A stretch of DNA of 64,000 nucleotides from Thermoplasmata archaeon (lineage in GTDB: Archaea; Thermoplasmatota; Thermoplasmata; Halarchaeoplasmatales; Halarchaeoplasmataceae). Below are positions 1-64,000 of this stretch, piece by piece (position 1 is the first letter of the stretch; every line of letters begins with the position of its first letter). Under the pieces are notes generated by a model. It was not told the origin of the DNA. It did not search any database and was given only the letters and a program-made list of their open reading frames with translations. The stretch lies in the NCBI GenBank assembly GCA_003552585.1, contig PUNK01000010.1:1-64000 (forward strand), read 5' to 3'. Both the position numbers and the translations under genes were made by a program.

Positions 1-3000
1 ATATCGTCAGCAAAGCCCCTAAAAGGGTCATCGCTGTGATCGTGATATTCACATTGATCATGGGTTACTTCGCCTCGGGCATGGAGATGGATACGGACGA
101 GGCACATTTCGAACCGGAATCGGATAAGCAAGAATACATGAAAACGGTCAGGGAAAGCTTTGGCAGAGAGGAGATAGAGAGAGATACGGTTCAGGTGGTA
201 TTTTCAGGGTTAGAAAGTGATGTTTTTACCGTTGACGTGATGGAGGACATGCTGGCCTTCGAAAAAGCGATCCAAGAAGATGAAAAGGTAAATCGCACCC
301 TTCTTCGGACTTTCGATATGCCTGACGCGGTAAGTACACTTGCCAGTACCTTTTTGACTGCGGACAGGATCTGTACGCTTGAGGGCTCTGTGATCCAGCA
401 GGCCATGGCAACACAGGATATCCGCGCAACCGCTGAGAATCAGACGAGGATGAACGAGTACATGAACAGTTCCTTCAGTATGAATATGTATCTGATGAGT
501 ACATTCATGGAATCTGAGTCTTTACTGGCTCTACAGGGCTCTAACATGACTTTCGCATCTATGGCTCAGATCATATCCGAACCCGACTATTGGGGGTACA
601 CTCAGCAGTATGAAAAAGATTTTCTAAACCTAACGATGGTCCTTGCCAATGAATCGATAGACCATACTCAGGTATCATTGTTCATAGACAATTGGTTAGA
701 AAAAATGGAAGGTACCGTCATCCAACAAACCCCTTTCTACGACCTAATCCAGGGAACGGATCTTATCTTACAAGATGAGGTTGGAACGGAAAACAAAACA
801 ACTGCAAGGATGATGACCGTCACTTTTTTCTCCATCCCAGAACCCATGGGTAATCTTCAGGATCCCGGTGATACAGGTGGGGGATCACTCACACCCCATA
901 TGAGTCATGAAGAAAAAATGGAGAGATTAGGTGAGCTCACTGATGACGATATTAAAGAAACTGTATCTCATCTGGTCGATTACGATCAAACTCCATTAAA
1001 TGAGGCCATCGAATTCGGAGAAAACAACCTTGAACTGAGTATAAAAGAAACAGAAAGCGGCATAGATCATCTATCGAGCTTGAATCATACCCTCGAAATC
1101 GCCATAGAGTTGAACGAACAGTTAGGAAACGATTGGACCATCAGGAAGATCAGTAACGCTCGCCAGGTGGTGTCAGAGAATAAAACCATGGTTGAGGATT
1201 CTAGCGAAGGATACCTTCAGATGAAGATCATGATCCAAGAATCCGAGAGATTCGGTCAGATATTAGGTGGTATGGAAGGAGCGATCAATCGAACCGTCAG
1301 CAAGGACTTCTCACCAACGGATGACCCTGCATCAATCGTTGCTGAAAGCTCTATCGCCATAGTGTTCATGGATCCCGAGATCGATAGGGATGAAAGATTA
1401 GAAGCCCAAAGAAGACTCATCGATATAGCGGAGGATATATCGGATCATTCGAAGGTCAGGGTTTTCGGCATACAGCTCATGTTAGACGAGATAAATGAAA
1501 GTGCCGATAGGAGTTTGAATCAGCTATTACCCATAGCTTTCATACTCGTTGTGATCATCCTATTCATCATCTTCCGCTCATTGGTGGAAACCGTTCTTAG
1601 CCTTGGAACCCTTGCAATAGCCATCATTTGGGCCTTCGGCTTCGGTGTGATGTTGGGATACACGTTCAATCCTATGATAGTAGCGGTCCCCATCCTGATC
1701 ACAGGTCTGGTCATCGATTACGGGATACACATGGTTATGAGATATAGGGAGGAAAAGGGAAAAGGAAATACACCTAGTGTATCAAGTAAAACTACTATAA
1801 TGACCGTGGGTGCTGCTCTTTTCCTTACAAGTTTCACCACCGCAGTCGGTTTCATCTCCAACCGATTGAGCGATCTTGAAGCGATGCAGCAGTTCGGAAC
1901 TTTAGCCGCTGTTGGCATAATATCCAGTTTTGTATTGATGACCACTTTCCTACCTGCAGTCATCCAGGTTCTCGATGATAGAAACGCTGATAGGAACAAC
2001 AAAAAGAAAAAGAAGAGAAAGTTGACTAGGATAGCAGAAAAACATGGTTCAGATATCGTCAGTAGCATATTGAGTAAGTCAACCGATGCCTCTGACAAAC
2101 ATCCATGGATAGTATTGATCGTAGTGGTGATAATAACCAGTTCTGCCGCTATCGGTGCTTTGAATCTAGATACCACATTCAATATAGAGGATTTCTTGCC
2201 GGAAGATCAGCCTCAGAGTCAGAACTTGCTCTTCGTCTCGAGAAATTTCGATGTGGCTGAATCACATGCATATATATTAACAGAAGACCAAGATATCGAT
2301 TCTAGTGAATACCTTTACGCCGTCAGAAACACCACTATCAACATTGGTGGTTTAGAATTGGTGGGGAGGGATAACGGAAGTGTACACTCACCTCTTTCGG
2401 TTGTACAAACATATGGTATGGCAGCCAGGGGTACGGATGAATACAACGAAACCATCGTTGAGATCTTCGCAGCGAGTGATACAAACGATGATGGTGTCCC
2501 CAATCAAAACGTGACCGTTTTATACGACCTACTTTTCGAATTCCACGAGAGCAGAGATGCGGCCATGAGTGTACTTAACCGAACAGAAGTTGCTCCGGGA
2601 GTGTACACATATCAAAAAGGATTGATACGTCTGCTGGAGGATGCCGAAACCCTTACGGCGGATATAGATAAAGCCGCTGTCCTTGAAGAAGAGCTGGAAG
2701 GAGCGGTTGCACCTCTGAGGGATGCAGGATTCACTGCAAAGATAACCAGTTCGACCATGATCGCACAGGAAACTACAGCGGAACTAAATCAAACACAAAG
2801 ACAGTCTTTGATAGCCACCATGATAATAGTTGCAATAACACTCACCATCGTATTCTACATGAACGACCGATCGTTGGTTCTCGGAGTGATCACCACATTA
2901 CCCGTGGCCATGATAACCATATGGGTCCTGGGAACCATGTACCTCTTCGGTATACCTTTGAACGTCATGACGGTTACCATCACCGCTTTGACCGTTGGGA

Positions 3001-3293
3001 TGGGCGTCGATTATAGCATCCACATATCGCATAGGTTCCTTGAGGAACGTTCAAGATCGGAAAATGATCTATACCAAGCCATGCACAATACGGTGCAGAA
3101 CACAGGGGCGGGCATATTCGGTTCCGCCACCACAACCATAGCTGCCTTTGGAGTCATATGGACCTCGGATATACCGCCTATATCCCAGTTCGGAGGTATC
3201 ACTGCACTAGCCATGCTTTACAGCTTCATCGCCGCGGTATTCATCCTTCCGGCTGCACTGATGGTTTGGGCTAAGTATCATCATCCAAAGTAA
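1..3293 (+). CDS. RND/MMPL-type exporter, 5' end cut by window edge
   Basis: This is a membrane transporter of the RND superfamily, probably the archaeal/bacterial HAE3-MMPL branch, which moves hydrophobic compounds or lipids using the ion gradient. The reading frame is open from the first base, and the residues before the first GTG (base 36) read as the start of TM1, so the true start lies upstream. Visible are TM1, a large extracytoplasmic domain of about 460 residues, a TM2-TM6 bundle (bases about 1515-1990), a basic cytoplasmic linker rich in Lys, then a second half with TM7 (about 2100), another loop and TM8-TM12 (about 2810-3280). Both halves carry the GxxxDYxIH motif (VIDYGIH and GVDYSIH), which marks the internal duplication. 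Substrate is unknown. Confidence 0.88.
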   Translation, partial: IVSKAPKRVIAVIVIFTLIMGYFASGMEMDTDEAHFEPESDKQEYMKTVRESFGREEIERDTVQVVFSGLESDVFTVDVMEDMLAFEKAIQEDEKVNRTLLRTFDMPDAVSTLASTFLTADRICTLEGSVIQQAMATQDIRATAENQTRMNEYMNSSFSMNMYLMSTFMESESLLALQGSNMTFASMAQIISEPDYWGYTQQYEKDFLNLTMVLANESIDHTQVSLFIDNWLEKMEGTVIQQTPFYDLIQGTDLILQDEVGTENKTTARMMTVTFFSIPEPMGNLQDPGDTGGGSLTPHMSHEEKMERLGELTDDDIKETVSHLVDYDQTPLNEAIEFGENNLELSIKETESGIDHLSSLNHTLEIAIELNEQLGNDWTIRKISNARQVVSENKTMVEDSSEGYLQMKIMIQESERFGQILGGMEGAINRTVSKDFSPTDDPASIVAESSIAIVFMDPEIDRDERLEAQRRLIDIAEDISDHSKVRVFGIQLMLDEINESADRSLNQLLPIAFILVVIILFIIFRSLVETVLSLGTLAIAIIWAFGFGVMLGYTFNPMIVAVPILITGLVIDYGIHMVMRYREEKGKGNTPSVSSKTTIMTVGAALFLTSFTTAVGFISNRLSDLEAMQQFGTLAAVGIISSFVLMTTFLPAVIQVLDDRNADRNNKKKKKRKLTRIAEKHGSDIVSSILSKSTDASDKHPWIVLIVVVIITSSAAIGALNLDTTFNIEDFLPEDQPQSQNLLFVSRNFDVAESHAYILTEDQDIDSSEYLYAVRNTTINIGGLELVGRDNGSVHSPLSVVQTYGMAARGTDEYNETIVEIFAASDTNDDGVPNQNVTVLYDLLFEFHESRDAAMSVLNRTEVAPGVYTYQKGLIRLLEDAETLTADIDKAAVLEEELEGAVAPLRDAGFTAKITSSTMIAQETTAELNQTQRQSLIATMIIVAITLTIVFYMNDRSLVLGVITTLPVAMITIWVLGTMYLFGIPLNVMTVTITALTVGMGVDYSIHISHRFLEERSRSENDLYQAMHNTVQNTGAGIFGSATTTIAAFGVIWTSDIPPISQFGGITALAMLYSFIAAVFILPAALMVWAKYHHPK

Positions 3294-3461
3294 TCAAATA
3301 GCTAGCGTATTTAGATAGATACCTTTCATCTAACTCCTGGAACCATCGGCTAAGATATCGAATAAAGCGATGCTCTATATATAATCATATTTGCTATTTA
3401 CTCAGTCCACAAGGGAAATGCTAGATGGTTTTTTTCCAGTATATTATCTCTAGGGGTTACC

Positions 3462-3905
3462 ATGGTACCCAATGTAGTCACTCGAAACATTAAGATCGTG
3501 ATCCCTCCCCTACTGAACCTCTGGATATGCGGGGCCTTGTTTTTGCATGTGATGGGGGGTGTTATGGGATACTATGACGATGTCTGGTGGTGGGATCATC
3601 TCACCCATTCCATCTCCGCGGCCCTGATAAGTATACTTGGTTTCACTGTGCTGCTTACCATAACCAGACTCTCTAAATCATTATATATCCCACCCAAGGT
3701 CATACCCGTGATGATATTGGTGTTCATACTAGCAACCGGTGTGATATGGGAGGTTTTCGAGTTCTTCTCCGATCAGTTGCTGGGAACGAATATGCAGTAC
3801 GGTCTTCACGATACCGTTTATGATATGATATATAATATATATGGAGCCCTGTTCGCCTCCGTCATCGGTTATCGATACTTCCTGTCCGAATATTGGAAGC
3901 ATTGA
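3462..3905 (+). CDS. Small DUF2238/YjdF-like membrane protein
   Basis: A 147-residue integral membrane protein with about four hydrophobic helices. A WWWDHLTHS motif follows the first helix. A WEVFEF motif and a later HDTVYDMIYN motif sit in the second half. Together these conserved polar clusters resemble the DUF2238/YjdF group of small membrane proteins, whose function is unknown. The ATG start follows an AT-rich leader with a TATA-like stretch at about 3372-3381. It lies 168 bp after the exporter on the same strand and converges on the response-regulator remnant. No role can be assigned; the family match is by motif pattern only. Confidence 0.6.
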   Translation: MVPNVVTRNIKIVIPPLLNLWICGALFLHVMGGVMGYYDDVWWWDHLTHSISAALISILGFTVLLTITRLSKSLYIPPKVIPVMILVFILATGVIWEVFEFFSDQLLGTNMQYGLHDTVYDMIYNIYGALFASVIGYRYFLSEYWKH

Positions 3906-4046
3906 CGAGTTGTCTTCGATAAGAAGTAAAAAGAACAACTACGAGATCATTCAGATTGCATTTAAGAAATTCTAAAATAATCATATATATCATATATACA
4001 AAATATTTTCGACCCATCTACGAAGTACTCATGTTATAACTATTCA

Positions 4047-4485
4047 CTAATCCATCACTTCTGCAGGTACATTGATATCGAACCAATAATCCTTGATGGA
4101 TTTCACCATGTTGATGAGATCACTGTGATTTACCGGCTTGACCAAATATGAATTAGCACCCAGCCTATAGCTTTTGAGTATATCTTTATTCTGGGATGAT
4201 GATGACAAAATGATTACGGGAATATGACTGAGCTGGTCCTGCCCTCTAACCCATTCTAAAATTTCAAAACCTGATTTCCCTGGTAGTTTTAGATCCAGGA
4301 TCAATATGTCAGGGGGGGCCATCGCCATCATCAGAAATGGTTTCATCCAATCTAGAAAGTGCTTCGTCTCCATTGGTTGCCGAACTTAAGTTAACGGGCG
4401 CATCCAATTTATCGAAAGCATGCTTTACCAGTAGTGCGTCGTTGGGGTCATCCTCCACCAACAATATCGATTTCCTATCGTTTAT
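4047..4485 (-). pseudogene. Frameshifted Rcp1-like response regulator
   Basis: A stand-alone receiver-domain protein of about 145 residues, of the kind that often follows a PAS histidine kinase. The N-terminal half (ILLVEDDPND, acidic pocket) is in one frame and the C-terminal half (LILDLKLPGKSGF with the phosphoacceptor Asp, then LSSSS and the LVKP lysine) is in another. The switch is a run of seven C on the coding strand (4312-4318). With six C the two halves fuse perfectly; with seven the first frame meets TGA at once. No ATG, GTG or TTG lies where the start should be: an ATA (4483-4485) sits 7 nt after the GGAGGT formed by the last kinase codons. The gene is 4 nt behind the kinase. It may be a decaying gene, a site of programmed slippage, or an assembly error plus an AUA start. 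Confidence 0.75.
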
Positions 4486-4489
4486 CCTA

Positions 4490-6757
4490 TCAACCTCCGG
4501 CAGCTTTTTTCAATTCAATCCAAAATGTGCTACCCCTTTCCGGTGTCGATGAGAACCCATATTTACCATCCAGCTTTTCTATCGCTTTCTTAACTATAGC
4601 AAGGCCTACACCAGTACCAGGATAGCTTTCAACACCGTGTAGACGGTTGAACATTTCGAATATCTTTACCCTGTCCTCTTCTTCTATGCCTATACCGTTA
4701 TCTTCTATGTACAATTTAACATTATCGCATGAAGACTCGGACCAAATATTTATCTTAGGATTTCTTCCTTGAGGAACGAACTTGATCGCATTTGATATAA
4801 TATTGAAGACGATCTGTTCCAATAACGTGTTCGTGGCCATCACCTCATGTAATGGCATTTTAACATTGATCATTGCGTTCTGTTCTTTTATCTTCTTCTC
4901 CATCTGCTTTAAAACCACATCCACAGTCTCTTGTATTCCGCATGGCTTCAATTTCACGTCATCTGTAGATAATTTCGAATAATTCAATAAATCCTGAATC
5001 AGTTTGTCCATCCACTCTGCAGCCCTGGTCATCCTTTTTATCAGGTCTATGCTGTCCTCATCTAGTACTTCTGTCTTTTCACCCAGCAATATAGTGCCAA
5101 AGCCCTGTATAGCTCTCAAAGGTGCTCTCAGATCATGGGAAACAGTATAAGTGAATGACTTCAGTTCTTCGTTCTTTTCCTGCAGCTCCGAAGTTCTTTT
5201 TTCCACAAGTTCTTCAAGCTGGTTCTGGTACCTTTTTAGCTCTTTCTCATATTCCTTTTTCTCAGTAACATCTATCAAAATTCCTTCCAATATCTCAGGT
5301 TCTTTTTCATGATATTCAACTGCTCTTCCTCTTTCCCAAATCCACTTTTCTTCATCTTTTGAAGTTATTATCCTGTATTCTATCTTGAAGCTCTCTCCAT
5401 ATTTGACCGCTTTTTGAATTTCCCTTCGTACATAATCCCTGTCTTCTGGATGAATCAACTCATTGTAGGTTATTACTTTGTTCAACACATCTTCGATCAC
5501 ATAACCCGTCAATTCTTCAAAATCCTTACTAAGAAATTCCATAGTCCAATCTTCGTCGTTCTTGCAGCGATAGGTGGTACCAGGAATGTTCTCTATCAAA
5601 GTTGAAAGAGAACGATTTATTTCTTTGAGGGCTTTTTCTTTTATTTTCCTCCCTGTGATATCTTCCACCAAGCCTATCCCTGCATAAATTTCACCATCTT
5701 CGTTCCTCATGCCCTTGAAAATGGTCCTGATGATTGATTTTTTTCCAGCTGTTACTGATTTATATTCGCCTTCGTAGTAACCCTCACCCTTTTCTAAGGA
5801 CCATTTTACTTCTCTACCAATCTCTTGATCCTCTAAATCATTCATCATATCTAAACCGATCAATGCCTCTCTAGAAGAACCTATGATATCCAAAAATTTT
5901 TCATTACAATCTGTTATTACTCCTTCGTTATCATAGTGAAATGTTCCCAGAGGAGTTTCATAAAACAGACTCTTATATAGTTCTTCACTCTTTCTCAGTT
6001 CCTTTTCAGCAAGCTTCCTCTTTGTTATGTCCAAACTGACTTCTACTAATCTGTAGATCTGCCCATCTTCATCTTTTACAGGATTAGCTGTTATCAACCA
6101 GTATCTGCCATCTGGTGATTGTACTTGGCCATACTTAATCTCGCCTGTTTTGTATGCTAAAACAACAGGACAGTCAATGCAGGGCTCTTCTTCATCACCC
6201 CATACCTTGTAGCACTTTTCCCCAACTAGATCTTCGGGGTGCTTACCAACAGAATCTGCTGCTGCCTTATTGGCATATAAAACTTCATATTCTCTTCCGT
6301 GATAGATCACATGCTCGACTGTGCTGTCAAGGATCCTGCGTTTCTCACTCTCCGACTTCCTTAATGATTCTACATTGCGATAATTTTCTACTGCTTGAAC
6401 TATGATCTTGGCAAGAAGACTGTATCCCACTTCTGAAGAGATTTCTTTTTGGATATACCTGTTTGCTCCAAGGTTCAATGCATCTATGATCACATCCTCC
6501 TCTCCTTCTCTAGTCATCATGATAAAAGGTATGTCCATCCTTCTTTCTTCCCTAAGAACCCTTAAAAAATCTATCCCATCCATTCCTTTCAACTGGTTGC
6601 TAGATACAACAGCATCGTATTCAAATCTATCTAGTAGATGCAAGGCCTCTTCTGCAGAAGTTGAAGTGTGCACTTGAAAATCATCATCAATCCTTTCAAG
6701 AAGGGATTTTGCTTGCCTCGAAATTGAGGGATCATCATCTATAAATAATATCTCCAT
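4490..6757 (-). CDS. Hybrid-like histidine kinase: pseudo-receiver, three PAS, HisKA-HATPase
   Basis: A cytoplasmic sensor kinase of about 755 residues with no membrane segments. Domains in order: receiver-like domain (1-125), three PAS domains (about 140-250, 260-375, 385-500) ending in the usual D-T/I-T-x-R/K-K linkers, a short coiled coil, a HisKA helix with SHDLRAPL (phosphorylatable His541), and HATPase_c with N box NIISNAIKF, DNGIGI and a TGVGLAIVKK G2 box. The receiver keeps the acidic pocket (IDDD) and the late Lys (IQK), but its phosphoacceptor Asp is Ser53, so it is probably not phosphorylated. I chose ATG 6757 rather than TTG 6766: a TATA-like TATTTAATT lies about 25 nt upstream. 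The broken receiver gene follows 4 nt after the stop and would be its natural partner. The signal is unknown. Confidence 0.88.
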   Translation of the reverse strand: MEILFIDDDPSISRQAKSLLERIDDDFQVHTSTSAEEALHLLDRFEYDAVVSSNQLKGMDGIDFLRVLREERRMDIPFIMMTREGEEDVIIDALNLGANRYIQKEISSEVGYSLLAKIIVQAVENYRNVESLRKSESEKRRILDSTVEHVIYHGREYEVLYANKAAADSVGKHPEDLVGEKCYKVWGDEEEPCIDCPVVLAYKTGEIKYGQVQSPDGRYWLITANPVKDEDGQIYRLVEVSLDITKRKLAEKELRKSEELYKSLFYETPLGTFHYDNEGVITDCNEKFLDIIGSSREALIGLDMMNDLEDQEIGREVKWSLEKGEGYYEGEYKSVTAGKKSIIRTIFKGMRNEDGEIYAGIGLVEDITGRKIKEKALKEINRSLSTLIENIPGTTYRCKNDEDWTMEFLSKDFEELTGYVIEDVLNKVITYNELIHPEDRDYVRREIQKAVKYGESFKIEYRIITSKDEEKWIWERGRAVEYHEKEPEILEGILIDVTEKKEYEKELKRYQNQLEELVEKRTSELQEKNEELKSFTYTVSHDLRAPLRAIQGFGTILLGEKTEVLDEDSIDLIKRMTRAAEWMDKLIQDLLNYSKLSTDDVKLKPCGIQETVDVVLKQMEKKIKEQNAMINVKMPLHEVMATNTLLEQIVFNIISNAIKFVPQGRNPKINIWSESSCDNVKLYIEDNGIGIEEEDRVKIFEMFNRLHGVESYPGTGVGLAIVKKAIEKLDGKYGFSSTPERGSTFWIELKKAAGG

Positions 6758-7190
6758 GTCGAGCAATCCTTGGTTAATAATTAAATAGAGTCCTTATCTT
6801 ATTTCAATATTTCTGAATAAAATATGTCTTAATTGCTAAATATTTAAACACAAATGGATGAAGTGTTTGTGCAAAATACGATTTGATTGCAGATTAAAAT
6901 ATATACTTCAAAATTGGACAAAAATAATGTTCATCAGCTGAAAAGGAGGTTCGATATGAGATATAAACTAATTTTACATCCTATCTTGATTGAACATGAG
7001 CAGGAAGGTACTATAAATATAATAAAAAGACATGCATATATCAAAATAAAAATGTTCCTTTAATTTAGAACCATGATCTGCTCTGCTTGTGACTTATTAG
7101 ATATTGAAAAGTTTGAAATTTTCTACACCTTTACTAAGGGTAAATATTATAACCTTTAAAATTCGATAGTAGAACCATACGGTTGATAAT
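6758..7190. other. AT-rich divergent spacer between kinase and NosD-like gene
   Basis: About 430 bp, very AT-rich. It holds the kinase promoter region on the minus strand (TATTTAATT near 6778-6787), a TATA-like TTTAAAAT at 7155-7162 about 32 nt before the NosD-like ATG on the plus strand, and a short reading frame with a strong ribosome binding site (6956-7063, listed separately). I see no tRNA, repeat or further gene. Confidence 0.5.
6956..7063 (+). CDS. Possible 35-residue small protein
   Basis: A short frame beginning ATG AGA TAT AAA, preceded 5 nt upstream by a strong AAAGGAGGT Shine-Dalgarno sequence (6942-6950), ending TAA. The product would be a basic 35-residue peptide starting MRYKLILHPILIEHEQEG. 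I do not recognise it. The strong ribosome binding site is the only support. It could be a genuine microprotein, or the surviving 5' end of a larger gene lost from this AT-rich spacer. Confidence 0.3.
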   Translation: MRYKLILHPILIEHEQEGTINIIKRHAYIKIKMFL

Positions 7191-8216
7191 ATGTCAAATA
7201 GACTTTCCATATTTGCCATCACAATCATGCTAATTTCGATTTTGACTTTGCCAGCGATATATCATGATGCAACGAATCACAAACAAAATTTCGAACTATC
7301 ATATGAGAAAACGATAAATAATGAGCGAGAAGTTCGGGAGCCGATAAAGATAGATGGAAATGAAGACCTCGCTTTTCAGGCTGAATATAATGATTGGCCA
7401 GGGGATGGAAGTGAAGATGACCCCTATATAATTGAAGGGTACGAAATTAATGGAAAAGGATATGGTTATTGTATATCTTTGAATAATATTAATTCACACT
7501 TCAGATTGAAAAATAATCTTTTATATGACGCTTCGACAGGGATACATTTTTTAAATGTTCGAAACGGTATCATTAGAAATAATATCTGCGTGAACAACTA
7601 CAACGGTATATATATAATCGAATCTAGTGAAAATATCATCGAAAAAAACACTGTTGACTCGAAAAGTGATCTTGCAACATTCATAGATGCTTTAGGTATT
7701 ATGCTCAGATATTCGCACAACAACACGATTACATACAACAACGCCTCAAACAACGATGTTGGTTTTTTTCTTTCTTATTCTAATCACAATCTGGTAAGAC
7801 ATAACGTTATATCGAGTAATAGATGGTGGGGGATAGATATACTAGGGGATCACAATCTTCTATATCACAATATGCTTTTGAAAAACTCCAATCAAGCACG
7901 TGACAGAGGGGAAAACGAATGGGACGCCGGTGATCCTGAGGAAGATGGGAGAGGGGGGAACTATTGGTCAGATTACCAGGGAGCAGATAGAGGGGATGGG
8001 ATAGGGGACGAACCGTATAATATATCTGGAAAAACAAATCAAGATATGTACCCCTGGACAGATATACAAATCATGGAAGAGTGGATCAAAGAGGATGAAA
8101 TCGACCCTCGTTTTCGCTCTCGATACTTTTGGCTGATTCCCTTTATGGCTATTATTGCTGTTATAACAGTAGTCACCCTATTGGCATTAAGAGACAAGAA
8201 CTCACCAGGATATTGA
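7191..8216 (+). CDS. NosD-like parallel beta-helix surface protein
   Basis: A 341-residue exported protein. It has an N-terminal signal or anchor helix (about 5-24), a short charged region, then the entry motif WPGDGSEDDPYIIEGYEI typical of archaeal NosD/CASH-type right-handed beta helices. Repeated turns of about 22 residues follow with Asn ladders (NNLLYD, NNICVNN, NNTITYNN). The capping NYWSDYQGAD...GDGIGDEPY motif comes before a C-terminal TM helix (about 306-328) and a short basic tail, so the helix is displayed outside the cell. NosD proper is a periplasmic protein needed for copper loading of nitrous oxide reductase. Archaeal paralogues are usually general surface beta helices, and no nos gene is near. 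The start is supported by a TATA-like box at 7155-7162. Confidence 0.8.
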   Translation: MSNRLSIFAITIMLISILTLPAIYHDATNHKQNFELSYEKTINNEREVREPIKIDGNEDLAFQAEYNDWPGDGSEDDPYIIEGYEINGKGYGYCISLNNINSHFRLKNNLLYDASTGIHFLNVRNGIIRNNICVNNYNGIYIIESSENIIEKNTVDSKSDLATFIDALGIMLRYSHNNTITYNNASNNDVGFFLSYSNHNLVRHNVISSNRWWGIDILGDHNLLYHNMLLKNSNQARDRGENEWDAGDPEEDGRGGNYWSDYQGADRGDGIGDEPYNISGKTNQDMYPWTDIQIMEEWIKEDEIDPRFRSRYFWLIPFMAIIAVITVVTLLALRDKNSPGY

Positions 8217-8267
8217 AATCATAACTAGAGAAGGGGCCACTCAAGATGAGGGTGTACTATAGTAACA

Positions 8268-8276
8268 TTTTTATAC
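8268..8276 (+). promoter_or_regulatory. TATA box for Eis-like gene
   Basis: TTTTTATAC centred about 28 nt before ATG 8300. This spacing puts the transcription start at or next to the ATG, implying a leaderless mRNA, and is why the downstream ATG is preferred over ATG 8246, which lies upstream of the box. Confidence 0.5.
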
Positions 8277-8299
8277 TCCCAAACCAAACAACGGTCATT

Positions 8300-9523
8300 A
8301 TGATGTTGAGGGAATACAAGGGTAAAAAGGACAGAGAATCCGTACATAGAATCTGGAGAGAAGTTGGATGGATGAAGCCAGGTAAAGAAGAAAAAGTCAA
8401 TGACTTCGTAGAGTCTAGCGACCGTGCAATGTTAGCTGAACTAGATGGCAATCCCGAATCTATGGTTTTATCCTGGAAGGGGAAAATAGCTTATCTTGAT
8501 AACGACCTACCCTTGTCATGTATAGCCAGTGTTCTTACAAGCACGGTGGCAAAAAAAAGAGGACTCGCTGGTAAATTGACCGCAAAATGCATCAGTGAAG
8601 ATGCAGAGAACGGGGCTGCGGTTTCAGCTCTAGGTATATTTGACCAGGGTTTCTACAATCGTTTAGGGTTCGGAACAGGAACGTATGAACATTGGCTTTA
8701 TTTTGATCCCGCTAGCTTGGAAGTACCTATACCGGATACCCCCGAGAGACTTAAAGATAAGGATTGGAAAGAGATACACCAGTCTAGAGTTGAGAGAAAG
8801 AATGTTCATGGAAGATGCAACATAATCTCACCTCATTATACACGCACGGAGCTGAAATGGTCAGATGATATATTGATGCTTGGCTACTTTAAAGGAAAAA
8901 AGATCTCTCATCATGTTGTCCTTAGAGTAGAAAACTTCGAAGATGGGCCTTACGTTGTCAAATGGATGTCATTCAAAACACGTGAACAGTTCTTGGAACT
9001 AATGGGCATATTAAAGAGCTTAGAGGATCAGATCAAGATTATAGTTATGAGGGAACCTCCAGGTATAATTCTGCAAGATTTTCTTCAAAGACCGTTTAGA
9101 TACAGACAGATCACAAAAAAATCCAAGTTTGAAAATAAGATGATAGCTACTGCTTACTGGCAGGTAAGAATTCTCGATCTGAATAGGTGCCTTGAGAAAA
9201 CTTCTTTACAAGGAGAGGAGGTTCGATTCAACCTAAAACTTTATGACCCCATAGATAAGATTCTACCATCTGATTCAAATTGGAGAGGTATAGGAGGAAA
9301 GTATGTAATAACCCTTGGTCCTCGATCGTCAGCTCGAAAAGGCCACAAAAAAAGTTTGCCTACACTGACTGCATCGGTAGGTTCTTTTAGCAGGATGTGG
9401 CTTGGAGTGGCTCCAGCTACGTCATTAGCCATGACTGACGAGATGGAAGGTCCCAGACTACTTTTAGAAAAGCTAGACAGGGCGATTTCCGTTCCGGAAC
9501 CACATACCGATTGGGATTTCTAG
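8300..9523 (+). CDS. Eis-like GNAT N-acetyltransferase
   Basis: A protein of about 407 residues resembling the Eis (enhanced intracellular survival) group: an N-terminal GNAT fold, a second GNAT-like half and a C-terminal SCP2-like domain. Visible are the acceptor-side motif CIASVLTSTVAKKRGLAGKL, matching the GNAT acetyl-CoA binding loop (V-x-T-x-x-x-x-R-G-x-x), the FYNRLGFGTG segment typical of Eis-like proteins, and a C-terminal region ending WDF, where the terminal carboxylate can serve as catalytic base in Eis. Members acetylate amines on proteins or small molecules; the substrate here is unknown. An in-frame ATG at 8246 would add 18 residues, but the TATA box at 8268-8276 favours 8300. 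It converges on P1. Confidence 0.8.
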   Translation: MMLREYKGKKDRESVHRIWREVGWMKPGKEEKVNDFVESSDRAMLAELDGNPESMVLSWKGKIAYLDNDLPLSCIASVLTSTVAKKRGLAGKLTAKCISEDAENGAAVSALGIFDQGFYNRLGFGTGTYEHWLYFDPASLEVPIPDTPERLKDKDWKEIHQSRVERKNVHGRCNIISPHYTRTELKWSDDILMLGYFKGKKISHHVVLRVENFEDGPYVVKWMSFKTREQFLELMGILKSLEDQIKIIVMREPPGIILQDFLQRPFRYRQITKKSKFENKMIATAYWQVRILDLNRCLEKTSLQGEEVRFNLKLYDPIDKILPSDSNWRGIGGKYVITLGPRSSARKGHKKSLPTLTASVGSFSRMWLGVAPATSLAMTDEMEGPRLLLEKLDRAISVPEPHTDWDF

Positions 9524-9735
9524 AGATCCGTTATAAATCGAAGTAAGGAAAAGGTTTATATATCAGATATAACGTATACACATTAACGGGTAGAATATAA
9601 TAGGATTACGAAATCACATATCACGATAATTTCTCCTCCTCTTTTTTCTTTTTAACACCCTGATAACAAAATGAAGATAGTTTATTGAATTCTATTTTTG
9701 GCAAATTATTGGGGTTTCAGGTATGAAGTAATAAT

Positions 9736-9767
9736 TAAAGAAAAAGAAAGAAAGGGGTTTTGGGTGG
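9736..9767 (-). terminator. Pyrimidine-rich terminator after P1
   Basis: Just after the P1 stop the transcript reads CAAAACCCCTTTCTTTC and continues as a T-rich tract (TTTCTTTCTTTTTCTTTAA). Archaeal termination commonly uses such T tracts without a strong hairpin. A closely similar sequence follows P2. On the plus strand a separate T-rich stretch at about 9630-9654 (TCCTCCTCTTTTTTCTTTTT) probably ends the Eis-like transcript. Confidence 0.55.
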
Positions 9768-12700
9768 TTATAGTTCATCTCCAAATATGTCATCTTCCGC
9801 ATCTAGATCCTCTTCTTCGAAAGTGTCTTCCTCGATGGGTTCTTCATGATCGTACTCTTCTGATTTGCTCTTCTTCATCACCGAAAAGATTGCGATCAAT
9901 AGAGCGATTATCGCCAGTACAAGTGCTATTATACCAAAGATCCAAGCCATGCTGATATCATCGTCCTGTCTATCGTCTATCTCCTCTTGCTCTTCTATGA
10001 ATTCGCCTAAGTCTGCCTGTAACGCTGCTAAATCGGATTGTAAAGTTGCTATGTTAGCATCTGCCTCTGCAAGTGCTGCTTCAAGACCTGCGATGTCATC
10101 TTCAGCTGTAGATAGATCCATTTCCAAATCTTCTATACTTTCCTGTATCTCATCCAATAATTGTTGCATATCGGATAATTCTGACTCGAGCGCAAATATA
10201 TCGTTTTCGACAGCTGCTATGTCGGACTGTAATGTGCTTACTTGACCCTGTAGATCACTTACCGCTGAATCTAAAGCATCGATGTCATTTTGAAGATTAC
10301 TGATCAGAGTATGGATATTATCTATCTCTTCGCCCAATTCATCTAATTCTGTCCAGAGGTCTTGTATATCAGGCAGATAAAGTGCATATACAGTCATTTC
10401 TGCTGTATTTCCTTGTTCATCTTCAGAAACTACCCTGAATATATTTATTCCATCGATGAGAGTGGTATGATACACAAAACTGCCATCATCACCAACGGGG
10501 ACTTCTTCGTTGTTTATCCATATTTGTACACCGGGGTCGGTCAACCCTTCGATAGTGAAGTCATGGTCAAAGGTTAGTTCTTCAACTCCGTTCGAAGGTG
10601 TGATTATAGAGAATTCGGGATCCATCGTATCGACTTCAAACACCACAGTTCTGGTATACATATTGCCATGACCATCTGTACCTCTAACCTGAACTACATG
10701 TGTCCCATCTTGTAGACCTATAAAGGTATAATCTTTAGAGGTCCCTACATAATCCCAGTCACCATAGTTAATCCTGATTTCATAGGTCATATCCATTAAA
10801 TATCCATAGTCTTCCCATTCCACCGTAACTTGATTTATGTAGAACACTTCTCCGTCCTGAGGTGAAGTAATCTCGAATGCTTCTGCAGGTGGGCTAACAA
10901 ATATTGTTATCATCTCTGTATCCCAGTTACCTTCAGCATCGCTTACCAGAAGTGTTACCTCGTAGATTCCCTGGTATGGGAAGTAATATCCTAAGGTTTC
11001 CCCGTACAAAATTTCTTCATATCCCTCTGCCGCATCTGATACTCCTTCTATATGCCACGTCCAATTAACAACTTCAACGTTATCTGTGGAGCCTGACCCA
11101 TCTAATGTGAACTCTTCTCCAACTCGAGTACTACCCGATTTACCTGCATCTGCAACTGGGTCTTCAGTATCGATAGCGTATATCTCCAAAGTATCGCTGT
11201 CGTAATTCCCTGCCTCGTCGTATACCGTTAGTGTAACATCGTAGTACAGAGCATATTCCAGCGTGTAATTGACTATTCCACCATATAATATGGTCTCGTC
11301 ACCCATTGGATCTTCGATCGTCCACGTATAATTAACAATGCCTACATTATCTGTAGAAGCTGTACCATTGAGTTTGATAGTATCCCCCTGCCAGGCTTCT
11401 ATATCTTCTCCAGCATAAGCCTCCGGCGGTATGGTGTCGATCAAATGGAATCTCCATCCCATTGGATCATATTCTATTCCAACAGATACGAACTCTACCG
11501 AGTTAGCCAGCAATTTTCTGGCTTCAGGAGTATAATCCTTTGTAGCCCATGATGAGCTGGTCTGTCCCATAGTAGATAATACTACTTCATTCTCTACTTC
11601 ATTAACAGCAAATCCATGACCACGAACAGTGCCATCTACTGATACATCTCCAACTATCTCGAAATTTTCATCGATGAAATAGTCGAACCAGAAACCTCTG
11701 TCAGCATCGTAAAGGTTGATAAGATCTCCTTCACTGCCAATGCCATGGAATATAGGGTGATCTTCAGTTATCAACATGTCGACTGGAGCACCTAATCCAA
11801 TATCACCATGAGGATTTACTGGGTCGCCTAAAGCCTCTTCTCTACAGATGAGTCCATCAGCATATCCTGATCCACCACCCCATGAATCCATTATCACAAG
11901 ACCATGCTCAGGAGTTACAGCATCAAAGAAGTCTATTGCTCTTTGGGTGTCCGGTGCGAAAGCAGTACCACTTATCCTTTGGACTACGATTGTATGATAA
12001 TTGTCTATATTGTCTATCAAGTCATAAAGACTCGTCTTTAGTACAATGTTATATTCAGCACCTAATTCTTCTTCTAATATGCTCACGAACACTTCACCGT
12101 CATGATCTGGTTCTGGCCCAGTATCTAAAACTGCTACGTTGACCCCACTACCAGTTGATAGTATTTCTATAGAGTCGGTGTCGTTTTCTACAGGGACAAG
12201 TACAAGTGCTTCAAGATGCCAAGCACCACCTATGCCATAATCTTCGTCGAGATCCTCCCAATCATCAGGGTCATGAGGATCATCGAAGTTGACATATTGT
12301 CCATCATCAACGAATGGCATCATACATCCAAATGGGAAATAGCCACTGCCAAAATCGTCTATTTCAAGTACTATCCAGTATTGACCAGGTGATTCGATAT
12401 ATGCATATTCTTCTAATGCAATTTCGACCCATCCCGCACCTGTTGGAACATAATCATCGGATGAAGCTAACCAGTCTCCCGGAGCACCATCTTCATCTTC
12501 AGCAACATGGGCACGGATATAATTTGCTGCTGGCTCCCAGTCGTAGTAAGCAATTTCACTCACATAACCATCAACTGCATCAGAAAGGTCTAATATCATA
12601 GCTCCGTACCATACACCTGGTGCTGTAGCTCCTACTGCATTATCAGGATCGGTGCGATGATCATGATCATACAACCATCGCCATTGTTCCTCAAACTCAC

Positions 12701-15700
12701 CAACAAACTCGAAGTGTGCGGTTACCTGTTTGTCACTATCCATAATTATAGTTATCTCTTCTTCGGTACCTTCGTAATCTCCGGTCCATTCTACGAAATA
12801 CCAGTCTTCTTCAGGTATAGCAGTTAATGTTACTTCATCACCTTCAACATACTCAACTTCCTCTGGATCGATTTCTACTGTTCCAAATCCCTCAACATCT
12901 ACAGTAAGAGAATATGAAGCTGGATTTATTCTGCCAACGTTATAGTCTTCATATGATGTGAGGACAAACCAGTAATTGTACTGCCCCATGTCCTCCTCAT
13001 CTAATATGTAATCTGCTTCTACTCTACCCTCGATAACACCGGAATGTTCTGCCAATATTTCTCTGGTCACACCATGATAAAATACAACGTTCAAAGGTTC
13101 TCCAGTAGGTGAATCAACATGAACTGATACTGTTTGTTCTAAGCCTTCAACCTCTACACCGTGCTCAGGTTCAGGATCGGTTGCTACAGGGATCGGTTGT
13201 TCTGCCACATAGTCTTCATTCATCTCCATGTTGCCTACTCTATCCACTGCTCTTACCACATAATGCCATCGTACTCCATCATTCGCTTTGCCTTCGTCTA
13301 AGTATATGTAACTTTCAGAACCATCTGCTATTATAGTATCGATCATGGTCGATTCATCCCAAGGACCATCAGATGAATCAGACCTGTAAATCACGTAATG
13401 AGTGGTATCATTTTCTCCAGCTCCATCATCTGGTGAAGCATACCATGTCAACTCGTTTGCATCAGCATTCCATACATCATCGTCCCAATCAACATGTAAA
13501 TTCTCTACAGGTTCTGGTGGAATAGCATTTATAGTCGCACTTGCTGTCTTCCATACGGGTTCAGGTACGTAAGTATGGAAAGTCCAGGTTTCAGACGTTG
13601 TTGTTTCATATCCATCAAAAGCTTCAACGTACCATTGGTAGGTCGAATTCGAGTCTAAGAACAGGAATTCTGCTTCTACTCTTGTATCTGATTCAACACC
13701 TTCTACTGTCACATTTTTAATTTCAATACTATCTTCATCTAAAAGATAGAATGTTACATCCATATCGTCCTCATTTGGATCAGAGACAGAAACATTCAAC
13801 ATAGGAGAATGTGTAACACCTTCTTGGCCGTCATAAGGGATCGGATCTGAAGGAGGATCTGGTGGATAATTGTAGTCTACAAATATCCTCTTAATGATAA
13901 CGGCATCGTTCGGATATTCTTCGTCTTCATGGAACGTTTCCAAAGTTACTAGGTAATCACTTGGAATTACATCTTCATCAGGTGTCCATTCATCGAATTC
14001 TAATTGTATAGATTCTGTAACATTCAAATGATCTACAATTACTTGAGAACTGTATTCTTCCTCAAGATATTCGTTTGTAACTGTTACATTGTCTATCTTC
14101 CAGAACTCACCAACTTCTGCTTCTTCAGTATAGAATTCCCAACCTATCATGACTTCTTCTTCTCCAGAGGCCCAACGTGTAATATCGTAAGAAATCTCGC
14201 CATCACCGATGTTCCTTCCGATTCGGCGGTAGGAATCACCACCATCTAAGGAGAGTAATAGATCCCTATCATTAGTACCTTCGTATTCGGATAAGAAATC
14301 TAAGAACACCCTATAAGTTCCTTCCGAACAATCGAATGCCTCGGTCCATAAAACGTCATTTTCAAAATCATCTATTGGGATTATCTGCATGAAGTCTCCA
14401 TATTCGTCAGACCAAGTATTATCGTTATCATCACGATCTTCAACAGTCCATCCAGGTGGTAGTCCGTCGGTGAAGTCTTCATCTAAGACGATTTCATCAA
14501 GTATCGGATCGATAGTCATTCCCACGGAAGTATTAGTTATGTTCTGGTTACCTAGATTTGTGACTGTGCCCAATACCTCCTGTTCATATTGATATACCGG
14601 TTCTACTGGTGAATCAATTGATGTAGCTTCTAGGTGATATATGATCGGTTTAACATAAACATTCTTCATCAATGTTGCATTATCGGGGTTGACATCTTCT
14701 GGGTGGTAAGCAGTTACGTTGAATTGGTAGCTACCCGCAACTGATGGGGTCCAATCTTCAAAATTTACCGTTATATTTTCTCCCACATCAAGGTCCACTG
14801 TTGTTTCATCAAAATATTCTGTTTCAAGGTAACCGGTCATTACATCATCTATGTACCAGTGGTTTAGATTCCAAGAGTCGCCTTCGAATTCGAACATGAC
14901 CTGTGTACCAGGACCGATATGATCCGTTATATCGACCTCGTATAGATCAGGGCCTACATCTCCTGTTACAGGATTGTCCCATGGCGTTATATCCTCCCAC
15001 TCGTCACCAGGCGTTGACCTAGCTAGCACCCTAGCATTGAAGGTGTCTGAAAAGTGATTGATATACGATCTGAATTCAAGTGTCAGCTCCTCGGCATCCT
15101 GTGTGTCAACTGCAAGTGTCTCAAGATAAGAATAATCTCCTTCTACAGCGGTCCAGCTCAGGTGTGCTTCCGGTGGCTCTCCTCCTGCATTGTCTGTGTT
15201 GGATTGGGTCCAATCATCGGTTTCCCAACCTGGTGGTGGGAATTCACCTGAGAAGTCCTCTATCACTCCGACTATCCTATCTCCCATCGCTGTAACTTCA
15301 AGATCTTCCACATCGTAATCACCGTAATTTGAAACGATCGCACTCACAGGTTGTGTTTCATTCCACACAATGGATTCCGGATAGATTATTTCATCTACAC
15401 CATAGTCATGCACATAATCTATAACTGTTACATATTCAACCTGATAATCGTTGGTCGGGTCTTCATCTCCATCTAGATTTGTAGTAATATTTACAATGTA
15501 TTCACCAACCTCTGAAGGATTCCACTCCTCAAATACAGCTGTTTTATTTTCTCCAGAATCTAGATCTATCGTGATCTCGTCGAAGTATTCTATGGAAAGA
15601 TAATAGATAGATACTTCGTGAATTCTCCAGTAATCAAAGCCACCAGTATCATAATCCGTCGCATTGAATACGATAGCTATCTGAACCTCTTCTTCACCGT

Positions 15701-18700
15701 CTGCGTAAGCTGATATATCATAATCACGGGGATCGTTGTCCGTACCATCAGGACGTATTTGTTCTATCAAATCCCAGGTAACTCCACCGTCTGAGCTGAT
15801 CATGATTCTTCCCTGTGAAGAACCAGAAACAGTACTGTTCCAGAAGTGGTGTTCCAATTCTAGACGTGTGTTAATAGCATCTGTAGCATCGATCATCGGA
15901 CTTATAAGCCACTCGTCCTGGAATGTATCACCTTCTCCTTCACACCTGGCAGTACCGTCACCAATATGTACGGCATGATGCCATGTGTTAGGTGACTCAG
16001 TCGTGTTAACTATGGTCCACTCATCAGGTATTTCTTCGGTAAAGTCTTCATAGAGAAGTTCGTTTACCTGATAGATACTAGCTTCTACTGGCACATCAAC
16101 CTCATCAAGGGTTCCAAAATTTTCTACCTCTGCTTCTACATCTTGTATATCATCTTCCATTATCGTTCCTATCGGTGAATATATCTCTGTAACTCCTACG
16201 TCGTGGATATCTAAAACAATTATGTTTTGTGTCTCATAATCGTTGGTCGGGTCTTCATCATCGGGCAAGTCTGTGGTGGCATTCATGAAGAATTCTCCCT
16301 CTCCTGAGGGGATCCAATCGTCGAATATTGCTGTCTTGGTCTCTCCCGCTTCAATGTCCAAAAAGATTTCGTCCTCGTACTCCTCAGCAAGATACATCAC
16401 AGAAACTTCATGGAGCCTCCAATAGTCAGATCCACCGGTATCATAATCTGTCGCATTGAAAACGAATGCTATCTGAACCTCCTCTTCACCGTCTGCATAA
16501 GTAGATATATCATAATCCCGAGGATCGTTGTCCGTACCATCGGGACGTATCTCTTCTAAGAGTTCCCAGCTATCTCCACCATCGGAACTGATCATGACCA
16601 TACCCGCAGATGCTCCAGAGAAAGAACTGTTGAAAAGGTGATGATCAAGAAGTAGCCTGGTTCCCGTTGCATCCGAAGCATCGATCATCGGACTTATAAG
16701 CCACTCGTCCTGGAATGTATCACCTTCTCCTTCACATCGTGCATGTCCATCAAAGGTAGTACGATGATGCCATGTGTTAGGTTCTTCAGTTGTGTTCTCT
16801 ATCGTCCAATCGTCCGGTATTTCTTCGGTAAAGTCTTCGTAAAGCAAATTAACTATCTCTTCTATAGTTACTTCCACTGGCACATCTATTTCATCATATG
16901 TGCCAAAGTTAGTCACTTCGACTTCCACCGGATGAGGACCGATGGTGTTTACCATTCCAGGAGGAGATAAAATATTAGATACCCCGACATCATGTAAATC
17001 TTCCACTATAATCTCCTGTGTCAAGTAATCGTTGGTCGGATCTTCATCTCCATCCAATAAGGTAGTTGAATTCATTAAGAATCTTCCTTCGCCGCTCGGG
17101 ATCCAATCGTCGAATACTGCTGTAGTATCATCCCCTGCATCCACATCCACCATAACGTCATCGAAATATTCCTCTTCTGGATAACCTAACGAAATGTCAT
17201 CGATAAACCATTGATTGATGTTGAATGAGTTTCCATCGAACGTCCAAGACATGTGGAAATCTTCAGAACCGACATTTTCAGTAATTTGAAGAGTGATTGT
17301 TTCTGGACCAACATCATCATCAGGTGATATAGACCATACCTCGTCCCAGGTTTCACCGTCAGCAGATGTTTCTACTCTAAGATCATAACCTCCAGCGTAA
17401 TCGTTTACAAAGTGTTTAAACGACAGGTCGATCTCACTGATATCCGATGTATCGATAGGAGGAGTATAGCACCTAAAGGTGTCTGTTGCAGAGGGAGACC
17501 AATTAAAGCGTAATTCAGGTGCCTCACCACCTGCATTGTTAGAATCCCATACACCCCAATTCGTGTGTGTCCTAGTCCAGTTATCAGGGAGATCTCCAGA
17601 GCTTATTCCCGAAAAATCTTCTTCAAACATAGTAATAATTTCATGTATGGTGGTTTCCACAGGTACATCCTGTTGATCAGCTGTACCGAAGTTATGTACT
17701 AATACCTCCACCGGATGAGGTCCTTCAGCATTTACATATTCCTCAGGAGATAGTATATCTATAACTCCAACATCATCAACAAGGTCATCTAGAATCTTCT
17801 CGAATTGTAAAGAAGGGCTTTCTACTACTGGTCCCGGATCCTCATCCAGGTACCAAGCTGTGATCACTGCATCATGTTCGACGTAAAGTGCTCCATCTAC
17901 GTCTGGATCCTCGGTAACGTCAATTTGACCCGTAAAGAAGCCTAAATTATCTTCATCCTCAACTAGTGTTACCCACTCTTCATCCAATTGAGTCCCATGT
18001 TCATCTACACTTGTGATATTGATTAGGTAAGTGCCTTCTCCCATCAAATCGTAATCTGCTAGTGATATCTCTACTGTATCTTCACCTCTATATTCGCTCC
18101 TATCAAGGGTTAATTCAGCATCCTTAGGGGGTACGTCAATATAGGGCACATTGTAAATCGATAGTGCATAATCCTGGTTAGCCTCTCCGTCGTTGTTGGC
18201 GTCTTCGGGAACGTTCGTGCCCATGACCCTTATGGTGTAAGTCCCTTCTTCCAAATCGTCTGGATGTATGAAAACGTTCTGTACGTTGTTCACATCATCC
18301 CAACCATCTTCGTTGAAATCGAAATCTGACATGGCATCAGTGTTAGGATAGCTGAAACCACTATCACTTAGACCATCGCCGGTATAATCGAAGGCATTAC
18401 CTCGGAAAATATCGCCACCGGGAGCTTCAACTTCCAGATCAAGATTGTTCTTAAGGGTCGGAGTTCCTCCTTCACTGTCTCCTGCCATAGCGTGTTTATC
18501 GGTCCATGTCAGGGTTATCTTGAGAGGTTCGTCTTCGTCCTCGTAATTTATCTCAAATACATCTATATCACCAGTAGTTAAAAGTGATTCCTGATCATAG
18601 AACTCGAAGCCGATTGGATCGTCAGTTGGATAATGTAATTTTGATATGTCCGGTACACCCCAACCTTCGTCTCTATTGGGCACGTGACCCACGGTATCGC

Positions 18701-20597
18701 CCACCTCCGGGTCGAGTTCGTTGGCCGTGTTTATCAATATGGCCTTGACCATAGCCGGACTGGGTCTCACCTCATAATTATCCTCGTACCACTCCACTAT
18801 GATGGTCGCCGCACCAGCTACCAAAGGATTACCGAAAGAGGTACCACTAGCCGCGACATAAGTATCGGGTTCATCCATAGGCGTATTCTGTGATATCACA
18901 CTCTCGGACGGTGCGATGACATCGGGTTTGATACGATTGTCTTCAGTCCAGCCTCGTGAACTTGCACCATACATGTTCTCGGGGTTCGGATAACCCAAGT
19001 CAGGGTTGAAAGGTTGATTACCACCGATGGTTATCACGTTCTTTGCGTTGGCTGGACTACCTATCTCCTGTTCATAACCTCCTCTTCCACCATCGTTACC
19101 TGCAGATGTTGTTATCACCATTGGACGATTCTCGTCGGTATCTCTATCTGCATCTCTAACTGCCTGGTCAAAAATTTCGTCAGAGTCACTATAAGACCCC
19201 ATCGTTCCTGCACCCCATGAATTACTGTGAATATAAGCATCGGACATCTGCGCCGGTACCTCCACGATCTCATAATACGGTGGATCAAGGAATCCCCCAG
19301 CATCGTCAAATATCTTGGTCGCAAACATTTCAGACTCGTAGGCCAGGCCTTGTCCCATATAGTACGGCATCGTACCATCTACGAATTCATCCCATGTAGC
19401 TCCCGTTCCTGCGTACGTATCACCTGCGATCAATCCAGTACAAGCCGTTCCGTGATAATGACCGTCGGCCCAATAATCAGGATCCGGTCCAAAACCATAT
19501 CCACCTATCACTCTTCCAGTGAAGTCTGAAACGCCTGCATCCCCGACAGTACCATCACCTATACCTGTATCAGCAGTGGTTATGGTGATCCCAGCACCAC
19601 TATATCCCAATTGATTTATATATGCACCAAAATCGCCGTGCAATCTATACGGTATCTCAGGATCTCCTTCTCTTGGAGGTGGTACTAGATCCTCATTGAG
19701 CGGATATTCATCGTCCATGAACCATAGTCCACCGCCTATCAACTGTATATCCATCTCAGCGTGGAGTTCAGGTTCTATGTATGGTGAAATGAAATAAACA
19801 TCGTTAATCATGGCTAAGTCCTTCAACTGGTCCATAGATTCCAACAGAGTTACTATCCTATATCCCATATCTCCATAATCTTCTGTGACCAATATTGGGA
19901 AACGTGTGTCTATCCTAATCAAAGAAGAACGGTCGAAACCTGGTCTCAATCTGATGTTTACAGGTAAACCCATATCAAGAGCGTCCTCAAGACTACTGTG
20001 GAGTTTGTATTCAGGTTGGTAGATCCCTACCCAATCAACGAAGAACAAGTCCTCTACTTCAGCAGCTATTTCAGGAGTCATCACTACCTCGTAAGCATAG
20101 TTCGGTACGTAGTTTACTATCTGAACTCCTTCGCTCTCTAGGGTCGCTCTCCATAACGGATTTACCGGCCCCAGCATGTGTATCAAGTAAAGTCCTTCTT
20201 CTCCTGACTCGTATCCATCGATCCTCAGAGAAGGATCTAGCTCCGGTTCGCCCTTGTCGACCTCGATGAGATGTCCTTTCACGTGTATCTCGTTCCTTCC
20301 CGGCAGTGTATTCACTCTCAGCCCCTTCTGCTCTAATTGGTAAACCGATACACCGTCCAAAGCTACCAACGCATTCTCACCATATCTATCGATGATCTCT
20401 ACACCCATTCGATTTAATATAGAGATATCTCTTACGTTCACACGTTCAATCATCACTATATCATGGCTAGAAGTAACTTCAAATCTTCTTCCTGCATCCT
20501 CTTGTGCAAAAGCTCCACCAGCAACTACCAATGTAGACAATACAAGTATGACTGCAGATAAAAATGCCTCATATTTTCTTATTTTTTCTATTTTCAT
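9768..20597 (-). CDS. P1: giant stalked surface subtilisin (S8, Kp43-like)
   Basis: A cell-surface serine protease of about 3,609 residues. Layout: signal peptide 1-31 (AFA|QE); propeptide about 35-310; S8 domain with Asp343 (TADTG), His382 (HGTA), oxyanion Asn in SAGND and Ser587 (SGTSFGNP); a Kp43-type jelly roll (about 660-816); another beta domain; five CARDB-plus-choice-of-anchor-J units (about 936-2239); Ig/FN3 domains (2243-2470); an InlB-type B repeat (2566-2636); a ThuA/GATase-like Rossmann domain (2817-3046); two PKD domains (3056-3233); two Ig-like domains; a coiled coil 3409-3546; TM 3549-3572; an acidic tail. It should digest protein outside the cell, tethered by the stalk. ATG 20597 is preferred over GTG 20609 because GTGAAAATATGAAA also precedes the P2 start. 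Divergent from R1. Catalytic residues are intact; the order is seen, domain names are by motif. Confidence 0.9.
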   Translation of the reverse strand: MKIEKIRKYEAFLSAVILVLSTLVVAGGAFAQEDAGRRFEVTSSHDIVMIERVNVRDISILNRMGVEIIDRYGENALVALDGVSVYQLEQKGLRVNTLPGRNEIHVKGHLIEVDKGEPELDPSLRIDGYESGEEGLYLIHMLGPVNPLWRATLESEGVQIVNYVPNYAYEVVMTPEIAAEVEDLFFVDWVGIYQPEYKLHSSLEDALDMGLPVNIRLRPGFDRSSLIRIDTRFPILVTEDYGDMGYRIVTLLESMDQLKDLAMINDVYFISPYIEPELHAEMDIQLIGGGLWFMDDEYPLNEDLVPPPREGDPEIPYRLHGDFGAYINQLGYSGAGITITTADTGIGDGTVGDAGVSDFTGRVIGGYGFGPDPDYWADGHYHGTACTGLIAGDTYAGTGATWDEFVDGTMPYYMGQGLAYESEMFATKIFDDAGGFLDPPYYEIVEVPAQMSDAYIHSNSWGAGTMGSYSDSDEIFDQAVRDADRDTDENRPMVITTSAGNDGGRGGYEQEIGSPANAKNVITIGGNQPFNPDLGYPNPENMYGASSRGWTEDNRIKPDVIAPSESVISQNTPMDEPDTYVAASGTSFGNPLVAGAATIIVEWYEDNYEVRPSPAMVKAILINTANELDPEVGDTVGHVPNRDEGWGVPDISKLHYPTDDPIGFEFYDQESLLTTGDIDVFEINYEDEDEPLKITLTWTDKHAMAGDSEGGTPTLKNNLDLEVEAPGGDIFRGNAFDYTGDGLSDSGFSYPNTDAMSDFDFNEDGWDDVNNVQNVFIHPDDLEEGTYTIRVMGTNVPEDANNDGEANQDYALSIYNVPYIDVPPKDAELTLDRSEYRGEDTVEISLADYDLMGEGTYLINITSVDEHGTQLDEEWVTLVEDEDNLGFFTGQIDVTEDPDVDGALYVEHDAVITAWYLDEDPGPVVESPSLQFEKILDDLVDDVGVIDILSPEEYVNAEGPHPVEVLVHNFGTADQQDVPVETTIHEIITMFEEDFSGISSGDLPDNWTRTHTNWGVWDSNNAGGEAPELRFNWSPSATDTFRCYTPPIDTSDISEIDLSFKHFVNDYAGGYDLRVETSADGETWDEVWSISPDDDVGPETITLQITENVGSEDFHMSWTFDGNSFNINQWFIDDISLGYPEEEYFDDVMVDVDAGDDTTAVFDDWIPSGEGRFLMNSTTLLDGDEDPTNDYLTQEIIVEDLHDVGVSNILSPPGMVNTIGPHPVEVEVTNFGTYDEIDVPVEVTIEEIVNLLYEDFTEEIPDDWTIENTTEEPNTWHHRTTFDGHARCEGEGDTFQDEWLISPMIDASDATGTRLLLDHHLFNSSFSGASAGMVMISSDGGDSWELLEEIRPDGTDNDPRDYDISTYADGEEEVQIAFVFNATDYDTGGSDYWRLHEVSVMYLAEEYEDEIFLDIEAGETKTAIFDDWIPSGEGEFFMNATTDLPDDEDPTNDYETQNIIVLDIHDVGVTEIYSPIGTIMEDDIQDVEAEVENFGTLDEVDVPVEASIYQVNELLYEDFTEEIPDEWTIVNTTESPNTWHHAVHIGDGTARCEGEGDTFQDEWLISPMIDATDAINTRLELEHHFWNSTVSGSSQGRIMISSDGGVTWDLIEQIRPDGTDNDPRDYDISAYADGEEEVQIAIVFNATDYDTGGFDYWRIHEVSIYYLSIEYFDEITIDLDSGENKTAVFEEWNPSEVGEYIVNITTNLDGDEDPTNDYQVEYVTVIDYVHDYGVDEIIYPESIVWNETQPVSAIVSNYGDYDVEDLEVTAMGDRIVGVIEDFSGEFPPPGWETDDWTQSNTDNAGGEPPEAHLSWTAVEGDYSYLETLAVDTQDAEELTLEFRSYINHFSDTFNARVLARSTPGDEWEDITPWDNPVTGDVGPDLYEVDITDHIGPGTQVMFEFEGDSWNLNHWYIDDVMTGYLETEYFDETTVDLDVGENITVNFEDWTPSVAGSYQFNVTAYHPEDVNPDNATLMKNVYVKPIIYHLEATSIDSPVEPVYQYEQEVLGTVTNLGNQNITNTSVGMTIDPILDEIVLDEDFTDGLPPGWTVEDRDDNDNTWSDEYGDFMQIIPIDDFENDVLWTEAFDCSEGTYRVFLDFLSEYEGTNDRDLLLSLDGGDSYRRIGRNIGDGEISYDITRWASGEEEVMIGWEFYTEEAEVGEFWKIDNVTVTNEYLEEEYSSQVIVDHLNVTESIQLEFDEWTPDEDVIPSDYLVTLETFHEDEEYPNDAVIIKRIFVDYNYPPDPPSDPIPYDGQEGVTHSPMLNVSVSDPNEDDMDVTFYLLDEDSIEIKNVTVEGVESDTRVEAEFLFLDSNSTYQWYVEAFDGYETTTSETWTFHTYVPEPVWKTASATINAIPPEPVENLHVDWDDDVWNADANELTWYASPDDGAGENDTTHYVIYRSDSSDGPWDESTMIDTIIADGSESYIYLDEGKANDGVRWHYVVRAVDRVGNMEMNEDYVAEQPIPVATDPEPEHGVEVEGLEQTVSVHVDSPTGEPLNVVFYHGVTREILAEHSGVIEGRVEADYILDEEDMGQYNYWFVLTSYEDYNVGRINPASYSLTVDVEGFGTVEIDPEEVEYVEGDEVTLTAIPEEDWYFVEWTGDYEGTEEEITIIMDSDKQVTAHFEFVGEFEEQWRWLYDHDHRTDPDNAVGATAPGVWYGAMILDLSDAVDGYVSEIAYYDWEPAANYIRAHVAEDEDGAPGDWLASSDDYVPTGAGWVEIALEEYAYIESPGQYWIVLEIDDFGSGYFPFGCMMPFVDDGQYVNFDDPHDPDDWEDLDEDYGIGGAWHLEALVLVPVENDTDSIEILSTGSGVNVAVLDTGPEPDHDGEVFVSILEEELGAEYNIVLKTSLYDLIDNIDNYHTIVVQRISGTAFAPDTQRAIDFFDAVTPEHGLVIMDSWGGGSGYADGLICREEALGDPVNPHGDIGLGAPVDMLITEDHPIFHGIGSEGDLINLYDADRGFWFDYFIDENFEIVGDVSVDGTVRGHGFAVNEVENEVVLSTMGQTSSSWATKDYTPEARKLLANSVEFVSVGIEYDPMGWRFHLIDTIPPEAYAGEDIEAWQGDTIKLNGTASTDNVGIVNYTWTIEDPMGDETILYGGIVNYTLEYALYYDVTLTVYDEAGNYDSDTLEIYAIDTEDPVADAGKSGSTRVGEEFTLDGSGSTDNVEVVNWTWHIEGVSDAAEGYEEILYGETLGYYFPYQGIYEVTLLVSDAEGNWDTEMITIFVSPPAEAFEITSPQDGEVFYINQVTVEWEDYGYLMDMTYEIRINYGDWDYVGTSKDYTFIGLQDGTHVVQVRGTDGHGNMYTRTVVFEVDTMDPEFSIITPSNGVEELTFDHDFTIEGLTDPGVQIWINNEEVPVGDDGSFVYHTTLIDGINIFRVVSEDEQGNTAEMTVYALYLPDIQDLWTELDELGEEIDNIHTLISNLQNDIDALDSAVSDLQGQVSTLQSDIAAVENDIFALESELSDMQQLLDEIQESIEDLEMDLSTAEDDIAGLEAALAEADANIATLQSDLAALQADLGEFIEEQEEIDDRQDDDISMAWIFGIIALVLAIIALLIAIFSVMKKSKSEEYDHEEPIEEDTFEEEDLDAEDDIFGDEL
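13880..17790 (-). repeat. Five tandem CARDB/choice-of-anchor-J units in P1
   Basis: Five consecutive units of about 770-790 bp inside P1. Each begins with a (H)DVGV-x-x-I-x-SP type CARDB strand and continues to an EDF...P-x-x-W choice-of-anchor-J (MAM-like) sandwich with a DEWLISP or comparable core. Unit starts are near 17770, 16990, 16200, 15410 and 14640. Units 2 and 3 share a 60-nt identical stretch at 16677-16736 and 15885-15944, offset exactly 792 bp (264 codons), indicating recent internal duplication or conversion. Confidence 0.8.
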
Positions 20598-20932
20598 ATT
20601 TTCACTCACATTTTAAAACCAGTGATACGGCATAGTTCCTAATTATTGACTGCCGTGGAAAGTAAGTCATTCATGCTCGTTTTGTAGTCAGTTTGCTTCA
20701 AGCTAGTCTATCACCACATCACTGATTTCCTACAGTGGTATGTACTTGTCAATATATTGAGATTAGGGGAACATGTGCGGATGTGCAGGACATCCCTATA
20801 AATTTAAATACATTATAGATGGGGTTTGGATTATCGACACGTTATCTCACTCCTGGGATTATATATATTTATTTAAACATATTAATTAGTCAAAAGGAAA
20901 ATGTCTAAATAAACGGTACAACTATATTACTA
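20598..20932. other. Divergent P1/R1 control region
   Basis: A 335-bp intergenic region from which P1 (minus) and R1 (plus) are transcribed apart. It contains a perfect dyad GGATGT-N5-ACATCC at 20779-20795 next to a TATA-like CTATAAATTTAAATA (20796-20810), and a TAAATAAA box (20906-20913) about 24 nt before the R1 ATG. It also holds GATTATCGA at 20829-20837, a 9-mer that recurs in the P2/R2 spacer at 50153-50161. No RNA gene or reading frame of substance is seen. Confidence 0.5.
20779..20795. promoter_or_regulatory. Candidate operator dyad upstream of R1
   Basis: Inverted repeat GGATGT GCAGG ACATCC, arms of six bases with no mismatch, directly beside a TATA-like box. Its size and place fit a site for a dimeric winged-helix regulator such as R1 itself. 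This is inference from symmetry only. Confidence 0.35.
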
Positions 20933-23900
20933 ATGGAGATGAGGTTAAATAACGCAAGATACAGGATCTTGTTACATCTACTAGGACAAAAGGATGTGAC
21001 GGATTACTACGAAGTACCCTATCGTTTATGCCAAAATGGGATCGCAGAAGCTGTCAATCTATCCCGAAGCAGAGCAAGTAAAATAATTAGAGAGTTGATA
21101 AAAAAAGGATGGGTAAAAGAGGCTACGAAGCGTGTCGTTGGTTTGAAACGTAGAAGAAAGACTTATTCACTAACTAATGAAGGAATAAAAAATGCCAAAG
21201 ATATTAAAGATAAACTCGAAAGGACAGATGTTATTGTGAAAACAAAATCATCTGAGCATGAGATTAAGTTAAAAGAAATAAATTCTTATATAGATTCTAA
21301 AGACCCTCTCCTTGTAGCATTAAACAGAGTTAACGAAGAAGATATAATAGATATAACTCAACCTGAAAGACAAACCCAGGACATATTTGCGGGTAGAAAA
21401 GATGAGATACAATATCTCTCTGAAATACTCGGACGAGTAAAAAACGAAGGAGTCCATACAGTTTTAATAAAAGGCCGAGCAGGAGTCGGTAAAACCAGAT
21501 TGATCAATGAGTTTCGTCAGGTGGCAATTTCGGAAGGTTTTGGATTTCTGACAGGCAAAGGCCACTATGATACCTCAGAACCATATCTTCCTTTCAAAGA
21601 GGCATTTCAAAGATTCGATAGAAAAGAATCAAAGCTATTGAAATTTTCTACAGATTTAGAAAGAGAGAAAGATATAAAAAACGAGTACAGGATAAAGAGC
21701 AGAAGATATCTCGTCTTTTCTAAGTCTACTAAAAATATTCGAAAGTTGGCCGAAGAAAGACCCATGGTTATTTTCATAGACGATTTCCAATGGGTAGATA
21801 AAGCTTCATCAACGTTCTTTCACTATCTTGCAAAGAAATTGAAAGGACTCCCTATACTATTGATAGGGGCTTATAGGCCAGAGGATATAAGAAGAGATCA
21901 TCACATAAAAGAAGTGCTCCAGAGAATGGGTAGAGAACAGCTTTATGAAGTGTTAGAGCTTGAACCACTGAAAATTGTACATACTCAGAAGATCGTACAG
22001 GGGTTAATAGGAAAAATGGACATACCTGAAGATTTTGTAAAATTGATACATGAAACCTCGGAAGGAAATCCATTGTTTGCCAAGGAATTCGTTAAAATGA
22101 TGTTAGAAGAAGGAATTTTAGAGCCAAATAACAACAGATATCCTTCAAAAAATGATGACTTTGAGCTTCCAAAAATGGTCAATGACATAATCGAACGAAG
22201 AATAAATAGATTAGACAAAGAGAATCTGAAGATACTTCGAGTCGGAAGCATTATAGGTGAAAGGGTCCCATTTACTGTCTTACAAGATTTAACTAAAATG
22301 GACGATTTTGAACTATTAGAACATATAGACATACTTACAGGTTCCAGCATATGGGAGTCTGAACCCCAAGAGGACTATTTCACCTTTGCTCACGGATTGA
22401 TACAACTTACAGTTTACGAAGGGATCCCTGAACCACTTAAAAAAAGTCTTCACATTAAGATTGCGAACTCACTAAAAGAATTGTTTCAAGATGATTTGGA
22501 ATATTACTACTCTGATATTGCATTTCACTATAGAAGAGGGGGGAATTTCTCAAAAGAAGTGTCATATTTAATGAAAGCTGGAGAGAGAGCTGACCAGGTA
22601 TATGCCCACGAGGATGCACTTGAGATGTATAAAGAAGCATTGGAACAAGCTAGAAAAGCTAACCTAGATAAAGAGAGATGGGAGATAATGGAAAGGTTGG
22701 GAGATGTTTATACGGTAACGGGAAGGTATGACTCTAGTCTTGAGCATTATAAAAAGATACCTTTGGAAAAACTAGACGGAGGATCTCGACAGAGAATCTA
22801 CAGGAAGAAAGCTAGCGTTTTTGAGAGGGTAGGAGACTTCGACAAATCTTTAGAATTCATAAGCAGGGGGTTATCCGAAAATAAACAATTTACTATAGAA
22901 AGCTGTAGATTGTTATGTAAGAAGGGGATCGTTATGATGAGAAGGGGACAATATGACGACGCCGAAAGCAATCTGCTAAAGGCTTTGGCCCTTTGTGATG
23001 ATTTTTACGATGAAAAAACCAGTGCAGATGTACACCAAAATCTTGGAATAGTTTATCTTTACAAAGGTGAACACGAGAAATCCATAGAATATCTTGAAAG
23101 TGCTTTAAAATCGTATGGCGATATGGGGAACCTAATAGGAAAGGCATCCACCCTTGATAGTCTAGGTCACATCTACCTGAATACAGGAGATCTAGATGAT
23201 GCTTTGGAATATTTTAAAGAGGGATATGATATAATTAAAAAGACCGGTGATAAAAGAGCTATATCCTTTACTCTAAATGACATAGGTACAATTTATTCAA
23301 AAAGAGGTGAAATAGAAAAAGCCATCGATTGTTATGAAGAATGTCACAAGATATGGAAGGCGATAGGTGATAAACGAGGGATCGGTATCTATCTACAAAA
23401 CATAGGAGAATGCTATCTAAAAATAGGTGAACTGAGCTCAGCTCGTGAATGTCACAATAAAGGTATAAAGATATTCGATGAGATCAACTCTAAAAAAAGA
23501 GCGGCCATCTGTTCGACCAACATGGGAAAAATGTACTCACTAAAAGGAGAATTGGACGAGGCAAGGAACTACTTCGAAAGGAGTTTAGAAACTTGTGAAC
23601 AGATTGGATACAAATATCAAAAAACATTAAATCTGTTAGGATTGGGAGAGATCTATATTCAAAAAGAAGAAGTAGAAAAAGCGATTGAAAAAGTGAGCGA
23701 AGCATTGGAAATCTCTAATATTATCGCATTTAAAATTGGTGAAGGAATCAGCCGTAGAACACTAGGTATGGCTTATAGGAAGAATAAAGAGTGGAAAAGG
23801 GCTAAAAAGGAGTTTGAGATCGGTAAAGAAATATTATACAGTGCTAAAGATAAAAGCGAACTCGGAAAATTACTATATCAATATGCTCTACTCTGGAAGG

Positions 23901-24013
23901 ATATGGAAGAGGATGAAAAGTTCAAAGAAAATATGAAAAAAGCACGCTCAATGTTTGACGATGTAGGGATGAAACTTTGGCTAGAAGAGTGTGAAAGGGA
24001 GTTAGAAGGGTAA
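20933..24013 (+). CDS. R1: winged-helix / STAND ATPase / TPR regulator
   Basis: A 1,026-residue cytoplasmic protein laid out like a MalT-type signal-transducing ATPase. Residues about 1-75 form a winged helix (GIAEAVNLSRSRASKIIRELIKKG as recognition region, in two overlapping pieces). Next come a linker, an AAA_16/STAND NTPase with Walker A GRAGVGKT (Lys187) and Walker B FIDDFQW (Asp283-284), a sensor-like GAYRPED, then about ten TPR repeats from about 590 to the end. Such proteins bind an inducer or partner through the repeats, oligomerise with ATP and act on a promoter. It is divergent from P1, so control of P1 and of itself is the natural hypothesis. The ATG start is supported by TAAATAAA at 20906-20913. 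It is paralogous along its length to R2. Confidence 0.85.
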   Translation: MEMRLNNARYRILLHLLGQKDVTDYYEVPYRLCQNGIAEAVNLSRSRASKIIRELIKKGWVKEATKRVVGLKRRRKTYSLTNEGIKNAKDIKDKLERTDVIVKTKSSEHEIKLKEINSYIDSKDPLLVALNRVNEEDIIDITQPERQTQDIFAGRKDEIQYLSEILGRVKNEGVHTVLIKGRAGVGKTRLINEFRQVAISEGFGFLTGKGHYDTSEPYLPFKEAFQRFDRKESKLLKFSTDLEREKDIKNEYRIKSRRYLVFSKSTKNIRKLAEERPMVIFIDDFQWVDKASSTFFHYLAKKLKGLPILLIGAYRPEDIRRDHHIKEVLQRMGREQLYEVLELEPLKIVHTQKIVQGLIGKMDIPEDFVKLIHETSEGNPLFAKEFVKMMLEEGILEPNNNRYPSKNDDFELPKMVNDIIERRINRLDKENLKILRVGSIIGERVPFTVLQDLTKMDDFELLEHIDILTGSSIWESEPQEDYFTFAHGLIQLTVYEGIPEPLKKSLHIKIANSLKELFQDDLEYYYSDIAFHYRRGGNFSKEVSYLMKAGERADQVYAHEDALEMYKEALEQARKANLDKERWEIMERLGDVYTVTGRYDSSLEHYKKIPLEKLDGGSRQRIYRKKASVFERVGDFDKSLEFISRGLSENKQFTIESCRLLCKKGIVMMRRGQYDDAESNLLKALALCDDFYDEKTSADVHQNLGIVYLYKGEHEKSIEYLESALKSYGDMGNLIGKASTLDSLGHIYLNTGDLDDALEYFKEGYDIIKKTGDKRAISFTLNDIGTIYSKRGEIEKAIDCYEECHKIWKAIGDKRGIGIYLQNIGECYLKIGELSSARECHNKGIKIFDEINSKKRAAICSTNMGKMYSLKGELDEARNYFERSLETCEQIGYKYQKTLNLLGLGEIYIQKEEVEKAIEKVSEALEISNIIAFKIGEGISRRTLGMAYRKNKEWKRAKKEFEIGKEILYSAKDKSELGKLLYQYALLWKDMEEDEKFKENMKKARSMFDDVGMKLWLEECERELEG

Positions 24014-24027
24014 AAAGTCCTGCCGGA

Positions 24028-24034
24028 TTTTTTT
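24028..24034 (+). terminator. T-tract terminator after R1
   Basis: Seven consecutive T after a GC-rich CCTGCCGG, 15 nt beyond the R1 stop. This is a typical archaeal T-tract stop. Confidence 0.45.
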
Positions 24035-24179
24035 AAATGACCTGATCACGTTAAATAAACCTATCTCAATAAGAGATGGAACATAGGAGAAAACAGTGTA
24101 AGAGATATGAAGAATATTTTTTGTTCAATTAATAAAAAAATAGCATAGAATTAAATAGTTTAATTAATATTTCAGTTCG

Positions 24180-25007
24180 GTGGCAGAATTGAATAAGGGA
24201 AAGATTATCACGATGGGAGGCAACGTAAAGGTGTCCCCAACCGAGCCTCTTTTTAAAGAGTTTTTTAACATCTCTCAGATCATATCTGATGGGCGGCCTA
24301 CCGTCGGTGTGATACCCACGCCAAGCGGTGAACCGGATAAAAATGGAAAGATTTATTCTAGTCTCTTCGAAGATATAGGAGCGAACACCGTTGTTCTAAA
24401 TCCAAAAAATAGGGATGAAGCAAATTCTGAAAAGATCCTAGAAGATCTGGATAAAGCACATTCTTTCTTCATCACGGGTGGTAATCAGCTCAGGATAACG
24501 GACCTACTGGAGAGTACAGAGATGGTTGAAAAAATCAAGGAAAAGTTTAATCATGGTGCCCTAGTAGGAGGAACGAGTGCAGGAGCGGTATGTCTTACAA
24601 AGACCATGATCTTCGAAGGAACTATAAAACGACATTTTTACAAAGGAGAAGTCGATCTTATCCCAGGTTTGGGACTTATAGAAGATGTGATAATAGATAC
24701 ACACTTCGCAGAGAGGGGGCGGTTTCCCCGGTTGATACAAGTAGTAAGTGAGATCACTGATATATTAGGTATAGGATTGGGGGAGAGAACTGGTGCGGTT
24801 TGGGACTTTGATAAAATTGAATTCGAGGTGATCGGAAGCGGGAATGTCGTTGCTATACAAGGTAGACATCTGACAAAAAGCAATGTTCCAGAACTAGAAT
24901 TCGGTGACAACATGTCAGTTAGTGGGATAAGAGTCCATATTTTAGGATGCGGAAGTAGATTCCAGTATGAAGAGTGTGAACTCTACCTTCCGGAAGATGA
25001 GGACTAG
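24180..25007 (+). CDS. Cyanophycinase-like peptidase (S51 family)
   Basis: A 275-residue cytoplasmic peptidase-like protein of family S51 (cyanophycinase CphB / peptidase E fold). The nucleophile elbow GGTSAGA supplies the catalytic Ser, the FFITGGNQLRI strand is characteristic of CphB, and a later DTHFAERGR segment holds the conserved His. CphB cleaves multi-L-arginyl-poly-L-aspartate to beta-Asp-Arg dipeptides. No cyanophycin synthetase is in the window, so the substrate may instead be another isoaspartyl or Asp-containing peptide. It starts at GTG 24180. A single gene between R1 and tRNA-Ile. Confidence 0.85.
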   Translation: MAELNKGKIITMGGNVKVSPTEPLFKEFFNISQIISDGRPTVGVIPTPSGEPDKNGKIYSSLFEDIGANTVVLNPKNRDEANSEKILEDLDKAHSFFITGGNQLRITDLLESTEMVEKIKEKFNHGALVGGTSAGAVCLTKTMIFEGTIKRHFYKGEVDLIPGLGLIEDVIIDTHFAERGRFPRLIQVVSEITDILGIGLGERTGAVWDFDKIEFEVIGSGNVVAIQGRHLTKSNVPELEFGDNMSVSGIRVHILGCGSRFQYEECELYLPEDED

Positions 25008-25020
25008 AAAATATTGGAAG

Positions 25021-25095
25021 TGGGCCCAGAGAGATTTGAACTCTCGACCTCCCGGTTATCAGCCGGACGCTCTAACCAACCTAAGCCATGGGCCC
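25021..25095 (-). tRNA. tRNA-Ile (GAU)
   Basis: A 75-nt cloverleaf on the minus strand. The acceptor stem is GGGCCCA/TGGGCCC, the D arm is in GGCTTAGGTTGGTTAGAGC, the anticodon stem-loop CCGGCTGATAACCGG has anticodon GAT, and the T arm holds the GTTCAAATC loop. The 3' CCA is not encoded. It lies 13 nt after the cyanophycinase-like stop, on the opposite strand. Confidence 0.95.
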
Positions 25096-25134
25096 TGTGG
25101 TACCGCCTAAGAACAGGCCATAAATAAAATTTAC

Positions 25135-25698
25135 TTATTCCTTCAGTTCGTTGAGAAACTCTACGATCTTTTCCATATCCTCTTTCATCCTCACCACTAG
25201 GTTTGGGTTGTACAAACCTGCTGCAGGGTGGTATAGAGGGATTATCAATCTATCCCCGTCTTCCATGATCTTTCCATGAAGGTTATTTATTCCCTTTTCT
25301 CCGGTAAATGATGTTGTCGCATGGTTACCCAGAGTGCAAATTATATCAGGTCCAAGAAGGGCTATCTGCCTGTCTAGATATCCTCTACATATGCTCTTTT
25401 CGTCAGCTCTAGGGTCTCGATTATCGGGGGGCCTACATTTAACCACATTTGTGATGTAGACCTCAGGTCTTGATAAACCAACTTCTTCAAGTAATTGGTC
25501 CAACAACTTTCCAGCCCTCCCCACGAATGGGCGTCCCTCTATATCTTCATCTCTTCCTGGTGCCTCTCCAATGAACACGATACACGGGTCGGGATCTCCC
25601 TCACCAGGCACTGCATTCTTTCTATTTTTGTGAAGTCTGCAATCGGTACAGGAAAGTATCTCATCAGTCACCAGAGCCAAACTATCTTTTCTGCTCAT
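25135..25698 (-). CDS. udg: Type-4 uracil-DNA glycosylase
   Basis: A 187-residue [4Fe-4S] uracil-DNA glycosylase (family 4) that removes uracil from DNA in base excision repair. The four cluster cysteines are Cys17, Cys20, Cys88 and Cys104. The GEAPGRDED catalytic/water-activating motif (44-52), the NVVKCRPPDNRDP segment and the HPAA motif near the C-terminus are all present. Length is normal for archaeal family 4 enzymes. Its ATG overlaps the stop of the OsmC gene (ATGA), so it is the last gene of a cysK-osmC-udg operon. Confidence 0.95.
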   Translation of the reverse strand: MSRKDSLALVTDEILSCTDCRLHKNRKNAVPGEGDPDPCIVFIGEAPGRDEDIEGRPFVGRAGKLLDQLLEEVGLSRPEVYITNVVKCRPPDNRDPRADEKSICRGYLDRQIALLGPDIICTLGNHATTSFTGEKGINNLHGKIMEDGDRLIIPLYHPAAGLYNPNLVVRMKEDMEKIVEFLNELKE

Positions 25699-26120
25699 GT
25701 TTCCACCTCAACATCAACGTCTATACCTTTTCTTATGCTCTGTGTTACAACACAGTAGTCCTCGAATATATCTATACAACTTTCCAGTTTTCTCTTTTCA
25801 TCTACTTCCGGTTTTATCTGCACACTCAGCTTAGTGATCCTTAACCTACCATCCACTCGAGTGGTATTTGCTTTCACCTCACCCTCCAATTTTTTTGGCT
25901 CGATCCTTTTTTTTCTGAGACAGAAAAGCAAACTTGCCATCAGACAGTTCAAAGTAGCTGCAGCCAGCATCCTAGAGGGGTTCGGACCCGTTTCAGAACC
26001 TCCTATATCTTCGGTTTCGTCGGATACCATATTGTTCATAGATTCTTTATCAAATTCTATCTCGAACCTATAATCTTCAATATGCTTTATTTTCACATGG
26101 AATCCTTTATCTTCACTCAT
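25695..26120 (-). CDS. OsmC-family peroxiredoxin-like protein
   Basis: A protein of 141 residues of the OsmC/Ohr superfamily, thiol-dependent reducers of organic hydroperoxides. The first redox Cys is in the helix LNCLMASLLFC and the second in DYCVVTQS, close to the family's usual spacing. ATG 26120 is preferred over GTG 26129 because GGGGTGAT lies just upstream at Shine-Dalgarno distance. It sits between cysK and udg with a 12-nt gap and a 4-nt overlap. Pairing with cysteine synthase suggests thiol or redox metabolism. Confidence 0.88.
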   Translation of the reverse strand: MSEDKGFHVKIKHIEDYRFEIEFDKESMNNMVSDETEDIGGSETGPNPSRMLAAATLNCLMASLLFCLRKKRIEPKKLEGEVKANTTRVDGRLRITKLSVQIKPEVDEKRKLESCIDIFEDYCVVTQSIRKGIDVDVEVET

Positions 26121-26132
26121 ATCTATCACCCC

Positions 26133-27143
26133 TTAAAGAGAATAGCCATTTAAAAGTTGGTTCAATTCATCGATATAATCCATCAGATCTTCAGGCGGAT
26201 GGGCATCCATCGTACCGTGATCCCTCATGCAACGGAGGCACTCTGTGACCTCAAAGAGGGTGGTGCTGAAATATTTTTCACCACCATCGGGGAATAGGGT
26301 CACAATGAAGCCACTGTCTATCTCAGATGCCACTTCCAGCGAAATATACATTGCAGCTCCAGAACTCATCCCCACGAATAGACCCTCTTTCAAAGCGAGT
26401 TTTCTAGCAGTTTCAAAGGCGTCCTCGTCTGCGATCTTCCTTATCTCATCAAGCCTTCTAGGATCATATATTCCAGGTACGATATTCTCATCCATATTTT
26501 TCAGTCCCTGGATCTTGTAATCGGGGTTTGGTTCAACTCCGATCACACGGATAGATGGATCGTGTTCTTTCAACCTTTTAGACACTCCCATCAAAGTTCC
26601 AGTTGTTCCCATCCCCGCGATGAAATGGGTGAGCTCACCGTTGGTCGCCTCTATTATCTCCTTGCCTGTGGTCTCATAGTGAGTGAGAACATTTACTTCA
26701 TTATCGAACTGGTTTGGACGCCAGTATCCTTCCTGTTCAGCGAGTTCTTCAGCTCTTTTTATAGCACCATCCGTGCCCAGTTCCTCCGGTGTGAACTCGA
26801 TCTCTGCACCCAGGGCGGTGAGCATCCTCACCCTCTCTATACTCACACCCCTTGACATGGTAAGATGCAGGTGGTACCCTTTGATCGCACAAACCATCGC
26901 CAATCCCAAACCGGTATTGCCGCTTGTAGCTTCTACTATTATTGTATCTTGATCTATCTTGCCTTTCTTCTCAGCCTCTTTGATCATGTAATATGCTATA
27001 CGGTCCTTTACAGAACCCATGGGATTGACTTTCTCTATCTTTGCGTATATCTCAACACCTTCATGGGGATTGATTTGATTGATCTTCACAAGAGGGGTAT
27101 CCCCTATAAGTTCTAAAGCGGATTCTGCTTTCTTAACGGTCAT
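26133..27143 (-). CDS. cysK: Cysteine synthase (PLP-dependent)
   Basis: A 336-residue fold-type II PLP enzyme that forms cysteine from an activated serine (O-acetyl- or O-phosphoserine) and sulfide. Visible are the Schiff-base lysine in GSVKDR (about 45), the SGNTGLGLA substrate loop, the GMGTTGTLMG phosphate-binding loop and the PLP N1-binding Ser in the C-terminal SSG region. After the catalytic core come about 40 extra residues with a CLRCMRDHGTMDAHP segment, that is a Cys-x2-Cys plus two His, possibly a metal or redox site. It is the first gene of cysK-osmC-udg, with a TATA-like TATAAAA (plus-strand bases 27169-27175) about 29 nt upstream. Which serine derivative is used is not decided by sequence alone. 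Confidence 0.9.
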   Translation of the reverse strand: MTVKKAESALELIGDTPLVKINQINPHEGVEIYAKIEKVNPMGSVKDRIAYYMIKEAEKKGKIDQDTIIVEATSGNTGLGLAMVCAIKGYHLHLTMSRGVSIERVRMLTALGAEIEFTPEELGTDGAIKRAEELAEQEGYWRPNQFDNEVNVLTHYETTGKEIIEATNGELTHFIAGMGTTGTLMGVSKRLKEHDPSIRVIGVEPNPDYKIQGLKNMDENIVPGIYDPRRLDEIRKIADEDAFETARKLALKEGLFVGMSSGAAMYISLEVASEIDSGFIVTLFPDGGEKYFSTTLFEVTECLRCMRDHGTMDAHPPEDLMDYIDELNQLLNGYSL

Positions 27144-27211
27144 CTTTTCTTTTGAAGGTTAACAATTGTATAAAACATTTAGGCCACTTTCGGGTACCTC
27201 CCTGGAAAAGG

Positions 27212-27220
27212 TATTTAAAA
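27212..27220 (+). promoter_or_regulatory. TATA box for XPD helicase
   Basis: TATTTAAAA centred 26 nt before ATG 27242, which fixes that ATG as the likely leaderless start and excludes the 30-residue upstream extension. Confidence 0.6.
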
Positions 27221-27241
27221 AACTTTAACATGTTAAAAACG

Positions 27242-29149
27242 ATGCCACCTGATTATCATCCTCTTTTCCCCTATAATCTGAGAAAGGGACAGAATAAGAT
27301 CATGAGCGATATCCGTTCATGTCTTGAAGAGGGGACATCTTTTATATTTCAGGCATCGACCGGTTCGGGAAAGACGATTTGTGTCCTGGCACCATCTCTC
27401 GAGTATGCGGAAAGAGAGGAAAAAAAAATATTGTATCTAACCCGAACAAACAGCCAACAGAAGCAAGTTCTTCTCGAACTCAAAAAAATAGGTGGACACA
27501 TCGGTATGGGGCTTCAAGGCAGGAACAATAACTGTCTTCTGACTTTAGATGACGAGGAGTTAAAAAAGGGAGATGCAGACGAATTATCAAAATATTGTAG
27601 TGACAGAAAAAAAGAGGTGAGAAAAGCCCTAGCTGAAGATGAAGATAGTTTTTCCTGTAAATACTACGCTGGACTCCTAAACACAGACATGCAGGAGTTA
27701 AGGTCATGGATCAAGGATTACGTGCCTACAATCGATGAATTCCGAGAACGATGCCATGCGATGACCACATGTCCCTACGAGGCCTCAAAAGTTTTAGTCT
27801 CTGATGCCATCCTGGTAACAGCACCTTACATCTACTTCTTTATGCCTTTTATAAGAAGAAGACTCCTCGAGTGGATGGGAGTAGAGATGGACGAACTAAT
27901 AGTGATCGTCGATGAGGCTCACAACCTACCTGATTATGCCAGAGAACTATCTTCGGGAGAGCTGAGCATCATAGGTCTAGAAAGAGCTGTAAGCGAAGGT
28001 AGCCGGCTAGGAGACCCTGCCCTAGGCAAGGATATTACGGTATCTGAGCTCGTTAGGGTTTTGACCAGTATAATATACGATATTTCATCAGAGTTCATAG
28101 TAGAGGACGATGGTTTGATCCCGCCCAATGAAGTCAGGAGTGAATTGATGTATCGTCTAGGAATCAACTCGAACGAGGTCAAAGGAATCGTCAAGGAGTT
28201 AAAGCTTCAGGGTGAGCTTGTGCAGGAAAGAAAAAGGGACGAAAAGAAACTGCCAAGATCATATCTGAATTCCATAGCCGACTTCCTAACGTTTTGGATG
28301 GGGATGGAACGCTCTCAATACATAAAACTGGTCAACGGAGGAAGCAATCCCTCTATCGAAGGATACTGTCTGGACCCGAGCCTGGTGACAGAGGCTTTGA
28401 ATCACTGCCATTCTAGCATCCATATGTCCGGTACCCTTGAACCTCTAAAAGAGTACCGCGACTCGGTAGGACTTCCTTTCGACACCGAGGCAAAAAAATA
28501 TCCCTCTCCTTTTCCCTCAAATAACATATCAGTATTTTACACTAAAAAGGTCACCACTAAGTACGAGGTGCTTCAGCAGGATAAATCCATGCTCAATAAG
28601 ATTAGCGAGCAACTTTGGCACGTGTTGGATAATTTGAACAGAAACACTGTAGTATTTTTCCCAAGCTATCGTATGATGGAGGAGTTGGTCTTTCCCTTAT
28701 CTACGACTGACACATTCGTTGAAGCCCAAAGGATGCCACAAAGAGAACTCATGCAGATGGTAGAAGAATTCAAGAAAAAGGGAGGCGTCCTATTCTCTGT
28801 TATAGGAGGGCGATTGAGCGAGGGGATGGATTTTCCTGGAGATGAGCTCGAGGTAGCCATAGTCGTGGGTGTACCCTACCCAAAGCCCACTGCCAGGCAG
28901 AGGGGACTCCAGCACTACTATGATATGAAATTTGGTAAGGGATGGGAGTACACGGTCAAAGCACCAGCTGTTCGCAAGATCCTTCAAGCATCTGGAAGAC
29001 TGGTAAGGAGCGAAACAGATCTGGGAGCGGTGCTGCTGATGGACGAGAGAGCGGTGCACTTCAAGAAGTTTCTACCCTCCATGAAGCTGACTCAATATCC
29101 ATTGAATGATATTAAGGGGTTCTTTGAGACGAGGGAGAAAGGTTTATAA
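27242..29149 (+). CDS. xpd: XPD/Rad3-family DNA helicase
   Basis: A 635-residue superfamily 2 helicase with an iron-sulfur domain, acting 5'-3' in DNA repair. Motifs: Walker A STGSGKT (Lys44), DEAH box IVIVDEAHN, and a late QASGRLVRSE motif VI. Between motifs I and II lie the FeS cysteines, in NNNCLL, KYC, FSCKYY and RCHAMTTCPYEASK. Length is close to other archaeal XPD proteins. The frame is open 30 codons further upstream to 27152, but the TATA box at 27212-27220 and homology, which begins at PPDYHPLFPY, argue for 27242. It is divergent from cysK and followed by hypB after 23 nt, with hypB having its own promoter. Confidence 0.93.
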   Translation: MPPDYHPLFPYNLRKGQNKIMSDIRSCLEEGTSFIFQASTGSGKTICVLAPSLEYAEREEKKILYLTRTNSQQKQVLLELKKIGGHIGMGLQGRNNNCLLTLDDEELKKGDADELSKYCSDRKKEVRKALAEDEDSFSCKYYAGLLNTDMQELRSWIKDYVPTIDEFRERCHAMTTCPYEASKVLVSDAILVTAPYIYFFMPFIRRRLLEWMGVEMDELIVIVDEAHNLPDYARELSSGELSIIGLERAVSEGSRLGDPALGKDITVSELVRVLTSIIYDISSEFIVEDDGLIPPNEVRSELMYRLGINSNEVKGIVKELKLQGELVQERKRDEKKLPRSYLNSIADFLTFWMGMERSQYIKLVNGGSNPSIEGYCLDPSLVTEALNHCHSSIHMSGTLEPLKEYRDSVGLPFDTEAKKYPSPFPSNNISVFYTKKVTTKYEVLQQDKSMLNKISEQLWHVLDNLNRNTVVFFPSYRMMEELVFPLSTTDTFVEAQRMPQRELMQMVEEFKKKGGVLFSVIGGRLSEGMDFPGDELEVAIVVGVPYPKPTARQRGLQHYYDMKFGKGWEYTVKAPAVRKILQASGRLVRSETDLGAVLLMDERAVHFKKFLPSMKLTQYPLNDIKGFFETREKGL

Positions 29150-29150
29150 A
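29143..29150 (+). promoter_or_regulatory. TATA box for hypB
   Basis: TTTATAAA overlapping the end of the helicase gene and centred 26-27 nt before the hypB ATG, consistent with a leaderless hypB transcript. Confidence 0.6.
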
Positions 29151-29172
29151 TCCAAAAACGGTCGAAGCCACC

Positions 29173-29838
29173 ATGCACAAGATCGCTGACGTTGATATGG
29201 AAAAGAACATCCTCGAACACAATGAGAGGATAGCTGGAGATAACAGGACCATTTTTAAAAAACATGGTATAAGGGCATTCAACGTACTGGGAGCGATAGG
29301 TTCTGGTAAAACAACTTTGATAGAAAGCCTTTATGAGGGGATGGGAGAGGAAAGAGTAGGAGCCATCGCAGGAGATCTAACAGGAGAGGACGACCACAAA
29401 CGATTTCAGGACAGGGGTATGCCATCGGTATCGATCAATACGGGTAAGGACTGCCATCTAGATGCCCATTACATAAGCCATGCCCTAGAGTCATTCCCCT
29501 TGAATGATATAGACTATCTCTTCATAGAGAATGTAGGGAACCTGATATGCCCCGCAGATTTCCCCCTGGGTACGGAATCAGACGTTGTAGTTATATCCGT
29601 GACCGAGGGAGATGACATGATAAGAAAACATCCTCTAATTTTTTCACTAGCAGAAGTTACTGTAGTAAACAAAATAGACCTTGCAGATGTTATGGATGTG
29701 GATCTTGATATAATTCGAAAGGACTTTAGAAAAGTGAATCCAAACGGTATCTTGATAGAAACTGATGCTAGAGGGGGTAAAGGGTTGAACGAACTTGCAG
29801 AAGTCCTTGACCTACCGTTTACCCCTATAGTAAGGTGA
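29173..29838 (+). CDS. hypB: HypB, GTPase for nickel insertion
   Basis: A 221-residue SIMIBI-class GTPase that delivers nickel during [NiFe]-hydrogenase maturation. P-loop GAIGSGKTTL, the metal-binding Cys-His pair in NTGKDCHLDAHYI, the ENVGNLICPADFPLG segment and NKID are all present. It lacks the His-rich N-terminal nickel store of some bacterial HypB, as is usual in archaea. No hydrogenase or other hyp gene is in the window. Its 3' end overlaps the convergent downstream gene by 27 nt. Confidence 0.95.
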   Translation: MHKIADVDMEKNILEHNERIAGDNRTIFKKHGIRAFNVLGAIGSGKTTLIESLYEGMGEERVGAIAGDLTGEDDHKRFQDRGMPSVSINTGKDCHLDAHYISHALESFPLNDIDYLFIENVGNLICPADFPLGTESDVVVISVTEGDDMIRKHPLIFSLAEVTVVNKIDLADVMDVDLDIIRKDFRKVNPNGILIETDARGGKGLNELAEVLDLPFTPIVR

Positions 29839-30711
29839 ATCTTCAAGTCTTACAGTACTAACAACATCTCGATTTTCGTAAAATTGCTTTCTCTTCTGGA
29901 TAAGGAGACCGAGTACGAAACCTCCCCCTATTATAACACCCAAAATGAAAGAGGGGAATCGGCTGTAAACTTCGGGTAAAGGTGCAACTGCCATCCTAGT
30001 TTTATTGAGTTCAACTTCAGAAATGGAGATGGTATCGGCTTCAGGATTCTCGTAATCTATTCCGATTGCGAAAGAAAAATCATCTATCGGAAAGGAGGTA
30101 GTTTCGGAGATCTCCCCATCAACTTTCGAGTCCGTACTCCAGGTATAGTAACCAGTACTTCCATCGATGAGTGAGAACTCATAGAAGTCTATGGGGTCTT
30201 CACCACGAGACTCATATCTAGGCCTTTGCATGATCTCCCCGTTAACATCTATCTCTTGAAGGATGTAAAAGGTGCCCTCGGGCAATCCTTTAAGACCGTG
30301 CAGTTGTAAATTGAATGTCACTTCTGAAGCTTTTTCCATGGAAAGAACATTCAGAGCTAATGAGGCGGTGACGGTCTTTCCATCTATTTCAAGATCTGTT
30401 TCAAGAGTAAAAGATATCTGATAAAATCTATCGTGTGCAGTTTCAGCTCTGCTCACGTCCCAATGTTCGTTTTGCAATGATATCTTATAGATGTCATCTT
30501 CAGTGATAAACTCAAATGTAGTATATTCTATGGAGTATAATCTATCTTCCTCAGAACCAACGGATATCCTAGGATTGTCTTCCAAGGAAAGATCAACAAT
30601 AAAGTCATCAATATCAACTGAATGATCAGCACCTACTACTGGGAAAAAAGCTAAGGCTATAATAAGTACGGAGATGATCACCGTGCTGACCTTTGAAGTT
30701 TTTTTCATCAT
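29812..30711 (-). CDS. Exported, C-terminally anchored protein, unknown function
   Basis: A 299-residue protein with a signal peptide (about 8-28, ending VVGA|DH), a beta-rich ectodomain of about 220 residues without cysteines, a TM helix at about 253-272 (FILGVIIGGGFVLGLL) and a basic tail. I do not recognise the ectodomain. The alternating hydrophobic pattern suggests beta sandwiches. Transcription probably starts at the ATG: the TATA-like TATAAA (plus-strand TTTATA, 30733-30738) is centred about 24 nt upstream within a dyad. It is convergent with hypB. Confidence 0.75.
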   Translation of the reverse strand: MMKKTSKVSTVIISVLIIALAFFPVVGADHSVDIDDFIVDLSLEDNPRISVGSEEDRLYSIEYTTFEFITEDDIYKISLQNEHWDVSRAETAHDRFYQISFTLETDLEIDGKTVTASLALNVLSMEKASEVTFNLQLHGLKGLPEGTFYILQEIDVNGEIMQRPRYESRGEDPIDFYEFSLIDGSTGYYTWSTDSKVDGEISETTSFPIDDFSFAIGIDYENPEADTISISEVELNKTRMAVAPLPEVYSRFPSFILGVIIGGGFVLGLLIQKRKQFYENRDVVSTVRLEDSPYYRGKR

Positions 30712-30726
30712 TCATCAACTCTGAGG

Positions 30727-30752
30727 AACCCCTTTATAAGAAAAAAGGGGTT
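30727..30752 (-). promoter_or_regulatory. Dyad enclosing the TATA box of the exported-protein gene
   Basis: Perfect 9-base arms AACCCCTTT (30727-30735) and AAAGGGGTT (30744-30752) with an 8-nt spacer. On the minus strand the inner part reads TTATAAAG, whose centre is about 24 nt from the ATG. A protein bound at the dyad would block TBP, so it looks like an operator; it could also form a hairpin. Confidence 0.45.
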
Positions 30753-30842
30753 GAGGAGGTTATCGTCATACCTTATGTTACATTATCAAAAGCAGACTGC
30801 CTATATAAAAGAGATTTCGCACAATCTTCGAATTCGTCCCTC

Positions 30843-31691
30843 TTAACCTAAGATTTTTTCCTTCAAAAGGGGGGCTACACTGACTTCACTTTGTTCGCAT
30901 TCGATGGTGTCAGTACAGAAAAAAGAATCAAAGCTTTTCTTTAGTCGTTCCAAAGAATCCCCAACGAATAAACCATGAGTGCACCCTGCATGTACCTCAT
31001 CTGCACCCATCTCATACAATTTACTGGCGGCCTCTATCATTGTACCCCCTGTAGATATTATGTCATCTAGTATTACTACGGTCATACCTTCTACATCCAT
31101 CCTTTTGGGTTTTACTTCAACTGTTTTCCCGTCTATCCGAGTTTTCTCCAGATAATCCCATGGTTTGTCTATATCTTCTGCAGCCATCCTAATCCTGTCC
31201 TTACCTCCTTCATCAGGTGATAGCAACAGATCAGGATCATATAGTTCGGAATGCTCCGCTAGCAAAGGCATGGAAGAAAGATTATGAGAGGGAATCTTGA
31301 AATAATCCAGTATGCCTGTTGCATGGAGGTCTACACTGTAGAAGGCATCAGAATGTAATGATATGTGCTCAGCTATAGCCCTCGCACTTATCGCTTCCCC
31401 TTTCTCGAAACGCTTGTCCTGCCTAGAATATGAATAATAGGGAACGATCACTTTTATAGATCTAGCCCCGTTTTCGATCAGTGCATCTTGAATGAAAAAA
31501 AGTTCGATGAGGTGTCGATTGGGGTAAGTCGTCTGAACAATGGTACAATGCTTTCCAGAAACATCACCATCCAGTTTAACATATATTTCTCCATCTGGGA
31601 AAATTTTGCTCTTTACTTCTACCGAGTCAATCTCAGTTTCTTTCTTTATCCTTCTACCCAACGCAGGGGAAGCGGGACCTATAACCAACAT
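30843..31691 (-). CDS. prs: Ribose-phosphate pyrophosphokinase (PRPP synthase)
   Basis: A 282-residue enzyme making 5-phosphoribosyl-1-pyrophosphate from ribose 5-phosphate and ATP, the precursor of purines, pyrimidines, His and Trp. Conserved elements are FPDGEIYVK, the YYSYSRQDK ATP-binding segment with the flexible-loop region (FEKGEAISAR), VDLHATGI and the PRPP loop VVILDDIISTGGTM. Slightly shorter than bacterial Prs, as in archaea. It lies 48 nt downstream of korC on the same strand and may be co-transcribed. Confidence 0.95.
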   Translation of the reverse strand: MLVIGPASPALGRRIKKETEIDSVEVKSKIFPDGEIYVKLDGDVSGKHCTIVQTTYPNRHLIELFFIQDALIENGARSIKVIVPYYSYSRQDKRFEKGEAISARAIAEHISLHSDAFYSVDLHATGILDYFKIPSHNLSSMPLLAEHSELYDPDLLLSPDEGGKDRIRMAAEDIDKPWDYLEKTRIDGKTVEVKPKRMDVEGMTVVILDDIISTGGTMIEAASKLYEMGADEVHAGCTHGLFVGDSLERLKKSFDSFFCTDTIECEQSEVSVAPLLKEKILG

Positions 31692-31739
31692 ATTATCTAA
31701 GTCGTTAACCGAGTCTTTAGATATATCTTTTTTGACAGG

Positions 31740-32270
31740 TCATTCACTATTTGAAGTCCCTTCTGAGTAACCGATTGCGAAGGCTTCGATGTTCTTTTCT
31801 TCGGTACCCTTAGGTACTAGATCGGCTATGGCTTCTTTCATTGCTTCTCTGCTTACATATCCGGTCTTTGCTGCGAAATAGCCCAACATAACAATATTGG
31901 CCACCATCTTTAATCCGAGTTCTTCAACAGCTATTTTAGTAGCAGGTAAACCGATAGCACCCCGCTCCGGTTCATCGACCAAACCCGTATCTATAATCAA
32001 TACACCTTTATCATCCAACTTAGGAAGGTAAGTATCTAAAGCGGACTGAGACATCGAGACCAATACATCGGGTCTTCTAACCTGAGGATAGTTTATCCTG
32101 CTGTCGGCCACGATGATATCGGTACTGCAAGCACCTCCTCTAGCCTCTGGTCCGTAACTCTTGGTCAATGTAACATCCTTATCGTCTAAAACTGCCGCTT
32201 TACCCAGAATATGACCCATCAGTATGATCCCTTGGCCACCAAATCCAGAGAAACGTATCTCTTTCTTCAT
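31740..32270 (-). CDS. korC: 2-oxoacid:ferredoxin oxidoreductase, gamma subunit
   Basis: A 176-residue gamma subunit. Motifs: FSGFGGQGIILMG at the N-terminus, SYGPEARGG, and the DVLVSMSQSALD strand typical of KorC/PorG. The ATG overlaps the korB stop by one base (TAATG), so the two are translationally coupled. Last gene of korDABC. Confidence 0.92.
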   Translation of the reverse strand: MKKEIRFSGFGGQGIILMGHILGKAAVLDDKDVTLTKSYGPEARGGACSTDIIVADSRINYPQVRRPDVLVSMSQSALDTYLPKLDDKGVLIIDTGLVDEPERGAIGLPATKIAVEELGLKMVANIVMLGYFAAKTGYVSREAMKEAIADLVPKGTEEKNIEAFAIGYSEGTSNSE

Positions 32271-33184
32271 TATTCCACCTCCAGTTCTTTTCTAGCCTCT
32301 CCGAATATCTTTCCTCGGACATCCTGGAAGGTGGGTGCTTCCCTGTCGACAAATTTTCCAACTATTATACTGGTTTCAGGGTCATCAGGGTCCAAAGCGA
32401 CTTCCGAGGGATCTGCACCATTTTTTATTTCGCTGTTTTCTTTGTAGTGCTGCATGGTCTTTTTGCCTGTTTTTAGCCCCACTTTTCGCCCATAACCGGT
32501 CGGACATGGAGATAGAACCTCTATGAAACAGAATCCCTTCTTTTTCAGTGCCTCTGTAAGAGATTTTATCAGCTGTTCCACGTGATATGTTGTCCATCTG
32601 GCAACGTAGACTGCCCCTGCGCCAGCAGCTACAGCAGGCAAGTTGAATGGCTGTTCGAACCCACCCCATGGAGTCGTTGACGTTTTTGCTTCAGAAGGCG
32701 TCGTCGGACCCGCTTGACCTCCAGTCATCCCATAATTAAAGTTGTTCACACATATCACATTGAAGTCAACATTTCTCCTTGCCGCGTGTATAAAATGATT
32801 ACCTCCTATTGCAAATAGATCTCCGTCACCGCTGAACACTGTCGTTATAAGATCACGGTTGCCTACTTTTAACCCGGTTGCAAATGGAATGGCCCTACCA
32901 TGAGTAACGTGGAATGAATCTACATCAACGTAACCAGCAGCCCTGCCACTGCAACCTATACCTGAAACAACTGCTGTATCCTCCGGAGCAATTTCTGAAT
33001 CCTTTAAAGCCCTTAGATAGGCATTAAGTATGACTCCTAGACCACAACCGGGACACCAAATGTGTGGGATCCTATCTTTTCTTAAATACTCGTCTAGAGG
33101 ATGAAGCCCATAGGTGGCCTCTATCCCTGGTTTCTGGGCCATGTAGTCCGGTGAGAACCAATCTCTACTTTTTCTTATGCTCAT
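32270..33184 (-). CDS. korB: 2-oxoacid:ferredoxin oxidoreductase, beta (TPP) subunit
   Basis: The thiamine-pyrophosphate-binding subunit, about 304 residues. HIWCPGCGLG (Cys ligand region), SGIGCSGRAAGY, the TPP motif GDGDLFAIGGNH...NNFNYGMTGGQ and SPCPTGYG are diagnostic. ATG 33184 follows an AAGGAGTGAT Shine-Dalgarno that overlaps the korA stop, giving coupled translation. GTG 33193 is an alternative start. Confidence 0.93.
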   Translation of the reverse strand: MSIRKSRDWFSPDYMAQKPGIEATYGLHPLDEYLRKDRIPHIWCPGCGLGVILNAYLRALKDSEIAPEDTAVVSGIGCSGRAAGYVDVDSFHVTHGRAIPFATGLKVGNRDLITTVFSGDGDLFAIGGNHFIHAARRNVDFNVICVNNFNYGMTGGQAGPTTPSEAKTSTTPWGGFEQPFNLPAVAAGAGAVYVARWTTYHVEQLIKSLTEALKKKGFCFIEVLSPCPTGYGRKVGLKTGKKTMQHYKENSEIKNGADPSEVALDPDDPETSIIVGKFVDREAPTFQDVRGKIFGEARKELEVE

Positions 33185-33189
33185 AAATA

Positions 33190-34362
33190 TCACTCCTTAA
33201 AAGGCGGGATCTCGCCTTTGTCGATCGCCACTATTCTATCAAAAATCTCCTCAGGGGTATGAATACTCCCCCCCATCTTGGGTGCCAAATATGTTCGACA
33301 AGCCCCGGCAGTACACCTTTCTACCTCAAATACTATCTGCCCGAAATTTATCTCGGCCACCAAAAATGCATCGGTACCTTTACGGGCAAGGTCATATATC
33401 CTATCCTCAGGGAAAGGCCAAATAGTTTTGGGTCGGAGTAGACCTACTTTGTAACCCTTGTCCCTGGCCATGTCAACAGCTTCGACTGCAGAACGGTATA
33501 CACTTCCGTAGGCAACGATTATCATATCGGCATCTTCAATCTTATATTCATCATAGTCCAATATGTCGTCAGCATTTTTTCGGATCTTGTCGATGAGTCT
33601 AGTGACGAGCATGTTTTGAGTTCTCTCATCCACTGAGGGATGTCCCTGCTCATCATGGGTCAGTCCTGTCACGTGAACAGAATAACCCTCTCCAGCATTG
33701 GCCATAGGAGGAACTAGATCTTCGTCGGGACAGTATGGCATAAATTCACTGGGTGGAACTCTAGGTTTCTTCCTATCCATTATGACCATATCTTCTTTAG
33801 AAGGTATCTCTACCTTCTCAGTCATGTGGGCGACCATCTCGTCAGAAAGTAAGATGACAGGTAATCTGTATTTTTCAGCCGTGTTGAATGCCTGAATCGT
33901 CATGTCAAACATTTCCTGTGGTGACGAAGGAGCGTAGACTACTACACCTACATCTCCATGTGTTCCCCATCTTGTCTGATTAACATCTCCCTGGGCAACT
34001 TTAGTAGGTAATCCTGTTGAGGGGCCTCCTCTCATGACATTAACTATAACGCACGGGGTCTCGGTCATCAATCCTAGACCATAGTTTTCCATCATCAAGC
34101 TGAAGCCAGGTCCAGAGGTGGCCGTCATGGCTTTCCTTCCAGCCCATGAGGCTCCCAATATTGCAGCAATGCTAGCAAGCTCATCTTCCATCTGTAGATA
34201 ACTACCGTGTAATTCAGGAAATCGCTGGGCGATGCGCTCTAATATTTCAGATGCAGGGGTGATCGGATATCCAGCAAAAAAAGAACAGCCAGCAGCGATG
34301 GCGCCCTCGGCACAGGCGGTATTCCCGTCCATAAAATACGTTCCCTCTTTCATTACAGACAT
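33190..34362 (-). CDS. korA: 2-oxoacid:ferredoxin oxidoreductase, alpha subunit
   Basis: The alpha subunit, about 390 residues, carrying domain I/II of the oxidoreductase: GNTACAEGAIAAGC, YPITPASEI, QMEDELASIAAILGASWAG, ATSGPGFSLMMEN and RGGPSTGLPT. The complex oxidises a 2-oxoacid with CoA to acyl-CoA and CO2, passing electrons to ferredoxin. The four-gene order with a separate ferredoxin subunit is that of 2-oxoglutarate oxidoreductases, but the substrate is not proved by sequence. ATG 34362 follows GAGTGAT overlapping the korD stop. Confidence 0.93.
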   Translation of the reverse strand: MSVMKEGTYFMDGNTACAEGAIAAGCSFFAGYPITPASEILERIAQRFPELHGSYLQMEDELASIAAILGASWAGRKAMTATSGPGFSLMMENYGLGLMTETPCVIVNVMRGGPSTGLPTKVAQGDVNQTRWGTHGDVGVVVYAPSSPQEMFDMTIQAFNTAEKYRLPVILLSDEMVAHMTEKVEIPSKEDMVIMDRKKPRVPPSEFMPYCPDEDLVPPMANAGEGYSVHVTGLTHDEQGHPSVDERTQNMLVTRLIDKIRKNADDILDYDEYKIEDADMIIVAYGSVYRSAVEAVDMARDKGYKVGLLRPKTIWPFPEDRIYDLARKGTDAFLVAEINFGQIVFEVERCTAGACRTYLAPKMGGSIHTPEEIFDRIVAIDKGEIPPFKE

Positions 34363-34367
34363 TCTTA

Positions 34368-34640
34368 TCACTCTTCCTCATTTTTCTTTTCTTTCAGATA
34401 TATCGCAAATTCTGGGCACATCTTTTCACATCTCCCACAGAGTATACATCCTCCCACCATCTCGGGGGGATGATAACCCTTATCCGTGGTTTTTTCAGAA
34501 AATTCCAATGCGTTCACAGGACAGAACTCTATGCAGTACCCACACCCTTTGCACCTCTTGGTTATCACGCAAAGATTTCCCTTCCCTTTTTTAGTTTTCA
34601 CTATCCAACACTTTTCAGCTTTTTCATTTTCTTTCCCCAA
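34368..34640 (-). CDS. korD: 2-oxoacid:ferredoxin oxidoreductase, delta (ferredoxin) subunit
   Basis: A 90-residue 2[4Fe-4S] ferredoxin subunit. Cys motifs CKGCGYCIEFCP and CILCGRCEKMCP bind two clusters that pass electrons from the alpha/beta core. TTG start with an AGGTGAT Shine-Dalgarno. First gene of korDABC; its TATA-like box lies in the dyad at 34686-34719. Confidence 0.93.
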   Translation of the reverse strand: MGKENEKAEKCWIVKTKKGKGNLCVITKRCKGCGYCIEFCPVNALEFSEKTTDKGYHPPEMVGGCILCGRCEKMCPEFAIYLKEKKNEEE

Positions 34641-34940
34641 TCATATCACCTCATATTTTACAATAGTGATAAAAAAATAGTCCCTCTCATGGTGGAGTGG
34701 AATATATCCATCCCATGAGGCTTCTTCCCTTTTTATTTTTTCCATGGAGATATCTCCGATTGGGTCCGAAGAGGAGGTCTAATAAATATATTGCCCCCAT
34801 CATCCAATAAAAAGGGTTCGGTTTTTTAAAACATTCAGCAATGAATTATAGCTATGTAGAGGACAACGCTTTTATATTACCGGCATTGTAGCGTAAATTC
34901 CAACATATAAGCCAATCCTAAACTCAAGGAGGAATTCAAC
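34641..34940. other. Divergent korD / rps13 promoter region
   Basis: A 300-bp spacer. On the korD side it holds a dyad (34686-34719), a T-rich plus-strand tract (34725-34741) and the perfect 12-bp palindrome GGAGATATCTCC at 34746-34757. On the rps13 side a TTTTATAT box lies at about 34869-34876, giving an expected leader of about 40 nt that contains the GGAGG ribosome binding site (34928-34933). No reading frame is credible. Confidence 0.5.
34686..34719 (-). promoter_or_regulatory. Dyad enclosing the korD TATA box
   Basis: Arms CTCATGG and CCATGAG (7 of 7) flank a near-symmetric core GGAATATATCC. Read on the minus strand the core is GGATATATTCC, a TATA-like element about 63 nt before the korD start, leaving a leader of about 37 nt with AGGTGAT. 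Symmetry around a TATA box suggests an operator for an oxidoreductase regulator. Confidence 0.4.
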
Positions 34941-35414
34941 TTGGCTGAAGAAGAACACGAAGAAGATTTCAAATATATCGTTCGTCTGATGAATACAGAC
35001 CTTGATGGAGAACAACCCACGCTTTACGCCCTGCGCAGTATCAAAGGAGTGGGTACTAGGGTCGCCGAATCTGTGGTTCGCGCGGCAGATTTATCGCCAA
35101 TACAAAAAATAGGTACTTTGGAAGACGACGAAATAGAAAATATTAAAAATGCTTTGATCGAATTCACTCAAAACGCTCCACCCTGGCTATTCAATAGAAA
35201 AAGGGACCCACACTCAGGCAAAAACCTACACCTTTTCTCAAGTGAACTGGACAACGCCCACAGAGAGGATCTGAACCGTCTTAAGAAGATAAGTTGTTAT
35301 AGAGGTATAAGACATGAACTTGGAAGAAAAGTTAGAGGACAAAGAACTAGGTCCAACGGTAGAAAGGGCATGACCGTGGGTGTACATAGAAAACAGATGA
35401 AGGCTAAAAAATAA
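34941..35414 (+). CDS. rps13: Ribosomal protein uS13
   Basis: A 157-residue small-subunit head protein contacting tRNA and 23S rRNA. It shows the archaeal form: an acidic N-terminal extension, the helix-hairpin-helix LRSIKGVGTRVAE, and the C-terminal tail CYRGIRHELGRKVRGQRTRSN (split here as CYRGIRH and VRGQRT). It starts at TTG 34941 behind a strong AAGGAGGAATT. First gene of rps13-rps4-rps11-rpoD. Confidence 0.97.
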   Translation: MAEEEHEEDFKYIVRLMNTDLDGEQPTLYALRSIKGVGTRVAESVVRAADLSPIQKIGTLEDDEIENIKNALIEFTQNAPPWLFNRKRDPHSGKNLHLFSSELDNAHREDLNRLKKISCYRGIRHELGRKVRGQRTRSNGRKGMTVGVHRKQMKAKK

Positions 35415-35431
35415 ACTGGTAGTGATACACA

Positions 35432-36034
35432 ATGGGAGATCCTAAATTTAGCAGAAAAAAGTATCAAAACCCTCCTCATCCTTGGCAAGCTGACCGGATC
35501 CAGATGGAGAACGACTATGTCCGTCACTATGGACTTAAGAATAAAAGGGAATTCTGGAAGGCTCGTTCAGTGCTTAAAAGGATCAGAGGACAAGCAAGGC
35601 ATCTCCAGGCAAGGCTTAGATACGGAGATAAACAGGCCACCAAAGAGATGGACGAGCTCATAGATATGCTCAGGAAGAAAGGATACCTTGTTGGGGAAGA
35701 TGTCGGTTTGGATGACGTACTTAATCTTGATGTTGAAAAAATACTCAACCGCAGATTACAGAGTGTTGTGTACCATAAAGGTTTGGCTAGATCGCCTTCA
35801 CAATCTAGGCAGTTCATAACCCATGGGCATATACAGATAAACGGAAGAAGGATAAACATCCCTAGTTATGTCGTAGGAAGGGATGAGGAAAAGACCATCG
35901 AATACCATCACACATCTCCACTGTCAGACGAGTTACATCCAGAAAGACCCAGTGATGAAGGTGCGCCTATTACTATCAGTCAAAAGATGAAAAAGGAGAA
36001 GGAAAAGAAACAGTTCAGAAATAGGAGGCGATGA
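35432..36034 (+). CDS. rps4: Ribosomal protein uS4
   Basis: A 200-residue protein that nucleates 16S rRNA folding. It starts [19 protein letters not shown] as in archaea, carries the S4 RNA-binding domain ([28 protein letters not shown] region) and a basic C-terminus. 17 nt after rps13; its stop overlaps the rps11 upstream ATG. Confidence 0.97.
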
Positions 36035-36036
36035 TC

Positions 36037-36420
36037 ATGGCTAAATGGGGTATAGCACACGTTTACGCATCTTACAATAATGTCTTAATAACTATAACAG
36101 ATATTACCGGTTCAGAAACGATTTCAAAAGCAACCGGTGGGATGGTGGTTCGACAGGATAAAGATCAAGCCTCTCCATATGCCGCCATGGAAGCAGCAAG
36201 GAAGGCTGTTGAAGAGGCGCAGGAAAAAGGGATCACCAACTTGCACGTCAAGATAAGAGCGCCGGGTGGAAGTAAATCTCAGTCCCCGGGTCCTGGCTCA
36301 CAGGCAGCTATACGTGCCTTCGCTCGTGCCGGAATCAGGATAGGGTCCATCGAAGACGTTACACCGATACCACACGATACCACACGTCCAAAAGGTGGAC
36401 GAAGGGGGCGCAGGGTATAG
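36037..36420 (+). CDS. rps11: Ribosomal protein uS11
   Basis: A 127-residue platform protein. [19 protein letters not shown] at the N-terminus and the C-terminal [22 protein letters not shown] are diagnostic. The second ATG (36037) is chosen because AGGAGGCG lies about 7 nt upstream of it, while the first ATG (36031) is too close to that site. Confidence 0.97.
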
Positions 36421-36440
36421 AATAAAAAGGTGCCGTTCAT

Positions 36441-37283
36441 ATGAATATAGAGATACGGGAGATGCAGGAAAGGAAAGCTAAATTGATCCTTAGCGATGCG
36501 AATCCAACTTTAGCAAATGCTTTACGTAGAGTGCTCATTGCAGACATACCATCTTTAGCTATAGAAACCGTTGAATTTCATCTCGGTACAATAGGTGACG
36601 AGGCTGAGGAAAAAGAATATCAAAGCTCAACACCTCTGTTCGACGAGATCATCGCTCACCGCTTAGGTATGATCCCAATACCAACAGATCTGGATCTATT
36701 TAATTTTCGAGAGGAATGTGAAGAATGTGGTGGTGAAGGTTGTCCAAATTGCACAGTCATTTACAGCCTCAATAAAAAAGGCCCATGCACGGTATATTCG
36801 GGAGACCTCATACCTGTAGGGGAAACAGATTTAGGAGTTGTAGACGACCTCATTCCTATAGTTAAACTCAGTGACGACCAGGCTATATTGATCTATGCTA
36901 TCGCCGAACTAGGTACAGCCAAGGAACATGCCAAATGGCAATCCACGAGTGGTGTTGGATACAAGTACTATCCTGAGATAAGCATCGATTCGGATAAGTG
37001 CGATAACTGCAAAGATTGTATAGACATATGTCCAGTAGACATACTCGAGGAATCTGAGGATGGGGAGATTATCGTCTCTGACATAGAAAAATGCAAGATA
37101 TGCAAATCATGTGTTGAAACCTGTGCAGTTGGCGCAATCGATGTCAAAGGGCGTGAAGACAAGTTGATTCTCAGATATGAAACGGACGGGACACTCGATG
37201 CTGAAACGATATTGCAGAAGGGATTAGAGATACTCCAGGAAAAATTCAACAGTGTAATAGAAATGGTCGAGGATATCGAGTGA
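36441..37283 (+). CDS. rpoD: RNA polymerase subunit D (Rpo3) with two FeS-type motifs
   Basis: A 280-residue homologue of bacterial alpha NTD and eukaryotic Rpb3, which dimerises with subunit L to start polymerase assembly. The LANALRRVLIADIPSLAIE dimerisation motif is near the N-terminus. The inserted domain is ferredoxin-like with two full Cys motifs, CDNCKDCIDICP and CKICKSCVETC, so two [4Fe-4S] clusters are possible. A further CEECGGEGCPNC lies in the preceding insert. FeS-containing D subunits are known from several archaea. Last protein gene of the ribosomal cluster. Confidence 0.95.
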   Translation: MNIEIREMQERKAKLILSDANPTLANALRRVLIADIPSLAIETVEFHLGTIGDEAEEKEYQSSTPLFDEIIAHRLGMIPIPTDLDLFNFREECEECGGEGCPNCTVIYSLNKKGPCTVYSGDLIPVGETDLGVVDDLIPIVKLSDDQAILIYAIAELGTAKEHAKWQSTSGVGYKYYPEISIDSDKCDNCKDCIDICPVDILEESEDGEIIVSDIEKCKICKSCVETCAVGAIDVKGREDKLILRYETDGTLDAETILQKGLEILQEKFNSVIEMVEDIE

Positions 37284-37367
37284 TTTTTGACGGTTGACAC
37301 AGCACGGATATAAGACAAACATCGTTGGTATCTAAGAAGAATTCTTTATCGGTTTTACTTTCTAAAA

Positions 37368-37452
37368 GCGAGGGTAGCCAAGCATGGCCAACGGCGCAGC
37401 GTTGAGGGCGCTGTCCTATAGAGGTCCGAGGGTTCAAATCCCTTCCCTCGCA
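37368..37452 (+). tRNA. tRNA-Leu (GAG)
   Basis: An 85-nt class II tRNA. Acceptor GCGAGGG/CCCTCGC, anticodon stem CAGCG/CGCTG with loop TTGAGGG (anticodon GAG), a long variable arm (TCCTATAGAGG) and T loop GTTCAAATC. Discriminator A, no encoded CCA. It follows rpoD directly, a position known for tRNA-Leu in other euryarchaea. Confidence 0.95.
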
Positions 37453-37509
37453 TACTTTTATTTACGATGAAATAAAACAGGGGGATCGTATACAAATTGG
37501 CATCATGTT

Positions 37510-37524
37510 CCCTTCCCCCGCATA
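37510..37524 (+). repeat. Partial copy of tRNA-Leu 3' end
   Basis: CCCTTCCCCCGCATA matches the tRNA 3' end plus flank at 37440-37454 (CCCTTCCCTCGCATA) in 14 of 15 bases, 70 bp apart. It could be an attachment-site-like scar of an integrated element or the end of a decayed tRNA copy. It is short enough to be chance. Confidence 0.3.
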
Positions 37525-37660
37525 TCCAAGAAGGCAGTAGCCTTCCGAAGTAAATGGGGACGTTAGTCTCTCATATTTTCATATGTCTCTAACGAAATGG
37601 AGGAAATTGAAAATCGAAGGAACACAAAGTGTTCCTGAATATCGATAGAGATATTCAAGA
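37525..37660 (+). ncRNA. Hairpin-rich spacer, candidate structured RNA
   Basis: Four hairpins follow in close order. GAAGGC-AGTA-GCCTTC is at 37530-37545. CGTTAG and CTAACG pair over 37561-37594, with an inner CATAT/ATATG. AGGAACAC-AAA-GTGTTCCT is at 37618-37636. TGAATATC-N6-GATATTCA is at 37636-37657. All arms shown are perfect. The region lies between tRNA-Leu and enolase and has no reading frame. It could be a small RNA, a processed tRNA trailer or the 5' leader of eno. Strand is uncertain because hairpins are symmetric. Confidence 0.4.
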
Positions 37661-37736
37661 ATACATGATGGAAAGCGTTTGAACCCTCCGTTAGTGTCAT
37701 ATACCCTTTAACCATTATCAAGGTAAGGTGCAAGAA

Positions 37737-38984
37737 ATGTATGAGATCAAATCCGTTGATGCGATGGAAGTGCTTGACTCTAGAGGGAACCCGACTGTAA
37801 GGGTTACCGTTATTACTCAATCTGCAATGGGAATAGCTTACGTGCCTTCAGGTGCCTCCACCGGAGAAAAGGAGGCCCTTGAATTGAGAGATGGAGATGA
37901 GAGATACAGGGGGAAGGGAGTACAAAAGGCCGTTAACAATATATTAAAAAAAATACGTCCTGAAATTGTAGGTAGGGATGTCCGTGCTCAACCAGAAATC
38001 GATTCTATAATGATCGAGATGGATGGGAGCGAAGATAAAAGCTCATTGGGAGCGAACGCTATACTTGGTGTGTCACTGGCACTTGCCAAGTGTGCTGCCG
38101 ATGCATTGGGTGGAGCGCTTTACCGGTATTTGGGTAGCCCTATGACTAATATTCTTCCTGTACCGTATATGAACGTGATCAATGGAGGAGAACATGCCGG
38201 AAACACCCTAGATATACAAGAACACATGATAGTTCCAGTGGAGGCTGAATCTTATTCGGAAGCCCTAAGAAAAAGTGTGGAAGTATTTCACACCCTTGGG
38301 GATATTTTGAAAAACAGATATGGAGCAGAGGCAACAAATGTTGGTGATGAAGGTGGATATGCCCCTCCTATGAACGATCCTTACGAGCCTTTCGAACTCA
38401 TGAACCAGGCTATCGAAGAAAGTGGATATGTTGGAGAAATTGTTATGGCCGTAGATTCAGCGGCCTCGGAATTCTGTAAAAACGGAGATTACATTTTCAA
38501 CGGTAAAAATTTAAGGACGGATAAGATGATAGAGTTCTATCAAGATTTGATCGAAAAGTATCCTATAATATCTATAGAGGATCCTTTGGACGAAGATGAT
38601 TGGGATGGGTTCCGTAAATTGACTGAGGAAATCGGTAATAAAGTACAACTGGTTGGGGACGATATATTCGTAAGCAACCCAAGGATAATCGAAAAAGGGA
38701 TAAAGGAAGAGGTGTGCAATGCGGTCCTTCTCAAAGTGAATCAGATAGGGACATTAACCGAAGCTATGAAGGCTTCTGATCTAGCTATGAAAGGAGGATA
38801 CGAAGTGATGGTATCACACAGATCTGGCGAAACCTGCGATCCATTAATCGCTGATTTGGCAGTAGCGCTTTCCTGCGGGCAGATAAAAACGGGTGCACCG
38901 TGTAGAGGAGAAAGAGTTGCAAAATATAACAGGCTACTTGAGATAGAACGAGAACTAGGTGATCTATCTGTTTATGGAAAATGA
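37737..38984 (+). CDS. eno: Enolase
   Basis: A 415-residue glycolytic/gluconeogenic enzyme converting 2-phosphoglycerate to phosphoenolpyruvate. Visible are EVLDSRGNPTV, SGASTGEKEALELRDGD, NVGDEGGYAPP, the metal ligand aspartates in AVDSAASEF, SIEDPLDEDDW and LVGDDIFVSN, the catalytic lysine in LLKVNQIGT, and SHRSGET. ATG 37737 is preferred over GTG 37728 because AAGGTG lies at ribosome-binding distance. Downstream is P2, convergent. Confidence 0.97.
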   Translation: MYEIKSVDAMEVLDSRGNPTVRVTVITQSAMGIAYVPSGASTGEKEALELRDGDERYRGKGVQKAVNNILKKIRPEIVGRDVRAQPEIDSIMIEMDGSEDKSSLGANAILGVSLALAKCAADALGGALYRYLGSPMTNILPVPYMNVINGGEHAGNTLDIQEHMIVPVEAESYSEALRKSVEVFHTLGDILKNRYGAEATNVGDEGGYAPPMNDPYEPFELMNQAIEESGYVGEIVMAVDSAASEFCKNGDYIFNGKNLRTDKMIEFYQDLIEKYPIISIEDPLDEDDWDGFRKLTEEIGNKVQLVGDDIFVSNPRIIEKGIKEEVCNAVLLKVNQIGTLTEAMKASDLAMKGGYEVMVSHRSGETCDPLIADLAVALSCGQIKTGAPCRGERVAKYNRLLEIERELGDLSVYGK

Positions 38985-39035
38985 ATAAAAGTAGTAAAAA
39001 TGTCAAAATTATTTACCAAATAGATTTTTTAGAAT

Positions 39036-39067
39036 ATTAAAATAAAAAGAAAGGGGTTTGGTTGGTT
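39036..39067 (-). terminator. Pyrimidine-rich terminator after P2
   Basis: After the P2 stop the transcript reads ACCAAACCCCTTTCTTTTT and then a T-rich run, nearly the same as after P1 (CAAAACCCCTTTCTTTC). On the plus strand the stretch TAGATTTTTTAGAAT (39021-39035) may end the eno transcript. Confidence 0.5.
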
Positions 39068-42000
39068 TTATAGATCCTCCTCGTCGAAGGGGTCTTCCTC
39101 GAAGGTTTCTTCATCATCGAACTCTTCAGACTCGCCTTTCTTCATCGCTGTAAATATTGCGATAATTATAGCAAGTATTGCTAGTATAAGTGCGACTGTA
39201 CCAAGAATCCAAGCCATAGATATATCATCGTCTTGTTCAGCATCGATCTCCTCTTGCTCTTGCTCAAAATCTTCTAAGTCTAGTTCTAGATCGGTTAACT
39301 CAGATTGTAGTGTAGCTATAATGCCCTCAGCCTCTGCAAGTGCATTCTCTAGTTCGTCTATGTCCTCTTGAGCCTCATCCATATCTAACTCAAGATCATC
39401 AACGTTATCCTGCACAATTCCTAGTTCTGTTTGTAATCCTTCGATATCATCTCTTGCGGCATCTAAATCGGACTGTATAGAGTTTATTTGTCCCTGTAAA
39501 TCATCTAATGAAGATTCAAGACTATCAATGTTATCTTCTAATCCTGCAATCGCTGTTTGTATATCGTAAATGTCGTCACCAATTGCATCAACTTCGGTCC
39601 AAAGATCTTGGATATCTGGTAGATACAGTGCATAAACTGTCATTTCATCTGTATTCTCTTGATCATCCTCGGAAACCACACGGAAGATGTTGAGTCCATC
39701 AATGAGCGTTGTGTCATAAGTGAAACTTCCGTCCTCACCGACTGGGACCTCTTCACCATTAATCCATACTTGTACTCCAGGATCTGTCATCCCTTCAATC
39801 ACAAACTCTTCTTCAAACGTAAGTTCTTCAATCCCGTTTGAAGGTGTGATTATCTGGACCTCTGGATCAATTGTATCAACCTCGAAGGTTACAGTTCTAG
39901 TGTAGGTATTACCCATACTATCTGTAGCCCTAACTTGAGCCACATAGGTACCGTCTTCAAGATTGATGAACGTATAATCCGTATCTGTTCCGACATAATC
40001 CCAATCTCCATAGTTAAGCCTGATCTCGTAAGTCATGTCCTGCATGTATCCATAGTCTTCCCACTCTACAATTACTAGGTCCTCATAGAATATTTCGCCA
40101 TCTTCTGGGGAAATGATCTCAAAGGTTTCTGCCGGTGGGTTTACAATAATTGAAATCATGTCGGTATCGCTGTTTCCTTCAGCATCGCTAACTTCTAAGA
40201 GAATATCGTATGTTCCTACATATGGGAAGTGATATCCGACTGTTTCTCCGTACAAAGTTTCTTCATATCCTTCTGCTTCTTCTGACACTCCTTCTATGTA
40301 CCAAGTCCAATTTACAACTTCAACGTTATCTGTGGAGTCTGAACCATCTAATATGTACTCTTCTCCAACCCGTGTCTGATCTGATGTGCCTGCATCTGCT
40401 ATTGGATCTTCTGTGTCTATGCTGTAAACTTCATCCCATGTTGATGCATAATTACCATAGGCATCGTATACTGTCAACGTTATATCGTAATATAGAGCAT
40501 ATTCAAGAGTCTTTTCCACTATAGGGCCATAGAATATATATTCTTCACCGGTCGGATCCACTATATTCCAAGTATAGTTCTCTATACCTGAATTGTCAGA
40601 TGGTGGGTTGTATGAAGCAGTAGCATTCAACGTTATAGCATCTCCCTGGTAATAATCGGGATCCTCTTCAATATGGAATTCCGCATGTGGTTCAACATCA
40701 TCAATTAGATGGAAATGCCATCCGATTGGATCGAACTCAACTTCACCAGCAACGAATTCCACAGCATTAGCGAACATTTGATTAGCTTCTTCTGTCCAGC
40801 CTGGGTCGTCAGCCTCTCCAAAGAAGCCTATACCTTTAGCCGGTAGTAGAACTTCGTTGTTGTCGTCACAGACACCTACCGCGGGACCACCATAACCAGC
40901 ACCATAGTCTTTCTCTGCAAGGATATCTCCACTGTAGTCATCGAACCATGAACCCCAGTTGGTAGTTCCGTCGAAGAGAGGTACTATGTCTCCCTCTGAT
41001 CCGATGCCATCGAATATCGGATGACTCTCGAGTATCTCCATGGTCTGGTAAGACTCTGTTCCAAGACTCTCGGAATCTCTGAACTCAGGGTCATTTCTGA
41101 TATTGTGTAATCTATAAACCCCATCAGAGTACGCCTCGGCTGTCGCTCCTTGATGTGTGTCTAGATACACAACACCCTGATGGCCTTCTAGCTCATCTAA
41201 GAAGTCTTCTGCTAGCTCATCACTTCCGAATCTCTGTATTACGAATGTGTCATAATCATGCATTTCGTCAAGTAGCTCATCGGCTTCTAGTGTATCTACG
41301 TTGTAACCATCGGGTAAGTATTCTTCTAGTTTGTATTCAACTTCGTTCTCCTGCCAATTTTCCTCGTCAACCACTGCAACATTGATATCTTGATCCATAA
41401 GTTCACGATCGGATGTGATATGATCACTACTTACTGGTACCTCAACATATGCCTCAAGACCCCAAGCAGTGAAAATTCCTAAATCCACCAAATCAGTCCA
41501 ATCTGCCGGATCATGAGGATCCCCAAAGTTTGACCATTGGCCATCTTCTACATTTGGATTGATTGTTCCGAATGGGAACAAATTATCCTCTGAAGGATCG
41601 TCGATTTCAAGAACTATCCAATATTCTCCTGGATCTTCGATTGCTACGTCTTCTGTAAGCTCTAATTCAACCCAAGTTTCACCACCTGTAGGTGTGTGCT
41701 CATCAGAAGAAGCTAACCAATCTCCAGGTGCGCCATTATCCTCTTCAGCTACGTGTGCTTGTACATAGTTGGCAGTTTCATCATAATCGAAGTATGCTAC
41801 TTCAGAGATATATCCACCAACATCATCAGAAAGATCTAGAATTATTCCACCATACCATACTTGTGGCTCTGCAGATGATAATGCATTATCAGCCTGATCC
41901 GGTCTATGATCGGCATCATAGAGCCATCGCCATTCTCCTTCTAGTTCTCCGAGGTACTCGAAGTTTGCTGTTATCTCCATGTCACTTTCCATAGTTATGG

Positions 42001-45000
42001 TTATCTCTTCATCGGTACCTTCATAGTCTCCTGTCCATTCAACGAAATTCCATTGATCATCTGGAATCGCTTCCAGTTCAACTTCACTTCCTTCGATGTA
42101 AGATTCTTCTTCTGGATCAACTTCTACTGTTCCTTGACCTGAAATATCTACTGTAAGGGTGTACTCTGTAGGATTGATGCTCCCGAAGTTGTAGTCTTCG
42201 TAAGAAGTAATTACAAACCAGTAATTATCTTGTGCCATGTTTTCTTCTTCGAGTTCCCATGTAGTTTCGACTCGGCCGTCTTCGGTAACCTGATAAGAAT
42301 CTATAAGTTCCCTAGTTAATCCATCATAGAATTCTACATCTATAATTTCGTCAGTTGGATTAGTTATGTAGGCCGATAGATCTTGTTCAAGTCCCTCAAG
42401 CCATTCACCATCTTCAGGTTCTGGGTCTGTAGCCATTGGTAAAGGAAGTTCAGAAACCGCATCCTCATTCATCTCCATATTTCCAACTCTGTCAACTGCT
42501 CTGACAATATAATGCCATTGCTCTCCATCATCAGCCATTCCTTCGTCTATGTATGTGTAGGATTCTAACCCTTCAGCTTCAACGTAATCTATCATCGTTG
42601 TTTCATCCCATGGACCAGTGTCTTCTTCTGCTCTATAAATCACGTAATATTCTGTGTCATTATGGCCAGCACCGTCATCTGGTGAAGCATCCCAGTTCAA
42701 CTCGTTTCCAGTAACATCCCAAACGTCTGCATCCCAATCTAAATCTAAATTATCTACCTGTCCGGGTGGGTCTGCATTGATCGCCGCGGAATCTGTTACA
42801 TATCTCCCTTCGGGTTCATAAGTGTGGAATTCCCATATTTCAGATTGTACCGTTGTAACCCCGTCATCAACCTCTACGTACCAACTAAAGGTAGAATCTA
42901 CTTCAATCAATAGGAACTGTCTCCATGCTATTTCACCAGAAGGAACACCTTCATGAGTTTTGTTTCCTATCTCATTGTCATCATCGTCGAAAAGATAAAA
43001 GGTCACATTCATATCATATCCATTGGGATCATTAACGGTAACGTTCAATACTGGTGAATGTGTTACATCTTCTTCTCCGTCATATGGATTAGGATCTACA
43101 GCTTCAGGATCAAAGTGCTCTTCTACAAAGACTCTTTCCGTGGTTTCAACGTTTTCGAGGTTTTCGTCTAAATCAAGCTGTGTTTCCATAGTTATAAGAT
43201 AGTCCATTGGATACTGTAGTGGTTCCCATTCGTCGAACTGTAATTGGATCTCTTCAGAAACGTTGAGTTCGTCAACTATCAACTCAGATTCGTACTCTTC
43301 TTCAGTATGTTCTGTTATTATTTTAACGTCGTCGATCGCCCAGTACTCATCTTCCTCAACCTCTTCAGAATAAATTTCCCAGCCGATCATTACGTCTTCT
43401 TCTTCGGATGCCCACTGTGTTATATCGAAGGTAATCTCACCGTCTGTGATGTTACTTGAAATCCTACGATAGCTAGCGCCTTGGTCTGTTGAAATTAACA
43501 ATGTCCGTTCGTTCTGATCGTAACCTCCACCTAAGTAGGAGTAGAACTCTAGCAAAACTCGGTGCTCTCCTTCGGTACAATCAGCTATTTCTGTCCAAAG
43601 AATATCATGCTCATGATCGTCTATAGGAGTAATCTCCATAAGCTCTTCATCTTCGTTCCACTCCCATGTATTATCATTTCCATCTCTATCCTCAACATGC
43701 CAACCATCTTCTAATGGGTCTTCTGAGAAGTCTTCATCGATAGGAGTACCTTCAATTATTGGCTCTATAGTCATCACAACAGGTGCATCAGTTATATTTT
43801 GATTACCGACATTGGTTACCGTACCGATTACATCCCTAGTTTCGAAGTCGAAGATAGGTTCTGTTGGTTCATCTATGGATGTTGCCTCAAGGTCATATAT
43901 TATTGGAACCACTTCAACGAATTTCTCCATCGTAGCGCTTTCCGGGTCATCCTCGTCAGGATGGAGTGCGGTAACATTGAATACGTAATCTCCTGCCTGA
44001 GATGGAGTCCAATCCTCGAAGAAAACTGTTTTTGTTTCATCGAGATCCAAATCCACCTCTATTTCATCAACGTAATCTACGTGTCTCTCACCAAGGATCA
44101 CATCGTTGACATACCATCCATTTAATTCCAAAGTAGAACCGTAATACTCGAATATCACTTGTGTGCCTGGTCCGAGATGGTCAGTTATGTCTATCTCATA
44201 ATGATTCGGAGGTAAACTTGAAGAAACTGGATTATCCCAAGGAGTTACATCAATCCAACTTTCATCCGGATCAGATCTTACCTGAACCATTGCTGTAAGG
44301 TCATCCTGATTATGGTCTAAGTAAGAATAGAATTCCAAGGTAAGTTCTTCCACCTCTGTGGTATCAACAGCTGGGCTCTTGAGATAGGAATAATCATCGG
44401 TAACATCGAACCAATGCAAATAAGCCTCTGGTGGAGTTCCTCCAGCATCATTTGAATCTGATTGAGTCCAATCATCAGTTTCCCAACCTTCCGGTGGGAA
44501 ATCCCCTGAGAAGTCTTCAATAAATCCATCTACATATTCTGCAGTAGCTTCCACGGGAACATCCATAACATCAAAATCACCATAATTTGTGATCTCTGCT
44601 TGTACCGTCTGAGTTTCTTCCCAGACTTCGTGTTCCGGTGAGATTATGTCATCTACTCCAATATTTGCCTCAGGAGCTCTTACATAAATTGTCTCGATTT
44701 GATAGTCGTTGTCCGGATCCTCATCACCTTCTAAATCAGTTGTGATTGTTAATTCATATTCTCCTACATCACTTGGATCCCAGCTTTCGAAACTTGCTTC
44801 AATCGTTCGCTGTGCATCAACATCTATAGTAATTTCGTCTTCATATTCCTCATCTACACTAGTGACCGAAATTTCGTAAATTTCCCAGTAATCAGATGCA
44901 GAGAACGATTCATGTGACTCAGTTTCGAAAACAAATGCAATCTGTACTTCTTCTTCACCGTCTGCATAATCAGATATGTCGTATTCCATTTCACCTGCAT

Positions 45001-48000
45001 CATCCGTATAATTATCTATTTCGTCCCAAGTATCACCGCTATCTGTTGATATCAAAATTTCTCCATACGGTTCGCCATAAAAACCATCGTTAAAGTCTTG
45101 ATCTAGATAAAGGGTTGTTTCTAGTGCATCCGATGCATTGAACACAGGACTGATCAGCCATTCTTCCTGATCTAGATACTCATCATCTTCGACTAAAGCC
45201 ATGCCTTCGTCAGCCCAATCGTCCCAACCGTGTTTCCAGGTTTCATCACTACTGCTTTCGATTGTCCATTCATCAGGAATTTGGTGATGGAAGTCCTCCT
45301 CTATAAGATAGAGAATTTTAAGCATTTCTGCATATACTGGGACATCTTCCTCATCGAATGTTCCAAAGTTCTCTATTTCTGCCTCTACATCGTGTGTCTC
45401 ATCTATCATAACATTTCCTACTGGTGATAATATCTCTGAAACTCCTACATCATGAATATCAGTGACGATAATGTATTGTGATTCTGCATCGTTGCCAGGA
45501 ATTTCGTCATCTTCAAGATCAGTTGTTGAATACATGAAATATGTGCCTGTTTCATCAGGTTCCCAGTCTTCGAACTCAACTAAAACGCTTTGCTGAGCAT
45601 CTACATCCACAGTTGTTTCATCATAGTAAACTTCTTCCATGTAACCAATTGTTACCTCGTATATTTCCCAGTCATCCCAATCTCCATTATCAGGATCGTC
45701 TGTTGAATCCCATTGGAAAGCAACTTGTACGTCTTCTTCACCATCTGCATAATCAGATATGTCGTATTCGTAAAGACCCGATGCCGATTCCTCAGGAATC
45801 CATTCATCTAATAATTCCCAAGTGTCTCCACCGTCATTACTGACATGGACTCGTCCCCAGGAGTCACCACTGAAACCACTAGTATAGAAATCATGATCAA
45901 TCTGTAATGAAGCATGGGCTGCATCGGTCATGTCTAAACTCGGACTAATGAGCCATTCGTCCTGATCGATCCCAGCCACACCATCAACATATGCCATATC
46001 GATAGAATGATGCCATGTTGCAGGTTCTTCAGTTGTATTGTCTATGGTCCAATCATCAGGTATTTCCTCTTCGAAATCCTCATACAAAGCAATGGCATCT
46101 TCATTGATAGTTGTTATGACTGGCACATCTGTTTGGTCTAATGTTCCATAGTTTTTAACTAAACTTTCAATAGGATGAGCATCGACACTGTTTACCATCT
46201 CTGGTGGCTCAACAATCTCGTCTACACCAACATCTATTAAGTCAGTTACCAGTATAGTCCTTTGCTTGTAATCGTTGGTCGGGTCTTCATCTCCATCTAG
46301 ATCGGTTGTAGCATTCATGAAGTAACCGCCTTCTTCTCCCGGAGTCCAATCATCTAGAGTGACCGTGATTTCTTCACCAGAAGCAATATCGATGGCAGTA
46401 TCATCTTCGAAAACAACATCTCCACCAGTCATTTGAATATTATCAATTCTCCAGCCTTCTCTGTTTCCTATAAAATCATCGATACCAGCGGTCCACCTTA
46501 AGTGTATAGTTTCTCCAGCATAATCGTTCAAATCAAAAGTGGCAGTTTCCCACTCTCTCAATTGATAACCCCAGCCTTCTTCACCACCGATTGGGTTGTT
46601 GTTATCCTCATAGATAACACCATCGTAACCTTCTTCAGGGTGGATAAGATCCCATGGGCCATCATCTCCTTCGGTAGAGATCCTTAGGTTACCACCGTCT
46701 CTTATAGTCTCATCCCAATCATAAAATTCTCTCCAATGATCAAATGTTAAAATGATATCCGTATCATCATCGTCGGTTAATTCTATCTCAGGAGAAATCA
46801 ACCAGCTCATATATGGATCAGAGCCGTAATCTCCGTCTCCAAAGTCCCAAGAATATTCTCCGATAGTTGAACCATGTGATCTCATAGCCCAATCTACACC
46901 ATAATCTTCAGAAACATCGTCAGTATATCCTTTGTCCATCCTCACATCATCATAGAAGGCCATCTCTTCTATAGTCGCTTCAACCGGCACGTCAGTTTGA
47001 TCTTCTTCACCGAAATTGTATACTGTTATCTCAACGTTTTGTATATCTGTATTTACCATCTCATCAGGAGAGATTATTTCTATAACACCTACATCATTAT
47101 CCAAATCTTGTAAAATTCTATCGTTATTCTCTCGAGTTTTATCTAAAGATTCTTCTTCTGTTCGTGCGTCTGTCTCTTCATCGTTCTCCAAATCATCAGG
47201 ATGTCCTGGATCTGCATCCCAGTACCACGCAATTATCTCGCCATCATGTTCTACGTAGAGAGCTTCATCTTCGTTCTCATCTTCAGTAAGTTGAACAGTA
47301 CCAAAGAAGAAACCTAGATTATCCTCATCTTCTATCAATTCAACCGTCATGTTCTCAAGCTCGTTACCATCGGCATCCATGCTTGCAACATTTATTTCAT
47401 GTGTTCCTTCTCCTTCAAGGATTATATCTGTCAATGTGATATTCACTAAGTCGTTTCCTGCGTATTCTTCTCTTTCAATCTCTATAACACCTTCTTTGTC
47501 TGGTGTAACGATATCTATAATATCGTCAGGAACGTTATAGGCTGTAAGAGCATAATCCTGATTCGCATCACCGTCATTGTTGGCATCTTCAGGTACATCT
47601 GTACCTATGACCCTTACAATGTAATTTCCCGATTCAATGTCATCAGGATGAATAAAGACATTTTGGAGGTTGTTCACATCGTCCCAACCATCTCCGTTAT
47701 AATCAAAATCGGTCATTGCATCAGTATTGGGATAACTGAATCCACTATCGCTCATCCCGTCACCGCTATTATCAAAAGCATTACCGCGATAGATATCACC
47801 GCTTGGTGCTTCGACTTCCAGGTCAAGATTGTTCTTCAGTGTCGGAGTTCCACCAGTACTATCACCATCCATTGCATGTTCATCTGTATAAGACAATGTT
47901 ATTTTCAAGGGTTCATCCTCATTTACAGGACTAATTTCATACTCTTCTACGTCACCTGTTTCAATCAAAACTTCTTGATCCTCTAATTGGAAACCCATTG

Positions 48001-49963
48001 GCTCATCAAGAGGATACACCAGTTTAGATATATCGGGCACACCCCAACCTTCATCCTGATTAGGTACATGACCCCTAGTGTCTCCAACTTCAGGATCCAA
48101 TTCATTTGCAGTGTTTACCAATATCGATTTTACCATAGCAGGACTAGGTTTTTCGTCGTATCTCTCTTCGTACCATTCAACAATTATCGTTGCGGCACCG
48201 GCTACAAGAGGATTACCGAATGAAGTTCCACTAGCCGCTATGTATGTATCAGGTTCATCTAGAGGTGTATTCTGTGAAATCACACTCTCGGAGGGTGCGA
48301 TCACATCGGGCTTGATACGATTGTCTTCCGTCCAACCTCTAGAGCTCCCATCGAACATGTTTTCAGGATTTTCATAGCCCAAACCAGGGTTGTATGGTTG
48401 ATTACCACCGATGGTTATCACGTTCTTGGCGTTAGCAGGACTGCCTATCTCCTGTTCATAACCTCCTCTTCCACCATCGTTACCTGCAGATGTTGTTATC
48501 ACCATCGGACGATTCTCGTCGGTATCTCTATCTGCATCTCTAACTGCCTGGTCAAAAATTTCGTCAGAGTCACTATAAGACCCCATCGTTCCTGCACCCC
48601 AAGAGTTACTGTGGATATAGGCATCAGATTCTTGTGCAGGTATCTCGACTATCGGATAGTATTCTGTAGGCATGAAGCCTCCTGCATCATCGAAAATCTT
48701 GGTAGCAAATATTTCTGATTCATAAGCTAATCCCTGTCCCATATAATAGTCCATGTCTCCATCTTCGAAATCGGACCATATAGCTCCAGTGCCGTCATGC
48801 GTATCCCCGACAATCAAACCAGTACACGCTGTTCCGTGATAGTGACCATCGGCCCAGTTGGTTTCATCGGCACCGAAGCCGTATCCTCCTATTACTCTAC
48901 CTGTGAAGTCTGAAACGCCTGCATCCCCGACAGTTCCATCGCCTACTCCTGTATCTGCAGTGGTTATTGTTACTCCATCTCCAGAGTACCCTAATTGGTT
49001 TATATATGCACCGTAATCACCGTGTAGTCTGTAAGGTTCTTGAGGATCTCCTTCTCTGGGAGGAGGAGTTAAATCGTCCCTTGTATCATATTCATCATCC
49101 ATGAACCATTGACCACCTCCTATCAACTGTATGTCCATCTCAGCGTGGAGTTCCGGTTCAACATACGGGGAAATGAAGTAAACATCGTTCATCATCGCCA
49201 GGTCCTCGAGCTCACTCTCAGACTCAACGTCTAGTACGAGCCTCATACCGTTTTCACGAAGATCTTCAGCAGCTACCACATCAAAATCGGACTCTATAAG
49301 GGCCATATTATCTATATCAAACCCTGGTCTCAGTTTAACATTGATGGGCATATCCATATCTAAGGCCTCGTCCAACCGGGAATGCAACTTGTATTCGGGC
49401 TGGTATATCCCGACCCAATCGACGAAGAAGAAATCTTCTACCTCATCGGCAAGCTCAGGAGTCGTCACTACTTCATAGGCATAGTTCGGCACGTAGTTGA
49501 TTATCTCTACTCCTGCCTCTTCTAAATTACTTCTCCATTCGGGATTGACCGGACCCAGCATGTGGACTATGTAAATACCCTCTTCGCCTTCTCCATAAGC
49601 TTCTATCTGAAGATCAGGATCCAGTTCCGGTTCGCCTTCAGTTATATCTATATGATGTCCTTTTACAGATATCTCTGTTCGACCAGGAAGGGTATTGACC
49701 CGTAGTCCTTTTTGTTCCAGTATAGGGATAGTCTCTTCTTCCACCTCTATTAGAACATTGCTGCCGTAAGTATCGAGTACCTTCAGGTCCATCTGTTCCA
49801 TCAATTGTATTTCTTCTGTATCAGCACGTTCGATTAGTACTATATCGCCTTCAAAATCATCAGGTAAAAAAGCACCTGCTGCTACGGCGAATACTGACAT
49901 CACCAGTACCAGTGCACAGAAAAATACTAAAAATCGTTCTAATTTGCTTTTCTTTTCTTTCAT
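39068..49963 (-). CDS. P2: giant stalked surface subtilisin, paralogue of P1
   Basis: A 3,631-residue paralogue of P1 with the same plan: signal peptide (about 1-31), propeptide, S8 domain with Asp337, His376 and Ser581 plus SAGND, a Kp43-like jelly roll, five CARDB/choice-of-anchor-J units (about 955-2278), Ig/FN3 domains, an InlB-type B repeat (about 2602-2672), a ThuA/GATase-like domain (about 2855-3082), two PKD domains, Ig-like domains, a coiled coil about 3449-3573, TM 3583-3606 and an acidic tail. All catalytic residues are intact. It should be an active, membrane-tethered extracellular protease; the acidic, Asn-Thr-rich array is probably glycosylated. The ATG lies about 28 nt downstream of TATAAAAA (49988-49995 on the plus strand). 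Divergent from R2. It differs from P1 in an extended first repeat unit (about 865 bp). Confidence 0.9.
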   Translation of the reverse strand: MKEKKSKLERFLVFFCALVLVMSVFAVAAGAFLPDDFEGDIVLIERADTEEIQLMEQMDLKVLDTYGSNVLIEVEEETIPILEQKGLRVNTLPGRTEISVKGHHIDITEGEPELDPDLQIEAYGEGEEGIYIVHMLGPVNPEWRSNLEEAGVEIINYVPNYAYEVVTTPELADEVEDFFFVDWVGIYQPEYKLHSRLDEALDMDMPINVKLRPGFDIDNMALIESDFDVVAAEDLRENGMRLVLDVESESELEDLAMMNDVYFISPYVEPELHAEMDIQLIGGGQWFMDDEYDTRDDLTPPPREGDPQEPYRLHGDYGAYINQLGYSGDGVTITTADTGVGDGTVGDAGVSDFTGRVIGGYGFGADETNWADGHYHGTACTGLIVGDTHDGTGAIWSDFEDGDMDYYMGQGLAYESEIFATKIFDDAGGFMPTEYYPIVEIPAQESDAYIHSNSWGAGTMGSYSDSDEIFDQAVRDADRDTDENRPMVITTSAGNDGGRGGYEQEIGSPANAKNVITIGGNQPYNPGLGYENPENMFDGSSRGWTEDNRIKPDVIAPSESVISQNTPLDEPDTYIAASGTSFGNPLVAGAATIIVEWYEERYDEKPSPAMVKSILVNTANELDPEVGDTRGHVPNQDEGWGVPDISKLVYPLDEPMGFQLEDQEVLIETGDVEEYEISPVNEDEPLKITLSYTDEHAMDGDSTGGTPTLKNNLDLEVEAPSGDIYRGNAFDNSGDGMSDSGFSYPNTDAMTDFDYNGDGWDDVNNLQNVFIHPDDIESGNYIVRVIGTDVPEDANNDGDANQDYALTAYNVPDDIIDIVTPDKEGVIEIEREEYAGNDLVNITLTDIILEGEGTHEINVASMDADGNELENMTVELIEDEDNLGFFFGTVQLTEDENEDEALYVEHDGEIIAWYWDADPGHPDDLENDEETDARTEEESLDKTRENNDRILQDLDNDVGVIEIISPDEMVNTDIQNVEITVYNFGEEDQTDVPVEATIEEMAFYDDVRMDKGYTDDVSEDYGVDWAMRSHGSTIGEYSWDFGDGDYGSDPYMSWLISPEIELTDDDDTDIILTFDHWREFYDWDETIRDGGNLRISTEGDDGPWDLIHPEEGYDGVIYEDNNNPIGGEEGWGYQLREWETATFDLNDYAGETIHLRWTAGIDDFIGNREGWRIDNIQMTGGDVVFEDDTAIDIASGEEITVTLDDWTPGEEGGYFMNATTDLDGDEDPTNDYKQRTILVTDLIDVGVDEIVEPPEMVNSVDAHPIESLVKNYGTLDQTDVPVITTINEDAIALYEDFEEEIPDDWTIDNTTEEPATWHHSIDMAYVDGVAGIDQDEWLISPSLDMTDAAHASLQIDHDFYTSGFSGDSWGRVHVSNDGGDTWELLDEWIPEESASGLYEYDISDYADGEEDVQVAFQWDSTDDPDNGDWDDWEIYEVTIGYMEEVYYDETTVDVDAQQSVLVEFEDWEPDETGTYFMYSTTDLEDDEIPGNDAESQYIIVTDIHDVGVSEILSPVGNVMIDETHDVEAEIENFGTFDEEDVPVYAEMLKILYLIEEDFHHQIPDEWTIESSSDETWKHGWDDWADEGMALVEDDEYLDQEEWLISPVFNASDALETTLYLDQDFNDGFYGEPYGEILISTDSGDTWDEIDNYTDDAGEMEYDISDYADGEEEVQIAFVFETESHESFSASDYWEIYEISVTSVDEEYEDEITIDVDAQRTIEASFESWDPSDVGEYELTITTDLEGDEDPDNDYQIETIYVRAPEANIGVDDIISPEHEVWEETQTVQAEITNYGDFDVMDVPVEATAEYVDGFIEDFSGDFPPEGWETDDWTQSDSNDAGGTPPEAYLHWFDVTDDYSYLKSPAVDTTEVEELTLEFYSYLDHNQDDLTAMVQVRSDPDESWIDVTPWDNPVSSSLPPNHYEIDITDHLGPGTQVIFEYYGSTLELNGWYVNDVILGERHVDYVDEIEVDLDLDETKTVFFEDWTPSQAGDYVFNVTALHPDEDDPESATMEKFVEVVPIIYDLEATSIDEPTEPIFDFETRDVIGTVTNVGNQNITDAPVVMTIEPIIEGTPIDEDFSEDPLEDGWHVEDRDGNDNTWEWNEDEELMEITPIDDHEHDILWTEIADCTEGEHRVLLEFYSYLGGGYDQNERTLLISTDQGASYRRISSNITDGEITFDITQWASEEEDVMIGWEIYSEEVEEDEYWAIDDVKIITEHTEEEYESELIVDELNVSEEIQLQFDEWEPLQYPMDYLITMETQLDLDENLENVETTERVFVEEHFDPEAVDPNPYDGEEDVTHSPVLNVTVNDPNGYDMNVTFYLFDDDDNEIGNKTHEGVPSGEIAWRQFLLIEVDSTFSWYVEVDDGVTTVQSEIWEFHTYEPEGRYVTDSAAINADPPGQVDNLDLDWDADVWDVTGNELNWDASPDDGAGHNDTEYYVIYRAEEDTGPWDETTMIDYVEAEGLESYTYIDEGMADDGEQWHYIVRAVDRVGNMEMNEDAVSELPLPMATDPEPEDGEWLEGLEQDLSAYITNPTDEIIDVEFYDGLTRELIDSYQVTEDGRVETTWELEEENMAQDNYWFVITSYEDYNFGSINPTEYTLTVDISGQGTVEVDPEEESYIEGSEVELEAIPDDQWNFVEWTGDYEGTDEEITITMESDMEITANFEYLGELEGEWRWLYDADHRPDQADNALSSAEPQVWYGGIILDLSDDVGGYISEVAYFDYDETANYVQAHVAEEDNGAPGDWLASSDEHTPTGGETWVELELTEDVAIEDPGEYWIVLEIDDPSEDNLFPFGTINPNVEDGQWSNFGDPHDPADWTDLVDLGIFTAWGLEAYVEVPVSSDHITSDRELMDQDINVAVVDEENWQENEVEYKLEEYLPDGYNVDTLEADELLDEMHDYDTFVIQRFGSDELAEDFLDELEGHQGVVYLDTHQGATAEAYSDGVYRLHNIRNDPEFRDSESLGTESYQTMEILESHPIFDGIGSEGDIVPLFDGTTNWGSWFDDYSGDILAEKDYGAGYGGPAVGVCDDNNEVLLPAKGIGFFGEADDPGWTEEANQMFANAVEFVAGEVEFDPIGWHFHLIDDVEPHAEFHIEEDPDYYQGDAITLNATASYNPPSDNSGIENYTWNIVDPTGEEYIFYGPIVEKTLEYALYYDITLTVYDAYGNYASTWDEVYSIDTEDPIADAGTSDQTRVGEEYILDGSDSTDNVEVVNWTWYIEGVSEEAEGYEETLYGETVGYHFPYVGTYDILLEVSDAEGNSDTDMISIIVNPPAETFEIISPEDGEIFYEDLVIVEWEDYGYMQDMTYEIRLNYGDWDYVGTDTDYTFINLEDGTYVAQVRATDSMGNTYTRTVTFEVDTIDPEVQIITPSNGIEELTFEEEFVIEGMTDPGVQVWINGEEVPVGEDGSFTYDTTLIDGLNIFRVVSEDDQENTDEMTVYALYLPDIQDLWTEVDAIGDDIYDIQTAIAGLEDNIDSLESSLDDLQGQINSIQSDLDAARDDIEGLQTELGIVQDNVDDLELDMDEAQEDIDELENALAEAEGIIATLQSELTDLELDLEDFEQEQEEIDAEQDDDISMAWILGTVALILAILAIIIAIFTAMKKGESEEFDDEETFEEDPFDEEDL
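43130..47100 (-). repeat. Five tandem CARDB/choice-of-anchor-J units in P2
   Basis: Units start near 47090, 46225, 45455, 44660 and 43885, each opening with a DVGV-x-E/D-I type strand (YDLEATSI in the last) and holding one EDF...W anchor-J-like sandwich. The first is longer, about 865 bp, with a different internal segment (YSWDFGDGDYGSDPYMSWL). They correspond one to one with the P1 array. Confidence 0.75.
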
Positions 49964-49987
49964 ATTTTCACATCATCTTTGCACGTG

Positions 49988-49995
49988 TTTTTATA
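49988..49995 (-). promoter_or_regulatory. TATA box of P2
   Basis: TATAAAAA on the minus strand, centred about 28 nt before the P2 ATG, which implies a very short leader or none. Confidence 0.5.
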
Positions 49996-50015
49996 TCCTA
50001 ATATACAATTTACAT

Positions 50016-50127
50016 ATGGATTTGCCTTACTCCAGCTAAAGGATTTAGATGTTATTAGTGGTCTAAACAGTCTTTGAAGTTCTAGTTCTATTGGCGAAAA
50101 ATCTTTTGATGTTTTAGGCAAATCCAT
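50016..50127. promoter_or_regulatory. Long-spaced perfect inverted repeat between P2 and R2
   Basis: ATGGATTTGCCT at 50016-50027 and its exact reverse complement AGGCAAATCCAT at 50116-50127, 88 nt apart, between the two divergent promoters. Twelve matching bases in this small spacer are unlikely by chance. Two half-sites on opposite strands could be bound by R2 and joined by looping to control both genes. GATTATCGA (50153-50161), also in the P1/R1 spacer, lies just beyond. Confidence 0.45.
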
Positions 50128-50235
50128 TTTCTTCTCTATACGACGATTGAGTGATTATCGATATATATATTAGGTACACATGTGTGCTTTTTTAAGGGTA
50201 AAATATAAGGCATTGAAGTTCCTTTGATTAACCTC

Positions 50236-53200
50236 ATGAAATCGGCCGTGGCAGATAGGATACTAATCCATCTAAGTAATTATTCCCACCACTCGATAAG
50301 GAAAATGGTTCCACGAGAGGTCTCTCAGAAAGGTATAGCAGATTCGATTAATAGAAGTAGAAGTTATGTTAGTAGAGTGATAAGGCAATTGATGAACAAA
50401 GGTTTAGTCAAAGAGAAATTAAAATACCTAAAAGAAAATCAAAAAAGAAAAAGAAAGGTATATTTCCTGACAAAAGAGGGTATAAAAAAGGAGAAGCAAT
50501 TACGGGAACATCTTTTGTCAGAAGAAGTTAAAGTTCGTACTAAAAAGGGTGTAAAACAAATTCAGATATGCGACCTAGATGATTATGTGAACGCAAAAGA
50601 TATTCTACTTTTTGCAATACTAAATATCGATAAATTTGACGAAATAGATCTAAGAAACTTTGAAGGTCCAGCTAAGCCTGACTTTATCAATAGGCAAGCT
50701 GAGATTGAGAAACTTCAAAAAAAATTAGATCAGGTTAAAGAAAATGGATGTTCTGTTATATTTGTGGTAGGAAAAGCAGGAATAGGTAAAACCTCCCTTA
50801 CTATGGAACTAAAAAAATACTCGAAAGAAAATAACTTCAAATTCCTTCATGGTAAAGGTTACTTTGAGACTACTGATCCCTACACCCCTCTGAAAACCGC
50901 CTTCGAGGAGTATAGTGATGATTATGACGGAGGGATCACTTTTTCCATATTTGATAAGAGTATGGAAGGTGAAAAAAGCCATAAAAAGAGGAAGTTTAAC
51001 AATCATTTTTTGTTCTTTGACTTCATGGACGAATTGAAAAAATTCTCGGAGATTCAACCACTTGTAATATTCCTCGATGATCTGCATTGGTCCGATTCTT
51101 CGACCCTTAGATTACTTTATTACCTTGTAGATAATCTTGAAGAGAATCCGGTATTATTTATAGGTGCTTATAGGTCAGGGGCTATCGATTCAAAACATCC
51201 CCTAAATGATATTAGAAAAAGATTGTCCAGGATTAAAAAATACGATGAAATTGAACTTGAACCTCTTGGTTGGAAAGACACTAGAAAGATGGTACTCTCG
51301 ATTCTGAATTCACAACAAATTTCCTCAGAGGTGATAGATGTGATACATTCAATTACGGAAGGGAATCCTCTTTTTATAAAGGAGTTTACAGATTTGTTAT
51401 TGGAAGAAGGGATATTACCAATACAGGGGGCAGACCATGAGATAAATAAAGAAAATTTAGATATCCCCCGTATTATCGATGATACTTTGCAAAGACAACT
51501 AGATATAAATTTATCAAGAAAATCTAAAAACTTGGCTGAAATAGGTAGTGTAATTGGTGAAATCGTACCGTATGAGCTTCTTTTAAAATGCTCTGAGTTG
51601 AAAGAAATGAAAGTGTTGAGTGCCATCAATGAACTAATTGAAAGTGAAATATGGGAGGAGGATTCTAAAGATAATAAATTCATCTTTGAACATAAATTGA
51701 TGGTTAAAATTATATATAAAGATATTCCGCATTTCAAAAAGAGAAAGCTGCATAGGATCGTAGGTGATCAGATAAAAGAGATCTATGCCAGCAATATTGA
51801 AGAGTATTATTCGGATATTGCATATCATTACGATAGAGGTGAAAAAACAAAAGAGGCTGTTGAATATTACATCAAAGCCGGTGAAGAGGCTGAAAGACGT
51901 TTTGCACACGAGAATGCAGTAAATTTATACGAAAAGGCATTGACCCTAGCTACTAATACTAAAAGGATCTATGTCTATAACAAATTAGGTAAAGCATATA
52001 TGATCTCAGGGGATTTTAACCAAGCAAGTAAATATTTCAAAAATATTTTGGATGCTAAAAATTGCACTAAAAAATTAAAGCAAGAGGTAATAGCAGAAAT
52101 GAGTGACATTTATATAAAGCAAGGTAATTTTAAAGAGGCCATGGAGATTTCGGAAAAGGGAATGGATCTTATTGAGGAAGATAATTCATTAAAATGTAGG
52201 TTGCTACATTCTAAAGGAATAATTAAAAAGAAGATAGGAGATTATAAAAAAGCTGAAGATTTTTTTAAAGAAGAAAGAAAGATTGCAGAAAAGATCGATG
52301 ATCAAAATGAAATCAGCAGAGCATTGCATGGTATAGGCACATTAAAAATCAATAAAGGTGAAAATGAAGAAGCTCTAAAATTTCTTAAGAAGTCTTTAAA
52401 GATTAGGAGGGGGATTGACAATAATAAAGGGATAAGCGATACTCTAAATAATATGGGTATTATCTTCAAAAGGATTGGAGATTATGAAAAAGCTTTGGAA
52501 TGTTTCGATGAAACATTAGAAATAGAAAAGAAAATCGATAATAAACAGGGCATGATAAAAGTATTAAATAACATAGGCATCATAAATAAAAACCTGGGTA
52601 ATTTTGAGAAAGCTATTGAGTACTACCAACAAAGCCTTGACATCGGAAAAAAATTGGGGGACAACATTGGTATGGCTAAGATCAATGTAAATATAGGAAA
52701 TATTTACGAAATAAGTGGACATTACGATGAAGCATTGAACTATTTCAACGAAGCCCTTGATATCGAAAAAGATATTGGTGACAAAGCAGGAATTGGAGCA
52801 GTATTAAATAACATAGGATCTATTTATCACAAAAAGGGAGATCTCGAGAGAGCCCTAAAACACCATAAAAGGAGCATGGAGATAGGAAGAAAGCTGGGCC
52901 TTACTACAAATGTAGCTGGAAGTCTATATAACATAGGGACAATTTATCATGACCAAGGTGATTACGATAAAGCCTTCGACTATTTTAATGAAAGCTACAA
53001 AAAGGCCAAAGAGGTAGAAGAAAAAAGACTTATGATTTATATCAAAAACAGTTTAGCCGATACATGCTTAATGTTAAGGAGTACTGAAAAAGCATTGGAA
53101 TATGCCATGGGGGCAACTGATATAAGTGAGAAAATGGGGGCAAAAAGAGAATTGGGTATATCTTATAGAATACTCGGAAAAGTACATAGAGAGATAAGTG

Positions 53201-53430
53201 ATTTTAAGAAAGCAAAAAAAGATTTTGATAAGGCAAAATCTATTTTGAGGGAGATTAACGATAAAGTTGAATTGTCAAAAGTTTTGTATGAAGAGGGAGT
53301 TCTTTTGTCAGAAATTAACAATCCTAAAGAAGCAAATAAATGTTTTAATGATGCAATGACACTTTTTAAAAAACATAACAAGGTTTCTTGGGTGGAAAAG
53401 TGTGTAGAACAACTCGATAATCTGCCCTGA
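50236..53430 (+). CDS. R2: winged-helix / STAND ATPase / TPR regulator, paralogue of R1
   Basis: About 1,064 residues with the R1 plan: winged helix (GIADSINRSRSYVSRVIRQL), linker, STAND/AAA_16 NTPase with Walker A GKAGIGKT (Lys185) and Walker B FLDDLHW (Asp281-282), GAYRSG, then about eleven TPR repeats, several with the regular pattern NNIG-I-x(6)-G-D/N-Y/F-E-K-A. The TPR arrays of R1 and R2 differ more than their NTPase domains, which suggests different partners. ATG 50236 is chosen over TTG 50224 because an AAATATAA box (50201-50208) is about 31 nt upstream. Its place opposite P2 mirrors R1 opposite P1. The lysine-rich, AT-rich coding sequence stands out from P2. Confidence 0.85.
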   Translation: MKSAVADRILIHLSNYSHHSIRKMVPREVSQKGIADSINRSRSYVSRVIRQLMNKGLVKEKLKYLKENQKRKRKVYFLTKEGIKKEKQLREHLLSEEVKVRTKKGVKQIQICDLDDYVNAKDILLFAILNIDKFDEIDLRNFEGPAKPDFINRQAEIEKLQKKLDQVKENGCSVIFVVGKAGIGKTSLTMELKKYSKENNFKFLHGKGYFETTDPYTPLKTAFEEYSDDYDGGITFSIFDKSMEGEKSHKKRKFNNHFLFFDFMDELKKFSEIQPLVIFLDDLHWSDSSTLRLLYYLVDNLEENPVLFIGAYRSGAIDSKHPLNDIRKRLSRIKKYDEIELEPLGWKDTRKMVLSILNSQQISSEVIDVIHSITEGNPLFIKEFTDLLLEEGILPIQGADHEINKENLDIPRIIDDTLQRQLDINLSRKSKNLAEIGSVIGEIVPYELLLKCSELKEMKVLSAINELIESEIWEEDSKDNKFIFEHKLMVKIIYKDIPHFKKRKLHRIVGDQIKEIYASNIEEYYSDIAYHYDRGEKTKEAVEYYIKAGEEAERRFAHENAVNLYEKALTLATNTKRIYVYNKLGKAYMISGDFNQASKYFKNILDAKNCTKKLKQEVIAEMSDIYIKQGNFKEAMEISEKGMDLIEEDNSLKCRLLHSKGIIKKKIGDYKKAEDFFKEERKIAEKIDDQNEISRALHGIGTLKINKGENEEALKFLKKSLKIRRGIDNNKGISDTLNNMGIIFKRIGDYEKALECFDETLEIEKKIDNKQGMIKVLNNIGIINKNLGNFEKAIEYYQQSLDIGKKLGDNIGMAKINVNIGNIYEISGHYDEALNYFNEALDIEKDIGDKAGIGAVLNNIGSIYHKKGDLERALKHHKRSMEIGRKLGLTTNVAGSLYNIGTIYHDQGDYDKAFDYFNESYKKAKEVEEKRLMIYIKNSLADTCLMLRSTEKALEYAMGATDISEKMGAKRELGISYRILGKVHREISDFKKAKKDFDKAKSILREINDKVELSKVLYEEGVLLSEINNPKEANKCFNDAMTLFKKHNKVSWVEKCVEQLDNLP

Positions 53431-53541
53431 CTCTTTCATTTTTTAATTCTAAAATACCTTCAATTAAAATTTAAAGCATAAACTATATATGAGTATGGCT
53501 TTATTTCGTAATCGGTTTGGTTGATTTAGGAGGTAGGCCCG

Positions 53542-55089
53542 ATGAAAATTAAGGAGTTACTCAGTAGGGATAATTCCGATGGTTACCCGATAATCCTAAC
53601 CACAGATAGAACATTGGCCTCAGATTACAATGGTAGTGAATTTATTGGTTTTGGATCGACCTTCCCAAAAATAATTCCAACACCACTTTACACACCTCTC
53701 TTTTCACCTTCAGTATCTCATAATAAAGGAATCCTAAAATTCGCCCATTGTGGTACGAGAAAGATAGAAGCTTCGCTTCTAGAGAACGGTTTTTCAAAAG
53801 ACGATGTCATTGTGGCACATCCTGATCATCTCAGTAGGATGATAGGTCCAGAAACAAAGGTCCTTGGCATTACAACCCATGATCCCTTGGGCATCGGACC
53901 CGCATCTAGCACTTTTAGTTCCCTTGTAGGTGGAGAGCCATATAGTGCAGTATTTTTCAAAAGATTGACCTGTAATCCTCTACTAAGAAGACATGGAGTA
54001 AAAACAGTGGTTGGTGGCCCTGGGACCTGGCAACTCGATGATCCTCGAATTATGAAAAAATACAATATTGATACTATCGTTATTGGTGAAGGGGAGAAGG
54101 TAGCTCCAGAGATTTTTGAGAACATAGCAGAGGGAAAAGAACTTCCCAAAAGAGTAGATGGTGGTGTTGTGGATGTCAAAGATATGCCTATAATTAAAGG
54201 AGCTACCATCAATGGCCTTGTAGAGATAAGTAGGGGATGCGGTAGAGGATGTGACTTTTGTATACCTACATTAAAGAAACTTAGGCATAGGCCTGTCGCT
54301 GACATTTTAGAGGAAGGTAAACTGAATCTGGAGTGGGGGAACCAGAGTATATTACTACATGCAGAGGATGCCCTTCGCTATGGTGCGAAGAAAATCGAAC
54401 CGAAACCAGAGAAATTGATGAAATTGTTGAAGTCCATCGGAAGATACACTAAAAATATAGACTTCAGCCACGCAGCACTAGCCTCTATTGTATCAAAACC
54501 AGAGATGATAAGAGAGATCACCCAATTCCTAAATATAGGGAGTAAAGAAAAGCCTTGGTTCTCCTGCCAAATCGGTATCGAAACAGGTTCTCCTAGATTA
54601 GCCTCAAAACACCTAAGAGGAAAGGCTAAGCCCTTCGATGTTGATAATTGGCCTTCGATAGTGAAAGAAGCTTTTGGCGTAATGAAAGATAACCACTGGG
54701 TCCCGTGTACTACCTTGATAATGGGATTACCAGGAGAGGATGCAGATGACGTTATGAAAACTATGGAACTATTAGATGAGCTTGAGGATCACAAATTTTT
54801 CGTAGTGCCTCTAATGTATGTGCCTCTAGGAGTTTCAAGGAACACTGACTTTTTTTCGATGGAAGATATGCTGGCGGAACACTGGCAGTTACTAGCTAAA
54901 TGCATCGAAAAGGATTTGGATGTGGCTCCGGATTTGATTAAAGAGATGGCGAAGATAAATAACATAAGCAATGTGAGGAAATACAGCTATCTCCTACTCA
55001 AATGGATCATGGAAAACAGGTTGGACACATATATCAAGATTATGAAGGAAGGTATCAATCCTCTTACAGTAAAATATGGTAAAAGATAA
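53542..55089 (+). CDS. Radical SAM protein with B12-binding-like N-terminal domain
   Basis: A 515-residue protein. The N-terminal part (about 1-215) has a Rossmann-like fold resembling a B12-binding domain (GVKTVVGGPGTWQL...VIGEGE). The radical SAM core follows with the cluster motif SRGCGRGCDFC (Cys-x3-Cys-x2-Cys) and IETGSPRLASKHLRGKAKP. The canonical B12 DxHxxG is not seen, so cobalamin binding is doubtful. Such proteins include methylthiotransferases and many of unknown function; the substrate is unknown. A strong GGAGGT lies just upstream of the ATG. A single gene after R2. Confidence 0.8.
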   Translation: MKIKELLSRDNSDGYPIILTTDRTLASDYNGSEFIGFGSTFPKIIPTPLYTPLFSPSVSHNKGILKFAHCGTRKIEASLLENGFSKDDVIVAHPDHLSRMIGPETKVLGITTHDPLGIGPASSTFSSLVGGEPYSAVFFKRLTCNPLLRRHGVKTVVGGPGTWQLDDPRIMKKYNIDTIVIGEGEKVAPEIFENIAEGKELPKRVDGGVVDVKDMPIIKGATINGLVEISRGCGRGCDFCIPTLKKLRHRPVADILEEGKLNLEWGNQSILLHAEDALRYGAKKIEPKPEKLMKLLKSIGRYTKNIDFSHAALASIVSKPEMIREITQFLNIGSKEKPWFSCQIGIETGSPRLASKHLRGKAKPFDVDNWPSIVKEAFGVMKDNHWVPCTTLIMGLPGEDADDVMKTMELLDELEDHKFFVVPLMYVPLGVSRNTDFFSMEDMLAEHWQLLAKCIEKDLDVAPDLIKEMAKINNISNVRKYSYLLLKWIMENRLDTYIKIMKEGINPLTVKYGKR

Positions 55090-55094
55090 TAGGA

Positions 55095-55643
55095 TTATAT
55101 TATGACATCATAATACTTCGTTAAGCAATCTTTATGGATCTCGAAATCCTCTTTACTGTAAAGTACGAATCGAACCAATGATGGCGCTTGGTGTTTTTCT
55201 AAATACTTCGACACCTCATCAAGAGCCACTTTTGCAGCCTCCTCCACAGGATACCCAAAAGCTCCTGTGCTTATTGCGGGGAATGCTATGCTTCTTATTC
55301 CATTTTCAACAGCCAAATTCAAGCTGTTATTATAACAAAGTCTGAGCGTCCTCTCTTCTTGAGGAGTAGAACCATATATCGGACCAACTGTATGTACGAC
55401 ATATTTATTCGGAAGCCGATGTCCAGATGTGATCTTTGCCTCACCGGTCTGACACCCACCTAGTTCTTTACACTCTTCCCACAAACCAGGACCTGCTGCA
55501 CGGTGTATCGCTCCAGCCACACCTCCACCTGGTGCTAGCCTTTTGTTTGCAGCATTTACTACTGCATCGGTGTCCTGATTTACAATATCACCCTGAGTCA
55601 CTTCTAAAAGTGCTTTCCCTATCCTTTTCACAATCTTCGACAT
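55095..55643 (-). CDS. Macro-domain protein (ADP-ribose binding/deacetylase-like)
   Basis: A macro domain of about 182 residues. GDIVNQDTDAVVNAANKRL and the GGGVAGAIHRAAG loop, plus AFPAISTGAFGYP, are the ADP-ribose binding signatures of MacroD-type enzymes that remove ADP-ribose or hydrolyse O-acetyl-ADP-ribose. The frame is open to 55751, overlapping P3, but ATG 55643 is preferred because the family starts there and the upstream part is low-complexity basic sequence. It lies 70 nt downstream of P3 on the same strand. Confidence 0.88.
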   Translation of the reverse strand: MSKIVKRIGKALLEVTQGDIVNQDTDAVVNAANKRLAPGGGVAGAIHRAAGPGLWEECKELGGCQTGEAKITSGHRLPNKYVVHTVGPIYGSTPQEERTLRLCYNNSLNLAVENGIRSIAFPAISTGAFGYPVEEAAKVALDEVSKYLEKHQAPSLVRFVLYSKEDFEIHKDCLTKYYDVII

Positions 55644-55660
55644 GATTATCGCAATAGTAA

Positions 55661-55713
55661 AGGAAAATAAAAAAATAAAAAGGTATTGGGAAAGGGTTTT
55701 GTTTTCCCTGTGT
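55661..55713 (-). terminator. T-rich terminator after P3
   Basis: The transcript after the P3 stop reads CAAAACCCTTTCCC and then CCTTTTTATTTTTTTATTTTCC. The CAAAACCC-C-TTTC signature resembles that after P1 and P2, and the T tracts are typical archaeal stops. They may also serve as the TATA region of the macro-domain gene. Confidence 0.45.
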
Positions 55714-58700
55714 TTAGAAGTCTTCCTCTTCTTCGAAGGGGTCCTCTTCAACCTCGAACTCGTCTTCTCCGAAGTCTTCTTCTATTCGCTCTTCTCCAGC
55801 TTTACTTTTCACAGCGTATATGGCGATTATGATCGCTAATATAGCTAGTATAAGTGCTATGATGCCTATGTTCCAAGCCATGCTGATATCATCGTCCTGT
55901 GCAGCATCTATCTCCTCTTGCTCTTCTATGAATTCGTCTAAGTCTGCCTGTAACGCTGCTAAATCGGATTGTAGAGTAGCTATATCTGTCTCTGCTTCTG
56001 CCATTGCTGCCTCAAGATTGGAAATGTCTTCCTCGGCAGCTTCTAGGTCAATTTCTATACCTTCTATGTCTGCCTGCATATCTTCCAATAGTTCGTTCAT
56101 ATCGGCTATTTCGTCCCGGATCTCAGTGATATCATCTTCGACGGCGGCAATGTCGGACTGTAAAGTGTTGACTTGACCCTGTAGATCACCTACCGCAGAA
56201 TCTAGGGCATCGATGTCTTCTTGAATCACTCCAATTGTAGTGTGGATATCTTCTATTTCCGACCATAGATCATTCACATGTTCCCACAGTTCTTGTAGTT
56301 CAGGTAGGTAAAGAGCATATACTGTCGTTTCTGCATTGTTCCCAGCCTCGTCCTCTGCAACTATTCGGAAGGTGTTGAGTCCATCGAGTAAAATTGTCTC
56401 ATATGAGAAGTGACCTTCTTCGTCAACTTCTACCTCTTCTTCATTGATCCATACCTGCACATCTGGCTCAGTCGTTCCTTCTATTGTGAAATCTTCGTCG
56501 TAAGTCAATTCTTCAACACCATTCGTTGGTGTTGTTATATCTAACAATGGTGGGCTGTTGTCCACTTCGAAATTCACGTTTATGGTGTCGTAGTTTCCTT
56601 CGGTGTCCTCAACATAGACCTCGTAGCTGTGCATGCCTTCGCTAAGTACGAAAGGTATCTCAAGCCATGCATATCCACCATCTATCTCAGCCTCTTGTAC
56701 ATCGAACCAGTCTTCCAATATAGATATTTCAACGTATTCAAATTCGTCCACAGGATGGTCCTCATCCAGCTCAGCAGATATCACTAGAGAATCACCTTGG
56801 ACGATATCTCCTTCATCCGGATAGAGATGCACTGCAGGCGGTATCATGTTTGGCGTAAAGGTAAGTATGTCGCCGGTTTCCTCTGAATCGCCTTCCCATT
56901 CGATCACTGCTTTGAATTCGTACGGTGTATCTGGTTCCAAATCATCGAGTGTCTCTTCAAATGATCCCGTTTCATTCATCGGTTGTGGCTCAGTTTCGTC
57001 CCATTCTGTTTCTCCTTCGATCCTATATCGGAAATATGCATCAACGGTTTCATTAGGTAGACCTAGTACCTCTCCATGCAAGGTAGCTTTATCTTCGGTA
57101 ATTACCAATGCATCATTTGTTCTTACATTCACTACTTTCAATTCACCTGAGAACTCTTGGTAAGGCTCATGACCTGAAATCCGGTGACTCTGTACAGCTA
57201 TCATGTAAGTTCCTGCTTCCAATGCATCCTGTGAAACGAAGGCAACATAGTCACCTTCATCTATATCGGTGGATTCGATCGTTTCTAATGTGTTGACACC
57301 GTACCTTCCAGGCATCATCATGCTGAATGGGTCCTCGGGCATACCTAGTCCCAACATATCATGATATGCTTCTCCTAAAAGGAAAGCAGACATGTCACTT
57401 CTTTCGTCATCAAAGTCCAATGTTAGTTTGACCTCGTGTTCTGTATCCTGCTCTAAGTGGAACGTATAGAATCTCCAGTCACCGGTGAGTCCGCCTCCCC
57501 AGCTGCCATACAATCTATCGTTCCTGTATATGCCAAAGTCTTCATCTGCATCTCCATCTCCAGATGCAAAATATAGTGGTTCCGATAGATCAGTGTATTC
57601 CCCTACAGTAATTGTTATAGGTACAGGCATTGTTCTATCATTGGTTGAGTCATCTATCATCAGTTTGCCACCATAGATTCCTTTTGGTGTATCTTCAGGC
57701 ACCTCTGCAGTCATCTCGTATTCTAACGTTTCTCCTGCACCTACTGTTCCTGATGGTTGATCAATGTCAATCCAATCCCATTCAACCATGTTGTATTGCT
57801 CTATGTTTAGTGTGAACTCAAATGGAGTGACCCAAGGATCTCCAACTCCGTAAAGATCGTTATTCATCTGAACTATTATACCATCATCAGCTCTTTCCAA
57901 AGCATCATGGATAGTAAAGTAATCACTTGTGGGAACTTCAAAGTCGAACAATTCTAAGATCCTTACATTCGCTTCTGTGAAACCGATCCTTGTCCTCTCT
58001 TCGAAACCATCGAATGATCCGTTCTCGTTTACATCTTTCCAATTGTAAAATTCAGCCAAGCTGTAATCATACATCTCTTGATTCTCGTAAGGCGTGTGAG
58101 TTCCAAATCTGAACAGATCCGCGTGTGGATCATCTAACTCGGCTATCGGCTCTTCACTCAAGTCCCAGTTATCATTTGTTTCGTTGTATATCAACTCATA
58201 AACCCCTGTTTCATTGATCGCTAGTAAAGGTACCCTTCCAGAAGGACCGCTATCGAGTGTAATTTGAGTCGAACCCACGAGTTCTTCTCTGTATACAGTC
58301 ATATCATAATCTACTGCATCTTCATCGTTCCAATTATGTAAGGTTAATTCATCGGTGAATGATTCCCCAGGCTCCATGATATTCACATGGTGCTCTATAT
58401 GTTCTCCCATATCTGGATTCGTGCCAGGTCTCCATTGGAATTCCTCGGAATAAAGACCGGTTCCCTGTGCCAATAGGACCGAATTCAATGCATTTGCATC
58501 TCCTGGCCCCTGTAGGAATGGTGTGTTTTCCATGTCATTGGCACCCTGCATGATCAGATTCTTCAGTGTTTCTGCAGTGGGTGCTTCACCGTGCGCCTCT
58601 ACATAGGCTTGATAGACAAGAGCAGCTATACCTGCTGCGTTCGGTGCGGACAAACTCGTTCCAGACCAAAGAGTCCATGAGTTATTACCCTGGAAGTAGC

Positions 58701-60585
58701 CCTGTTCTGCCTTTTGGTTAACAGGATCTGCGCCATATCCGAATTGACCATTGGTCATTATGTCCGGTCCATGGGAGCCTATAGAATGTGGGCCAGTGCT
58801 AGTCATCCCAGTTACTTCACCGTACCAGGCGTTGGGACCCCCATCAAACATATTCCACGGATCGATCCTATATACTTGATTGCTGGACGCGCCTACCGAA
58901 AGAACTCCTTCTGCTCCGGAAGGTGCGCTCACGGTACCGAATCCGCTTCCTTCATTGCCTTGTGAATTTATGAATAGTGTATTCTGGGTGTGCTGTGTGC
59001 CAACGTAATCGAACATCCTTTCATAGAAGTTGAAACCACCGTGGTTTTCATCTATTGTCCTTCCAAAACTGCTTGATGCTATCGCAGCAGTATCTGAAGT
59101 TATATCTACATCACCAGTATAACCCTCAGTAGTAAAGAATATAGATGCATAAGTGACAGGAACCGCCCATTCAAATACACCTAAAGGATTATCAGCAGGC
59201 AGATAATCAAAGAATCTACCCATGGGTATTATGGTAGCATTCGGAGACAATCCCCTTGGAAGACCGCTCCCACCTTCTGGATCTGGTGGATAAGGGGTGG
59301 TCACATTTTCTTCCACTATCATATCTTGTGGTACACCTGTAACAGCCTGTCCAACAACTGCAGAAGCAGTCCATGTTCCATGGGCACCATAAGCCCCGAA
59401 GTCATTGAAATCACCCATGAGAGCGATCATGTCACCGGATTCTGGAGTTGTGTAGAATTCATCCTGACCTGTTATCAACTCCCAACCATCCATGCCGAAC
59501 ATCGCCTCGATGGTCCCCGGTTCATATCCGAGATACAGATCAATTAGAGTGTTCAAAGTTCCTCTAAGTTGTTCTGCATATGGTATAGGCATAGGCTCTC
59601 CGTCGTACTCTCTAGCTACAAAGTATACCATACCTCCCGAGATATCAGCTATACCGTCGCCCGTAATGTCTCTAGTGATGACCTCAGATTCAGGGTCGTC
59701 ACCATCAATATATGCCGCTTTCTCGTCAGCAAAACTTCTATCATTTGTGAGGTCGACGTATACGTGTGCCCAATGACCCTCATCGTCCTGCGTGAGTAAA
59801 ACTGCTGGTCTTTCACCATAATACCAAGTGAGTTTATCATCCGGGTGAAGCCCGAATCTCACTGCGTCACCTTCTTCAACACCATCGGGCATCTCATATG
59901 TCCGATCAACTTCTTTCAGGGTGAAGTTGGCCCATATAGTATCGTTTTCCTCGAAGGTGGTCGTTTCGTAACTGGTATTCACATACCAGCTATTATCTTC
60001 AAATCCAGGCACCAGTTCGTAGTCCTGACTGATCTCACCGTCGTATGCATAATCTACCATGGAAACCGGGTCGAAGGCTATCGGATATCCATCGTACATC
60101 TCCATCTCTGGATCCATGGTATCCGGATCGTACTCGAACACCGCATGTGTCCCTATAAGATCGGGGTGGGCCATGTCAAACCCAGTGTCCATCAAAGAAA
60201 CAACGACGTCATCACCGAATATACCCATGTCGTGTACCGCTTCGACGCTGTGCTGGTCTATGGTGTGTGGATCTGTCATGAGTTCATTCGAACTCGATAG
60301 TGTTTCACCCGTTAAATCTGAGCCAGACAGTATCTGTGTCAACTCAGGATCCAGCACGTCCGGTCTATCGAAAAGGTAAGGAAAATCCTCAGGGGTATAT
60401 TCCCTTTCACCGAACAGATCAGTCGGGTCAAAATCGATCTCTTTCTCGGCCTCTACATCATCAATATTCCCTAGGGTGTCTGTCCTCTCTGCCGTAACGA
60501 GAGAAAACCCCGCAGCAAATACCGAGACTACCAGTAGAAAGGCCACTGTTACACTCAATATCTTTTTCATGCTTTTTTTAGTCAT
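55714..60585 (-). CDS. P3: stalked surface subtilisin (pyrolysin-like layout)
   Basis: A 1,623-residue serine protease: signal peptide (about 1-32), short propeptide, S8 domain with Asp133 (LMDTGFD), His402 (AHGTW), oxyanion Asn in SQGNE and Ser644 (SGTSLSAP). The roughly 270-residue insertion between Asp and His recalls pyrolysin-type enzymes and differs from P1/P2. Then beta sandwiches (about 720-1060), a PPC-like domain, an FN3 domain, two Ig-like domains, a coiled coil about 1427-1560, TM 1568-1590 and an acidic tail. The last part is closely alike to P1, so the anchor is shared while the catalytic unit is not. The ATG is supported by GGAGGT 5 nt upstream. Two dyads upstream suggest control; no TPR regulator is adjacent. 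Downstream is the macro-domain gene. Confidence 0.9.
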   Translation of the reverse strand: MTKKSMKKILSVTVAFLLVVSVFAAGFSLVTAERTDTLGNIDDVEAEKEIDFDPTDLFGEREYTPEDFPYLFDRPDVLDPELTQILSGSDLTGETLSSSNELMTDPHTIDQHSVEAVHDMGIFGDDVVVSLMDTGFDMAHPDLIGTHAVFEYDPDTMDPEMEMYDGYPIAFDPVSMVDYAYDGEISQDYELVPGFEDNSWYVNTSYETTTFEENDTIWANFTLKEVDRTYEMPDGVEEGDAVRFGLHPDDKLTWYYGERPAVLLTQDDEGHWAHVYVDLTNDRSFADEKAAYIDGDDPESEVITRDITGDGIADISGGMVYFVAREYDGEPMPIPYAEQLRGTLNTLIDLYLGYEPGTIEAMFGMDGWELITGQDEFYTTPESGDMIALMGDFNDFGAYGAHGTWTASAVVGQAVTGVPQDMIVEENVTTPYPPDPEGGSGLPRGLSPNATIIPMGRFFDYLPADNPLGVFEWAVPVTYASIFFTTEGYTGDVDITSDTAAIASSSFGRTIDENHGGFNFYERMFDYVGTQHTQNTLFINSQGNEGSGFGTVSAPSGAEGVLSVGASSNQVYRIDPWNMFDGGPNAWYGEVTGMTSTGPHSIGSHGPDIMTNGQFGYGADPVNQKAEQGYFQGNNSWTLWSGTSLSAPNAAGIAALVYQAYVEAHGEAPTAETLKNLIMQGANDMENTPFLQGPGDANALNSVLLAQGTGLYSEEFQWRPGTNPDMGEHIEHHVNIMEPGESFTDELTLHNWNDEDAVDYDMTVYREELVGSTQITLDSGPSGRVPLLAINETGVYELIYNETNDNWDLSEEPIAELDDPHADLFRFGTHTPYENQEMYDYSLAEFYNWKDVNENGSFDGFEERTRIGFTEANVRILELFDFEVPTSDYFTIHDALERADDGIIVQMNNDLYGVGDPWVTPFEFTLNIEQYNMVEWDWIDIDQPSGTVGAGETLEYEMTAEVPEDTPKGIYGGKLMIDDSTNDRTMPVPITITVGEYTDLSEPLYFASGDGDADEDFGIYRNDRLYGSWGGGLTGDWRFYTFHLEQDTEHEVKLTLDFDDERSDMSAFLLGEAYHDMLGLGMPEDPFSMMMPGRYGVNTLETIESTDIDEGDYVAFVSQDALEAGTYMIAVQSHRISGHEPYQEFSGELKVVNVRTNDALVITEDKATLHGEVLGLPNETVDAYFRYRIEGETEWDETEPQPMNETGSFEETLDDLEPDTPYEFKAVIEWEGDSEETGDILTFTPNMIPPAVHLYPDEGDIVQGDSLVISAELDEDHPVDEFEYVEISILEDWFDVQEAEIDGGYAWLEIPFVLSEGMHSYEVYVEDTEGNYDTINVNFEVDNSPPLLDITTPTNGVEELTYDEDFTIEGTTEPDVQVWINEEEVEVDEEGHFSYETILLDGLNTFRIVAEDEAGNNAETTVYALYLPELQELWEHVNDLWSEIEDIHTTIGVIQEDIDALDSAVGDLQGQVNTLQSDIAAVEDDITEIRDEIADMNELLEDMQADIEGIEIDLEAAEEDISNLEAAMAEAETDIATLQSDLAALQADLDEFIEEQEEIDAAQDDDISMAWNIGIIALILAILAIIIAIYAVKSKAGEERIEEDFGEDEFEVEEDPFEEEEDF

Positions 60586-60603
60586 CTAATACCTCCATCT
60601 ATC

Positions 60604-60629
60604 GGATCAATCCCTTTAGGGATTGGTCC
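60604..60629 (-). promoter_or_regulatory. Hairpin in P3 leader
   Basis: GGATCAATCCC-TTTA-GGGATTGGTCC, ten of eleven arm positions matching, just upstream of the P3 ribosome binding site. In the mRNA it would form a stable stem ending about 19 nt before the ATG. It could modulate translation or be a protein site. Confidence 0.45.
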
Positions 60630-60654
60630 TTCTCACGGATTAATGTGGTAAAAG

Positions 60655-60674
60655 GTAGTATCGAGTCATACTAC
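60655..60674. promoter_or_regulatory. Candidate P3 operator
   Basis: Perfect dyad GTAGTAT-CGAGTC-ATACTAC (20 bp), immediately downstream (in P3 direction) of an AATATTA TATA-like element. A dimer bound here would sit between TATA box and transcription start and repress P3. Confidence 0.45.
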
Positions 60675-60729
60675 TTAATATTTTTGAATTTTTCTTTTTC
60701 ACTAGAAGTATAAAGCCAATGGCCGTTCA

Positions 60730-60960
60730 CTATTCAAAAACTTCCAATATCTCTTCTCCGTTCTTCTCCATTATCTTTTTTATTTCTCCCTCTGCTTCTT
60801 CGAGCTTTTTCGAACAGTAGTCTATCAGTTCCATCCCCCTTTCATAAAGTTGTATCGTTTCTTCGAGTGAAACGCGGTTCCTCTCCAACTTATCGTTAAT
60901 CTCTTCTAATTCTTGTAATGATTCCTCAAATGTCATTTCTTCTATCCTTTTCTTTTCCAT
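60730..60960 (-). CDS. xseB: Exonuclease VII small subunit
   Basis: A 76-residue helical protein. The TFEESLQELEEINDKLERN segment and SLEETIQLYERGMEL match XseB. Several small subunits coat the large subunit to form the single-strand exonuclease. Its ATG overlaps the xseA stop by one base (TAATG). Confidence 0.9.
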   Translation of the reverse strand: MEKKRIEEMTFEESLQELEEINDKLERNRVSLEETIQLYERGMELIDYCSKKLEEAEGEIKKIMEKNGEEILEVFE

Positions 60961-62186
60961 TATTTCACCTCTTTTATTTTAGCTTTAAACTCACCATCCT
61001 TCATCCTGACTCGAACCAAATCTCCCGATTTGATGTCTTCTACACTTACGATAACTCCGTCGTCTTTATCCAACACTATGGAATAACCTCGTTCCATTAT
61101 CGAATCAGGTCCAAGAGCCCGTAAGCGCTTCTTTTGATTTTCAAAACTGTTGTTAAAGTCATCTAACAAGCTCCTAACATTTTTGTGCAACCGTGATTGT
61201 TCGTAATCTAGCTGCTGTACCAGATCCTCGAGGAATATTTCTGGCCATCGAAAGGCAGGACATTCTACAACCCTCTCTAATCGAGAGCGAAGTTCTATCA
61301 CTAGCCTCTGAAGAGAACTTAAGGCCCTCCTCTTTTCAACTTTCAACCGTTCCAGTAGTTCCGATTTGTCAGGCACCACCATCTCACCGGCTGCCGTTGG
61401 GGTGGGTGCTCGCATATCAGCCACAAAATCCGATATGAGAAAATCTGTCTCATGTCCCACCGCTGAGACTATCGGTGTTTCAGCCTCGAACATCGCCCGG
61501 GCGACCTCTTCCTCGTTAAAATTCCAAAGGTCTTCGATGGATCCCCCGCCTCTACTCACTATGATCACATCCGCATCTGAACAGTCGAGAACTTTTATAG
61601 CCTGCACTATCTCTTTTGCCGCTCCTTCGCCCTGTACCAAGGTAGGGGCTATCAACACATCCATGTTCGGAAACCTGCTTTTGATAGTGGTGAGTATGTC
61701 CCTAAGTGCAGCGCCATCTATAGAAGTCGCAACTCCGACCTTTCTAGGGATCAGTGGTATCGGTTTCTTGTATTGGTCAGAAAATAAACCTTCTTCTTTT
61801 AGTTTCTTTTTCAGCTGTTCATAGGCAAGATATAGTTTACCGATGCCTTTTGGGATCATTTCTCGTACAACAAGTTGATACTGCCCTCTTGAGGAATAGA
61901 TGCCCATATTGCCCCTGCACATCACTTCCATCCCTTCCTCCGGTTCAAATTCTAGGTGCATGTTCGCACCCTGAAACATCACACAGGATAGTTCACTGTG
62001 TTCGTCTTTCAAAGAAAAGTACATGTGCATGCTTTGGTACTGCCTGAACCCTGTTATCTCCCCACGCACCCAGATATCGTTCAAAATGGGATCCTTTTTC
62101 AGCAGGGAGTCCACATACTGGTTTACCTGGGTAACGGTATATATGTCCCGGTCCTGAAGTTTTTCCTCGAGCACTTTCGTCTTCAT
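60960..62186 (-). CDS. xseA: Exonuclease VII large subunit
   Basis: A 408-residue nuclease that cuts single-stranded DNA from both ends to oligonucleotides. An N-terminal OB fold (TQVNQYVDSLLKKDPILNDIWVRGEITG, given here in family terms), a central catalytic domain with GVATSIDGAALRDI, SRGGGSIEDLW and SAVGHETD, and C-terminal coiled coils are present. Length is near the bacterial enzyme. ExoVII is mainly bacterial and patchy in archaea, so an old transfer is likely. Operon with xseB. Confidence 0.93.
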   Translation of the reverse strand: MKTKVLEEKLQDRDIYTVTQVNQYVDSLLKKDPILNDIWVRGEITGFRQYQSMHMYFSLKDEHSELSCVMFQGANMHLEFEPEEGMEVMCRGNMGIYSSRGQYQLVVREMIPKGIGKLYLAYEQLKKKLKEEGLFSDQYKKPIPLIPRKVGVATSIDGAALRDILTTIKSRFPNMDVLIAPTLVQGEGAAKEIVQAIKVLDCSDADVIIVSRGGGSIEDLWNFNEEEVARAMFEAETPIVSAVGHETDFLISDFVADMRAPTPTAAGEMVVPDKSELLERLKVEKRRALSSLQRLVIELRSRLERVVECPAFRWPEIFLEDLVQQLDYEQSRLHKNVRSLLDDFNNSFENQKKRLRALGPDSIMERGYSIVLDKDDGVIVSVEDIKSGDLVRVRMKDGEFKAKIKEVK

Positions 62187-62293
62187 CCTCTATTTTGTTA
62201 TAAGAAGGGAGGTATATAAGAATACAGTGAGGAGGGGGCAATAACTTGCGAAAGTATGAAAAGAGATATACAACTATACACTCATGATACATC

Positions 62294-62818
62294 ATGCCGT
62301 GCACGACTGCCCTAACAGGTACACCTGGTGTGGGAAAAACGACCGTGGGTGATTTACTAAAAAGGGAAGGTTATCGAGTACTGGACCTCAACAAATTCAT
62401 ATCGGAAAAGGGTCTGAGAGATAGTAAAGACTCCAACAGAAATACCTACGAAGTCGATGTGAATAAGCTTTCCAAGGAATATAAATCAATAGCCTCTCAT
62501 TATGACATCATTGAAGGACATTTTTCCTATCTCCTTGACTTAGATAATGCCATAGTTCTGAGATGTAGACCAGATATTCTCCGTCAAAGGATGATATCAA
62601 AAAAATGGAAAGAAAAAAAGGTGGAAGAGAACATCCAATCTGAAATACTTGACGTCATACTCATCGAAGCTCTGAACCATTGCGATGACGTGTTCGAGAT
62701 AGACACTACTGATCTTAAACCTCAACAAGTTTGTGAAGAAGTTAAACGGGTTTTGAACAGAGAAAGGCTCTGGAAATATCGCCCGGGGAACATAGATTGG
62801 ACAAATCATCTAGATTAA
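62294..62818 (+). CDS. AK6/Fap7-type adenylate kinase
   Basis: A 174-residue P-loop kinase. Walker A GTPGVGKTTV and the VLRCRPDILRQRM lid/LID-base region match the archaeal putative adenylate kinase group related to eukaryotic AK6/Fap7, which acts both as an NMP kinase and in small-subunit maturation with uS11. Leaderless start: a GATATA box (62265-62270) is centred 26 nt before the ATG. It is 31 nt ahead of the CDP-alcohol transferase gene. Confidence 0.88.
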   Translation: MPCTTALTGTPGVGKTTVGDLLKREGYRVLDLNKFISEKGLRDSKDSNRNTYEVDVNKLSKEYKSIASHYDIIEGHFSYLLDLDNAIVLRCRPDILRQRMISKKWKEKKVEENIQSEILDVILIEALNHCDDVFEIDTTDLKPQQVCEEVKRVLNRERLWKYRPGNIDWTNHLD

Positions 62819-62849
62819 GATCGACGGATAAAACAGATATAAGGGGAAT

Positions 62850-63491
62850 ATGTTAGGGGTACAGATGGTACTCAACAATTACAGAGAAACAGGGGATATC
62901 CTACTGCTGCCAATCGCCAGGAAGATGAAAAATGTTTCTCCCGACACCCTATCGTGGGTGGCTTTTGCGTCCGCAGTATCAGCCGGCGTATTATTTTTTT
63001 TCAGCGATAGACCATCTATTGTTCTGATGGCGGTCTTGATGATTTTTATGAACGCATTGTTCGATGCTCTAGATGGCAAGGTTGCTAAGTTAACGGGAAA
63101 GGATTCTCTTAGAGGTGATTTCCTGGACCACTCTCTCGACAGATACGCGGATATCTTTATCATCGGCGGTATTGCATTAGGACCACTCAGCCGATTATCG
63201 ATAGGATTTTTAGCAATACTTGGAATCCTGATGACCAGTTATATGGGTACCCAAGCCCAAGCGGTGGGGGTCGAGAGGGATTACGGAGGGATGGCTGGAA
63301 GGGCTGATAGACTGGTCCTTCTAATAATCATACCGTTATTACATGCCATAGCGATGTGGGTCAATAAAAGTGAATTCATAATATTTGGCTTAAACCTCAA
63401 TATAATGGAGGTCCTGATGATATGGTTCGCGATCGCAGGACATATGACAGCATTGCATAGGGGAATGATGACCTGGAAAAAACTTTCATGA
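62850..63491 (+). CDS. CDP-alcohol phosphatidyltransferase, likely archaetidylinositol-phosphate synthase
   Basis: A 213-residue membrane enzyme with about six helices. The signature DGKVAKLTGKDSLRGDFLDHSLD fits D-G-x2-A-x8-11-G-x3-D-x3-D (given in parts: DGKVAK and GDFLDHSLDRYAD). Among archaeal family members this arrangement resembles archaetidylinositol-phosphate synthase, joining CDP-archaeol with inositol phosphate to make polar membrane lipids. The substrate assignment is an inference from family likeness. It follows the AK6-like gene and its end overlaps convergent priL by 6 nt. Confidence 0.85.
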   Translation: MLGVQMVLNNYRETGDILLLPIARKMKNVSPDTLSWVAFASAVSAGVLFFFSDRPSIVLMAVLMIFMNALFDALDGKVAKLTGKDSLRGDFLDHSLDRYADIFIIGGIALGPLSRLSIGFLAILGILMTSYMGTQAQAVGVERDYGGMAGRADRLVLLIIIPLLHAIAMWVNKSEFIIFGLNLNIMEVLMIWFAIAGHMTALHRGMMTWKKLS

Positions 63492-64000
63492 CTCGTTATC
63501 GGTGTTCTGGTCCTTTTTCTTAACTGAATAATAGATTATTGGGTGCTCCATCCATTCCATCTCACACAGACTGTCCGGCTTGAAACATATCCTGTGGGTT
63601 TTCATGTGCCCACACCCGGGAGGTGAATATTCTTGCCCAGATATCTCTCCCAGTATATGTTCTATCTGATACCTAGCTAGATCCACGTCGAAATCAGGTG
63701 ATTTGCTGAAAAACGCTAATATGCCATCTTTATTCATTCCTGCGGCATGGAGAAAACTCGTGATTGCGAATCTAGCTTCGTGAGTGAGATTGACTCCTGA
63801 CTGCTGATCCTTGATCAGTTTTTTTATGCAAGGGGGGAAAAGTTCTGTTTCTATGGCCCCGAATTCACGCTCATCAAAAGACTCGATGCGTTCTTTTTCT
63901 ATTTCCAAAATTTCTCTGATCTTTTCCACATGAGATCCTAACGCTTTCCCTATCTCAGGGGTGACCGGTAAAGGTAACTCTTCCGATATCCTATTAAAAA
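63486..64000 (-). CDS. priL: DNA primase large subunit, 5' end beyond window
   Basis: The C-terminal iron-sulfur domain of PriL. FPPCIKKL, an HEARFAITSFLHAAGM helix, SPDFD and GCGHMKTHRIC...DSLC supply the four cysteines of the [4Fe-4S] cluster. With PriS it makes RNA primers for replication. The frame stays open through base 64000 (no stop above GTG 63929), so the N-terminal half lies outside the window. Confidence 0.92.
   Translation of the reverse strand, partial: FNRISEELPLPVTPEIGKALGSHVEKIREILEIEKERIESFDEREFGAIETELFPPCIKKLIKDQQSGVNLTHEARFAITSFLHAAGMNKDGILAFFSKSPDFDVDLARYQIEHILGEISGQEYSPPGCGHMKTHRICFKPDSLCEMEWMEHPIIYYSVKKKDQNTDNES

Follow-up and report, generated by a model that had tools for sequence, protein, structure and literature searches.

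Giant surface proteases of a Thermoplasmata archaeon are encoded beside STAND-type regulators that probably activate them through an ACATGT promoter box

Based on the gene neighbourhoods and promoters compared in this study, R1 and R2 are probably STAND transcription activators, each encoded beside a giant surface protease (P1 and P2, respectively) that it controls through a palindromic ACATGT box upstream of the protease TATA element. The switch probably turns on the neighbouring protease, because paired proteases, unlike their unpaired relatives, share the box at a fixed promoter distance. Sequence comparison establishes the predicted domain anatomy, the conserved pairing and the tie of the box to gene adjacency, with constant spacing to the protease TATA. 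The window considered here, that is, the whole stretch of 64,000 nucleotides analysed, belongs to a 1.84-Mb draft genome in 76 contigs (91% complete). Relatives found by sequence are the Thermoplasmata MAGs B1Sed10_34, T1Sed10_113R1 and T1Sed10_119m (4 loci only, in a scan of named genomes), and the archaeal origin proposed in the preliminary description of this DNA was correct; B1Sed10 and T1Sed are high-salinity datasets of a soda-lake sediment study (PMC6146748). The main comparison set consisted of 15 other genomes of the same family, in which R1 homologues were checked against matches to the P1 head. A second set, a thin sample, covered about 25 genomes from other families of the class.

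The four open reading frames of the preliminary description were confirmed, coordinates included, by the ORF listing (Table 1), as was the divergent P/R arrangement with like orientation at both places. P1 and P2 comprise around 3600 residues each and have the same layout of a signal-peptide-like hydrophobic N-terminus, a prodomain, an intact S8 domain, a region of repeats and PKD/Ig-like domains, a coiled coil, one apparent C-terminal transmembrane segment and an acidic tail. Pfam identifies Peptidase_S8, PKD, InlB-B repeat and Glucodextran_B in addition to the coiled coil, and PF00082 spans all 288 positions in both proteins, with the D, H and S motifs of the Asp-His-Ser triad visible. Inspection by eye places an A-x-A-type site at the end of the hydrophobic N-terminus and a charged tail after the transmembrane-like segment at the C-terminus. 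The two proteases resemble each other over their full length, as had been claimed, being colinear and 57% identical; at the DNA level, the matching stretches are only about 64-81% identical, and the duplication is therefore not recent. The interior of P1 (window 15417-16928) contains repeats with a period of about 790 nt that are 70-73% identical, and the protease body therefore seems to expand by internal duplication. A third S8 surface protease of 1623 aa (window 55714-60585, minus strand) has a Glucodextran_B/coiled-coil C-terminal part as in P1 and P2 and adjoins a macro-domain gene; an R neighbour and an upstream ACATGT are both absent there. Yet another S8 gene of the host genome (G000:C45:102684-103592) has an in-frame TAG in the S8 region and could be a pseudogene or reflect an assembly error. 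Elsewhere in the window (36441-37283) lies a gene for RNA polymerase subunit D with a 4Fe-4S ferredoxin-like domain.

Table 1. Coordinates of the protease and regulator genes, their domains and the promoter elements in the window
Feature	Position	Strand	Remarks
P1, giant secreted S8 protease, 3613 aa	9768..20609	-	ORF; GTG start, alternative ATG at 20597
P1 C-terminal transmembrane segment, after coiled-coil stalk	9879..9953	-	approximate, read from sequence
P1 S8 catalytic domain	18657..19598	-	D in ADTG, H in HGT and S in GTSFGNP all present
P1/R1 divergent intergenic region	20610..20932	.	323 bp
ACATGT box, proposed R1 operator	20771..20776	.	P1 TATA candidate CAATATATTG (20750-20759), imperfect, 11-12 nt on towards P1
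R1, 1026 aa; wHTH residues ~8-96; AAA_16/STAND NOD, NBD residues 152-311; TPR sensor ~540-1020	20933..24013	+	
P2, P1 paralogue, 3631 aa	39068..49963	-	ORF; 57% identity to P1, full length
P2 S8 catalytic domain	48041..48982	-	Pfam
P2/R2 divergent intergenic region	49964..50223	.	260 bp
ACACATGTGT palindrome, P2 promoter	50176..50185	.	ACATGT core 50178-50183; TATATA 10 nt on, P2 strand
R2, 1068 aa; wHTH-AAA_16-TPR regulator of a clade other than that of R1	50224..53430	+	

R1 and R2 can be aligned from end to end and have the common layout of wHTH, AAA_16 and TPR attributed to them, at an identity of only 31-33%. Pfam assigns AAA_16 and many TPRs to both proteins (TPR_12, E=6e-61 and 2e-72); the N-terminal HTH is recognized as HTH_24 in R1 (residues 31-62, E=1.1e-5) and located in R2 by alignment to R1. 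The HTH region is conserved across all 16 R homologues aligned, R2 included, and invariant in the 16 sequences are Walker A (G181..GKT188), Walker B (D283-D284) and a GNPLF motif (378-382). In the structure model of R1 (mean pLDDT 87.6), TPR helical hairpins occupy residues 539-1025, and helical and strand elements, the GNPLF included, follow the NBD at residues 366-485. The top Foldseek match of the model among solved structures is 6mfv, which is PH0952 (E 9.8e-15), with 814 columns aligned at a low TM-score (0.22/0.32), which probably reflects differences in superhelix length and domain placement. R1 and R2 thus display features of the STAND/TPR class, namely a P-loop NBD with Walker A and B, a C-terminal TPR sensor and a predicted terminal DNA-binding domain. 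As read from sequence and model, R is a PH0952/MalT-like STAND ATPase with a TPR sensor, and this kind of protein is already known.

STAND proteins are relatives of the NLR/APAF1-type switches, and MalT is among the best-studied members that regulate transcription. MalT (the E. coli maltose activator) and AfsR resemble R in being ATP-switched STAND activators with a TPR-type sensor and a DNA-binding domain. The TPR region is where AfsR and R can be aligned, and R scores far below the cut-offs for both MalT and AfsR. In MalT, the DNA-binding domain is C-terminal and of LuxR type, and the regulon consists of operons, whereas R has an N-terminal wHTH and is found beside one surface protease. The closer archaeal likeness is PH0952 of Pyrococcus horikoshii (PDB 6MFV), for which the accessible portion of PMC6468293 gives a predicted N-terminal DNA-binding effector, a NOD and a TPR sensor; R1 is longer and has more TPRs. 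A protease partner or an operator of PH0952 is not described in that portion of PMC6468293.

The search of related genomes for R genes divergent from S8 proteases, as the preliminary description had proposed, found recurrent pairs. The ten closest R1 homologues outside the host genome, drawn from the 15 same-family genomes, are 39-51% identical to R1, and nine of them are divergent from a P-family S8 gene (G005:C66, C48 and C96; G014:C97, twice, C37, C6, C15 and C82), the tenth (G014:C11) being arranged tail-to-tail with an S8 gene. Outside the R1 clade, R lies directly upstream of P at three loci (G004:C39, G010:C68, G006:C13) and divergent from an S8 gene at four (G011:C54, G011:C59, G006:C152, G011:C46). 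Given that a genome has between none and about 20 P-type genes, that is, around 1% of the genes or less, adjacency by chance would be of the order of 1% per neighbour. A dedicated protease-regulator pairing, recurring in relatives far above chance, is supported by these gene orders. For the other families of the class, R/P adjacency was not seen among the matches listed in the thin sample of roughly 25 genomes. In the tail-to-tail pairs (L072 in G005:C92; L052/L068 in G014:C11), it is the 3' end of P that adjoins R, and ACATGT is missing from the P promoter. A TnpB-like gene (OrfB_IS605/Cas12f1-like TNB; L043, 535-1722) near the G005:C66 protease may point to a means by which such loci could be moved.

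The divergent intergenic regions of the R1 clade, read on the protease strand, have in common an ACATGT-(10 nt)-TATA arrangement, several of them within a longer TACATGTAnnAGTGAGATTTATA. With up to 2 mismatches allowed, the long motif has 4 matches in 16 whole genomes, all 4 in P/R intergenic regions. Within the 64-kb window there is a single strict match, located at the P2 promoter, where 0.12 would be expected. As a general operator the long motif TATAAATCTCACTNNTACATGT was rejected: it holds only in part of the R1 clade, and elsewhere just ACATGT and the spacing are retained. ACATATG (50012-50018) was likewise dropped as the P2 operator, because ACACATGTGT at 50176 has exact spacing to TATATA. 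In the hand tally, 14 of the 18 S8 genes that have R either divergent or immediately upstream carry ACATGT in the promoter, counts that are not independent trials because the loci are related by descent. Among about 60 same-family S8 genes lacking a neighbouring R, where neighbours were taken from the R match lists and a very diverged R could thus escape, only 2 have ACATGT within 250 bp upstream, compared to about 3 expected by chance from the background frequency of 14 per 64 kb. The 19 promoter boxes align with an ACATGT-to-TATA spacing of 10 nt, kept to within about 1 nt, P1 fitting less well, and the spacing to the P TATA is the same whether R is divergent or upstream. A site conserved at a fixed place upstream of BRE/TATA, as characterizes upstream activator sites, is therefore found at ~10 nt in 14/18 paired promoters. 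The box is also present at G006:C152 and G011:C46. The four paired loci without an exact box are G014:C15 (AAATGT in the right place) and G014:C82a (lost), both divergent pairs of the R1 clade, and G011:C54 and G011:C59, the last having a different palindrome, TGCAAATTTGCA, at about the box position. Other palindromes occur near the neighbour's TATA in further R/neighbour intergenic regions (L136, 3740-3775, CCGATATTtccAATATCGG; L058, 2490-2505, TGCAAATTTGCA), and these sequences give the impression of an operator specific to each R subfamily.

How R might work from the box can be outlined by analogy. R would combine a wHTH effector, a nucleotide-operated NOD switch and a TPR sensor. An inducer bound on the TPR superhelix, perhaps a peptide or else a protein that reports on protease or peptide status, would convert R from an ADP-bound resting monomer into an ATP-bound oligomer, as in MalT and PH0952. 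The winged helix of active R would then bind ACATGT about 10 nt upstream of the protease TATA, abutting the BRE, and bound R would help to load TBP/TFB at the protease promoter. The typical binding site of an archaeal activator lies immediately upstream of the BRE, from where TBP or TFB is recruited (PMC5512572, PMC4158304), and the box, abutting the predicted BRE, has the position of such a site. Ptr2, EarA and TrmBL1 are archaeal activators whose site just upstream of BRE/TATA is like that proposed for R (PMC5512572, PMC4158304), differing from R in that they belong to other regulator families and are without the STAND switch. With the box abutting the BRE and a STAND switch present in R, a MalT-like activator is therefore the economical reading. 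The opposite sign of control, in which R, bound at this box, keeps TFB from the BRE and so represses the neighbouring protease, appears improbable, if the least so of the alternatives: at only ~10 nt from the TATA, the box could overlap the footprint of BRE-bound TFB, and archaeal repressors also can act at the promoter (PMC5512572), yet sites upstream of BRE/TATA are typically activator sites, those downstream accompanying repression (PMC4158304), and the characterized MalT-type STAND transcription regulators activate.

A box adjoining the BRE could instead mark a core-promoter class of surface proteases, served for example by an alternative TFB and unrelated to R. Two S8 genes that have no visible R neighbour carry the box (G010:C103, with perfect spacing, and G004:C12, at a contig edge), and the box is therefore not strictly a feature of cis pairs; from its occurrence there, possible control of some unpaired proteases in trans is suggested. 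The explanation by promoter class is nonetheless a still weaker candidate than repression, for about 58 of the 60 unpaired S8 genes are without the box, as against its presence in 14 of the 18 paired ones, and a NosD gene (G014:C82b), encoding a surface protein that is no protease and divergent from R, has the box in the form of ACACATGTGT. As a genome-wide regulon finder, ACATGT-N10-TTTATA was not enriched (8 matches compared to 14 in the reversed control), and the relaxed pattern in the host genome gave 5 matches compared to 3 in the control. A gene encoding a Propeptide_C25 (gingipain-type) domain has one ACATGT-10-TTTATA (L156, G006:C103, 896-917) about 43 nt upstream. A further secreted peptidase may therefore be served by the box, or the match may be due to chance, because the pattern is not enriched genome-wide over the control.

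Divergent regulators often autoregulate, and with the box located in the shared region, it could be the autoregulatory site of the R gene, the protease being a bystander. The geometry makes this very unlikely: R's own TATA is anywhere from ~25 to more than 100 nt away from the box, whereas the distance to the P TATA is nearly constant, and at the three loci with R and P in tandem the box is located between the genes, downstream of R and upstream of P.

The preliminary description had considered the whole protease-plus-regulator unit to be duplicated, and had named scattered R genes without proteases, or disagreement of regulator and protease relationships, as grounds for regarding the pairing as incidental. 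Bit scores and identities, from which congruence was judged, bear out duplication of the protease (P1/P2, colinear) and not of the regulator. The best match of R1 is the G005:C66 regulator (51%), compared to only 32% for R2, and the best-scoring relatives of R2 are G012:C70 (35%), G011:C59 (41%) and G014:C82b (39%), with 31-35% to the R1 clade; R1 and R2 belong to different clades and are not each other's closest paralogues, as duplication of the unit would have both genes be. In its head, P2 shares 81% identity with the G005:C66 protease and 74% with P1, and R2 is only 32% identical to the G005:C66 regulator. The similarity of the G005:C66 protease to P2 is confined to the head, parts of the middle and the C-terminal stalk, P1 and P2 being colinear throughout. 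G014:C97a is the reverse case, its R being one of the closest to R1 (50%) and its P one of the more distant (381 bits). Because regulator and protease relationships disagree, duplication of a whole unit is not supported; regulators and proteases have therefore recombined, and exchange of partners between them is the reading of these sequence relationships. R genes are also scattered. There are about 10 R-type loci in the host genome, including a tandem of three, and up to dozens in relatives, many of them beside unrelated genes (a hydroxyacid dehydrogenase/aminotransferase run, glycosyltransferases, cation efflux, PAP2).

Both grounds for an incidental pairing were thus encountered, and numerous R genes without protease neighbours, together with relationships that disagree, are what two expanded families that became neighbours by chance would give. 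Incidental pairing is still unlikely because the operator box tracks R adjacency; moreover, although P genes make up ~1% or less, 10 of the 10 closest R1 relatives adjoin one, and adjacency is seen at several places in a single genome and with more than one orientation. Chance is accordingly given even less weight than autoregulation. STAND ATPases that have protease partners or effectors are known from defence, and weak matches to PADLOC models (TPR, PDC-S27, subtilase/IetS) recall them, but an anti-phage module was dropped as scarcely conceivable, the matches being partial and covering only TPR, P-loop or S8 parts, R having a predicted DNA-binding domain, and P being placed outside the cell by its signal peptide and membrane anchor as read from sequence.

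With activation of the neighbouring protease as the preferred reading, the extent of R control deserves comment. R genes are found divergent from other surface-type proteins as well: at G014:C82b the partner is a NosD beta-helix protein with coiled coil, an S8 gene coming next, and at G012:C144 it is a CARDB/InlB-repeat protein; surface proteins may more generally be under R control. At the former (L071, G014:C82, 3587-7249), the NosD surface protein has a coiled-coil stalk, and the intergenic ACACATGTGT is the same as in P2/R2. A more far-reaching proposal, which we offer tentatively and consider doubtful as a whole, is that surface proteolysis throughout the lineage is governed by many STAND-protease circuits that work in parallel and exchange partners, with a separate regulator and box variant in each, the TPRs sensing peptides or the state of surface proteins and feeding back on the neighbouring protease. 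Peptide feedback on the protease is an attractive idea; like feedback from the state of the surface protease, also suggested in the preliminary description, it is unsupported by sequence.

Regarding novelty, the types of the R protein and of the S8 protease are known, and the conserved circuit and its operator appear to be undescribed. Halolysins of haloarchaea (e.g., SptA) are like P in being secreted S8 proteases of halophilic archaea, with cis elements described at the promoter in the accessible sections of PMC6085418; a STAND partner is unmentioned in those sections, and P1 and P2 are distinguished by their ~3600 aa and membrane anchor. A description of the R/P pairing or of the ACATGT box was not found in the open-licence literature searched. 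The earlier statement that no system of this form had been described consequently holds for the pairing and the box within that literature, and not for the kind of protein that R represents, which is a PH0952-like STAND protein (PMC6468293, as far as accessible).

Lastly, our study has implications for the STAND regulators of archaea and for the organisms that use them. For archaeal TPR-STAND regulators such as PH0952, the structure is available and the target is not given in the accessible portion of PMC6468293. The more than a dozen loci assembled here give a putative target gene together with a candidate operator in fixed geometry, and target, site and mode of activation are therefore directly testable. 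They represent regulation of the MalT type applied to an unusual target, with unusually good comparative evidence, and suggest how sediment Thermoplasmata endowed with many extracellular peptidases may decide which of them to express.
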